Of a stretch of DNA of 62,945 nucleotides, positions 1 to 62,945 are shown piece after piece; position 1 is the stretch's first letter, and every line of letters begins with the position of its first letter. Position numbers and translations under genes: made by a program. Origin of the DNA: Saccoglossus kowalevskii. Its lineage: Eukaryota; Hemichordata; Enteropneusta; Harrimaniidae. The notes beneath the pieces were generated by a model, which was not told where the DNA came from, did not search any database, and saw only the letters and a program-made list of their open reading frames with translations. Location of the stretch: assembly GCF_000003605.2 (NCBI RefSeq), contig NW_003153249.1, positions 449,836 through 512,780 of the forward strand, in the 5' to 3' direction.

Positions 1-156
1 TGTGTGATGTATGAGTGAAGTTTGAACTTAATCGGTCCATGCATGTTCGAGATACAAGTGATCACGGACGCACGGACGGACGGACGCACACAGGGCAAAA
101 CATAAGTCCCCGTTTTCGGACTGCGTCCGAACGGGGACTAAAAAAAAAAAAAAAAA
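1..156 (+). repeat. 3' end of a SINE-like short interspersed repeat
   Basis: The piece holds a run of GGAC repeats near position 70-85, a strong hairpin at 105-139 (outer arms AGTCCCCGTT and AACGGGGACT, inner arms TCGGAC and GTCCGA) and then 17 A residues at 140-156. A GGACGGAC stretch followed by a stable hairpin and poly(A) is a common form for the 3' end of short retroposons in marine invertebrates. The 5' part lies outside the window, so family and length are unknown. Confidence 0.55.
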
Positions 157-226
157 TCTCTCCCAAGTGCATCTATAACTTAAGTGAAAATGGTCTACAA
201 CACCTATACATTAATCATCGGAAATA

Positions 227-2181
227 CTAAATTATAATTCTACGACCAGTAACCAAATTAAGTGACGCCTGAAGCACGTAGCTCGACGTACTTCCAAATA
301 TTTTTACGTTTAGTGTTAAAGCACCTAATTGTGGCCCAAACTGTAAATACATATCTCGTGTACAAAACAAATTTCTTATAATAAATACATAATTAAATTT
401 TTCGTGTATAACATATACTTTCTTATAATAAATACATAAATACATCTCTCGTGTATAACACATAATTTCTTATAATGAATGCATAAATAAATTTCTCGTG
501 TACAACATATAATTCGTTTCTTAAAATCACAATCTAGACAGTATGTGACACTAAGTCACATTCAATTGTAACTTAAAGGATCAGTAACCTGAATAATGGT
601 AGATATCGTTTCTGTACATTGTGAAGCACCCAATTAACAGTATAATTATGAGAACATTGCCTCGCAATTGACATTGCCAATTATCAATCTTGTGTCGTAG
701 TTATGAAGTTGTATTCATCTTAAATTCATATCATATTATTTTTTTCTGATTTGGTAATATATTCATTTTCAGTTGTTTTAGCCAACTGTTAAAAGGTTTC
801 AAATATAAAGACACCAAAAAGTACTCCCACACTTGTGTGTGGGTTGTGGTTACCGAATGGCTAAGCACATTTTAATATATACATTGGTTGCTTACAGTGC
901 ACAAATGAGTGTCACAGGAGATTATTATATAGAACAGCTCGTACACAGAAGGGAAATTGTCCAATGAATTATATAAACATTTATTACCCAAACACTAATC
1001 ACTTTAAATAATAGCTATGCTAAATGGCAATACATTGTGAAAAATATATTTCAAAATAATGGCACGTTCTCTCTAAATAATATTAAATTATCAACTGTTT
1101 AGAATAATAAAAATTATTATTAACCGAAATTGAGAATATCGAATGTTTATTCGGATTATAAATAGATCGCCATCTAAAGGCAATACTTTTCCTCGTTTTA
1201 ATATGAATAATCAAGTGTGTTGTCTCTTGGATACAGCTTGCTTATACATACTTACATTATCGCATAGTTTGGCTCATATGACTTATTAAATGTAACAATC
1301 GTGTATTCATACAAAATAATATTAGTTGCTTGGAAACCATTAACTCTTCATACCTAAATTCGTTGATATACATATCTATAAGAAAAGGTAAATATATGTT
1401 AAAATATGGGATATGCGTAACTCAGTGTATATTAATTGAGACACACATGGTTAAACCACAAGAGGGAACATTACTTTAAAAAAAAATGAGTTTACCTTTA
1501 ACGAAAAATAGTATTCCAGTAATTTAAATCCTGCATACGGACCTTTAATAACAAAACAAATCAAACATTTATTAAATGAAAATTGTATGTGACAATATGA
1601 CCACAATGTGAAAACAAGTGTTATATATTGCAATACAGTAAACAAGTGTTATCTCCTGTATTTCCAATCTGATTAAAATCCCATGTAGATATACATTTCT
1701 ATATTTATTTATTGGTAATGTGTATTGTGTTTGTTTTCTTGCCTTTTTTGTTGTTTTCTCATACATATTTGATTTTGGTAGTGTAAACTATCCATACGTA
1801 AATCTGATTTAATTATATTATACTCGTGATACTCGTGGCTTTACATAATCCGCGGAAACACATTTCAGTGTAATTTAAAAATAACAAACCTCATTAGAAA
1901 CAGCGACATGTGCAGGAGAATTATTTCCACCCTTGATTCTACAATAAATATGTATAACATTGTATTCATTATATGTTATTTCTTATGCACTGAATTCATT
2001 GTCTTGGGTTAACTGATTGTTTGGTTAACTGATTGGTTTCATGCATGGGAAAATGATTTATGTTGTTTATACTCGATATGGATAATGACCTACCTCAAAC
2101 TGTATGCTACCACAGCGATCACTGACACAAAAATTACAAATGCTGCCAGTCCGGTACCTGCGATTACTGTGCCATAACGGT
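227..2181 (-). CDS. Transmembrane and cytoplasmic-tail exons (exons 25-27)
   Basis: Exon 25 (2181-2094, residues 1302-1331) reads NRYGTVIAG, then a hydrophobic stretch to about residue 1328 with the core FVIFVSVIAVVAYSL. It is a clear single membrane helix, followed by R-I-K-G-G, positive as expected for the inner side. Exon 26 (1938-1890) adds 16 residues. For exon 27 I chose 340-227 because an acceptor (ATTTACAG) opens a phase-0 frame of 37 codons ending in TAG, which fits the phase-0 end of exon 26. The donors of exons 25 and 26 are GTAGGT and GTTTGT; the second is weak. The tail has no tyrosine or SH3 motif I recognise. Intron 26 (341-1889) shows nothing else. Helix 0.9, last exon about 0.5. 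Confidence 0.7.
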
Positions 2182-5100
2182 CTGGAAAGTACAAAGTGAT
2201 ATATACCCTTTTATACTAGAATGTCTTTATGTTGTTAGGCGAAGTGTTTTAAAATGTCTCCCAATTCCAATTTCATCATAACATATTGAAACATCACTGT
2301 TCAATTTTACTTTTTTTTTACATGCTTGTGATGTGATGTTTACTGGTAAATGAAGATGTTACGGACAGACGCAGAATGAATATTTTGAACGAAAAAAAAT
2401 GCCATTTATAAGCGAGATAATAAATAATACTGCAGACTTACTTATTTGTTTCTCCAAATTTTGGTCGTGTTCATTCTCTGTGCCTATACAAATATTTGAA
2501 AAAGACAAATTCACATATATATTTCAAATTAGTGGTATTTTGTCCGTGTTCTGTATGTATGGTGCAAATGTGGTTCAAACAAGGTTTGCCCTATCACTCT
2601 TGAAGTTGAAAGGGCAAATAAAATACCCGGATGTAAACAAAGCGAGTTAGCTTGATTTCAATGAATGCGTACCATTGATCATGTCACTGAAAACAACAGC
2701 AATTAATGCATAATACTGTTCCGCCGATAACATATCGACGTAATACGACAACGAAAATTGCGATCTTGAACTTGTAATAGTTGAATGTGCGCCTAGTGCT
2801 ATTAAAAACATTAAAGAACTTTAAAAATGTATTGATGTAACATGTTATCTTTCAATGCGATGATTCATTTGAAATGAAAAATAAAAAATCGTCGACCATA
2901 AATTGTTTGCCAACTAATTGATTAAATAAGGACCCAGCATCTATACGGTTTTCCGTTTGAGAAGATTCACAAAACACTCTACCCTGATATAAATATATCC
3001 AGTTCTGTATGCGATGTACTAGCGTCAATAATGGTAAATTGAAACTAAACCAATAAATAAATAAATAAATACGAGAATATACCGCCATGTTAATATAGCA
3101 TATGGATTGGTGTCACGGTCATAACACATTTCCTGGTGTCAGGTGAGGTCAATCGATGTCATCGAAAAAGCTATTCCATGAACATATTTAAGGGTAGGGG
3201 TTATTGTGTGCATATTCCTGAGGGAAGAGGACAATTTTGACATTTATTTAAAGGAAGGGAATTGTAAAACTTTGAATTGTTGGTAATCGTTTTAAGTGGT
3301 CATTATGTTTTGTTTTTAGTACAGTTCATGTTTCTGCATTTCAAATGAGGTAATCCTTTTTTTGGCAGAGAAACAAATCACAGAAGTTATTTGGCGGACA
3401 TGAAACCAGGCCTCCAAAAATGTGTGGACTGAATAAATGAAAAATCAAAACATCTGGAGAAGTAAAATTCTTGGGAAATGCTCACGATAGATGGCATGTG
3501 AATGCCAATGTTCCCCCTTTTCCAATCTACATACGACGGAGTATTTCGCGACCACTTGGAGCAAAAAATGCGGGCAACTTATTCGTCCGTCAGCTCCACA
3601 AGTCTATTGAATTTAGCTTTACGTACATTTATACCAATTATATGACGCTCCGCCCTTAGACTCCACCCTCAAGCGTCATACTGCCGGAAAACCGGTAATT
3701 CGAACGTCGCGTCGGAAACTCGAAATGCACATGGACTCATAATGCACGTATGTGTAGTTGTGTAAAACAGTTCAATTAACCTAATTTCTCAACCACGTAG
3801 AGTAGAATACAATATTAATACTTCTAGTTAGGTGCCTGCTACTGTAATATTAAAATATAGGATTGAATCTTACTACAGTTGAATCTAAATTCTTCTTCGT
3901 CATAACAATCAGCTGGACAATCAACATCCCCGTCATTCAACCAGGATATATCAACACATATTTGGTCACCTGGGCAATATATTTGATTACGCAGACATGG
4001 CTCTGGAACATTAATATCTAATATAGTAAAAAAATATTAAGAAATATCAGGAAATATTATCTATACACTAATTGTACAAAGACCAATTTATAATAATGAA
4101 GATAAATTGGAGCACTACGTTGGAAGATCTTAAGAATAACGATATAACTATCTCTTGAAATCAATATTCGAACAAGGGCACACACTGTACAATATATTCT
4201 GAACTGAATATATACTTGTAAGCTTGTAGTAGCAGCTAATATAAAAAGTGAATCAAGCAAATAATACTGAGGAGACGTCAGAGTTATAATTATGTTAAAT
4301 CTGAGTAAACATGTACTTTTCTTGGTTGATAAACGATCATTTTTGGGGATGTAGTACATGGTTACTTTGATTTAACATAGTATTTACCCTGACGTGAAGT
4401 ATGAGGAGTATATACTGTAGTTATGTGTTCACTTCTATATTTGCAGTCATGTTGCCATGTTAGGCTGTAGTTCGTATAATTTACTGTGTTACACTCACCT
4501 GAGTTTAGGCACGACTGTGTAAATGTTACGTCGTCAATGGCTATATCGGAAAAATCCGGATCACCCACAATAGCCTCAAAAACGACTCTATATCTGAATG
4601 GATTACCAATGACCACTTTAGCATAGTTCCAGTGTTTTCCCAAATTACCACTGTACTGCCACATCAATAGACGTTGACTTTGTTCCGTAATCGATTCTGT
4701 GTATATCTAAAATAATCAAAACGGCTTGCAATTTTTTTTCCAGTAGGAAAAATGTGTTTGTTACTGACTCTTCATCGTCAATGTTTATCCTATATACCAG
4801 GCCTGTTACATATAATTGGATATGTGTGATATGTCGGGAGGTGTGTGCTTGGTAGGCCCCTTAAGGCAGCTGGTATTTTAACATGATCAAGTTGTCTGAT
4901 TTGAAGTATCTGAACATGATAACATATGGATACATCTAAAAATCATTCAGGAACTGTTGTGTGCTCTGTATGTCAGAGGCATGTATATCGGCTATCTTGG
5001 TTATACTGGATTAAGATATGTAATTACTATTTTAAAGGAACTAAACCATATTACCCAAATCACCAATTTAAATAAAACAACAACAACAAACAAACAATTT

Positions 5101-8100
5101 ATTTATTGGATTGGCGGACATTTTGATTGTTGTTGGATAATATAAACTATGGTCAAAATTCCAAATGGCCAAAAAGTAAATTTGCAGAGAATCTGTCAAG
5201 AATATATAAACATGCTCGGAACATATGATAATTACTACAACATGGTTATAAGTAATACAAGATCCAAAAATGAGTCGTATTTATATTCTTGGAAACTTTC
5301 ATTTTAACACACACGGTTGAACTATATATGTTTGAATGTCTGTATTGATTTAAACAAAATAACATGCAAGTGCCAAGGACTCCATTACTGCCTCAACACT
5401 ATATGACGAATACAAATTTCATGGCATGAATGATATAGTATATAACCTATTATATTGTACTTACCCTTAGGCTACCCATTCTAGACACCTGACTTTTCGA
5501 ATACATGTGATACCAAAACCTGATGGCACATACATCATTGCTTGCTGGAAACGTTGTATTTGTAGCTATGCGAGCAATATCTCCAGTATTTTGCTCACTA
5601 CTCTTGATGTATAGAAATAGACCTGAGAATGCAAAATTAAAAGAAGCCATGCAAAAAATACAGTTGACTATCGCAAAACATTTACCCAACTGTTGCTTAT
5701 TGTTTTCTCAAGTCTTTTTGACTAATGTTGTATTTTCTTAGGTGATCTGGAGACCACTATTCAAATACAATATTAATCATTATTAAAATAAAATTTTACA
5801 TATTATAAAACAGCAGTAACTATTTTTTCTGATTTTTATTTTCAATAAAAACTCTCCTGTGTCATTATTGGCAATTTGTAATAGTGAAATTAAGGCACTG
5901 AAAGCATATCATATGCGCTATATTCAGACGCTGCACGGGATAGGGTTAATGTGCCCATGAAATTGTGTCTAAAACAGTATTTTAGAATTCAGTGAAATCA
6001 CGGCAATTGCCGCTTTAACATTAACATGTACAAAGAACGGTACATGCGATTCTGTCTTATAATCTTTGGAACTTACTGTGTTTATGCGTAGTGATAGCTG
6101 CAGTGTGGTCATAATCAGGACCGCTATTATTACTTGGCGTCTCAAAACCTGCTGTCCAGTTGAAATTGTCATCATTCAGCTGTCTATAATCACAGTACGG
6201 CTTGTATTCATCAAAATGACAATCACCATCTTTCGCAACTAAATAAAACAAATCGGATATGAAGCATGATGGCGATCAGGATGTGATTTTTTTAAGTGTC
6301 CAACTGTCACCAATTGTGACACGAAGTGATGATATCATTGATAACAATAGCCTTTGGTGTACATTTCGTAGCACGTCGACAGATTTGGCCGGCAAAGTTC
6401 ACCGTCCTACATATAGCATACAATATGGAGTCTTAGGGTCACTTTAATATTCTTATTTGAATGTGGTTGCACAATCAGTGAATAGTGAAAGATGGAGGAG
6501 TTGAGCCGAAGTAATATGTTGTTTACCACAGTTATCTTCGTCAGACCAATCATCACAATCGGGTCTATAGTCACAGTATCTGTCAAGTAATAAACATCGA
6601 CTTTCGTTTGAACACTGAAACTCATTAGCATTATCACATGGCCTGGTGTAGTTTGCTGAGAAGTGAATAAAAAAACAGAACGAAATAAGCGGCAATATAA
6701 TCAATATCACTCGTTCTTTAACCCTGAGAGACATCTTATAATGTGCACACGAAGGAACAATACATTATATTAAACTTCATTGTATGTATGTGAATACAAT
6801 TACGTAAGCTGTTAAAAGAAATCTCAAATCCTACAATGCGGAACTGGAGCAGGTATATATAAAATCAGCCTCATACTCATACATACATACTTACTATCAG
6901 AGCAATTGTTAAATTGTAAATCGTCAATGGCGATTCCACTTATATATCCGAAATTACGTTCACATTCGATGAAAATGGAGAACTCTTCCTGACGACCGAT
7001 TATGGCAACCCCATTATACCACCCATTTCCTTGATTGTCTGTGGCATGCCAAAGTCGTTTTGATTGATGGTTTCTATATTTGATTCTGATAGATAGACTT
7101 CCTTGACGATGTCCATAAATGTAGTATCGAAAGGATAATTGACAATTTTCATGGCTGTGTTGGTATGGTAGTGTTCGTAAATCTCTGTTTTCATAGTTAC
7201 TCGATACCACAAACATGTAATGACCTGAAAAAGTTACATAGTGTTATATCGAATATAGTCTAGATACATAATGCAATATACCAGAACTAGTTCCTTATGC
7301 AAGGAATAACCAAATTAGTTTTGTGCATGCTTACCCAGATCATCTCCAATTGTGCCATCAATAACTTGTCCGTGAAAAAGATTGGGTGGTCGACCATGCA
7401 TAATTACCCAGCCATGCGTAGTTGAGTTATGCCAACCACATGTACCAGACTCGAAGTCACAGGATGTTCCTAAAGTGAAACCCACATTTACTTGTAATGA
7501 AATTGTTATTATACTGTGAAATATATAAAACGTATTAAATAAATAAATTTTATCAATCAATATATATATAAAATTAAATATACCACAGCTTGATTCATCC
7601 GAGTTGTCTGTGCAGTCTTGAATAAAATTACACCTTCGCCAAGTATAAAAACACCCTGATCCATCTTGACAAGATAACATTCTATTATCTTCATCACAAT
7701 ACGAATGGTTGGGAACCATAGGTGACGTTTCACCAGGCAACAATCCACCACCGATGCATTCCGAACTGAAGCTGACATCATCTATCGCGACGTAACCGTC
7801 ATATCCATGGCGGCCCATTCCTTCTATAACAATCTGCTCAGAGATCGAGTTAATTTTTTCCAGTTATCGTGTTGCAAAAAAAAGGTCATAACATAAGTGA
7901 GAGTAATATCAGCAAGAATGACTATTTTCTTGCTATTGAACTTCGTATCCTTATAGGTGTGTTATTATAATATATGTAAATGTGTTCTGAAAATAATACC
8001 ACACGTACATGTTCCGGTACAAAAACATATTAACAAACACTTCTAGCAAACCTTAAAGTCTTTGCCTCGACTATCAATAGTTAGATCTAGCGGCCACCAG

Positions 8101-11100
8101 TAATAAATTTTGTCTCCAGTTTCATTGTGTAACATTTGCAAACTGCTATCGCCATCGAGGTAAGATGTCCGCAGTAACACCAACAATGAGATAATAGACT
8201 TTCCATACATACGATACCAAAAAGTAACCTAGGAAACAAATCACCAGGAATACACATTTAGGATTTGATTAATATTAGTGTTATCTGTTTAATCTGTACA
8301 TTACATGTATACCATGATTTTGTAGGACGAATCTTACTCTACATCCAATGCTTGTTCCTTTGATTGATGGACTGGCAAGTCGTGCTCCGTATTGATGATT
8401 CCATCTCGCATTTAAATACTGGCCTTGAAAGTAAAAAATAAGTCTTATTTTCAGTTATTCATGTTACGAATTGTGTTTGTCCAATTTCTCCATAATTTAT
8501 CATCAGTGTGGAATCTAATAATTAATACATTAAACAATTTATTAAAAAAATGATAAAGTACTATACATAATTAAGACTTGAACTAACTGATTATGTTGCA
8601 ATTGTGTGAATAATATTAACATTATCAAATACGTACCATCAACTGTTCTAAAGGTGTGGTCAAGCTCAGTTCCACGAGCGAATAACCATTTATATTCTTG
8701 GTCATATTCTTGTTCCCAATCACAAAGGTCTAGTTCAAAATCACATCTACCGACTAAAGCACCTGCAACACAATGTACATATACACAAATATACAGAAAT
8801 ATTGAAGGAAGTTAATAAATAAATAAATAAATAAATTAATTTACCGAGAGTTTCAAAGAATGGTGAAGTAAAATGCATATTGTCTAATATAAAAATGTGC
8901 TCTCTACTGTTTTAAACTCACAGCCTTAAGAATGTGTCTTTATATCAGGAAAAGACAGACATGCACACATTTAGGCCATATAATGCCCTAAGTATCTATT
9001 CAAAATAGCGAACCATTTTTTGAAAATATTATAACGTATTTAATAACTAGCATATTTACTCAATTAGTTGTTCATGTGTTAAAAATATAAGTATGTAGTC
9101 AATGCGATTTGATGTTTATATGCGATTATTTTGATGATACATCTCGAATTCGGCAAGGCAATGGTTGCCCGCAAAAAACAATTCCGTTCAGCTTCAGAGA
9201 AACATTCGGCGTAACGTATGGACTAACATAAAATTTACACATAAAAGTGGAAAATATAAACCATTCAACATAGGGTATTCGAACCATATGACGGTGATGC
9301 ATATCATATTCGAGTTCAATGTGTTCATAGATGTAGTTTCAATTGATAAATATATAGCGCACTTCAGACGCATACAAAAATGTTCACCATACAATATATT
9401 ACCACACATATATGTTGTATTATATTGGTGTATGGCGTAATTATATACACGAGCTTAGTAACCCATATACGTGAGTGATTACCGCAATGTTGTTCATCTG
9501 AGGAGTCCATACAGTCATCTACAAAATTACACACTTTCTTTTTGTCAATACAGTACCCATCAGAACAGCGGAATTCTTCCTCTGTGCACACTCTGTTAAT
9601 TACAACTAAAAAGATATATTTAATAGTATACATGATATATATGATATGATATATTTTGATTGTATTTGAATTACTAAATACGTCATTCGTTACAATTTAG
9701 TAAGTTAATTTAATGAACATGCTCAACATGCTCAAAAATTTTACATATTTTCGGTATGCATAATAATAATCATTACATCCTCATGAACATGGTAAAATGT
9801 GCATATTGTACTTTCACGATATGGCAGCAAACGTCATGTTAAACTACATATATTATAGTTATAACATGTATGCTATATGACATACCTGGCGGTGCACAGT
9901 CTATAAATACCACATCATCTATACATATATCATATAACACGTAATAACCACGAGTAGCTTGTATGGCCACCTATGTAAGAAAATCATAACAATAAGTACG
10001 ACAAGAATTTAAATATGTGAGCTACGTAACATAGTATTAATTTGTTCAAATCACAGTACCTGAAAGCGTTCTCCGATTCCTATGAAGACCAATGCGCGTT
10101 GCCATTCATTGGAGACTACGTCAATTAATACAAATTTCAGGTTCATTTCACTTTCATAAATTGTGAATACTTTCAGTAAACCAGAAGTGCTACTACCCAC
10201 ATGGTACCAGAATTCCAGATGGCAATTGGGACCAGACTGTCCAATCACTGGTGTTGTTATTTGTGTTTTTGTGTTTCTTTCTCCGGGGGAGTTGTCAGCG
10301 AATATGTAAAAACCTAAGATAAAATATATAGATAAAGTCCGTTAATGCTGATGTGAAAGACGTTGATGTTTACCGATCAGTGTTTCTCAAGTGCCATAAA
10401 TTATAATTATTAATAAGAAATATGAATTCCAGTCTGACATTATGAATACTAATGTACCATCGGGAGTTGTCGTTGTATGGTCAACATGTGGCCGAAAATC
10501 CTCAGCTGAACGACCTTGTTGTATTTCCCATCGAAATTGTGGAATCTCGTGCAATTCACGCGGCGAGGCAAACACGCCATTCCATCCACATGCACCACTT
10601 TCGAAATCACAGCTGTACTGCACTGTAAAATGGCAAAATTGTGTTGTCAGTTTCAAAGGAATATAACAAGTGTAAAGTCAACGCGTTATGCAATAAAGAA
10701 TACTTAGTATAGTTAATATGGTTGGAGATATATGTGATTAATGTTCATTCTGGTGAATCTCACTACAGCGAGTTGCTTCCTCTTCACCATTCAAACAGTC
10801 ATCACGGAAGTTGCACACCAGTTCTGGAGCAATGCATTCGTTATCCAATGTACAGTAGAACTCGTTGTCATTGCACGAAGGGTGGAATGTCATTGGTGAA
10901 CGAATTGGTGGAGGCGATTTTCTTGGTGCGTTGGGCAATTCGCCTGCAGAAAACAAATTAACAATTATAAACAAAGTCACACATAAACCACACTGCACCA
11001 CACTACTATACACTGCGCTATGTCACATCACGATGCCACGCCACGACTGTCTCACTGTACCGCACTGCATTGTGCCATGTCTCACAACAATACACAACAC

Positions 11101-14100
11101 TGTCTTGAAACTTACCAATAGAACTAAAAACACAGGTAGCAGTGAATGTTACATCATCAATAGCTATGTTTCCATTTCTAACGTCACCTGTTGTTGCTTC
11201 AATAACAACCTAAACACACAGAATATCAGCATGTGTTAAATGAATGTAAAATTAGATTAGAACTGCAATAACAATATATTCATACGTATTACATGTTGGA
11301 TATGTATATGTATAATTGCAGGCGTCCTCACTAGATGCATATGTTAAGTATACATATTCTGTTTTACGAGATGCATGGCTTCAATTGATTCTTTCACATG
11401 ACTATCACGAATACAATGTGAGGTGATTGTATTTGTAACCCAAATAAAAATAGATGAAAATAAACCTATAAAAGAAAGGAAACCTAATTTATATGGTGTA
11501 TGTATTATGACGACTTATTATTAGATGGATATAATAGACTGTAAAATAGAAACCTTAATGCATATGGACTTTACGAACATGCAAGGCAGAAGACCATGAA
11601 TAAAATGGTGTGCATCCTTTGGTGACTTGCACAAGAATTATAAAAAGTCAGTTGTTCACAAGAACTACTACTACTATTACATTGCAACCGTACAACGTTT
11701 TAAATTGATGAATTTGTCCAAAAAAGTGTTGGTTGACAGTATTTGTACAATGTATACCTAGCTTTGAATATTTTACAGAGCATTTCCACACATGTAAAGC
11801 TTGCTCATCCGTCGGACGGTTATGCATAAATTATATTTGCCCAAAACTACATCGAAATGCTTTTGAGTTTTAACATAGAACGTTCTACAAATTGTTACTC
11901 GTGATTCGATTTCGTGAATTGTGTATACATATGTGATAACTATGATTTTTCCTACCTGGAAATCGACAGCGACATCAAAAACAATTTTGCCTTTGTCCCA
12001 GAATGGTCCATTATATCCATTCTTCTGCCATACACGAGTTTGTCCCTGTGTTTCTCCGTTATAGATGCGAGTATATATATTCAGATGACCAAAATGGCGG
12101 TTAAACATGTAATAGTAAAAACGCATCTAATGTAAATAAGAGTATATAACATAGGTCAGAATTCTCAAAATTGTGGTTTTTGCTTCATTTTTGTTTGTAT
12201 TGAGTTTTACGTGTTTTGCAATTGTCTTCTTCGCCAGATTTGTTCAGTTGCTTTTCCGAAATAATAAAGATTTGTCTATTTCTTAGTGAATACTTTTATT
12301 CAAAAAAATTGTACTTATATAATATTTAATGTTTTACATATTGAGGTAATTATATACAGTACCTTGCATAACCCAGACGTTGTGCTTTGCAAAACTGGAC
12401 TGATGAGCTGAGCTCTGTAACCATATTGATTGGCCATAGCCTCAATTGATGCATAATAACCTGTTTACAATAAATTATAATAATTCACGAAAGAGTACAT
12501 TAAAATGAAACATATGCATGACATCAACTGAATATATAATACTTCATTACTATACATTGCGCTCTGCAGTGGTGGAACGCTGATGTGACGTCATGATAGC
12601 TTATATAGATGACGGCAAAGTTCAAATCGACCACTGAGTTTTGAAATATTCCTCATCTAAAATTACTCAAACTAAAATGATTAATGCATTCGTGTAATAC
12701 ATTTATGTCATAGAATATTTTTGTCACCGGATTTATAAACATTGATCATTACTCAGCCGTCGTTCGTTTTGTTCTTTAATTAATCACAAAATATGTGTCG
12801 TATTCAGTAGAATTATTAATGTAAACGACTTGTGATCTATGTTTCGTTTCTGACCTGATGCAATAGCATGTGTGTGGTCATAGCGAGGATCTGAAGCAAT
12901 TGAATCATACTTGTCATAGCCAAATTTACGGACCCAATCCATCTCGTCGATGCCGTTATCAACTTGTATCCAATCACAAAACCCATTCTGAAAGTCACAT
13001 TGAATGTAACTGCCTGTGAAAAATGACGAGAGTGATTATTTGTGTCACTGTGCAAGTACACATATTCACATGTAATAAAGTTGTCAATAAAGCAATGTCA
13101 TGCTGTGTCATTTTATATACAACTAATAATTTTAGAGTAATCGTAATATGTGTGATCATTTTGAAAAAACGACAAATGTACTCGATATAGTTGTGCATAT
13201 TATATAGTATATCGTAATGATATTTACTATTTTTTTTCCAATTTGTTGTTTTTGGCTGTGGGCTAATAATCTGACTAGAGTAATAATGTTTCACACCCGA
13301 GCAGGAAATATCATATATTATATTATATTATATCAATTCCGACTCCTCTCGTAAAAACAAATATTTGTCAGCTTCATTTCATCTGAGTTATCACCACAAT
13401 TATTCACAATATCACAAACTAAATCTTTAGTTACACAGGCCTATTCAACTTTTGATATACTACTCACCACAGTTCATTTCATCTGAGTTATCTCCGCAAT
13501 TGTTTACAAGATCACACACTAAATCCTTGTCAATGCAAGCACCATTTCTACACCAAAAATGACTACCAGTGTCACACGATTGAGTAGAATCTGGCCACTC
13601 ACAATCCACAAATTCAACGTCATCGATTGCCGTTCCTTCGATGTTTGAAGTACAGCCATCCATTACGAACCCGACCTAAGGTATGTGAGTGTTTGTGAAT
13701 GTATAATTATATAATAGCATATGTTTTGCATGTTACACGACATAGTATAAACATACTGGGTGGTGAAAATATGTCAGTATATAGTACGAGACAACTAACA
13801 TGTTAAACAACTATATGTAATTTGCTGGTATGTGAACGTTTACTACCAATATGCTAATTTGGATAAATATTCATTTCCATTCCGACATATTCAGACATAG
13901 GATCCAATACGATATAGGTAGTGAAAGGTCGTTCTTCATAATTTAACCTATTTATTTGATAACTTGTTTATGGAATTAAATATGATACCATACCTGCCAA
14001 GGAGTGGTTTGCTTTCCGATTCCTACTGTAATATTTTCCCATTGATCATCTGTATCACGGGGCAGCCAGAAGGTCGTAGTTGTATCACCTTGCACGATTG

Positions 14101-17100
14101 ACGGTTTTTTTATATTTCTGGCAGAACTGTGCAGCCAAAAGTTTACTTTGCAATCAGATGCAGCAGCAGAAAACACAGGACTCATTAAACTAGCCGTCCA
14201 TGAATAATTATTCGGTCTCCCGGAATTCATAACGGATTTCCTAAGGTACATATAATGCCCTAAAATGATAGACATATCTATTTGGAGTAATATGTTTTGA
14301 ACACAGATAATATGCTATACAATGAAACAATGGAATTAGTGGAACAAGTAAATGATTGACCTTCACTGAGTGTACCTATTTATTCATTTCCCCCTACAAT
14401 TTCCATTTAAAATCGTTCCAAAAATACACGACTATGTTGACCTTTTGCATATTTTTGTTCCAGATTATATAGTATGTGAGGTGTATTTTCTTGACATAAT
14501 AAAATTGTTGACTAAACACTTAATCTAATTCATGGCGATTGTTTTGATAGCTTCGCTTCTACCCCGTATCCCAAGCGTTCAATGGTTACTTTTATTTGAA
14601 CATATAAACTCATTTTATGGTCCATAGGATTGTTTTGGTTTGTGATCTGAGAACACATGTATTCACATAAAATGCAATTACATGCTTATTATGTATACGG
14701 CGTATATAGTTTAAATAATTACATTGGCCAAAGATTTGTTCCTACTTGCACTGCAATCACTTATATGAGGCAGAATATTTGCAAGCTTATTGAAATTTTA
14801 AAGGGGAGCTGAGGTCTGGCTTTTGTCACTTAGAACATGTAAGACAATTTGTATGTGCTGCGAAATGCTCTAAATATCGAGTATAAAACGGGCTGTGACT
14901 TCGCGTTGTGTTATTTCGCGTCTAGAGGGCCAGTCAATGACGTCATCAGTGAACACTGATAATTGAAACCATTCATCCTAGTACGTCAATACCATAGAAG
15001 TGCTACTAAGAAAGACTTTGTTTACTGACAATTTAAAAGTTGAAACATGGTGAGATGTTGTGCGTATAAATGCCATAACGATTCATGTTATATTTTTACC
15101 GAAATCCCAAATCAAATTTCAAGAGGATGGTTGCGAGAAATCGGCAAAGGACTAACCTGAAAATGAAGACACGTATAGCGTTCTAACTATAGTACACAGT
15201 TGGTAAATAAATATTGCACGAGTTAAAACTAAATTAGAAATATGCTAACATCACTTGAACTACAGTACTCATTTCGCCCAACTTCCCTCTTTATAATCGA
15301 TCGCTTGTCGCCTAATTTCCGACCGCACGGTATTTTCCAACTGAAAAACGACCGCATTTATATGGTTTGTTCTTCTCGTTTGCATGAAAACACTGACCGC
15401 TCGCCCGAACACTGATCACTGGCACAGGCGTGTTCGAAATGGTGGTTTTAATGATACAGTTTGGGAATACAACGAGTATTTAACTATTATTACAATCTGA
15501 ACGACTCTTCGTATCGTTCGCGAACGCAATTTGAACTGTGTCCAATATTAAATAACTTGAGTTCAGTGCGTGACTCGGGGGTCAAACTTTGGTCAACACA
15601 CACTAGACGCAATGATCCTGGGACCCGCCGTAGGCGGCAGTATTTTCATGCGAGGTCAATTTTGGATCAGCAGGTCATTCTTAAACGCGTAATTCGGACT
15701 GAATCGAGAATCAATTTTGGGTGCCAGAAATCAACCAAAGACGCTTATTAAGTTGTAATTTGCGCCGTCAAGACAAAGTTCAGGTTAATAAAACAAGTTC
15801 GACGACATTTTCCCGTTTTGTTGAAAAAAGTGGAGATAAATTGACATGCACAAATCGTGACGTGGATAACGCATGCAATGCAGAGTCATGGGCATTGTCT
15901 ACAGTACACGTACATGCACCTTTCGATGACGTAGATTATTTTGCCAGCCAGCAGAGCACGTACAGACAGTGTACTATAGGTAAGAGTTCGTGCCCTTTAC
16001 CACAAATTTAAATATATTCTTAACAATTGCATTACCTCTAAACTCTGCACACCATGCTATGATTATTCAATGCTTTGAACTAAACGACTTCATCGCTTAA
16101 CAAAGCCTATTTTCAAGATTTATTGGCACATGATGTCATAAATCCGGGAATCCAATATTCAAATATAAACGTGACGTCTCATTGCGGTCATGGCAGCATG
16201 TATCGCCAAACATTGCATCGTACATAAATGATGACAGCGATTTACTAGGCCTATGACCTGTGAACTTGTACGATTTTTGTGATGTGCACAGTGCGACTAG
16301 TAACAATTACCTAAACTACCGATCCTACACGGTCACCGTTGTCACAATGCATCTCAATTTAGCATCTAAAGCCAAAAAATAGGGCCGATATGTGTGAATA
16401 CATGTACATTAATAGTCTGGTCTACGCAGCCAGCAATAATGAAATTGCAAGGATGGCATTGGCAAAAAGATGACCTCGGATGTATAGTCTCTGTCCATTG
16501 ATGTAATGTTATAGTGTATATGAAGTATGTGATCATGATTAATCTTCATGACCATTTGTGACCACGTCATTGATTATTTGGCATAGGCTACCACACACTG
16601 TATAATATTGAGAAGAAGGTCATACAATAATTGCAATTCGTTCACCACATGAATTGGCATGGGTGTTTGTACCCATTCTTACTTTTTCATGGCGATTGTC
16701 AGGCCCATTACAATTTTCTTGTGATTTAGACTGACTTTTGTCACATGCAAGAAACAGCAAGGGCAGCAATGTATCCATCAGAAATGCTCTTATCATGCTT
16801 GTGATGTTGCTATCGTAGGTAAATGGCCACAGCAGGAATGTACATAATTGTTATTTATTAGGCATAAACTGATAGGGACCAATTTCTTTTATTTTTATGG
16901 AAATGAGTTACTTTTTTCTAAAATGAACAAAAGTTGATATTAATATTATCATGTCAAAAATTAATTGTTTAAAATGATTGTATTTGATATAGACTGAACA
17001 TGTTGAGAAAAAATAAATCTGAAATAATAATAAAATCCCTGCCTAACTACCCAATATTTTTTACCCTAATACTGGAAACGCCTATTTTTTTTCTATTGGC

Positions 17101-20100
17101 CACATAATGTACAAACTGGTCCACGCATTTACATTCCATTTTTCTGGTTTGATATTGACTCATTTGCAGCCCTGTCATTTGTGAAACTAGGATTTTACTT
17201 CCTATAGCATGTGTGTGGGTTGTTGTTGCTGCAATATACATATAGTATTTGCGGCAATATGACTATTACCAAAACAAGGTAATGCTTTCAGCATTCTCTC
17301 GCCAGTCGTTTACAATGTGCCTTAGGACTTAATAATGGAAAGTCCAATCATTTCCAAAGCTTTATCTATTTCAACAATGTTCTGACTATTGAAGACACCT
17401 CTACTCAACTTGTTTTTTGTTGGTTAAGATAAAAAATAAAAACATTATTATTTCCTTGTTCATTACATACGTTTATTCTATTCGCGCTATCTTTACATGG
17501 TTGTCTTCCAACTAGTAATGCTAGTGATGTCTAATAACAACTTGCCAAATTACAATCGAGTGGTGGGTGGGTCACAGTTAAGTACAAATAAGCCACTCAC
17601 TTCCAAAGAACAAATATAATCATTCTTTCCGATCAAGTACTTTAACCTCCCCCTCTTGATTCAAATGACATAACCAGAAGACTTAAGACATCACCTACTT
17701 CCTATAACACGCAACACCATATTCACATAATTGTTCATACATGTATACATTGTCACTGTAAAATCAATTCCATAAATTTACCATTGGCTCCAGCAAATCA
17801 TTTGCCCATTTAACTATAGCCTCCTTTGTAATCCATCTAATACTTTTGTCCTGTGTTTCAATTACACAACGGTAGTCAAAAATGTCAGCTTCTATTATTT
17901 GAACACTCTGGAAAACACAATCCTATTATGAAGGTCACGTACATTTATATTGCGCTGGTCCCGCTAACTCTGGACGTCAGCATTGCCGCGTAGTAAGTTT
18001 TGCAGTCACTCAGTTGTCGCAGCGTATCGACTTTTCCTTCTTTGCGCATGTTCTACGTTATCGTTCTCTTAAAATATCCCAGTCATTTATGTTCAATCAA
18101 GGTCTTGACAATAATACACGACCGCGGCCAGCTGGCGTCATGAAATCTATGCATTAAAGTCGGGCGAACTGCGGCCGTTTGATTTCCTATTCTCCCAAAA
18201 AGCTTGCGATTGGTAAGAATGGTTATTAATATATTGCCCGATGCTCTTTATTTTTTTTTATTTTTCAAGGTAAGAAATGGATACTTGGAATTGACATTTC
18301 ACCGGGACAACTCTAGTTCGTTTATAGTTTGGCGATGACAAATAACAAATATATAATAAATAGAATTTGTTTAATCATTTGAAGTTTCACCCCTTCAAAT
18401 TACTGAACATGATCCCCATGAATTACGGTCAATTTTTGTACTGTCTCGGCTTGTATGACAGAAGTCGACAACAACGCATCCTAAATGCGGCATTAAGAAA
18501 CCAGCGACGATTGACATTACAAACAAATTATTACCGGGATACTGTCGATATGCATTTCAAACAATCGAAATTATTATCGAAAGTCGACAAAAATAGTTAT
18601 ACAAACACATCGTGAAGAGTCAACAATCAGGAAAGAAACCCCAGAATTTACACCGATGTACTTTCCAATTCAGACAATCATACCGTAATTGCCGTCTCAA
18701 TCAAATCTAGGTTAAAGGGCAAATTGCTTGCATATAATTATATATAGTTAAAAACTAAATATATTTGAATTTTTTGTTTTTTGTTTGAATTTCAACGTTT
18801 GTGGAAACCAATAGAATAAGTACGTGTATACAATAGCGATATGTTCATTACTGACGTCATCACCTAGCGCCCCTATAGGCGAAATGACGCCAGGCAAAGA
18901 GGACGTTGTCGTCAACTTCACAATCCGTTTTATACCCGATATTTAGGGCATTTCGCAGCATATAAAAGTTGTTTGTATCGCCAGAATTCTTCCATAGATC
19001 TTAAATTTCATGTACGTAGTGACAAAAGCCAGACCTCTGCTCCCCTTTAGTTCTTAATCATAGATATCATTTTTTTCAGAAACCAAAACACTTTTGTATA
19101 CAATCAAGATGGATGTCTGTATTTTGTTACTTACCATCAGTGTTGTTGAATCCGCCAACATATCTGGGAGCTAATTCAGTGCTACCTTGTAATCTGACCC
19201 AATCACAACCATCGCCAATGGTATCTTCATACCACCCGCATTGGCTATTCTCAAAATCACATGTATTTGCTGTGACTACAAGATAATAGTAGTAATAACA
19301 GTTAATATATTTTTGGCATTAGAAATTTTTATTGTATTTTGAGTGAAGCACAGCACCAATCTGACAGTCTTATTGTCTTAGTTAATAATATCGTGAACAG
19401 TGCAATAAACTTCGATGTGCTTAGCTTTATTCGAGACAAGCAGTGGGGTCTATTGTGGAATGAATATATCCACAATTTATGCGGGAAGGTAAAAATACCT
19501 GATATCAAAACAAATAAAAACTACACAATGAAATACATTTCTGTGTTGTATTCAATGATTAGTGGGCGGCATCATTTCATTTGGTAAGGGCAATATAACA
19601 AAACTTTAAAAGCAAGTCAATACCATACCAGTACTATAATGTCTTAAGTCTTAACGACATGAGATGACTTATGAAGAAGTCTCTGTTCGGGGGTAATATT
19701 GCACAGGGCAATCAGAACAAAGATCTATAGAGATACTGCATACAGTTCTAAACACGACGAGAATAAACTCTCAACCAATGCCCAAGCCTATACACAGGTC
19801 TTGGTTCTTGTGTCACTTGATGTGACTTTAGTCATGTCTTGTGTCGTTTCAGGTAATACTATCTTGATCAGTTGTGATGTTGTATACTGAATCTAGTAAA
19901 ACAGTGTATATATCTCACTTGTACAGTATATTGGTATATCAGTGATGTCTTTATCTTGATATAGTTCCCGGATATATAGCCCACTGTGCTTGTATACTGA
20001 AATCATGAGCTAGATACGTAAGACTTCGAACGAATATGAACTTATAAACAGCAATGCGTATAGTTCTCAATTAGCTAACACCGAAAAACCAATCAGCCCA

Positions 20101-23100
20101 TTTTAAAAGATCCAATAAGTTATGATATATTTATTAGCTCGAGCTGGCTTCATTATGTCACGAAACAAAGTTCAGTCCTACCACACTACTACATTTTCAG
20201 CAGACGGGAGTCAAATATATCAGAGATTCTCCAAAGACTACTTCAACAAACTTTTCTTCATTAATGTCACAATACAGTGAAATGACTTTTCTATTTTCTT
20301 TTATGAAAACACATGACAACTTACAATTCAAAAGAGTGGTAAACTACAGATTCTACTGCTGTCATGAACAAATCTCGTTTGCAATATCATTTTACAGAGC
20401 GAGAACTCTTCTTTGATATACGACCGACTCAAAATAAAATGTTTGGGTGGCTGCCATCAACTTTCTCTCGATTTGGGGGTAATAAACTTGATACATATAT
20501 AGATCATAATTTAGTTCTACTTTTCATTTTTGTTTCACTACTCATGGTTCCTATTACTTTATTTATACTTCTTCTCACTAAAAAGGGTCTCTTATTTCTG
20601 CTATCAATTTTTAAAGGGAATTCCCCCTGACTATGCTTTGCAGTCAAACAAAATGAGTGATACAATTCCATTGTAAGTGTTGATATCGTATCAAGCTTTA
20701 TGCGTCAGTGAATGAAGATCATGTTTTGAAAGAACTTACTATTAACAAGTGAAAATAATCAACTCGCTTACAAACATGGGTGTAAAAACAACTTAGACAG
20801 TTGATCCACATATTATTCATTATATCTTACTTGTCGTGAAAAATAATTTAGTTGTTTATTTTGTTAAGTTGCACCATGCAGTTTGTGTCGGTAAATATTT
20901 GAGTAATTGTGTCACTAGTCTGAAATACACCTAAAAGTATGTGAAAGTATTCTCTTTGTCTATATGAGCAATCACATAGGTGATTGCTGCCCAAATTGTA
21001 CTTAATTCAGTCGCTACGACCACACTCATCTCTCGTGAATACGCAAGAATGCAGTGATTTCACGGTAACACGATGCATCCAATAATGCACCTTTGCGAGG
21101 TATTTTAAAGGTAGACAGTTTGAGTACAGTTGGAAACGTTAGAGTGGACGGTAAGAGCGGAGACCTCGAGATTGGTGACAGCTGAATTGAGTCGAAGACT
21201 GAGTGGACGACAGGACAGTTCAGTACGCTCACTACTCTGCGTTCATATATAAAATATCACCTATCTTATTCCCTGAAGGTACTCTCAAAGCCAAGCAACA
21301 TACCCCAAATTCAACCAACACATTTTCCTCTAACGACGAACCACATCCAATCCCAACCTGACAGCAAACAGCCCTGCGCCCCCATTAACAATTGTACAGC
21401 TGCTTTGTTGTTAACAATTTATAATATAACTCTAACTTGTGTTTTCAATCGCTATTTAACTGTTCATTTCATTTGCTGGGTAATAGCATATGAGATGAGT
21501 GTGTTCACTCCCAGTTGTTTTGTGAATAAAATACACTATGTAGATAACTATGCAGAATTGTGCATGATTGTTTACCTGGCTGCGTGGGGAAAAGTATTTT
21601 TTTTAACTATTAGAGTACGTATGTACGTAATAGGCGCTAAGTATCTATGTACCATGAGAATGGAGAGATTGATGGTTTGTTGTAATTGATTCACTTCAAG
21701 AAACTCAAATAATTATATAAATGTTTCCAATAAAAACGCATCACAACATGTATCTTCGTGTTGGATTCTCCATAAAAATGCATCAGAGACACGCTGTTGC
21801 ATTTGATTTTGTCGACAGTGAATACAGATTTATAGTGAGAATTCTGCCAAGGTCACATATAATGCTCAAACGACAGATGACTTACTAAACCTTAGCTTAC
21901 AAAGATGCAACTGACCTGGACACGTATTTTAGCTCACTCGTATACGGTTTTCCGTTCTCTGCTTAGTATGCAATCAACAGGGTAGTCTCTACTAGTGACA
22001 TCCTGTTTTGCTGATTGGAATATATTTAACATGGTGTAAATATTTAAGATTGGGAGAAAGGAAAACGAGACATAAATTCAATATTTTAACAAATGATTAT
22101 GAAACACTTTCTGTATCGTTTACCCAAGTTTGGGTAAACACGTCGTACACGTACATACTATACTGAATGACAGAATAAAGACAAATGATTTAATTTGTAT
22201 ACTGATATGTTGACCATCCAGCTTTATTCAAACCTGTGTATTTTATAAGCAGTGTGCGTTAAATAATTGCAATCGAAGAATAAACAAATATTCTTGCTGT
22301 AGAATTTGTATTCCAAGCTTTTCTCTGCGTTTTTATAGAGTCAAATATATGTACTAAATAGAAGTACACTATGTCAATTGATCAGTGTACAATTTACTAT
22401 GCCGTAGTGGCACTTATCATATATCACGCATCGATGACGAGGAACTGGCCTATCAGTTCTAACACGATTAAATTAAATTAATTAAAGCTGTAATTAAGCT
22501 AAAATTATTGTTTTTGAATGGTTGTTTTAAAATTCTAAAACAAAAATTGATATGCCTGACTAATGTTTAAATTATACTTCTCTGTATGTAACCTTTACCA
22601 ATCTAAAATTGTCAAGAAAATTAACGCTAAGGGGAAATCGCAAACTGATTGTTTCTATGTAAACAAGTTTGGGTCATGTATTTTTAGTACTTTTACTAAT
22701 TCCTCTTGTTATACTAGTTAGCCGGGTACATCATTTATCTTACGAACACGATAATTGTACTTCCAATGATGTACGTCTTGGTCATCTCCAATCTGTTGAC
22801 TCTTGTGTACCACCTGCATCGCTAGACGCTGGTTCCACCATTGACCCTAATGACTTTGTTCTTTGGCTCAAGCGTTGTTTTGACCGTGGTCAATGATGAA
22901 ACACATGCTGCTGCATTTAATCTGAATTTCAATATACTACAGATGTTACATTTTTACCAGAAAATATTATACTTATTTCAATGTTGTCCAGATTTCAGAA
23001 ATCGCTGTTGACACGAAAGTTATCGCCATTAGTGAAATTTTAATTGAAACGATGTATACGATTTAAAAATACGTAATTATGTATTACACTCGCATTTTGG

Positions 23101-23981
23101 TTTGTTTTATTATAAATGTACACCCCAAAACATATTATATTTCCCAAAACATAAAATAAATCAGTCTGATTATTGCTACACAAATTGGCATATACAGCTA
23201 CAACTATACCTTCACAATCACCGTTATGATGACAGCAAATCCTATCTCACCTATGCGAAGTCAATATTGCATTTCTTTATATGTTTCTATTGAGAAAAAC
23301 TGTGAACAATTTCAAAATGTGGGAGATGAAATTATAAAAATATTTGGTAAACACAAGTCGTTTTTGAATAAAACATAAAATCCCCACTGAATCAAGTGTT
23401 TGATTTGAAAACAGCTTTGGGTTGCATAAACACGTCTGCAGATTGACAAAAATTGGACAAGCCTGTTAATGACAGTTTCTGAAAACAGGGAGCTGTTTCG
23501 AACATGTAAGTAAAATAAGCAATGTGCATTGTCGTCATATGGCAACATAATTATATATGAGTTTTAATAGGTGTTAGCATCGAAATTTCATTTTAAACAG
23601 ACATTTTATTTTTAAAGTACCTTCCGATATCCAGCATGTATGTTGATAATGTCGACAGCAGAATAATTCTATAAGTTTCCATCTTAGAGTTGATTATTGA
23701 GTTGGACTTGAATTGGCTAGTTTGTGATTCGACAACGTTATATAAACAACATTATTTGGATGAAATACAAAACAAACACCGAGGGAAGAAGAAATCAATT
23801 CCAAAGTAAAAAAATCCCACCGCTTGGTGAATTGTAAAATAATAGTAATTGTTATATGAGGTTAAATATCAACAAATGATTTGTACATAGTTGGTAGCCA
23901 ATATACACTCATAAAAAATCACTTACCTGTGTGCAAGGAGCCAGAAATAAACATGATTGCAAGAAAATATGCATACTCCAT
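227..23981 (-). CDS. MAM and LDLa domain type I membrane protein (MALRD1-like), 27 coding exons
   Basis: Coding exons in gene order: 23981-23927, 19275-19135, 14259-13994, 13675-13468, 13013-12855, 12460-12363, 12126-11956, 11209-11116, 10943-10764, 10622-10458, 10313-10060, 9970-9886, 9605-9483, 8762-8637, 8423-8338, 8228-8052, 7833-7584, 7469-7335, 7224-6895, 6655-6527, 6238-6077, 5622-5465, 4706-4499, 4017-3874, 2181-2094, 1938-1890, 340-227. They total 4155 nt (1384 residues plus stop); all introns are GT-AG and the frame is kept throughout. Layout: signal peptide, then MAM-LDLa six times, transmembrane helix, short tail. Known of the families: MAM domains mediate adhesion or receptor contacts, LDLa modules bind calcium and ligands. 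Inference: a cell-surface adhesion or scavenger-type receptor resembling MALRD1/Diet1 in its domain order; ligand unknown. The last exon is the least certain. Joining by transcript evidence was not possible here. Confidence 0.88.
3874..6238 (-). CDS. MAM domain 6 and derived LDLa 6 (exons 21-24)
   Basis: Exons 6238-6077 (phase 1-1), 5622-5465 (1-0) and 4706-4499 (0-1) give MAM domain 6, about residues 1085-1249. It shows the expected pieces: CHFDEYKPYC start, F-W-Y-H-M-Y in the middle, and DIAIDDVTFTQSC near the end. Exon 4017-3874 gives a juxtamembrane cysteine-rich module, residues 1261-1301. Its six cysteines fit an LDLa pattern, but the usual D-x-S-D-E calcium motif is replaced by CPADCYDEEEF with a longer loop (WLNDGDVDC) before it. 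It may be a diverged LDLa that binds calcium differently or not at all. Intron 24 (2182-3873) carries a somewhat GC-richer patch around 3400-3720 that I could not assign. Confidence 0.86.
6527..7469 (-). CDS. MAM domain 5 and LDLa 5 (exons 18-20)
   Basis: Exon 18 (7469-7335, phase 1-1) starts the domain with CDFESGTCGW. Exon 19 (7224-6895, 330 nt, phase 1-1) carries the whole rest of the domain, ending ISGIAIDDLQFNNC. In the other five MAM domains this part is split by one or two phase-0 introns, so exon 19 looks like a fusion by intron loss. Exon 20 (6655-6527, 1-1) is LDLa 5 with six cysteines and the calcium signature DCDDWSDEDNC, residues about 1041-1076. MAM 5 is at about residues 883-1031. 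Confidence 0.9.
7584..8762 (-). CDS. MAM domain 4 and LDLa 4 (exons 14-17)
   Basis: Exons 8762-8637 (1-1), 8423-8338 (1-0), 8228-8052 (0-0) and 7833-7584 (0-1). The domain opens with CDFELDLCDW, has an R-L-A-S-P segment and VTFWYRMYG in the middle, and ends GYVAIDDVSF followed by SEC. It spans about residues 673-823. Exon 17 runs on without an intron into LDLa 4 (residues about 843-879), which has the calcium signature CTDNSDESSC and a rather long link between the two domains. An extra phase-0 intron divides the middle of the domain, as in MAM 2. Confidence 0.9.
9483..10622 (-). CDS. MAM domain 3 and LDLa 3 (exons 10-13)
   Basis: Exons 10622-10458 (1-1), 10313-10060 (1-0) and 9970-9886 (0-1) encode MAM domain 3 (residues about 462-621): CDFESGACGW at the start, CHLEFWYHVG in the middle, then ICIDDVVFIDC. 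Exon 13 (9605-9483, 1-1) is LDLa 3, with CIDKKKVCNF and the calcium signature DCMDSSDEQHC. For exon 10 the acceptor TTTACAG before TGCAGTACAGC was chosen over a second AG six bases downstream, because only the first keeps phase 1. For exon 13 the acceptor TTTTTAG was chosen for the same reason. Confidence 0.9.
10764..13013 (-). CDS. MAM domain 2 and LDLa 2 (exons 5-9)
   Basis: Exons 13013-12855 (1-1), 12460-12363 (1-0), 12126-11956 (0-0) and 11209-11116 (0-1) make MAM domain 2, residues about 229-392. It opens CDFQNGFCDW, has AQLISPVL and MRFYYYMFNRHFG in the middle, and closes GNIAIDDVTFTATC. Exon 9 (10943-10764, 1-1) starts with a proline-rich linker (APRKSPPPIRSP) and then LDLa 2. In LDLa 2 the usual acidic signature is altered to DDCLNGEEEATRC, so calcium binding may be weaker. 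The C-terminal end of the exon is TGT-A followed by the donor GTGAGA. Confidence 0.9.
13371..13441 (-). pseudogene. Remnant of a duplicated LDLa exon in intron 4
   Basis: Read on the minus strand, 13441-13371 translates to ACVTKDLVCDIVNNC and then GDNSDEM, nearly the same as the middle of LDLa 1 in exon 4 (13540-13470), which lies just upstream. The nucleotide match is also close. The copy lacks the first cysteines, the final cysteine and a usable donor, so it cannot act as a complete module. It is a partial tandem duplication of the exon 4 end. Confidence 0.75.
13468..19275 (-). CDS. MAM domain 1 and LDLa 1 (exons 2-4)
   Basis: Exons 19275-19135 (1-1), 14259-13994 (1-0) and 13675-13468 (0-1). 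The first opens the mature protein with TANTCDFENSQCGW and ends in a phase-1 donor GTAAGT. The second carries CKVNFWLHSSAR. The third has GTAIDDVEFVDC and runs on directly into LDLa 1 (residues about 188-223) with the calcium signature NCGDNSDEMNC. MAM 1 covers about residues 24-179. The 4.9-kb intron between the first two exons is long because a Kolobok-like element sits in it. Either of two AG acceptors six bases apart in exon 2 would keep the frame. Confidence 0.9.
14802..19046. mobile_element. Kolobok-like DNA transposon with THAP finger, 4245 bp, in intron 2
   Basis: The ends are long inverted repeats of about 160-200 bp. The left starts AGGGGAGCTGAGGTCTGGC; the right, reversed, starts AGGGGAGCAGAGGTCTGGC, and both continue with GCTGCGAAATGC about 60-75 bp in. 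The element is flanked by TTAA (14798-14801) and TTAG (19047-19050), read as a TTAA target duplication with one change. TTAA targets and a THAP zinc finger in the transposase are known traits of the Kolobok superfamily. Inside, a THAP start lies at 15047 on the plus strand, and further short open stretches occur on both strands (for example 15461-16011 plus, 17910-17760 minus). No continuous transposase can be read, so it looks degenerate. The rest of the interior shows nothing I recognise. Confidence 0.8.
15047..15160 (+). CDS. THAP zinc-finger N-terminus of the Kolobok-like transposase
   Basis: ATG at 15047 opens 37 codons: MVRCCAYKCHN, then F17, P21, R26, W28 and L29. This matches the start of a THAP C2CH finger (C-x4-C spacing, the conserved proline and tryptophan). 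The C-terminal CxxH half would lie downstream and is not continuous in this frame, which ends with TGA at 15158, so it may be an exon end or a decayed gene. THAP fingers bind DNA; here the finger would recognise the element's own ends. It sits about 245 bp inside the left end. Confidence 0.7.
   Translation: MVRCCAYKCHNDSCYIFTEIPNQISRGWLREIGKGLT
19276..23926 (-). other. Intron 1 of the MAM-LDLa gene
   Basis: The 4.65-kb first intron carries no exon of the gene that I can support. Its upstream part (about 21700-23926) belongs to the inverted duplication. Between about 22330 and 23850 this copy has about 1.1 kb with no counterpart in the plus-strand copy; that extra piece includes a 75-codon plus-strand frame (22669-22896) with a hydrophobic N-terminus (VFLVLLLIPLVILV), which I do not recognise. 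A second unrecognised plus-strand frame at 20364-20630 has one hydrophobic segment. A somewhat GC-richer patch lies at about 21020-21240. Confidence 0.5.
23927..23981 (-). CDS. Exon 1: signal peptide of the MAM-LDLa gene
   Basis: ATG at 23981 in the context TTCGACATGG opens 18 codons, MEYAYFLAIMFISGSLHT, followed by one base and the donor GTAAGT. It has the form of a signal peptide: short, hydrophobic core FLAIMFI, small residues near the end. The phase-1 end fits exon 2. The same exon in inverted form lies at 34560-34614 with 13 of 18 identical residues, which supports the choice of start. Confidence 0.88.
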
Positions 23982-24038
23982 GTCGAAGGAGTCGTTGAAT
24001 TACAGCCTCAGTTTTCCCCGCATGCGATCGTTGTGTCA

Positions 24039-24046
24039 CTATATAT
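24039..24046 (-). promoter_or_regulatory. TATA-like box of the minus-strand gene
   Basis: On the minus strand the sequence GTGCATATATAGTGACAC lies about 60 bp upstream of the start codon. The plus-strand paralogue has TGTAAATATAAAGAAACAC at the same distance, followed in both by ACAACGAT. Position and conservation suggest a core promoter with a short 5' leader of roughly 30 nt. Start of transcription is inferred, not seen. Confidence 0.5.
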
Positions 24047-24700
24047 GCACCTCTCTGTTGTGTAGTTCCCTTGACATCGACGTATAGAAAACCGTGCTAG
24101 TAAAACATAAGTTCGCCTGGACAAATGTCTTTTCAAATAAATTAAATGAAATAAACGGTACGCTAAATGTCAGTTGAATGCCGGTATGAATCTTCACTCG
24201 ACCTTTTAATAACGTATTATATGTATGTACACACAATTAATGTAAATGCTAATAGATTACTTTATTTTTCATATCGTATACAGAAACGCTTTCATTATTG
24301 CCAATTTCATATCCTATGGGGTGAAACCTTTTTGTTATTTCTCAGTTTATTAAACTTATTCTTATGTTGTTTCGTATTCGCTGTTTGTCGTTGATACAAA
24401 CTGGCCATTTAATAATTATCTTGATGACTACCATTAAAGTAATGATTAATCGCTTATTAATCACCACATATTATAACTTGAAAGAACAAAACAGATATGT
24501 AGATGCTAATGGCTGGATACGAATACGTCAATGAAAGAAACTGCCGCGGAGGTCTAAATGGTCGGCGATACTGAGATGCCCAACATAGTTATCTCACACA
24601 CGGCAACTAATATTAATTTTTGTCTATCTAACAATGCAGCAAAGTAAATTAGGAAAATAATTGGCAGAACCTACAACTTTTGTGGTCAGTTTCATTTCTT

Positions 24701-27700
24701 TCTTCAGTCTTCTTTTAATTGCGACATACTGTGTATAAGTAAATTTTGATGCATTTACGCTTATTTTTTGTTTTAATGTCGCCGATTCATTTTCCCATTA
24801 TTTGATAATGTATTAAATATTTAAGGATATACGTTTTCCAGGTCCAATTAACCAATAGCAACCTACAATATTGCCTGAAAATTAAATGGATTGAAAAAAA
24901 ACACTGTAAAAGCCTAATATTCGAGATAGATCAGTAATATTGTAACAATTTGCATATTATTTGAAAACGACGATATTATATTTACACATGAAATCGAACA
25001 GCTGATCGATAGATACTTGACATGTGAAATCGAGATTGTTTACTAACCGTAATAACTTCTGTTTGGGTTCTAACCTTGAGTGTATTTATATTGTATTACA
25101 CAACTAAACAATGAGATATAATCTGTGGTATGCAATCTTGTACGTATAACACAATAGTCTCGGACAGTAGTACCTTTTCACTAGAATTTAATTTAAACTT
25201 TACATTATAAAAAAATGTTGTGAACATGTGTAGACAAAGGAAATATTGGACAATTTGTCACTAAATTTTCCTTGCCAAATATATTCAATATTATGTTCTA
25301 ATATTGCATTCTATATGCCTCTGTGTCTCACTACAAGATTTCTGTCTATCTCGATCGCTACATTTCATTTCACATTATAGTATACAGCTGACACTAGTGA
25401 AAATAAAACCCACTGACACAATGCAACCAACATTTAGCTCTAGTGGCAGCAACAATCTACAGTCCATGTCTGCTGCAGCAAATCGTCACCACCTAAACAC
25501 TCCCAACCAATCATCACTGATCTAATCCACAATTGCATCTGCATAAGATATCACTCTATTTAAACTGCACAACGCCAATCACAAGTCTAGTGATGGTAAC
25601 ATTCCACGTCAACAGTACCATGCCTGTGACAACCGTATTCAACCTGACAGTACCCTAGGTAATTCGACAAACTGACATAATTATCCCATGCCTATGCCCC
25701 ACTCCGGAAACTGTAGCTGGAATACTGAGAAATATTGGATTGACCAGCTGTTGCGAGTAGACATTGAATTTCAATTGTGAATCTCTGAGGTGCTAGGTAG
25801 GAAGAACCCATACCTTGGAAAGCCCGCATTTAGAATGTATACAATGGACCTTAAACTCGCCTGTGAGACGAAACCTGAATAAGGCCGAGGTATATGCTGA
25901 CCAGAGCAGGACCTGGTCTGTTGGTTGACGACTGGCGAAGCACATTCTTCAATAGATGTAAAAGTTAAATAGTTACGTCCAGTTCAACGACTAGAAATGT
26001 TATTACTTTGGCCAGGAGTTTGTTGCGTCCAAATCCGTTGATCATGGCAACAGTATTATAAACTGTTCAGTAGTGAGTGGAGAATATTCTCTGTATTGTG
26101 ACAAGTCGATATTATAACATCTCACTGTTGTTAAGCATGCTGTGATTGGTTGAGACCCATTCACATGACATCGAATAAAATTGGATATTACATAGTATAT
26201 TGTCTGCCAAGTAGATATTACATGATATATCACATAGATGACGTCATTGAAACTACTGTGCATAACAAATTGTCGTTCGTCGCAGTGGTGCTGCCCGGCC
26301 GCTGTTGCTTTCGGGTTGCTTTCAAACTTTCAACTTTAGGTATCCGAAATAGACAGCTAACTTGCCAAAATGGATAATAAGTAAGATACTCGTTTTTTTC
26401 ATTTAAGGCATACTTAAAGTGAGTGATTCACACTGCTGAAACACAGTCACTAAAAAGAGTTTCCGTGGCTGAAAATAACATTTCGCAGATTTTTCAGCAA
26501 ACAATGTATGTATGCTATTGATTAACGTGAAACCTTTTATAATACATAAAATAAAATATTGCATACTTCAAATATAAATGTTGTTATTTTGTGGGAGAGC
26601 GGGTGTGAGTGGTGTGTGGTAGATGTGATTGTGCATGGTGGATGTAGGTTCGATGTGATAACGCAAATAACACATGGTCACCAATATCGCAATTTTTACA
26701 ATTCAGGAAAAAAATAAAAAAGGAAACAGAGTCAAGCCAGCGAGTGATACATGGACCTCCTGAGAACAAATTATGACGTGATGTTAGCGTTTCCAAAAAA
26801 AAATACATCCTGCACCACAGCACATACAATAAACGTTTATCGTTTATGCGCATATTATGCAACTGGAAATAATAGCCAGCTGTCTTAGTTATTCTAGCTT
26901 TCCTCGTTGTTACCCACACACACTCACTCTGTCTTTAAAACTGTTTCAAACATTCAGCTGACTTCTCCCAGTGTTGCATGTTTACTGGTGTTCATTTGAA
27001 TTTTTATATTTGTTACCTATTCCTGCCTGATGTTAGTTATGGTACGCAAATAGAATTACATCGCGTCTGAATGTAATTCGGGCATCAGCAATTATGTTTG
27101 TGCATAAAAATCATTATGACATAGAATTTTCTCACAAGAAAAACAAATGGAGGACTGTTCTAGTCATTAGGCAATACAATCTTGATGTAATATTTTAGCA
27201 CACATAATAAAATTCTAATTATTTACTGTAATTTAACAGCTGTAATATATAGATATCACATGCTGGAGAAATGGGAATGTTGGGGATTAAATCATGAAGT
27301 TGATAAGCTTGCACTGGGCACATAATTTGTACTTATTTCAATGATTTTGTTCAGAATATATGCTTCCAAGCTTCGCACAAAAGTAATTTAAGCTTCAAAA
27401 ATATAATTTTGTTAATGTGACATTTTTATTATTTAGCTTTGTTGCTATTTTTTTTTCAAAAAACTGTGCTCAATAGTCGTCATATTGGTGATGTAAATTT
27501 GTTCAATTTGTGAACATGAACAATCAGTTACAGAATTCATCCATTGGCATAGTCTTATATATGGGATGAACTCCCCCTTATGCTTCAACATTGTATTACC
27601 AACATTCAATAGCTAATCAACTAATCAGAAGCAACTCATTTTCACCATGTAACTATTCTTAGTATAATTTTGTTGTAATTGTTTTTGTTTATGTTATGTT

Positions 27701-28302
27701 TCTTTGTGTTGTAAATTCTAATGTAACAGTAATTGGGTTTATTATATTAGTTTTTGTCATTTTATATAACGTATATATAATAATATTAAAGAACCATTCT
27801 GATAACAGAAATGTGATGGAAATTGTTTTTTCAACCGGTATTCGTTGCTTACGAAGTTTTTTGGTTTGAAAAAAAAAAAACATTTGAAAGACGCAATGTA
27901 AATGTTTCGAAAACTTCTGCAATGCAATATGTTCATTGAATATCCACATCTTATTGACAAACGATATAACAGTATCAATGCTCTGAACAATGCACTCGTA
28001 GTAAATGTAGAAAGACCAGCGATATCCAGACTTATATGACGCCTTGTGTTTTTTTAGGAATGAATTATATCACTTATAACATTAATGATTTGGAACTTGC
28101 ATTGGTTTCCTTGTAATTATTATACCGTGCTTGTATGTAAAATTACTGGAATTATCAAGAAAACACATGCACATGTAATTAGAAGGTACAACAATATATG
28201 TATCAAAGAGAGAATATACATTTATTCATTCATGATTCGTGTATCTGACATTATTTTCTTGACATAATCGTCAACAGAGTGCAGAATCATTTAAAAATTA
28301 CT
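24701..28302. other. Spacer between the divergent genes, left part
   Basis: About 3.6 kb with no coding exon I can support. A patch at 26270-26390 is richer in CpG and ends with CAAAATGGATAATAAGTAAG, which could be a plus-strand first exon with a start codon four codons before a donor, but no following exon was found. The region 25560-25950 is also somewhat GC-richer without a recognisable frame. Upstream regulatory elements of both genes may lie here. Confidence 0.4.
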
Positions 28303-31300
28303 GTGGCCCATATATACAATTTGTTCGCTACTTGAAAATTGCTCGGCTACTTAAAACTTGCTCCGCTACATGAAAATCGGTTGGCTACATGAAAATCGTT
28401 CGGCTACATGAAAACTGCTCCGCTACATGCAATCGCGCCGTTACATGAAAATCTCTCCGCTATTTGAACAAAAATCGGTCGGCTACTTGAATATCGCGCC
28501 GCTAAATGAAAATTGCTCCGCTATCTAGAAAATCGCGTCGTATGTTGCGAGGTAACCTTCGACGACTTCTTGAAAACTAGCAGCTCAATTGATTTTATAC
28601 ATGTAATGTAGATATCTTGGGTTAATCTCTGTTAGATATTTTCTTTTTGTGACGATATCAACTCAATTCTTAACAATTATTTTTTTATGTTTGGAAAAAT
28701 AAAATTATACGTGGTCATGCTTGACATGTATGTGGAATCATCAAAACAACGGAACTAGAAGAGAAAGCTTTATCACATTTTATTTTAGTAAAATAATCGA
28801 ATAGTTCAATTACAAAAAAACACAATGCGACACGTATTATGTACAAGGCCAGGCAAAATAATATTTATCCTTTATAATCCTTGAGTAAAGGACACATCTG
28901 GTGTTTGCATGTTGAACTTCCACGCACACTCGCTAAGATACACACAAACAGAGGTATTCGTGATATTGCTAGGTTGTTGTATTTTGTTTATGAATGTATT
29001 ATTTGTATTTACTGATAGTTTCTGCAATAGGACCTTTGGTATCAGTATTTCAGAAAATCCCGTGACCTCCAACAACAGATAATTTCAATAATAACTTGTT
29101 GCATACGTTGCAAGGCATGGTGTATTTATTTTTATGTAATATAAAATACAATTATATGTATGAACAACTGACTGTCAATGTGTGCAACTATCGGTATACA
29201 TACATAATCAATAAAAATATAAACTTGTCAATTTTCAAAAATGTAAATCTTTAAAAATATTTTTTTTGGAAAAAAATCAATATCAAACATACAGACTGCA
29301 AATTAGTCCAGGGAAGATATATAATTGTCGTAAATAAACATTTCTGAACTGATCATCTCGCCAAATTTAATTTAAATAAGCTGTACTTCTGACGTACGAG
29401 TTATTGGTAAATAAATACGCTGTAATTGCAATGTACGAGTTATTAGTATATATAAATAAAATAAATAATTTGAATATATATATATAACTGCAAGGATTCA
29501 ATCAACAAGATATAAAACATGTGGGTGGCCGAAACTACATACATTCCAGATATGCGTAACAACTTAGCCATCTGCCATCGATGTATCTACAGCAGAATGT
29601 TTATTTTCATTGAAAATTCAAGAACTTCACTGCGCTTGTGCAACGACCTTACCCGGAAGTTTTAGCGCACGGAAAATTCTTCGCGGACACCGGGCTTCAA
29701 ATGAGCAATTACAAGTTTGTAATTTCGTACGAATTATGATATTTAATATGGAAAATGGTTTATACACTTAAACAAATTAAGATTTTTGTACGAATTACGG
29801 AAGAATGGAATAGCTGATTACGTTTTACATCTTGCTCATGTCTACGAAATTACGTTTTTTTATTTGTTTAAATTACATTATTACGAAAATAAAAACAATT
29901 GATTACAGCTTACGAAAATACCCCTTGTCGACCCACACATCACATGATTCGCAACTACGGGTTGTGAATCGATCGATCACACTAATGTTCATGACTTATT
30001 TAACAAAAAATCGGTGTGATTGTCAAAGCTGAGGCGAGAGAATGGCCAACTAAACTATTTGCACAGACAAATAATATGTTATCTAAAATAATTGAAATGT
30101 GTGCGCTTTTGGCGCAATTTGGTTGTGAATATGTCGTGCACACATTTCTAAAATATAAATATAAAAGAAAGCGATTACGTCAAGACAAAATTTCGCTCAT
30201 AAAGCCCATGCACATATCATGGCCGATGTTTGGTCTATAATGAGGTACACCCAATTATAATTTGATCTAAAATGCGATATGTTTTTCAACTTCAAATGAT
30301 CTATGACGAGGTATGAATTTGGGAGTTCGGTTAAAAAGCCCTACCACTGCAACTAAGAAATATGTCCTATCACGTCAGTAACTCAGTGCCCCGGGATAAC
30401 ATGTCTGGTTGAGACGAGTCGTAGCAGTGTGTGTGTCTACGACCATGAGTGCACAGTTTTCTGTTGAGACTGAGTCAGATTTTTTCACATTGTAAAACCT
30501 TTTGTAAAACTTATAATCAATGGGAAGACAGAATTCAGTTACATGACGCAATATTTACTAATAAACACTATTTGGAATAAACAAAATATTTCTATATGAA
30601 CAATAATAATAATATTATAAGGTTTTTACAAGGAAACCTCAAAGTATGCACGAAGACAGTAAGCAAGAGTATGCTACGGCGTACTGTCTGAGTGCATACT
30701 TTGAGGTATACTCGTAATAACCTTATTCTTCTACACCTTTTTCTTTCTAAGGATACATCATGGGAATGTCGAAAACCAAAAAATTCAGAACACAATCAGC
30801 GAACTTCTTTGTGTGAAGTTTGGTCAAACCTTGGTGGCAGCCATGTTTGTTTTTATGATTAGAGGACGCTTACGCGCGTAATCATTCCATATTTGGAATT
30901 TGCATTTCCTAATATGGTAGGTTGAAAATACCCCGTAAAATACCGCAAATTTAAGGCATGCTGTAACTTATGGCGCTACAGTGACAGATATATAATAATA
31001 ATTTGCAATACTCAAGAATGGACGAAAAACTAATCATGTACTATAAAAACGATGACAGAATCTCAATTGCCAAATCTGATATATGCGTAGATCAAATTGA
31101 TACTTGAGTACTAAATAGATGAAGTTGTACGACATCGTATTATAATAGTAGAAACAAACCAGGAGAAGGTTCAAAACCACGTGAACACGTGTACCCCTCT
31201 TCCAGCGGTGATAATGACACATAAACTTATAATGGCAAACAATATGGATTTCTATAATGTCAATTACAATAACAGCGAAAAATACATACTAGTATGCATG

Positions 31301-31851
31301 ATATCGCAAAACATTTGTAAATTATCTCGTGTAGCATTTCTTCTCAAAGTTAACTTAAAGAGCTATGTCAAGTCATTGCTCCCTATTTAAATTTAAACTC
31401 TTCATTTTACGTCACGTGTAGCAAGCGTTTAGTAAATATACATACGAGTTTTTTACACCATGCCTTATGTGCATCATCTTCAGCTCATTGGGGTGCATAC
31501 AGTTTCCCATTTGTTTTCTTTAAAAATTAAATAATTTGTGTCAATTTTCGTATAGCCAACCGATTTCCATGTAGCGGAGCAATTTTCATGTAGCCGACCG
31601 ATTTTCATCTAGCCGACCGACTTTTTCCAAGTACCGGAGCGATTTTCAAGTAGCGCATGCATTTTCATGCAGCCAACGGATTTTTACATAGCGGAGCGAT
31701 TTTCAAGTAGCGGAGCGATTTTCAAGTAGCCGGCCGATTTTCATGTAGCGGTGCAATTTAAAGTATCCGACCGACTTTTTTTCAAGAAGCAGAGCGATTT
31801 TCAAATAGGGTCGGATTTTCATATAGCGGACAAATTGTATGTATGGGCCAC
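28303..31851. mobile_element. Fold-back-like element with subrepeat-built inverted ends, 3549 bp
   Basis: The left end (28303 to about 28545) begins GTGGCCCATATATACAATTT and continues with about a dozen copies of a roughly 20-bp unit of the form GCTACATGAAAATCGCTCC. The right end (about 31545 to 31851) is the inverse: units of the form ATTTTCATGTAGCGGAGCG, finishing with TATGGGCCAC. Inverted ends made of short direct subrepeats are the mark of fold-back (FB-type) elements. No clear target duplication was found. The 3-kb centre has no transposase frame I recognise and includes a palindromic repeat copy (30600-30830). Confidence 0.7.
30600..30830 (-). repeat. Palindromic interspersed repeat, copy 1
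   Basis: The core is a hairpin: ACCTCAAAGTATGCAC at 30636-30651 against GTGCATACTTTGAGGT at 30692-30707, with ACAGTA and TACTGT just inside. The flank on the minus strand (TTCGCTGATT, then ATTCCCATGA) is shared with copy 3 at 43680-43870, so the repeat is larger than the hairpin. It is nested in the fold-back element. Confidence 0.65.
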
Positions 31852-33989
31852 CATACAAAATTATAATAAAGATTCTCTTGAAATAATAATGTTCGATAAC
31901 CATCGGAAGATATTAAACAATTTTAAATTTTATATTCTACAATGCCTGTTGTTGAACATATTGGTGCAATGACTTTAGTGTATGTGTATGAAATAATAGG
32001 TATAGACGAGTCTTCAATCTTTTAGGTAATGTTTGATGTAATCTTTTTATGACGAAGTACATCGCCAATATGATCATCAATTCTTTCATTGGTAAATGTG
32101 ACCAAGATTGAAGTGACTTGTACAGTCAATATATGACTTCGCAGGCAATTATATACCAATGAGTATGTATTCTGATGAACATCATCTGTTGAAAGCATAC
32201 TTCTCAAAATATCTTAGTGGAAATAAACAAGAGATGTACGAATGTGAATAAAATATGACGGTTTTTACATATATGATAATAATTCAAATGTATGATGATG
32301 ATTAGTTTAACTTATCTTATTTCAATCGGTTAATGGTAATGCTATGTTTATGGCTGTTATATGGTCGTTCTTTAAATGCGACTTTATTACCTTAGATTAG
32401 ATTAGCTTAGTTTTTTATCCAGTATCTACCATCTAATCTATGTGACAGGTCCTTATTCCGTGTTAACATGTAAGTGTATATGTCTGCATTTAAGGACAAT
32501 GCGAAACAAATGCAATGCAAAATTTTGATTAGAATCAGCATTATCACTATCACAATTCTTTTTTTAAGAGTGGAGGTCGTCGTGCTGCGCATGTGCGACA
32601 TTTGTGTTGATAAACATTGATTTTCCCACAATCCAATGCGCTTTTCCAATGACAATCACAATTTGGCATGCGCAACTTACACAAATTACCGCCGGTGACT
32701 CCTTCCTATCACCTAAAAAATACCCAATTAATGCTTGGTGACACTTACGTTTGATCTGCCACTATCTTTGTTTATATGAGACCCATATATCTCGCGCATG
32801 CGTAAATTACGGGAGCATATACACATAATTCCCAAATAATAGTCTGAATTTGCTGACTAAATCTTACCTATATGATTTACGATATTACTATAATAGCAAG
32901 GTTTCATTTAATAAAATACGCAAATTATATTTCAGTATAATGGTAATTTGAAATGTTACTTTGTACTAAATTTACTATTTTACATATTAGTATCCTAACT
33001 AGCCTACTATAGAAATGAAAATAAAATGTCTATTTTTGCAAATATTGCTGTTATAGTAAACTGAAACCATATCTATTGGGAAAGATAAGATTTCATTTAC
33101 TTAAAAGGAATTAATTTTCGTAATTTCAAAACCACATTGAAATGGGATAATATGTATGTTTTCTCATTAAAAACAATTGTGCATTTAAAACCATGTTATG
33201 CATAAAACTTGTGTTATTTTACCTCAGTAAATATCAAATTTGAATTTGCTTCACTTTGTGGAAAGTGTTTCTGTAAAAAATATGTGAAATTTAAATTGTC
33301 TTCCCAGTATATTTTTGGCTATGAATTTACCATATGGAGACGCCACATACGTATGTACGCTCGAATGTTAATTGCAAGTTACACATCCGTAAATTAGTAA
33401 ATTATTCTAAATAGTAGACTACATCTTAATAATCACTAATCAATTATTTGTTTCAAGCTGTCAAGTTACAGCTCTGCAAACGCACAAATACAACTAAGAG
33501 TTCTGTGTAATGAAGCAGAAGACACTAAAACATTTGAATTGTCTGCAGTAGCAAGTGGAACATGGTGGGTGTGTACATTTCTGACGCCATATTCCAAACA
33601 TCGACTGAACGCGCTTAATTGGTCTCTATTACGGTCAAAGTCGTTCTTTTTTCTTCATTATACATGCAAGAACATTACTATAATTATAGTCTATACATTC
33701 AACTAATCGTTACTTTCCTAAAATATGGTCAATCTTGACTAAAAATTATATTATTCGGCAATTCAATATAAAATTTTCTCCTTTCTGGGTGATCTGATAT
33801 AACTGAATACGGAGAAAGAGTGAAATGCACGCGAGACCGAGGATTCCCGGCAAAGCGTAAGCCACCAGCGTAGCCGAGACACACGCTCGTCGGGGATTAG
33901 TACGTTCGACACCCCTAAACAATAGCGTTACCAGTCTGAGAACCACCGTGATAACTACAACTCGGGGAATTTGTTACCCTTATGTACAT
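31852..33989. other. Spacer between the divergent genes, right part
   Basis: About 2.1 kb without a supported gene. Three motifs resembling NRF1 sites (GCGCATGTGCG near 32588, ATGCGCAAC near 32669, CGCGCATGCG near 32795) lie within 220 bp. A CpG-richer block occupies about 33800-33960, just outside the right arm of the inverted duplication; it looks like an inserted repeat but I could not name it. Confidence 0.35.
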
Positions 33990-34491
33990 GCGCCGATTCA
34001 CTAACTGACGACGAAAGTTGAAGGTTTTGCCAAACTTCTAATACGTCTTTGTGGCTGTGTGCGAGACACCGCTCTGCACTTCAAAGTATTGCCGCCCGTG
34101 TAGACCCTGGGAGGTTAAAACACGTAATCGTATTCCGCCATTAGTTATAGTTATAGTATGTGGTGATTAATAAGCGATGCATCATTACTTTAATGGTAGT
34201 CATCAAGTTAAATTATTAAATGGGTAGTTTGTATCAACGACAAACATCAAATAACAAACGGCAGAGAAATAAGATTAATAAACACAAAAATGACAAAAAG
34301 GTTTCACCCCATAGGATATGAAATTGACAGTAATGAAAGCGTTTCTGTATACGACGTGAAAAATAAACTAATCTATTAGCATATACATTAATAGTGTGTA
34401 CATACATATAATACGTTATTAAAAGGTCGAGTGAGGCTTCACTAGAACGATTTTATACACGTCGATGACAAGAGAACAACACATCGGAGGT

Positions 34492-34502
34492 GTAAATATA
34501 AA
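34492..34502 (+). promoter_or_regulatory. TATA-like box of the plus-strand gene
   Basis: TAAATATAAAG lies about 60 bp upstream of the start codon at 34560, at the same place as the CATATATAG box of the minus-strand paralogue. The shared ACAACGAT follows both. Confidence 0.45.
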
Positions 34503-34559
34503 GAAACACAACGATAGCGTGCAGTGAGAACTGTGGCTGTAATTTAGCGACTACTCGAC

Positions 34560-34614
34560 ATGGCGTATACATATCTTCTTGCAATTGTGTTTATATCTGG
34601 ATCTTTGCAGACAG
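34560..34614 (+). CDS. Exon 1: signal peptide of the plus-strand paralogue
   Basis: ATG at 34560 in the context CTCGACATGG opens MAYTYLLAIVFISGSLQT, one base and donor GTAAGT, the same length and phase as exon 1 of the minus-strand gene. The changes between the two are mostly conservative (E to A, F to L, M to V, H to Q), which suggests both copies have been under selection. Confidence 0.85.
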
Positions 34615-37600
34615 GTAAGTGAGTACATATTGGCTACCGACGACGATTTGTCAGTGGTCGTTTTAACCTCAGATATCAATTAATTTTAATTTAGATTTCA
34701 CCATGCAGTACAATGTTTTGCCATTATACATCTCCTGGGGTTTGCTTTCATTTCAGACTGTGTACATTACCCACCGTCATGATTCAATTTTTGGAATTGT
34801 CATTCAACATAGCCGCATAGACATACCTGCAACATATAGGCGATTCAATTCAAAATTTCTGTATATGTACGTCCGACTTTCTTCTCACTAAAAAAACGAC
34901 AGTGATTGGCCATGATGTGTGCGTATATAACTTTGCCTGTATTATAAGTGAATAATTGTTTTCTTTATATTTAATATTTATTCGTATTAGTACTAAGAAA
35001 AGGGGTGCACGGAAATAGGGAATGCGTGGTATGTACAGCATAGTAAATTATTTGCTGATAAATGTAACCCTAACCGGGAATCGTTTGGAATATAAATCTG
35101 AAGCAAGAATGTTATTCTTCGATTGTAATCACGTAACGCCCACTCCTAATATAATACACAGGATAGAATAAACCTGGATTGTCAACTTATTGGTATAACA
35201 ATTAAACCACTTGTTTGTAATCTGACAATGAGTATGATATGCACTTGTATGACGTGTTTACCCACAACGAAAGTATCTTGTTTCATAATCAAACATTTGT
35301 TAAAAAATATTTTAAAGCCCGTTTTACTTTCGCATAACCTTAAATGGTTGCACCATATTAAATAATTCCCAGTCAACAAAACAGGGGGTGACTAGTATGA
35401 GGCCGCCCTTTTGGTTGCATACTGAGCAGAAAACGGAAAACCGTATACGAGTAATTCTTAAACCGGTATCCTCTGTCGATAAAATGCAACAGCGCGTGTC
35501 TGGTGCGTTTTAATGGGGAATCAAGTCTAACATTAATAATTTATTAATAACATAATAATTGAGTTTTCCAAAATTACAATAAACACTCAATCTCTCCAAT
35601 CTCATGGTACACAAATAGTTCATTACATGATGATAAAAAATCATTAACAGTCAACAGGCAGCATATTGAGTTTTTCCTCAGTGAAACAGAAATACAATCA
35701 TGTCCAATTCTGCCTAGTTACCTCCTGTCACATGATGTACTATATTCACAACACAATTGGAAGTAAACAACGAACTGCATATTAAGAACAAATTTAAAAT
35801 TAAACTAATTATTCAACTATACAAACAGACTTACATTTTATTAGCCATCATATGTTTACAATTCAACATGAAATAGAGTGAATAACGATTGACATTAGAA
35901 GTAGAGTTTTTAATAACAAACCAATTGTACAATTATGCAAATATTTACCCACATAAACTGCATAGTGCAGGTTGTATACAAAATAACAAAAGAACCACAT
36001 TTTGTTTACAAGCAGACAACAAATAATGTCTAGTGTGTGGTTTAACTCTTCGAGTTGTTTTACAACCAAGTCTATAAGAGAGTAGATGTTTCATGTCTCA
36101 TATTCACACATTTCAAACCAAAAAACGGCTATACACAACATGGATAAACTAGACAACAATGACATTGTTCATATCAACCATACAATGCAGATTAGAACAC
36201 GCTATTATTGGTTACAGCTAGTGTCTTTGTTATCAATCATGTAGAGGCAGTCGCAAGTGAAGAACTGTGTACAGCGGACGTGATATATAATTGCACTGAT
36301 AGTATCTTATGTATCAAGAAAATCCAAGTCTGTGACTTTTTAGCTCAATGTCAAGACCGGTCAGATGAAGCCCTGTGTCGTAAGTACACTTTATATTAAA
36401 CAAAATAGGCCATTGTCTTAAGTGATCAGTGTGAATATCACCAATGTTGCGAACCTCAAATCGCATCACCCCATGAAGGTCCAATTACGCTAACAATACA
36501 TCGTTTCTAAAACTTGCACCCTCTATTGAAGACAATTCTGTTCAAACAATTATGTTTTTTTTTGCTTTCTTCAGTATATTAAATTCTGTAAATAGTATAA
36601 TGTTCATTCGTAGACTTCTAAAGTTTAAAACGATATTGACGTTTTGAATATTATTTGTGTCACCCATTTAGATCACACAAGCGCTTCATCATTTGGTGTG
36701 CGATTTATAATAAGTTGCACTCCTGTGTTCAATAATTTTCCAAAATGAATATTTGAATTTACAGCAAATTCCAATTATTAAAAACTGACACGGTACTCCT
36801 TAAAAATGCTGTTGCGACAAAATATCTGAAATATTACGTCATAGTGATCATGCACATTTTGAATCATCAAATACAAATCCATAAATTACATAGAATCAAA
36901 CACATGGTCGGCACCAATAGATATTAATCATTTCTATCGCTACTAGAAAATAGATTTAAATTAACTATTTACCTAGACTTCGGGCATACTGACGGAAGCG
37001 AGTCTTTAAATGGATGCCATATTTACGTTGACGGCATTTCTACTCCAGTGCATAACACACAAATAGACTTCAATTGTAATAGAGGTCGCTGTAGCGAAAT
37101 TCCTAGATTACCCGTACGACGGTAGCAACACATATGTCGCAATTAAAACAATATCAAGTTGGGACTTCAATGAAAGAAAGACCATTTTCTATGAACGTTA
37201 AATAGTACGGTACGGGGAGAATGTTTTACAAAGTGAACATACTTCTTACCCTAACATGGAATATATATAAATATTTAGAACTCCAGAAGAATTTCAATCT
37301 AAGCAAGAAATCTTCTCGATAATTGGCAAGATAAAACATGTAGAAATCATGAATATGAGGTTATTTCGAAGATACTCAAAGTATGCACGACGACAGTGCA
37401 GCGGGAGTATTGACCGACGTGCAGCGGAGGTCTATGCGACGGTTTTACTGTCTGAGCTATGCTTTGAAGTATCTTCGTAATAACCTTATTATTATACATC
37501 TTTTCGTGAGGGTTTTCAGTCCCGAGAGACTGTCTCCGTCTGCAGGTTTCTAGTTGGTATGAATAATTCATAGTAGATGCTGATGTCACGCAATAAATTA

Positions 37601-40600
37601 TATTAACATAATGTATTTAAATTTGTTTTAAATGGCTGACCTCCTGAATGTGTTGGATGTTCACGTTATGAACACAATGATACAGTTACTGTAACAAAAA
37701 TAAAGAAAACTATTTAAATCGCCGAGAACCACAGTCCATGTGGAGGGACTGTGCTTGAAACAAGGAAACAAAGTGCATGGTTTGTGGCAGTCAAATAAAA
37801 AATATAGAAAACCGGGGCAGCCTGTTCCGTGAAAGCAACAGAACTACATGCGAAGAAATTAAATTTGTTGTAGCAGAGACGATCTTGCCAACTCGTATAC
37901 ATGTAGACAATTTGAACTGAGATCGTCGACTCCACATAAAAACATTGATGAGTTCAGGATGAAATTTCAACTAACTAAGCGAGAGTTATTGGTAAAGTCA
38001 CAGGCATTTTCTTCCAAGCAAATTCCAACTGAAATTGGGGGATCTCTGGTTTCGAAACGAGTTATGACAAGACGAATTTAATCTTGGCACGCTGGCGAAC
38101 ACATCTCTTCCCTCTGTGTAGTTTGCGATAGTGTCACCCAGGGATTCTTTACAAGAAATATCATGGTACTCTAAACGTTCCAGCACTTTTATAATGCACT
38201 CGTCAAGATTTGTTTGTGTCTGCTATGGAAGTGTCGCGATCGCGTATAGTACGGTACAGTCAAAACAAACTTCACATAAGTCGTGGGCGGTCCTAGTATC
38301 CAGCGACCCCTTACCTGTTTCACGATTGGCCAAGAGAAAATGATAGACATCTCCGCAACTATTCGTTTGCATATGAAAGAACCCGGATCTGATAAGAAAT
38401 CTTACCAGTGAATGGCAGCCCCGGACAGTAGGTCGTGCCTAACGGCACTCCATACTTCATGTTCTGGTGTTCGCAATTTATTCATGCATATTACGTTTAT
38501 ACACACTATTTATTAATGGTTGATAAATTAATTTGGAACGGAATCATTAATTTAACTATTTGAAATCAGTTATTGTCACATATCACAAAGTAAAACAGTT
38601 TCGTTTTAGCCAATGGAAAATTACGTCCATGTAGTCCAATTAAGAATGAGAATTATAGAATATATTTCAAAATGTACCGAATTTCAGCAGAAAAAAATAT
38701 TACTCGTATATCTCTCTAATTTTAGGATTATGGAAATCACATCTAATTGCTGAGGAAATTTCACTTTATACAAATAAGACATGAATCAGCAGCCAGCAAA
38801 GGGACACAAGTATTTGTGACGCCAGAGCTACGTGGATTGGTACAGATCAATTGGGATGATATTATTGGAAAGCAAAGAACCATGCAGCAGCGCTTAACAT
38901 GACTGTCATTAAAATTTATGTAAGCCCTATGGCATTTTCCAGTGTCTTCTAACAGATTCTGCAAGATATGATACATTTCTTGAGTAACAGACGTGTACCC
39001 GTGTCTGCACCATCCCAGAAACCAAGCCAAAGTAACATATCAAAGTAATTCATATATACTCTCACAGCACATGTAAAGCTGCTGTCTTGCAAAAACCCGA
39101 GAAATTATTTAAACAAGATTATATTTTGTTAATATGATGGAGCAATTCTATGAGACCTGATTCCTATAAAAGTGAGAAGATTAGTCTTTTAGATGGTTTT
39201 ATTATATACTCTCAAATGTCATTTTACTTTGGAACCTGTACTGCGAAGGATATTTCCTACCTCTACCCAGTGGATGATGGTTGTTCAAGTTGAATGATGT
39301 ATTACTATTTGTGGTGTTAGGGAGTGTGGGATTGTTGAAGCCAACTGAGCTCCAGCACTTGGAACATATTCGCTAGCTATTCTACCAAGCCTCTAAACAG
39401 ACCTTGGCAGAACGACCCTCAAATATGCGTATTCTAACAGCGCCCCCAGTAGTCAGTTGCGGCTAATCATTGTCCAATCAGTTTGCGTTTTACAAATCGC
39501 TCTTTGGCATTTCATTTTAAACAAAATGGCGGCGCCCATGAATCGTGATATTTGTGATGATAAAATTACGAAAGTTTTCGGTGTTGGTGTTCTCAAGCCT
39601 CATCAGGTACAGGAAATCGATGCAGTTTTGTGTGGAAAGGACGTCTTCATAGCGACAAAAACAGGAAGTGGAATTTTGTTTTATAATTTGGTATGTTCAA
39701 GCTGATTGGGCGCCTTGTTTCGAGGCGCGCCCAATCAGATCTCGCTGCTTAAGATAAGCAATTAGCCTATGTGATCCCGCACGGTATCGTGTAGAGACCT
39801 ATAGCTCGCAGACACAGGACCGTGCGATTTGACGATGCACTTGGGAATGCAAACATTTGTTTGAATCTACTGCTTTTTTTGGGAAATATCTGTAATTTCA
39901 TTCTAAAATAACTAACATTTTGATTTTGGAACATTTTTTTTCAAATAAATAATATTTATTATATATTTGTTTATATATTTAGCGTTTGGAAAATATACAT
40001 TATTAAACTTTTCAGGATTAACCGTGAGATTGATTTAGTATGTTTACATCCAGATGAACCCCGAGTTTTAAACAGTGTGCAGTCAGCATTGTCTACATAT
40101 AAAAAGGCACGAATAATTTGTTAGGCAAGCGAGTGCCCACAAACAGGTATTAATACCTTAAAGCAGTTCCACTCGAATTCAAATATTTCGCTACTGAGTA
40201 TGTTACAGAACATACATACGTAGAAAAAGGGAGATAACTTAGCACTATATATAGCGATAAACAATTATTGAACAGGTAATGTACTTACTTGGATTTAACA
40301 ATCAAAATAAAACACCCTTTTTCTTAGAAATTCACGGTGCTCGAGAGGAGACGTGCCGTGACGTGAAGCTTTACAATTAGGTATCGTTTATGAGCGCCGT
40401 TTTAATCCAAGCTCGCGGGACATATTTACTCTGCCGTTTATTCAGTGATATTTACATGCTCAACAAGGTGGTGTAAGTCACGACGTCACTTCCGGTTTAC
40501 TCCATATTTTGCGTGTATAACGGCGGCCCCGAGCAGATTTTTGTTACGATAGCATTGAGTCCGTTTATTTGGTGCTGTTGTAAAGGTTTTTATTAACTTC

Positions 40601-43600
40601 TTTCGTATTTTATTTGGAAGAATATGTAGCAAGCATCCGCATACTGATGTGAAACTAGTTTAATATTTGCATAATTGTGTTTTTTTTTTGCCAATGGTAT
40701 CTTCAAAATGTGAATCGTCATTTCACATGAATAGTAGTATTTTTCAAATCACTACCGTACATTTCTGTTGTTGTTAGTATATTTGCTGTCCAAAAATGTG
40801 AGGGCCCTAAACGCCCACCTTTTTAATTTGGTGTTTACGCTCATTATTTGAGGCCTTTTATTTGAGGACATTACAGCCTTGACCTGCACGGAAAATATGG
40901 GATAGCTCCGACAAAATAAATATAATTGTTCATAGAGTCTAACACGCCGACGCCTAGGCAGGTAAAAAGAAGTGAGGTGTATGTACACTTACCTGAAAGT
41001 AACAGTAAACCTGCCCGTAGTAGTATTGTTTGATTCTCAAAAGGTAAATTTGTTTTTAATTAAAATCGTATTATTGTATCTCTATTAGAAGAGTCTTTAC
41101 ATAAAACTCGTTCGATTTTTCTTGGCTACATCATTACATTATTGCTAGTTTGTTTACATGTATGGAAAGGCATTGTATCATTTGTTGGCAAGACAAAAAT
41201 GGAAATATTGTGAAGAATTAGCATTGGTACAGTGTATTGCATTGTAGTATTGTGTTGACAGTGGTCCACGGCCTGCCACAAAGAATGAATAATAATGGAG
41301 TAAATGTGCTGATGCTGTAGCTAGTGTATCAAAAGAAGAGAAATGACAGTGTAGGTTTTGTATATTCTATGTATATTTCTTCTTACTTTAAGCAAGCATT
41401 GTTTAATGTTTATCTGATTACTGGATATAATCAACAATATTATTACTATTGCTATATTATTATAATAATATTCATTGAATCCAATATACTACAGTCTACA
41501 CATCCAAGTGATATCACTTATCACACTTATCGTTGTTAATTGTATAATGTTGCTACATAAATGTGTTCAGGTATAATTTGTGAATAAGGCTAATAACTCT
41601 GCAGCGTGGTATTAAGAATATGTTTTAAGGAGTGGGTAATACCAAAGTGGTAAATGGTTGTACTTATGGGAGTAATTCCTGGAATTGCAATAGAGAGGGT
41701 CCAGAACGAAATACAATATGTAGTGTTTTCATGTTTCGTCTGATATTTCTATGGTATCTGCTGCTGTAACTAATCCGAGAAATTCTGAAATTCAGTATAT
41801 TGTATGTACTCCATGGTTATTTGTTTTTTTGCTGAAAACGCCCCTATTTTCTAATTACAGAGTCACGCTTGTTTCACACCTACTGAGAAATCTGCATTGT
41901 TGCTTGAATGTGAGCTAATTAAACACATTTTCCAGACCAGCTGAACAGTGTAACATCCAATTGTAACAGCTCATCACGTGACTTTACTCAGAATATTTAC
42001 GTGAATTGAGGCGATTCCATTTTACACAGGAATAATTGGGAATGGATTATGTGAGGGAATGTGACAAAAGAGATGTGTATACTGAAAAGTAATATATATC
42101 CTTTTTTTGCATCGCTGGGCATTTCTGTTTTAGTATACTGGTTTACAATGTTGAATTTGTGTAGTGTACTTTGTGTAGGCCTACTTCTCATATTTTACTT
42201 TTCGTGGGTGTTGAAGGAGAATGTAACAGCGCATCACGTGATCGGTATTAAAACAATGGTGAAAGCAGTGATTTATTTTTCAAAAAAGAGATAATGTATT
42301 CACCGATTTCATTTTTAGCGTGGGCGTTGATCTGTGTCATAGAGAGAGTTTGTACTAAACGTGCAATATGTAGCTTCCTCCTGGAAGGCCCAGCATTGCT
42401 GCAGTATCATACGGTTAAGTGAATAATGAAATGCTCTTCTATTTTAATTAATTATAAACTTTCCAATTTTTTTTTTATATATATTTAAGATGGTTCTTCT
42501 GCTGGGCAATTGAAAATTTTATTTCCCGGTTGCTAAAAGAAATTTATTCCCCGTGGGTGATGAGAAAAGAATATAACAGCCGTGCCAGGACATATTATTT
42601 TTATCTGCTGTAATAAGAAGATAATATTGTATTTTGAACAAGATAATATTGTATTTTATACAAATACTTTTGTCAAATTACGTAAGCACACGCGCTGCTA
42701 AATGGGGAAATGTGGTATCAAAAATATTATCAAACATCCAATCTTTTTAATTTTCTTAACTATTTTCCTTTCACTCATGATTAGTTTAAAATGTCTTCTC
42801 TGGCTTTATCTAATGAGTTCTTATCAACTGCTCAGTATCATGTACATTTTGCTGTAATACCTTGATAAGTTTAACCTCATATACATGTTAATCCTTTTAA
42901 GCGATATTGTCTCTCAATTTTTATCAAGAAATTATCATTTCCTCATTCAAAAAATGTATTTTATACTATACTGTGTGCAGTATTTCACTTGAACTTACAT
43001 AAGAATATTCACTCAATATTACTTTTAGTCATATTTCAAATATTTATCTAATATTTTGTCAGTTACAAACACTTTGTAAACTGTCGGTGTTAATCATTAC
43101 TATAAAAGATTTGTAATTTTCTAAATGAAATAAAATGTTACATTCAAAACTGATTGTCCCTTGACGCTGGAACGCCCCTTCTAGTACTGCGGAATGCACT
43201 ACTTTCACTGAAGACATTTTGCCGCTAAAATAAATTTCAGTGAAATTTCCCCTATATTTTGAGACTTGACACATCACAGTGAAAATTATGTCCGCACGTA
43301 ATGCCTGAAAACGTTTCAGCGAAAATAAATTAAGTGAAATTGTATGACTCCAACCCCTACCCATTATACACATTATACTCTCCACACATTCTATGGAGAG
43401 ATTGAAATAAACACATTATATGACAACGTCCCCCACCACCCACCTGAAGCTCACAGAAAGGTAATTACAATTACAATCTCTAGTTCAGCACTAATTAAAT
43501 TAACTACCCTGTCCTTATGCCAAGTTATTTATTGCCTACATCAGTGACTTGTGTGAACGAAATGTTTCAATACCAAGAATTTCACTTGCTCTGTATTAAC

Positions 43601-46600
43601 ATGTGGGTGCCAGTCTTTTGTTTTCTATTGTAATGGTAATTTCGTGCGATTACTTGGAACCTCAGATAACTAACCCTGTTGGCTTGACCGTACTGCACAC
43701 AATGAAGTTCGCTGATTCAGTTCTATACTTTTTGGATTTCGGCGTTCCCATGAATAATCCTTGGAAGTTGGAAGAAAAAAGATGTATAATAATAAGGTTA
43801 TTTCAAGAATACCTCAAAGTATGTACTCAGACAGTACACATTCATTCAACTACAGACGAGACGGGTCGATAACAAATAAACGAACCCTGACCTCTGGAAA
43901 TACCTCATTCAGTATCTTAGTACCAGAGGTCGCCGAGCACGGCCGTACAACGTACTTTGCGACATCACTACAGATTTATGCTAGCTGTTAAAGTTAACCA
44001 AAATGGCATCTTGTCTGAATCACGTAAACCACCACCCCACCTCTCCAGCAACCGGATATCCCATCAAAACATTGTAATACTTTGATGATAACATACAAGT
44101 TAGTCAGTTATCTGTGTTATAATGGTTTTCTCCAATTATGCATTGTATATATGTTCTATAATATGCCCAGTGCAAAATTCTGAGCACTCTCAGCCTTTAC
44201 ACATTGTTTATGACTTTTTCTATATAAAGACAGTCACACTGTTCTGTCACAACTTGAGAATACAGAATGATCGTTCACCGTTAAAAGTACAAAAATGTAT
44301 ATTTGTCAAACGCTCTGCCTAATTCCTGAATAGAATAACATTTTAGATTTGTGAAATAACAACATTTCTAATCATCTCTCATTTTACACGAATCAGGTCT
44401 CATCGAGATACATCTGCTTATTATATTTAACTATAAAGAGGAAAATGTAGGTAAATGTGATTATCTACCCTGAATTGCAAGACAAACATTTTGCAAAGCT
44501 TTTTGGGTAAAATCCAGACTAGACTAAGCCTTTGTTAGATTCATTACAAGCTACATTAGAACAAACGTAAACAAACTCTTAGTCTAACACCTCTCCACCC
44601 AAAATAGACTTTTGATGCTTTTTCCCTTTTTATTCAATATACACTAGCTAGAATTTTACATCATGTTTTTTTTCTACATTTAACTGCGGGGCTCGATATG
44701 AAATCACTTAGGATCACATTTTTAGTCTGCAAATATAGGAGGCTTCAGATGGATTTTATTCATTTTGTATACTTTTTAACTGCAGTGTTCTACATAACAA
44801 CATAGTAACTGTTATGAACTTGAAAATTTCAAATTATTTTCCACGACGTTCGACATTAGAGTAGCAATTATTGCACAAAAAAATGTTTTTATTGTCTTGT
44901 CAACGTTTGTGACAAAACCCGTAAAAAATTACCCTCTGTTGTTTTCAGGTAGTCTTCCATACAAATACTAACCACGACCGATTGATCTTTATTTTAGTGA
45001 TCGGTCGATCACCTGATCACTCAGATATGAGAGTCATTTCTAACCTATTCAAATTGTGGACCATTTAATGTTTGAAAATGTTTCAAAATTCTTCACCTTT
45101 TCGAAAGCAACTACGATATTCAAACGGCCTTTTAGAGTTATTTTTTCACTTTTTCGAAATTTTGACGATATGTGTCGATAATGTAACAACTTAGGTAACA
45201 TTTCCATGCACAAGTTTTTCACAACTTTAAAAGCACATTCTTTATCTGTTTACGGTTTAGTTGCGGTGCAATCTTCTAATATAAATGGCTTTTTAGACTT
45301 TTGCATATTGTTTTTTTTTTAATAAATTTAACTGCGTGGATCGATTTTAGATCACTTAGGGGAAATATACACCCAAATTCACCAAGTTTTTAATCGACTT
45401 TCACATTTTTATGCTGTATTTTAAATGTTATGCAAACATAGGAGGCTTCAAATGGATTTTATTCATTTTGTATACTTTATAACTGCAGGGTTCGATATAA
45501 CAACAAAATTAGATTAAGTAAACACACAAATCTACTAACTTTACAGTTGTTTTGCACAACTGTGCACGCTGTTTCAACAGATTAGAGCAATTAGCTGCAG
45601 ACAGCAAAGACGGTAAGGAATGTACATTACGTTTTCTTAGTAATTTTAAAAGCGACAATCGGTGATCTTCAATGACTCTGCTTCATAATTTCATCCAACA
45701 TTTGTACACTAATTATATTTTGTACTTATTGTAAGCCAGTAACAAGATCTCTTGTCTGACCATTACTGAACGTTTTGAAAATTGTCAAATAAGCTCCTTG
45801 ACCCCGAGAGGTTTCTCTCGACGCCACGATCGAGATTAACCAACCCGAATCCCGTTGCAAATTTACAAATGTCCAACCCCTAAAAAAGTTCTGATAGTTT
45901 GATATCCAGAAATAACCATTTTTTTCTCCAACTCTGCCCAGGACATGGCAACACACACTATTATGTAACATACAAGTATATAATCGTTAACTCAAATTTT
46001 GAGTGTGAACGTAAATTCGTCGACGTCTGTATTGTGTTCTCATTTTTAAGACTCGACTCAGCGAACACAGAAAAAAATGACGTAGCATACAGACATTTGT
46101 TTCAATATATGACTGCATGAAAAACAATGTGTTACATATGTGGAATTTAATTCTACATAGATTCAAATAAAACAATGCGGGAAAACATTATTCGATTGAA
46201 ATGATGGTCATACTGAATAACGTCAGCAGGCTCGTTCGAAGCTGATTTAGGACACACACACTGCTACACGCGTTCACTCAAGACACTACACGGTTTCGAC
46301 AAACTTCAAAGCAATCTTCTATACACCAAGTCATGGTGTAATATACTCACACAAATGGCATATTTAATGATTAAATATGACGCGTAAGATGGTGGATAAG
46401 ATGACGTACTCAGACTAAACGTGGAATGCACATTGTAAGAAAAACAGAAAAGCCAATGCGCTACACGTGTCATAAATTTACTGAATGGTCTATTAGAATG
46501 AAACATAAAATATTACCATGTTAACTAATTAAAGCAATGTATCCAAAAAGTATAGTGCCCGTCGATATACACTAAATTTTATGTATTTTGTTCAAAAGGT

Positions 46601-48029
46601 CACACACCCTGGTAATTTTTTTTTAATTCACCCAATTCATGTTATTTTCATTGAAGTTGAAAACAATTAACATGGAAAAAAAGTGCTGTAAAATATTGAA
46701 AAAAAAATCCTGCTAAAGATCAACAAGTAGCATGACATGTGACGTTTATGTGTCATGCGTGAAAAATTTCCAGATATGTTGAAAGTAAAACTAGTGATCA
46801 ATCCAAATTTATAAAATAAACTTGTCGAAGTGTAAATGAAAGTAACTTTTTATACACAACTGTATTTTTAATGGCAAAAATAAACTATAAGAATTAGTGT
46901 TATTAATGATATCGTTGCAGCTGAGAAATATTTAAGTGATTGATTTATCACTAGATAGTATTAAATTATATGAAACTGTGGTCTTTTGAAAAATCGCTCA
47001 TGTATATGTATGTCTTTGAAGATTTTTTTTATGGAGGCATATTTGCTGGTAACTAAGTTTTGTGTTGAAACAAAGCAGTTATTACGAAAATAAAAACATA
47101 ATTCTACCTATAAAGTATTGCGTTTTTTGTAACCTTGTGTCACACGCAACGTAATATTACCGTAATTGGTATAGTACAGGTGTTATGGTTCAAATACCAA
47201 AATGGCAACAGTAACATAAAGACTTCCCTGGCGGCGATGATAACATACGAACACGGAGCCAACAGATGAGGTTTCAACTGGTACTGGTATTATTATACTC
47301 TGCAAACATCAAGTACAATAACGCGGTAAAACTCCACTACTCCTAAAACTAGATACTTAAACTCCAATACAATTCAACGAGTTCTCCGATCTGAACTCAG
47401 TGCTGAACAACTCCCCTATATACACTCACACTGTCTATAAATAGACCATTACATCAGCATACATAATGAGTCTGGAATTTACTATAAATTTCTAGAATGT
47501 TCCATTACCTTCTATTGCCTCCTACAATGTTCTATTACCTATTCAACCAGTTTCTAAAAAAATAGAATATTCCACCCAGACACAGTACGGTTCTAGAATA
47601 TTCTCAGTGACACGGAAGTGGTAAATAAGTCGTATGCGACACCTTGGAGTTGCATGCCAGACACTGTAATTTAAAAATAATTCCATTCACAGAAGTATAC
47701 ACGAACAAATTCGCAGTTATACATTTACCAAAGTGTAAAAATGTTTGCTCTTTGTAAACAACGTGACGACAATAACAAGAACCTGAAAATTGATTCATTT
47801 GTATTGTATATTGCATTAACGACGAGTTGGTAAATATTGTGATCGTTATCATAGCAACCCACTATCACAACTACTGTCAATACTTTTTTCTGACGAGTGT
47901 GATATTGAAAACTCAATAAATTGTGTTTGTTCCTTGTAATTTAGAATCAATAAATCCCGTGTGGTGGATGGTTAATTCGTTTATGCAATGAAACTTCATT
48001 TTGTTTCTGTTGACATTAAACCAATATAC

Positions 48030-48105
<76 letters not shown>

Positions 48106-48314
48106 NNNNNNNNNNNNNNNNNNNNNNNNNNNNNNNNNNNNNNNNNNNNNNNNNNNNNNNNNNNAAGGCCATGTATGATGGTTTCATTTTTCTTATGGAA
48201 AACAATTTTAATTAAAAACTTCTATGCTCCTGTACCCAACCGTGGGGGTTCATCACACTAAACAACAGGTGTCACTATTACTAAGATAAATGTACTTTTT
48301 TTTCATTAAAATTA

Positions 48315-48353
<39 letters not shown>

Positions 48354-50115
48354 GTTCTATTTTTATAGAAGAACCTTCCCAAATAAAAGAAATTCTAACA
48401 TGTAAAAAACATAAGAGGTAGTCACTAAACCATGTACTTTCACACTCAAGCAAGAGAATAGACATGTTGGTGAACTAGCCTTGCACTATGAGTGTTTTAT
48501 TGTTTTCACAAATAAAAAAATTAAAAAAAAAGATCTGCAGACCTCACTTCCTTATATTTTTGAGTGGGCCAGCCATGTTTTCACATACAAAAATACACAT
48601 AACATTTCTATTTAATTTATTTTATGTAAAAAAATAACAATACAACGACTAGATTTGGGGTCACAGTTTGCTCCCAATTCATACTGGAATATTGCCAGCA
48701 ATAATTAATAAAGCTTGTTCAGAAAACCATTTATTCCCGACATCATATTCAATGGCTAGTTCTCAGGATCTACAACAGTAAATAAATAAACAGAAATCAT
48801 TTTGATGCCATGTTTTTAGACGACACTGCCATATCGCACAGATATTCAACACCGCCATATCGAATTTGGATTTGGACCATACCATTTCAAGCTGCAGGGT
48901 GTCTAAACAATGACACAACAAACAATAAACACATCTTCCACTCACCACACAAATTTCAGCCACAATTGAACAACCAAGAAAGCAACAAATATCAGGCTGC
49001 ATCTTGAAAACAACGAGATACCGCATTACAACCAGTCATTACAAACATGAAATCCTCCACCCCTCCCATAACACCCTACAGCATTAATGGTTCCTATACT
49101 CATTTGCATCTATGTACAACAAGCTTAGCCAATAGATGCACCTGACTCATCAAACTTTTGACCAACCACTCATTCTAAATATTTTTGAGTGAGAGCGCTA
49201 TTTACTAATGAGAGGAATATTTTAAACAAATTAAACAGATCTAATAGTACAGTGAATATCTAGTTATGCTTTAATTAATGAAGGTATACAATTCACTCAC
49301 CTGTAAACATACTATGGCATGACTTATAACTTGTTGCTATAGATTTTGTAGCCTAGGCGCAGTGAATAGTTGTGTGATATATGATTTCTTAGGTAGTGAT
49401 TGAGATTTAGTTCTGAAATTAAAATAAAATAATAAAATTAATTCATTACATAATATTACAAGCAGTGAATATCTAGTTATGCTTTAATTAATGAAGGTAT
49501 ACGATTCACTCACCTGTAAACATACTATGGCATGACTTATAACTTGTAGCCGTAGGGGGGGTCAGTCTAGCCATAGTTGGAATCTTTTAAAATATGATTT
49601 CTCAGGTAGTGATTGAGCTTTAGTTCTGAAATGAAATTAAATTATTAAAATTAATTCATTAATATTTCAAGCAGTGAGTATCTAGTTATGCTTTAATTAA
49701 TGAAGGTATACAATTCACTCACCTGAAAACATACTATGGGATGACGTTTAACTTGTTCCTATAGATTTTGTAGCCTAGGCGCAATAAATGTGAGTGCCCA
49801 AATCTCACAATAATGACAGTAATTTTTCTAGGGAAACATTTTCCTGTATAGAATGCAATAACGAATACACATGGAATTAAATATACAACAATTCCCATTG
49901 AAAAATCTAGTTTACTTGATATACTTATTTAAATAATATGCTCCAATATACAAGCTTAAGTTTACGGGAGTGTGCTTTTTTCATAGTTCAAGATGTATTG
50001 TGTACTGACACCTGTATATACAGCAATGATGGTTACTGTAATGATGTTGGATCTCATAACAGTTTGTGTGACTATGGCACAGATTGTATAGACTGTGGAA
50101 AAAGACCAATTAGAA
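34560..50115 (+). CDS. Divergent paralogue: signal peptide, LDLa and LNR-like exons (partial gene)
   Basis: Three exons with matching phase-1 ends: 34560-34614, 36218-36379 and 49987-50115, which together keep one frame. The first is the duplicated signal peptide (MAYTYLLAIVFISGSLQT). The second is an LDLa module. The third is a short cysteine-rich module. The first two are well supported by sequence; placing the third in the same gene rests on phase, strand and the absence of other candidates, and implies a 13.6-kb intron filled with repeats and an assembly gap. Further exons (MAM domains, membrane helix) were not found before the window ends. Inference: a secreted or membrane receptor related to the minus-strand gene. 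Confidence 0.55.
36218..36379 (+). CDS. Exon 2: LDLa module of the plus-strand paralogue
   Basis: Acceptor GGTTACAG at 36210-36217, 162 nt, donor GTAAGT at 36380; phase 1 at both ends. After a leader (ASVFVINHVEAVASEEL) comes a module with six cysteines: C-TADVIYN-C-TDSIL-C-IKKIQV-C-DFLAQ-C-QDRSDEAL-C. The acidic D-R-S-D-E part of the calcium site is present. The leader region is not similar to the minus-strand gene, whose exon 2 is a MAM start, so the two proteins differ right after the signal peptide. Confidence 0.8.
37345..37600 (-). repeat. Palindromic interspersed repeat, copy 2
   Basis: On the minus strand it shares GATGTATAATAATAAGGTTA with copy 3 and contains the same hairpin arms in worn form (CTCAAAGTATGCAC at about 37377 against GCTATGCTTTGAAG at about 37453), with a GC-richer loop. 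The sequence beyond about 37510 differs from copies 1 and 3. Confidence 0.6.
37690..37920 (+). pseudogene. Fragment of an unidentified C2-type zinc-binding protein
   Basis: The plus-strand frame around 37760-37920 reads TKCMVCGSQIKNIENRGSLF, then RESNRTTCEEIKFVV and AETILPTRIHV. A CxxC pair followed by a basic and acidic stretch looks like part of a real protein, perhaps of a mobile element, but I cannot name a family. No start, no partner cysteines downstream and no exon borders were found. Confidence 0.3.
37998..38213 (-). pseudogene. RecQ-like helicase N-terminal fragment
   Basis: On the minus strand from 38213 the frame reads TNLDECIIKVLERLEYHDIS, then DTIANYTEGRDVFASVP. This follows the RecQ pattern just before the P-loop (a leading helix, then G-R-D-V-F-A-x-x-P-T-G-x-G-K-S). 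Here the frame leaves the family after P: R-L-N-S replaces T-G-x-G-K, and the frame ends at 37998. No later helicase motif (DEAH, QGTGRAGR-like) is seen. It is a broken partial copy. Confidence 0.5.
39526..39705 (+). pseudogene. RecQ-like helicase first-exon fragment
   Basis: ATG at 39526 opens 59 codons: MAAPMNRDICDDKI, then VLKPHQVQEIDAVLCGKDVF and IATKTGSGILF. The L-K-P-H-Q block is like RecQ motif 0 and G-K-D-V-F-I-A-T-K-T-G-S-G like the start of motif I, but the P-loop lysine is missing. The start overlaps AAAATGGCGGC (39523-39533), a YY1-type element typical of animal first exons. A possible donor GTATGT follows at 39691. No downstream exon was found. It may be a truncated gene copy, or the first exon of a gene whose rest was lost. 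Confidence 0.5.
39702..39738. repeat. Perfect 12-bp inverted repeat (hairpin)
   Basis: CTGATTGGGCGC at 39702-39713 and GCGCCCAATCAG at 39727-39738 with a 13-base loop. It overlaps the stop codon of the RecQ-like fragment and starts a GC-richer stretch to about 39840. It could mark the joint of an insertion. Confidence 0.5.
43680..43870 (+). repeat. Palindromic interspersed repeat, copy 3 (one arm only)
   Basis: Shares with copy 1 the order AAGTTCGCTGATT, ATTTCGGCGTTCCCATGA, GATGTATAATAATAAGG and ACCTCAAAGTATG. Only the left arm of the hairpin is present; after CAGACAGTA the sequence departs. The common part could be read as KKMYNNKVIS in one frame, but no longer protein follows. Confidence 0.6.
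44640..45600 (+). repeat. Isolated copies of the ~0.86-kb tandem repeat
   Basis: One shortened unit plus the start of a second. The marker AACTGCGGGGCTCGATATG is at 44683 and again, worn, at 45331; GATCACCTGATCACTC is at 45008; TGTGTCGATAATGTAACAAC at 45174. The same markers recur in order in the array at 59770-62945. Distance between the first two markers is about 650 bp, so the unit here is shortened. Confidence 0.75.
45601..48034. other. AT-rich stretch without a recognised gene
   Basis: About 2.4 kb. I see no exon with both splice sites and a domain signature, and no repeat shared with other parts of the window. Confidence 0.4.
48033..48349. repeat. (TA)n microsatellites around an assembly gap
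   Basis: A TA run from about 48033 to 48105 leads into 59 unknown bases (48106-48164), and a second TA run lies at about 48319-48349. The gap probably marks unresolved length of the first run, so true distances across it are uncertain. Confidence 0.9.
48350..49235. other. Stretch without a recognised gene
   Basis: About 0.9 kb of AT-rich sequence between the microsatellites and the 210-bp array. No exon or shared repeat is visible. Confidence 0.4.
49236..49790 (+). repeat. 210-bp tandem repeat, array 1 (about 2.6 units)
   Basis: The marker GCTTTAATTAATGAAGGTAT starts at 49268, 49481 and 49690, giving periods of 213 and 209 bp. Each unit continues with ATTCACTCACCTG and ends near TGTAGCCTAGGCGCA or its variants. 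The array stops where the tandem duplication around the LNR-like exon begins. Same orientation as array 2 at 59.0 kb. Confidence 0.85.
49987..50115 (+). CDS. LNR-like cysteine-rich exon (unit A)
   Basis: Acceptor TTTTCATAG, 129 nt, donor GTAAGT, phase 1 at both ends. It reads QDVLCTDTCIYSNDGYCND, then SLCDYGTDCIDCGKRP. Eight cysteines follow the pattern C-x3-C-x6-GxC...C-x4-TDC-x2-C. This resembles Lin-12/Notch repeats in size and the N-D-G-x-C-N-D core, and a C-D-T-C...G-T-D-C-x-D-C-G signature that I recall from multi-domain surface proteins, without a formal name I can vouch for. Its phase allows insertion into the MAM-LDLa type of gene. Membership in the plus-strand paralogue is inferred. 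Confidence 0.65.
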
Positions 50116-50424
50116 GTAAGTCTTAAATATATGATTATTGCTCATTCATAGTAATCATCAGAAATATACAACTTCATTACCCTTACAAACAGATCATTCT
50201 ATGTGCCGGTTGCAAAACTTATTAATGTGAGAGCACAAATCTTACAATGAAGATAGTAATTGATCTACTGTAACTTTTTCCTGTATAGAATGCAATAACG
50301 AATACATATGGAATCAAATATAATAAATTTTCCAATGACAATACTAGTTTTCTTGGTATACCTTTTTTAAATAATATGCTTTAATATACAAGCTTAAGTT
50401 TACAGGAGTGTGCTTATTTCATAG

Positions 50425-50520
50425 TTGAAGACGGATTGTGTACTGACACTTGCAAGCTCCCTAATGATTCAGTTTTTGTGACTATGGCACAGATTGTGCA
50501 GACTGTGGAACGAGATATGG
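50425..50520 (+). pseudogene. Decayed second copy of the LNR-like exon (unit B)
   Basis: The acceptor ATTTCATAG is kept and the frame starts EDGLCTDTCKLPND like unit A. A stretch of about 36 bases holding the N-D-G-x-C part is missing, after which the GACTATGGCACAGATTGT of unit A is read in another frame. The donor GTAAGT of unit A is AGTTTT here. It cannot give a complete module. Confidence 0.75.
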
Positions 50521-50575
50521 CTAGTTTTAAATATATGATTATTGCTCATTCATAGTAATTATCACAAATATACAA

Positions 50576-51635
50576 TATGGCCATGGTGTATATTTCCATA
50601 AATTACAATATGTGTTCAGTAACACAGATTTGTGGCAAGTGTTCATTAGTTTACATTTGTCTTATTTACCGTTGTGATAAGTAAGTGAATACCAATTTGG
50701 ATTATTGAAACATTCTATTATTCTATCAAAGCTGTTATGATATTTCATGCTTAGTAAAAGTCCAGTTTATCAACAACAGACATGAATTGAATTTGACTAA
50801 ATTAATATTAATGTATATTGTTTTCAAAGCTTGTGAAACGTCTTGTTGAACTATGACCTCTCGCCCTTGTTACCATTTTAAAAATAATATACCATGCATA
50901 ATATTTTTTTTTTATGACAGTTGAGTATTGTTATGATTGTGTGTGTAATAATTGATCTCAAACTACAACAGATCACTTCATGTGAAAGAAGTAAATGAGA
51001 ATGTTATATTCAATAAAATGATGGCAAGTAAGTTATGCTTCTTAATTCGTGAGTGGAACTGGCAAGGAGCTTCTCAAGATGTTAACTGTGACAAACAGCA
51101 TGGAGAAGTGATCCCTTTGTTTCACGCCATGTGACAAGTAAATTTATTCAGGAAGGTTTCATTTTCGGATGGGTTAGTCACATCCATTAAAATGTCAAAT
51201 ACAGCGCCATCTCTGGCCAAAATAATTAAACTTAATTAAACACTAAAAATATACACTCCAATTAAAGGGAAGTTACTGAAAAATGACCCTGTGACAATAA
51301 GTATACGTTATTTTTTGTTAAAGACCTTGTGTTTTGAACAAAATAAACTACTAGAAAACTTCCATGATGTCAAAGCAAATATGTTTATCAAGCTTGTTTA
51401 TCGGCACAATCGATTTGTTTTCCCTTCAAGGTCTGATTTTAACATGTGTAGGGGCATCCAAATGTGTAAGGCTATTGAAAACCAGAACAATAAATGAATG
51501 TGATAGCTATAATTCAATAAAATTGGCAGATGGTAACACCAAAATCAATGATTTTTTTCAGTGGCTCTGTGACTTTGTGTCTGACACATTCATATGCGAA
51601 TGACTAATCTGTGGGGCGGAGACAAACCATTAAAA
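50576..51635. other. Stretch without a recognised gene
   Basis: Two short plus-strand frames (50952-51134 and 51364-51603) show no domain signature or convincing splice sites. I see no other structure. Confidence 0.4.
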
Positions 51636-51925
51636 ACAGCGTTCGTATTACTTTCGGAAATTCCATCGCGTTTCGGAAAGTTTTAATTTTCACAACTTTT
51701 GAATATTTATTCGTACTTTTAGGTTTGTGAGAAGGTTATAATAATATTTCATTTCACTATTAAACTGTTTTTCCACCCCTCAGACCACTTTAAAAGATCA
51801 CTTCTGGCCACTGTAATGGCCACTATTTTTTTAATGGCCAGAATATCAACCAATATAATGATCATTATATTTTTCATTACATAAATAAAATGGTATTTTT
51901 TTTCATGTCACAGATATAATAACAC
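51636..51925 (+). repeat. Left member of an inverted repeat pair
   Basis: Matches 58370-58758 in reverse: ATTACTTTCGGAAATTCC against the inverse of GGAATTTCTGAAAG-type sequence, then TTTTGAATATTTATTCGTAC, CATTTCACT, and the short palindrome TGGCCACTGTAATGGCCA, ending near TTTCATTACATAAATAAAAT. Outer borders are near AAACAGCGTTC here and AAACAGTGTCT (inverse) at the other end. Confidence 0.75.
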
Positions 51926-54900
51926 ATGGGAATTTACAACACTCCTTTTTTCCCTCCCTTCCTTCAGTTTGCTTCAATTTTAAGTCAGTGAAATTATAGG
52001 TAAACGTAAAATATTAAATGATATATAAATGTAAAGATTTTGAAAATTTGTAATATGGAATATGTTTTCGGTTAATTTGTTTTTAAAAATGCAGACACTT
52101 TCAAATCAACACAAATTATTTACTTGATACTGTTGATTTAAGAATATATAGTGTAATGCAATAGGTCATTAACATAGACGGTGACCTTTTTTCAAAATCT
52201 GGTCTAGACCTTATCACTCGGTATCGAAGTGTGTGCATTGAGCCCAGGCTAAGCACCCAAAATATCATTCTACTCAATGTCCATTTGAAAGTTTAACTAT
52301 TATAATCATAACTATTTTCATTGATAACTAGGCCAAACATGACAATCAATGAAAGCAAATTCTGTGACATTATATTTAAAATAAAAATGGTCTGACAATG
52401 AGACTCTATAGTACATCCTGTTCTTATAAGGGCAATGCCCAGCATAATAATACCTTGAACAAACAAACAAGACATTCACTACTGAACCTTCGATCAGTGT
52501 GCAACCCCAAAAATACTGACTTTCCACCAAGAAAAAGTCACATAAACAGCTTGTTTATCAAAAAAGTCACAGGTAGTTACTCCAAAAAGTCACATTAACA
52601 GTTATTAATCCAAAAAAGTTAAATGTGATACTAAGTATTCTTTGTCCCTCTGCCTGTCTTTGTTTTAATAATGACAGAAAACTAAAATTCAATTCAGTTT
52701 TCAAATATAGCCAAACTATAACACTTATGTCTTAGCACGGGCTAAGGGGACGCTGTTTACGAAAATTTCTGCTGCTGACATGTTTTGCGACGTGCACAGG
52801 AACGCGAGCGAAGACGGACCCGACTTATTTTACTTATGTACAGAGACAGTATACAATGGCGTTACAGAATGCAGAGTTATATTTAATGCATGTCATAGAC
52901 AGCAACCAAGTTTGTCTACGTTTGGAGTTGTTTACTACGTTTTACTACAGCGATCCAATCAGTATGGAAGTGTGTGTAGACTAATGACTGGTGGAATACT
53001 AGTAGACTACTTTCCCGAAAGTCGAAGACACGGTGTTTCGCGTATGCGCACATGCCTTTTTGTGGTGTAACGTAAATTTGCACACGTGATATTGTGCTTC
53101 TGAGTGTACCAGTCAACATCACAAAAATAAAATTCCATTCCATCGATTATCAGCAAACTTACATGTTTGTTTTTGTCAGCCTGACAAAGCAAGAGTATTT
53201 TTTTCAGCCCAGTCTTGCTACTTCCGGGAGTTATTATACAAACACAAAGAAAATGCAACATTCCAAAGGTTGACACAGAGGGCGCTTAGTGCTTAGCTTA
53301 GCGCGTTTGTGCGCACACTTCGTTAGCCCATGCTAAGGGTCTGGACCGCGTCTTAATATTTGATCAGATTTTACCCGTACTTAGCATTCCTTAACTATTG
53401 TCTTTAATTTGCATTGTTATTTTAACTTTACCATCTTTGTTTATTGAAACACTTGAAATAAAAATGGTTACACCATGGAGGTAAAAAAGGATTACCTCCA
53501 TGGTTTCATTAACTACTAGAACACATATTTAAAACATACAAATTTTACACAAATTACTACTAGTATCACAATGATTTAAAAAACAATTGAAAAAAATAGT
53601 GATATTAATAAAAAAAATAAGATTTTATAAATAAATAAAACATGGAAAAGGAATAAAAAAAAATAAATAAAAATATATGGTTTTTGTTTCGATAATTTGT
53701 CCATTTATTCCAGTTAACAGCGTAGTTATGGGCACTGTGCTATTTGCTGTTTTAATTGTTTGGTCATATTTGCTGCCTCCTTTGGGAAACAAGTTCGGGT
53801 GTTCTTAGCAAGTGCACAGACCCTCAACACTGAGGTCTATAACACAATTGAGTATAGCTGATATTCAAACATTTGGGATTAGCCTAAATCTTAGACTGTA
53901 CTTGTACCCTCTAAAGGACTGTGACTTAGTGTAGCCTGAACACAGACTATTGTGGATCAGTGATTTGTTCAAATAGATTTCCCCCCTGATGAGTGCATCA
54001 TGATTTAAATAACATTGGAAAAGAGCATATCACTTGCAACACATACAAGGCTTTTGTCAAATTTACCCTGTTTTGTATAAACTATTTTCATAACATTATT
54101 AATATGCTTTAAAATTAATTATAGCAATATGTATAATTTAGTAGCAGTAAAACTTTTTAAGTTTTTTTGAATAAAGAATGCACCAATCTATTCTAATAGT
54201 AATCTATTTAAATCTAACCCTGAGTGTGATATTAATAATGGCTCATCAAAGGTATTTAACTTGTCACTGAGGATTGAATTACTGAACTGGAACAGTTTTT
54301 AAAAACTAAAATATTAGTTCATGCTCTGCCCCTCTAACGTAACAGTTTTTTAAGAATACGTACATTATTTAAAATCATTCTAAAAATGCGACTGAAATGT
54401 TCGGGCCAAAATGTACATGCAATTGTTTCTCTGAGATTCTGCATGCAGCCAGTTTATTTTTTGAACTGAAAAACACAAGTTTATTTTTACATTTCCAGAT
54501 AACCCTATATATAATTTAACAATTTCAGGAATATATTAGATTGCTTGCTATTCCATTAGCAAATCTTACTTCCAAGTGTGATTTTCAGCAAGCGTTCAGA
54601 TGCTTAGCTAACCGAAAGAAAACTAATACATTGTGACAGGAAGTCACCACAGCCCAAAACGTATGACAAAGGCTTACACTTCAAACAATGACTGGAAAGT
54701 AAATAATAGACCACCTGTGCAGAAACAACTAAAGATTACAGCATTGGAAAGTAGATAAAGTCATGGGGTAAAAAGGGGAGGGGATTAGGTTTCAGTCTCT
54801 CTGAAAATATAAGTATCTTCTTGCAATGTCACACTCCTCCAGATATTCATCAAGTTTTCTTGAGAGGCAATTACCTTAAGGAGGGGCTGTGCAAAATGTT

Positions 54901-57900
54901 TTTTTTCTCCTCTTTGTTTTTGTGCTATTCCTTTTCCACTGTATAAAATATTTTTTCTCCAAGATGCAGACGTGTCAGATGTTTTTCTATTATTGATCTC
55001 TGCATGTTTTTTTCAATAATTTTTTCCTGTTAATTATTATTAAAATTAATGTTAATTACTATTTAAGACAGCAGAAAAACATGAAATACCAGTTGAAAGA
55101 TGATGTCACTTTTATTTGAGGGAAAACATGGAAAACCAATGTACAGTGACTCTACACACTTGGAACTTTCAAAATCTGTGCAGATGCAAATACTATAAAT
55201 TTGGGGATTATCCATCAATATCGCTCCTGAGTTTCTAATAGTAGTCCCCTTAGTTCATGTAATTAGGCAGACTAGGTTACAATCCAGTCACTTGAATTAA
55301 ACTGTTTTCTTCCATTAACGACCGTCAATTCTGGTTCTTCAACCTTTTTTTCCCTATATTGCTAGTTCTCAACTATTTAATTTGTCATTATCTGCAAAAA
55401 ATAATTCAGTTTGCTATTAGCTTACAATGACCAGTTTTTAAATAATACACTTTGTAACCATTTTTGGAAACACAAATTTGTAGTGTCTGTGTTTGCTGGC
55501 ATATTCCTGTCCCCACAAATAGAAATGTGATAACGTGACATTATCTGATATGTTAATTTCTCCCTTTTCCTCCCCTATCTACCCTATACATTCTGATTGA
55601 AAAAATATAAATATTGAAACATGCATCTATACAACAGATTCAAATCGAATCAAATTGTTTACTAAGGTGACCGAATATATTAAGGGGTTCTGCCATATAT
55701 ACACACAGTTTGTCTCTTGAGATTGATGTACTTGGGAACCTGATTTATGAGAACAATTGGGGACTTTAACTTCCTACAATACAAGAGACAGAAGAATGTT
55801 ATGTAACAATGCAGAGTGTGTACAAAAAAGTCCCTCCACAATGGAATGCCACCATGCATATACAACTTCATCGATCCTCTGGGACTTTCACAAAATATAT
55901 AATTGTATTATAATTATGATCCAATACACTATCTTATTAGCTCTAAAGTTTTTCCATTGAATATCCCTGAATATCCCTGTAATTTATCTAAGCGCATATG
56001 CTGCTAATAGAGTAATTATGGTAAGTGTAATATTGTTTCAAAATCAAGAAAATGATATTAAAAATATGAAAACAGTTTAGTTTGAAAAGTGATATAATGG
56101 TATTCAGATTTAGCATAGACCTTAGAAAACACGGACTTGCAACTTCTGTCTGAGGCAAAAGAAAATCCAGTTTCCTATGTGCAATGTGGGCTATAACCTC
56201 CTGTATAGATATTATCATTAATACATATACCTAGAAGAAACAGTTTGCTATTTGTTTGTTATTTGTGTATAACGGGTGCACGATATGATGATATGATGGA
56301 AAATCTACTTGTTATGACAGAAATTTTGACAGGTCATTGTTCACTTTTCGGCAGTTTTGTTTCATTGCAGAGAAAACTGATCATTTTTGTTTTCCTTTTC
56401 TGTTTTTATAGTGGAATGTTGACTTTGCAAGTTTTAGTTTCACTCACATCAATAGAATGGACTTGGCTAGTCAGTTTTGATCAAATTTAAGTTTTCTGAT
56501 TATATTCTAATCACAAAATTGTCTCATTTCGTGTAGCTACACCCTGGCAGCCATGCATGTTTGGCTTATAGATCAGGAGAGGATCTTACAGTGGTGTTAA
56601 CATAGCTTTATTATGAGTTTCTCTAAGGTGTTGATTGGGTAGAGGATTAAGGTTACATGAAAGGGGTAGCCACAGTAGCATGTCCCTGTAGCATGTCTAT
56701 GATTTAAATATTTTTTGTCCAAGTTGAGTACCCATGATCAAGAACCACACAGGACTTTTACTGACTGCATATTACACCTTCATTATAATTCATTTAAGTC
56801 TCACTCATTTGACCCCTGGATCTTCAATAGTAGTGTTTATACTACACCAAAGTATGGGCTAAGATTTAAGCTAATCTCATATGTTTGAGTTCATGCACAG
56901 AAGGAAACGATGGTTAGCACGGGGTGAGGAAAGTCCAAATTTATTAAGAATACGCAATATTTTCAGTCATTTTAACTCTGATTGCTCGGTTAGAATAACT
57001 AGGAATGTTAGTTCTATAGTTGTAAAACAATACCAAAGCAAATTCAGAAATTGCAAATTGCAGTATAACAGGAGTCTAATCATAATTTCATTTTTTTTCT
57101 GAGTCATTCTCTCTATGTATGTTCACGTTGATTGTCATGCAGAAAATGACACACCGAAATAAAAATTCATGAATATAATAGTAAATCTCTCGAATGAACA
57201 TTGAATACAATGTTTTTTGGGGCGCTTAGCCCGTGCTAAGGCCCTGGACCAACCAGATTTACTCTGTACTTAGTATTTATTAGCCTGTGTTCATGCACAT
57301 TTTCTTAGCACGGGTAAGGTATTGGACCTTTTATCCTTTCTAAGGAGCTGTGCGTGAATGCAACTAATAAGTGTCTTCTGTTTATTCCTACCTTAGGCGC
57401 ATACATTAAGGTTCACTTCCCCTTTATATTGATCTCTGCAACTCATTCAAATGAAATTAGGCTCACAGATGGGCAAATAATATTAGATTTAATTGAAATT
57501 TAGTTGAAATCCATGCTAAAATAAAAGTTATTTTGAGTATGGGAGTTTTACTTTTTACTTTTGTGCGCAAAGAAAATGAACTGTTGCATTGTGGGCATAT
57601 ATCGTCTACACTAGTTTACAGGAAAAAGGGATTCTGTATGGTATTTGATGTTATGGGAATAATCACGGTTACTAACAAACTTTTTTAGTAATCGTGGCAT
57701 AATATACATAGTTCATACATGGTCGCTAAATTACATTTCCCAAGTACACTATTGCTGGTATTGTCTGAAGAAACAATATACATAATCTTCGAAGATTAAA
57801 AAAAAACATTTTGCAGTCAGTTAAATTATGAGTGATTTGAAAACATTGCCTTGAATGGAGACAAATTTACCTTGAAGTTTTTTATAGATTTCAGGAGTTA

Positions 57901-58369
57901 GAAATAACCTTTGTTTATACTTTTCTTGTATTAACAAACATTGGCGCTAATTCTCATTAACACCTACCTGAGCTTGTTGTTTGACAGTTATGAATAATAA
58001 TAACTTGCGCATTTATTTTGAGAAGAGTAAAACATGCCTTTTCAAAAAAATAGGTATGATAGTAAATATATAAATAAAAAACAACAAAAGTATCTAATAT
58101 CTAAAATGGTAAACAAATTACAAATTCATATCTTAATGTGCCAGTTGCAGTACTGCAGTCGTCCTATGATTCAACACCATGTAAATACTCATGTAGTCCA
58201 CCAGCAGTCGCTGGCATCAGCGTTATTATGAAATTTAACAAGGGGGGTTGAGGCAATATTAGCAAATTTTCATTTATGTGTACTTGCGGGTGCCGGTGAA
58301 GCTTAATAAATAAATTCCCACACATATACTGTGCTCACAGAAGGTAGCAGGCTTTTTTCTGGGTCACTA
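51926..58369. other. 6.4-kb interval between the inverted repeats
   Basis: AT-rich, with no transposase or host gene I recognise. It contains the 0.6-kb block with CTTAGC palindromes (52731-53345), two more such palindromes at about 57226 and 57304, and a GAATATCCCT direct repeat near 55960. If the inverted pair is one element of about 7.1 kb, this would be its centre, but it could equally be unrelated sequence between two separate insertions. Confidence 0.4.
52731..53345. repeat. 0.6-kb block bounded by CTTAGC palindromes
   Basis: CTTAGCACGGGCTAAGG at 52731 and, inverted, CGTTAGCCCATGCTAAGGG at 53321. The inside is clearly richer in CpG than its surroundings. A 96-codon plus-strand frame (52780-53070) shows no family signature. 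The ends and size fit a small non-autonomous DNA element; no target duplication was recognised. Confidence 0.5.
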
Positions 58370-58758
58370 TATTAGTGACATGAACACAAATACTGGTCAT
58401 TTTATGTATGTAATGAAAAATAAAATGACCATGATACTGCCCATCAACAAAATGTGCATCAACTCCATCAGTCAAAAAGAATTGCAATTATTCTGACCAG
58501 TATGAAAAACATGGGTCATTAAAATTTTGGCTACTTACAAAATTGTGGTCAATATTCTGGCCATTAAGAAAATAGTGGCCATTATAATGGCCAGAAGCGG
58601 GTCAGAGGAGTGAAAAAAACAGTGTTAAAGTGAAATGAATTATTATGATACCTATCTCACTAACCAAAAAGTACAAATAAATATTCAAAAGTTTTAAAAA
58701 TTAAAACTTTCCTGAAACGCAACAGAATTTCTGAAAGTAATCCAGACACTGTTTCAAG
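58370..58758 (-). repeat. Right member of the inverted repeat pair
   Basis: Reverse copy of 51636-51925, with an extra 70 bases or so on the inner side of the GGCC palindrome (TGGCCATTATAATGGCCA at about 58571). Identity by eye is around 75-80 percent, so the two members are old. Confidence 0.75.
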
Positions 58759-59029
58759 TATTTGGAAACGATCATTGTGTGTCAGAAAGCTACTGATAAC
58801 ACATCCTAACATTGCTTTGTCTTGAGTTTATCTTTGAAACTTATAGGCACACAGATTAAACCTGTGTTGTTGATTTTGGAAAAAAAACACTACTGAGGCT
58901 GCCATTTTAACCAACTTACATGACATTTTATGTTACGTTGACTTTATCATATGAAAGTTTATAGTGCATTTCAGCAATTAATAAATAAATGTGAAAATCG
59001 TAATTTTCAACACAATTAATAGTCTCGCT

Positions 59030-59770
59030 ACCTTGAGTGATGCTTTAATTAATGAAGGTATACAGTTCACTTACCTAAAAACATATTGGGATAGGAATTG
59101 TAAAATGTACCCGTAGGGCCTGTAGTCTAGTCGCAGCTGAGTTTCTGCGATATATGATTTCTCAGGCAGTGAATCACATATATTTTTGAAATTAAAGTAA
59201 AATATTAAAATCATTTCATTACAATATTACAAGCAGTAAACATCAAGTTATGCTTTAATTAATGAAGGTATACAGTTCACTTACTTGACAACATATTGGA
59301 GCAGGACTTATAACTTGTATCTGTAGGGCTTGTAGTCTAGCCGCAGGTGAATTTCTGTGATATATGATTTCTCAGGCAATGAATCATATTTAGTGTTGAA
59401 ATTAAAATATTAACATTAATTCATTACAATATTACAAGCAGTGAACATCAAGTGATGCTTTAATTAATGAAGGTATACAGTCCACTTACCTGAAAACATA
59501 TTGGGACAGAACTTATAACTTGTACCCACAAATCTTGTAGTCTAGCCACAGTTGAATTGCTGCGGTATGTGATTTCTCAGGCAGTGAATCACACCTAGTG
59601 TTGAATTTAAAATAAATTATTAACATTAATTCATTACAATATTACAAGCAGTAAACATCAAGTGATGTTTTAATTAAAGAAAGTATACTGTTCTCTTACC
59701 TGAAAACATATTGGGATAGGACTTGTAACTTGCACCCACAGGGCTTGTAGTCTAGCCGCAGTTGAATTCT
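59030..59770 (+). repeat. 210-bp tandem repeat, array 2 (about 3.5 units)
   Basis: The marker GCTTTAATTAATGAAGGTAT or a variant starts at 59042, 59252, 59457 and 59667 (periods 210, 205 and 210). Units are similar to those of array 1 but form their own group (GTTCACTTACCTG instead of ATTCACTCACCTG). The last unit breaks off after CGCAGTTGAATTC and passes straight into the 0.86-kb repeat. Confidence 0.85.
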
Positions 59771-62700
59771 TGAAAATTTTCAATTAATTTCCACGACATT
59801 CTACAATAAATGTGCAATATCAGAGTATAAAATATTACACAAAAATGGCTTTATTGTTCTTTCAATGTGTTGTCTTCCATGCAACTACGGCCGATTATTC
59901 TTTACTTCTGTGATCGTTTGATCACCTGATCACTCAAATTTGCGACCATGTAACAACATAGGTAACATTTCTATGTAAATGAATAACTTTGCACTAGGTT
60001 TTCTCAACTCTGTAAGCATTTTATTGATCATCTTACACTTGGGCAGTGGTACAGTCTGCTAATATTAATGGCCTTTTGAGACTTTTTTAGATTGTTTTTT
60101 TTTTCAAATCCGTCCGTTACTAAATGACTTTCGGGAAATATATGCTAAAATCCACCAACTTTTCTAATTGCTTTTCATATTTTTAGGCTTTTTAACATTT
60201 TGTAGCCGGTTCATATGTTAACATAGGATGCTTCAAATGGATTTTATTCATTTTTATACTTTATAACTGCAGGGTTAAATATAACAACAACTTAGGTCAA
60301 ATAAACACGTACTTTTACTAACTTAGCAATCGCTCTGCACAACTTTGTACATTGTTTTTACAGTTTAGGACAATTAGGCTCAGACTGCAAAAACTGTTTG
60401 TTCATTGAAAATACTAGCATATTTTAAAACTTCCTATGAACTTGAAAACTTTTAAATAATTTTCACTAAATTATACAATAAATGTTCGATATCAAGGTAT
60501 GAAATATTATAGAAACATTCCTTTATTGTCTTTTCAATGTGTGTAACAAAACCAGAAAATAATCGCGTGCTGCGTTTCTTAGGTTGTCTCCCATGGAACT
60601 ACTAACGATGGCCTCTTGTTCTTCAGTTCTGTGATTGGTTGATCACCTGATCACTCAGCTATGAAAGTATATTTAAATTTATTCAATTATTCAAATGTTT
60701 AAAAAATTCTACATCCTTTAGGAGCGACTACGATCTTCAAACGGCTTTTTATGAGTTATTTTTTCACTTTTTCGAAATTGTAACGGTATGTGTCGATAAT
60801 TTAACAACATTGGTAACATTTTCATGTAAACCTAGTAACTTTGCGATCGCTTTTCTCAACTTTGTAAGCACTTTCTTCATCATTTTACTCTCGGGCAGTG
60901 GTGCAGTCTGCTAATATAAATGGTTTTGCAAACTTGTTTACATTGTATTTTTCCAAATTTAACTGCGGGCCCGATATGAAATGACTTAGGGGAAATATAC
61001 ATTCAAATCTACCAACTTTTCCAATTGACTTTCACAATTTTAGGCTGTTTTTACATCTTGCGGCAGGCTCATGTGACGTTTGTCAACATACGATGCTTCA
61101 AATGGATTTTATTAATTTGTTATACTTTATAATAGCAGGGTTAGCTATTACAGCAACTTGGGTCAAACAAAAACTCAAATTTACCAACTTTGCAATTGCT
61201 TTGGACAACTTTGCACGTCGTTTTAACAGCATAGCGCAATTAGGCTCGGACTGCAAAAAAATGTTCCTTCATTGAAAATAATATCTTATTTTAAAACTTA
61301 CTATGAACTTGAAAACTTGCAAATAATTTCCACGACATTCTACAATAAATGTTCAATATCAGAGTATGAAATATTACACAAAAATTGCTTTATTGTTTTT
61401 TCAATGTTTGTTAAAAAATAGCTCGCTGAGTTTCTCAGGTTGTCTCCCATGCAACTACTAACCACGGCTGATTGTTCTTTACTTCAGTGATCGTTTGATC
61501 GCCTGATCACTCACCTATGAGAGTACTTCGAAAATTATTCAAATTTGCGACAATTTAATGTTTGGTAATGTTTCGAAATTCTGCATCCGTCGGAACAAAC
61601 TACGATCTTCAAATGACTTTTTACGAGTTATTTTCCCCTTTTTCGACACTTTTATCGATATGTGTCGATAATGTAACAACATAGGTAACATTTCCATATA
61701 AACCTAATAACTTTGCGCTAGCTTTTCTCAACTTTGTAAGCACATTGTTTATCATTTTACACTCAGGCAGTGATACAGTGTGCTAATATAAATGGTTTTT
61801 TTATATTTGTTTACATTGTTTTTCCGAATTTAACTGCGGGACCCGATATAAAATGACTATTCCAATTGCCTTTCACAATTTTTAGGCTGTTTTGACATCT
61901 TGCGGCAGGCTCATATGACGTCCGTCAACATAAAATGCTTCAAATGGATTTTATTAATTTGTTATACTTTATAACTGCAGGGTTAGATATAACAGCAACT
62001 TAGGTCAAATAAACACTCAAATTTACCAACTTTGCAATCGCTTTGCACAACTTTGCACGTCGCTTTAACAGCTTAGGGCAATTAGGCTCAGACTGCAAAA
62101 ACTGTTTGTTCATTGATAATACTATCATATATTAAAACTTCCTATGAACTTGAAAACTTTCAAAGAATTTCCACGACATTCTGCAATAAATGTTCGATAT
62201 CAGAGTATGAAATATTACACAAAAATTGCTTTATTGTTTTTTCAATGTGTGTTACAAAACCAAAAAATAGCTCGCTGAGTTTCTCAGGTTGTCTCCCATG
62301 CAACTACTAACCATGGCTGATTGTTCTTTACTTCTGTGATCATTTGATCACCTGATCACTCTTCTATGAGAGTACTTTGAAAATTATTCAAATTTGCGAC
62401 AATTTAATGTTTGGTAAGTTTTTCGAAAATTCTGCATCCGTTCGGAAGCCACTACGATCTTCAAACGGCATTTTTACGAGTTATTTTACCCTTTTTCGAC
62501 ACCTTTAACGACATGTGTCGATAATGTAACAATAATGTCGATAATGTTGGTAACATTTCCATGTAAACCTAATAACTTTGCGCTCGCTTTTCTCAACTTT
62601 GTAAGCACTTTGTTTATCATTTTACACTCAGACAGTGATACAGTGTGCTAATATAAATGTGTTTTTTTATATTTGTTTACATTGTTTTTCCGAATTTAAC

Positions 62701-62945
62701 TGCGGGGCCCGATATGAAATGACTTAGGGGAAATATATATTCAAATCTGTCAACTTTTCCAATTGCCTTTCAAAAATTTTAGGCTGTTTTTTACATCTTG
62801 CGACAGACTCATGTGACGTTTGTCAACATACGATGCTTCAAATGTGACGTCTGTTAACATAAGATGCTTCAAATGAATTTTATTAATTTGTAATACTTTA
62901 GAATTGCAGGGTTAGATATAACAGCAACTTAGTCAAATAAACACT
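59770..62945 (+). repeat. ~0.86-kb tandem repeat array, running off the window
   Basis: GATCACCTGATCACTC recurs at about 59921, 60638, 61494 and 62339; AACTGCGGG-CCCGATAT at 60961, 61831 and 62699; CTACGATCTTCAAA at about 60725, 61598 and 62450. The period is 845-873 bp, except for a shortened first unit of about 717 bp. No frame is conserved between units, so it behaves as non-coding satellite DNA. Confidence 0.85.

Follow-up and report, generated by a model that had tools for sequence, protein, structure and literature searches.

The window that we analysed is a stretch of 62,945 nucleotides from the hemichordate Saccoglossus kowalevskii. Its minus strand carries gene M, and its plus strand carries P, a copy that shares the 5' end of M in the head-to-head orientation. 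The coding features of the two are:

23927..23981, minus strand: coding part of M exon 1, signal peptide; ATG at 23981, ending in phase 1 at a GTAAGT donor
19275-19135, minus strand: M exon 2, the start of MAM1; phase 1-1
3875..19275, minus strand: downstream exons of M, with MAM and LDLa alternating (Pfam on the joined exon peptides)
34560..34614, plus strand: coding part of P exon 1, signal peptide; ATG at 34560, GTAAGT donor intact
36245..36379, plus strand: candidate exon 2 of P, one LDLa module; phase 1-1, flanked by AG and GT, free of stops
49987..50115, plus strand: candidate further exon with a cysteine module, CTDTC..DGYC..CDYGTDCIDCG; doubtful, with a putative link to P

The signal exons of M and P are MEYAYFLAIMFISGSLHT and MAYTYLLAIVFISGSLQT, and each is followed by G|GTAAGT in phase 1. 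With its phase 1 donor after 23927, the signal-peptide exon of M is predicted to be phase-compatible with the phase 1-1 exon of MAM1. In the window, M contains six MAM stretches (PF00629) and four LDLa stretches (PF00057) above the Pfam thresholds. The first 649 amino acids of the joined exon peptides (whose exon boundaries are approximate, and which omit exon M_13.4) hold three of each, and the next 598 hold three MAM and one LDLa. M appears to be a MALRD1-like chain of MAM and LDLa modules, and it is predicted to be a secreted or surface protein.

An earlier note on this DNA claimed that M and P begin with the same promoter, TATA-like box, and signal exon in mirror image. All three are present: by eye, the boxes are TATATAG at 24045-24039 on the M side and TATAAAG at 34497-34503 on the P side. 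A mirror-image comparison of the minus side with the plus side, of the kind that the note had suggested, recovered blocks of up to 356 bits. The opposite orientation of the arm comparison gave zero matches at E<=0.1. This comparison gave 28 mirror matches in total. The arms lie where the note had placed them, and seven of the matches are the blocks below (minus side, then plus side):

24478-24187 / 34149-34441: block 1, 90% identity, 356 bits
24104-23809 / 34438-34719: block 2, 75%, 193 bits; leader, signal exon, donor, and intron start
22323-21936 / 35078-35452: block 3, 76%, 251 bits
21807-21764 / 35479-35522: block 4, 84%, 48 bits
21687-21502 / 35572-35769: block 5, 68%, 73 bits
20910-20758 / 35929-36087: block 6, 71%, 82 bits
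20742-20651 / 36576-36669: block 7, 68%, 45 bits
20758..24691, minus strand: M arm; its far limit is uncertain, at about 21390 when traced through M' (a further copy, see below) and likely at 20758
34003..36087, plus strand: P arm; firm to about 35934 by way of M', likely 36087
36576..36669, plus strand: dispersed-repeat piece beyond the P arm, pairing with 20742-20651 and with five other contigs

The noise level for these blocks was 35.9 bits, the top match when the plus side was shuffled 20 times under a Markov-1 model. We retained 24691-24661 with 34003-34033 (37.4 bits), which is collinear and recurs in the five-copy alignment. We dropped 18372-18344 with 39943-39971 (37.4 bits) as an arm match, because it is AT-rich and adjoins noise. 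The 19 matches that link the inverted minisatellites at 28.3 kb with those at 31.5 kb were left out of the arms. The far limit of the arms is uncertain because 36576-36669 is a dispersed repeat and because block 20910-20758 is absent from M'. By these alignments, M and P are inverted paralogs that have the promoter region, the leader, the signal exon, and a portion of intron 1 in common. The inverted duplication described by the earlier note is borne out for the promoter region, leader, and signal exon; its supposed limit at the signal exon is not, as the homology of M and P continues past that exon into intron 1.

A genome search gave nine matches at five loci, which correspond to M, P, and three further copies: Q, M', and Q'. 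As judged from these matches, the set has at least five members, and the copies that face M cluster together. Q sits about 48 kb beyond P and is flanked by N runs of 17.8 kb before it and 30.8 kb after it. No module exon was recognised between the signal exon of Q and the N run (Pfam was not run there). On contig C6, M' and Q' form another head-to-head pair, and the DNA that separates them is free of N runs; P was not found on the part of C6 that we examined. C6 could be the alternative haplotype, or it could be a paralogous stretch. Counting N runs and gaps, the collinearity of M and M' extends over about 30 kb in window coordinates, and their BLAST blocks between 7.4 and 27.1 kb add up to 16306 columns with 86.8% identity. 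On the opposite side, the match of Q to Q' stops at 88208.

Where the five-copy alignment has no gap, the sites that split the copies two against three join M with M' in 62 cases and pair M or M' with another copy in 2. (This test is unrooted, and columns with gaps were dropped.) M is nearer to M' than to P in every segment compared, with identities of 89-96% for M-M' and 67-90% for M-P. The earlier note also called for comparing synonymous with non-synonymous changes in the exon 1 copies. Between M and P, the differences tilt toward silent ones (pS 0.33, pN 0.12), but the tilt is not significant (Fisher p 0.098, 18 codons). Nor is there a significant silent tilt for P-Q, P-Q', or P-M' (p 0.61, 1.0, and 0.43; 18 codons).

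Upstream of the leaders, three segments matter:

24187..24478, minus strand: conserved upstream block of M, 90% identity to the P block
34149..34441, plus strand: conserved upstream block of P, mirror of the M block
24101..24186, minus strand: promoter-proximal block of M, present in M, M', Q, and Q' and absent from P (about 85 bp)

The 293-bp block evolves slowly in four of the five copy pairs tested. The differences within the block, as compared with its surroundings, are 28/286 versus 112/434 for M-P, 29/292 versus 109/483 for M-Q, 10/276 versus 39/515 for M-M', and 8/292 versus 46/427 for Q-Q'. For P-Q, the values are 19/286 versus 42/425, which is not significant (p 0.14). We found no codon-type constraint in the block in any of the six frames. 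This includes an antisense open reading frame of about 75 amino acids that is open in M, P, Q, and Q', and we rejected it as a coding candidate. Old gene conversion as the sole source of the 90% identity is disfavoured, as the block also evolves slowly in M-M' and Q-Q'. The block may be a control element that is held by selection. The claim that P has the same promoter as M holds for the shared region with its 90% block, but P lacks the segment of about 85 bp between this block and the leader, which the other four copies keep in the five-copy alignment.

Q' holds homologs of seven MAM/LDLa exons of M (M_10.8 to M_8.2), in the same order. Across this region, exons and introns together, the identity of Q' to M is 84.3% in 2637 columns. 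Of M, M', and Q', Q' alone differs at 284 sites, M alone at 102, and M' alone at 96. In Q', the donor GT has become AT, three exons have deletions of 8, 2, and 16 nt, and there is one stop. Such disabling changes fit a duplicated pseudogene, and on this evidence Q' is a disabled pseudogene copy. In M and M', the same seven exons are open, with zero stops, one 3-nt indel, and a dN/dS of 0.37. For Q', dN/dS is 0.57 against M and 0.41 against M' (excluding its stop codon and 11 codons with gaps), so Q' has not long drifted without constraint. Over these exons, dS is lower for M-Q' (0.133) than for M-M' (0.156), which conflicts with the order over all columns.

The recognised parts of P are free of disabling changes: the start, the donor, and the LDLa frame are all intact. 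Among five plus-strand frames behind the signal exon of P that we compared with Pfam, the LDLa frame alone exceeded the cut-off (25.8 bits versus 24.1). Its codon score is 3.2, as compared to 2.1 for the top candidate in DNA taken to be noncoding; exons of M, including LDLa exons, served to train the score. The exon has at most 16 of 35 residues in common with any of six LDLa modules of M, so a recent copy of those six is ruled out (the comparison did not include the partial LDLa at 13.4 kb). A DNA search with 36000-36700 found no relative over the LDLa exon, with only 6 candidates scored and the 71% block of M missed. We first favoured an LDLa exon nested within the arm, and we withdrew this once 36576-36669, the outer block, proved to belong to a dispersed repeat. 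The exon was either lost from the line of M or gained in P. Of the seven M exons with homologs in Q', P shows none.

Behind the signal exon of P, neither the seed search nor the splice-and-codon scan found anything beyond the LDLa exon except the cysteine module at 49987-50115. This module is the top-scoring phase 1-1 candidate in the plus-strand scan of 34.7-62.9 kb. The 13.6 kb after the LDLa exon contain no further candidate above the noncoding level. Debris resembling mobile elements lies within this stretch.

We propose, with a probability of about 65%, that P, Q, and Q' are shortened relics that remained after inverted duplication of most of the gene. An inverted, head-to-head duplication would have copied most or all of the MALRD1-like gene, and the facing copy would then have been duplicated again to give P and Q. 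Because Q' retains seven exons collinear with M, the inverted copy was probably once far longer than a promoter and a signal exon; the earlier idea that these alone were copied and that new exons were placed behind them is not supported in that form. Deletions inside the facing copies, along with point mutations and mobile DNA, would have worn these down, with the 5' end lasting best: Q' would be a disabled pseudogene, Q a signal exon without a recognised module, and P a 5' relic. The upstream block would have been retained by selection, probably as a control element. No outgroup roots the five copies or marks the ancestral one, and long N runs separate P from Q and follow Q. The non-significant P-Q value counts against selection on the upstream block. 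The intact start, donor, and LDLa frame of P, with an LDLa exon above the Pfam cut-off, count against relics, as do the silent though non-significant tilt between the signal exons of M and P, the dN/dS of Q', which is below the expectation for drift, and the order of the exon dS values.

The same intact features would be expected if P were a live chimeric gene, in which the inverted promoter and signal exon drive a new LDLa-first secreted protein that perhaps continues into the cysteine module. Its hydrophobic signal, the matching phases (1-1) of its exons, the slow upstream block, and an LDLa exon that is no recent copy of the six M modules compared all agree with this. We nevertheless give it a minority chance: about 85 bp of promoter-proximal DNA is gone, the codon score barely exceeds the noncoding best, 13.6 kb pass with mobile-element-like debris and no further candidate, and its sister Q' is disabled, with a longer homology to M. 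A live new gene is possible. It is unlikely that P works under the conserved block and exports a short LDLa protein, whether or not this includes the 50-kb cysteine module, from the C4304 arrangement; P was not found between the C6 pair. Alternatively, the block might be a shared regulatory element for M that keeps the arms, with the coding remnants of P as passengers. The slowing in four of five pairs, including Q-Q', and the lack of codon-type constraint favour such an element, but the slowing in P-Q is not significant, and old gene conversion could explain the identity of M-P and M-Q, though not the slow M-M' and Q-Q'. We consider this alternative quite improbable. Finally, the arms could be alleles or repeats that were wrongly joined, which the earlier note named as grounds for giving up its proposal. 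The N runs around Q might be assembly gaps, and P was not found on the examined part of C6. But the interval between M and P has no N at all (the sole N run in the window is 48106-48164), the head-to-head layout recurs on C6, and M is nearer to M' than to P. Because the site patterns part M and M' from P, Q, and Q' (62 versus 2), we view an assembly artefact as very unlikely.

If P, Q, and Q' are relics, the locus illustrates what can follow when a long modular gene is copied head to head: the copy decays while its 5' end persists. The leftovers resemble ready-made cassettes of promoter plus secretion signal, and such fragments should not be called new genes without relatives and transcripts. 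With two open copies, one disabled copy, and two that are apparently truncated, this small set could be used to test whether a leftover ever becomes a gene.

Our literature search found no paper that joins inverted duplication, signal peptide, promoter, and chimeric new gene, none on head-to-head inverted gene duplicates with a bidirectional promoter, and none on expansion of a MAM/LDLa gene family or on tandem duplication of MAM/LDLa genes in invertebrates, though such papers may exist in print. Among known systems, mouse Diet1 is described as having nine MAM interspersed with nine LDLa copies (PMC8804323); M alternates the same modules, but the stretches that pass the threshold in the window number six for MAM and four for LDLa. 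A gene family of Schistosoma japonicum has a similar core promoter and signal sequence among its members (PMC3434034). As in that family, there are several copies here with a common promoter region and signal sequence, degraded members, and surrounding mobile elements. The S. japonicum copies are dispersed over 18 scaffolds, with expression reported, whereas our five copies are known from sequence and four of them are in head-to-head pairs. P also resembles partial duplicates with recruitment, as outlined in PMC3449122: it keeps the 5' flank, exon 1, and a portion of an intron, and unique sequence follows, with the ancestral promoter region and first exon present except for about 85 bp. Unlike in those duplicates, Q' suggests that truncation here followed a longer duplication. 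If P is a gene, it is like the chimeric genes of Drosophila yakuba, in which a copied promoter and start are joined to new downstream sequence (PMC5460883). Those are described as polymorphic tandem duplications, many very young, and tested by RNA-seq, while the M/P duplication is inverted, older by its divergence, and known from sequence.

M, a minus-strand MALRD1-like gene with MAM and LDLa modules, and P, the plus-strand copy that faces it, lie head-to-head and have a common 5' end in mirror image, as the earlier note proposed. The relevant exons are:

ATG at 23981, minus strand: M signal-peptide exon (phase 1, GTAAGT donor)
19275-19135, minus strand: M MAM1 exon, next after the signal-peptide exon
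19275 to about 3.9 kb, minus strand: long series of M MAM and LDLa exons
ATG at 34560, plus strand: P signal-peptide exon, the counterpart of M's

Six MAM stretches and four LDLa stretches in the joined exon peptides of M pass the Pfam thresholds, and the predicted architecture is of the MALRD1/Diet1 type.

Seven mirror blocks of 45 to 356 bits link M to P (the maximum from 20 shuffles was 35.9 bits). Identity is 90% for M 24478-24187 and P 34149-34441 (the 293-bp upstream block), 75% for 24104-23809 and 34438-34719, and 76% for 22323-21936 and 35078-35452. Weaker, collinear blocks reach 20910-20758 and 35929-36087; the M block at 20910-20758 has no counterpart in M', a second copy of M on contig C6. 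The farthest stretch of P that is supported via M' is 35801-35934 (56 bits against C6), which corresponds to about 21390 in M; direct M-P similarity around it is weak (29.7 bits). We left the outermost block (36576-36669) out of the arms because it is part of a dispersed repeat: a DNA search found copies on five other contigs, and one copy also matches M and M'. Since the homology continues past the signal exon, the common segment includes part of intron 1. The promoter and the signal exon are both in the arms, as had been claimed, but they are not the whole of what was copied.

When we searched the genome (572 Mb in 4830 contigs) with the 5' end of P, the nine matches fell in five loci. The window itself is C4304:449836-512780. 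Besides M and P, the loci are:

82.3 kb (window-equivalent, C4304), P's strand: Q, a further copy beyond P
C6:484953-479037 (loci L015 and L016), opposite to M': Q', disabled, with seven MAM/LDLa exons
C6, 490.46 kb onwards, pointing away from Q': M'

The ATGs of the C6 pair (484466 and 490943) are 6.5 kb apart, with no N run between Q' and M'. The distance from P to Q contains a 17.8 kb N run. The long N runs on C4304, two of which adjoin the window's ends exactly, are (window-equivalent):

-1780 to 0
62946-80764
92125-122945

Collinearity between M and M' extends over about 30 kb; between Q and Q', three blocks show 89-94% identity. Counting two-against-three sites in the five-copy alignment, gapped columns excluded, we find 62 that separate M and M' from P, Q, and Q' and 2 that pair M or M' with P, Q, or Q'. 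P, Q, and Q' do not group consistently with one another (P+Q 8, Q+Q' 12, P+Q' 1), and the pattern differs between segments, as recombination or conversion among these copies would yield. The tree is unrooted; if the root is on the M+M' branch, then the inverted duplication would predate the splits within either side.

Q' bears on the extent of the original copy. Its signal exon is followed by homologs of seven M exons (M_10.8, M_10.5, M_10.2, M_9.9, M_9.5, M_8.7, and M_8.2), in the same order. Over 2637 columns, introns included, this region and M are 84.3% identical. At E<=0.01, none of the exons that precede M_10.8 in M, apart from the signal exon, has a match in Q'. The simplest reading is that the duplication took most or all of the MAM/LDLa gene and that an internal deletion followed. 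In Q, we recognized a signal exon but no module exon up to 92125, where an N run starts.

Q' is a disabled copy: AT replaces GT at the donor of its signal exon, three exons have deletions of 8, 2, and 16 nt, and one exon has a stop. With the stop and gapped codons excluded, its dN/dS is 0.57 against M and 0.41 against M'. These are near the M-M' value (0.37), so its loss of function may be recent. Odd-one-out sites in the seven-exon region number 284 for Q', 102 for M, and 96 for M'; exon dS runs against these counts, as it is slightly lower for M-Q' (0.133) than for M-M' (0.156).

A segment of about 85 bp that M, M', Q, and Q' all have between upstream block and leader is missing from P; by eye, the deletion join in the alignment falls in a short common TTCA. 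Beyond its signal exon, we found two candidate exons:

36245-36379, plus strand: LDLa exon (AG/GT flanks, phase 1-1, six cysteines)
49987-50115, plus strand: candidate cysteine-rich module exon, the first above the noncoding level after the LDLa exon, 13.6 kb away

The LDLa exon scores 25.8 bits in Pfam (cut-off 24.1), and its codon score is 3.2, just above the 2.1 of the highest-scoring candidate from DNA presumed to be noncoding. It has at most 16/35 residues in common with any of the six M LDLa modules compared. A DNA search with 36000-36700 found no relatives in the part that covers this exon, but its sensitivity was limited, and it also missed M's 71% block. The exon could be a gain in P or a loss from M's line. 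The cysteine module has a frame-broken duplicate at about 50413-50545, and there is no Pfam match above the cut-off. Palindromic repeats and a helicase-like fragment lie between the two candidate exons. We think that P is more likely a 5' relic than a gene, and we put the relic reading as a whole at about 0.65. A live chimeric gene, as the LDLa exon might suggest, seems unlikely. The earlier idea of new exons behind a copied 5' end keeps the LDLa exon of P in its favor, but the seven M exons in Q' point to a longer original copy.

The 293-bp block (M 24187-24478) has fewer differences than its surroundings for M-P (28/286 vs. 112/434), M-Q (29/292 vs. 109/483), M-M' (10/276 vs. 39/515, p = 0.03), and Q-Q' (8/292 vs. 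46/427), but not significantly for P-Q (19/286 vs. 42/425, p = 0.14); these tests take sites as independent, the pairs are related, and p values are uncorrected over the five tests. We see codon-type constraint in none of its reading frames. Most simply, the block is a putative conserved control element.

Other features in the window are:

28302-31851: Foldback-like mobile element, located between the two arms; its inverted ends consist of degenerate 19-bp tandem repeats, with AAAATTA near either end (ends by eye)
30617-30726, 37359-37480, and 43681-43837: MITE-like palindromic repeats, of which the first is related to the third; the second was judged by eye
39397-39702: open frame, possibly RecQ-like, whose DEAD-helicase match is weak (13.1 bits, below the cut-off of 26)
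49250-49783, 59036-59768, and 59948-62945: tandem arrays; the repeat units are about 210 bp or about 850 bp long, and the larger one also occurs in pieces at 44848-45608

The Foldback-like element has no match among the C6 blocks (with the low-complexity filter on). Any part that it had in the inverted duplication is speculative. PMC4079207 deals with a foldback transposon that is linked to satellite DNA.

Genes that gained a common promoter and signal sequence via duplication are reported from Schistosoma japonicum (PMC3434034), partial duplicates with recruitment have been named as a class (PMC3449122), and tandem-duplication chimeras with changed expression are described from Drosophila yakuba (PMC5460883). 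The M/P locus is likewise derived by duplication, although here the copies are inverted and rather diverged. It is one more example of a known process, and the decayed sister copies of P supply useful detail on that process.
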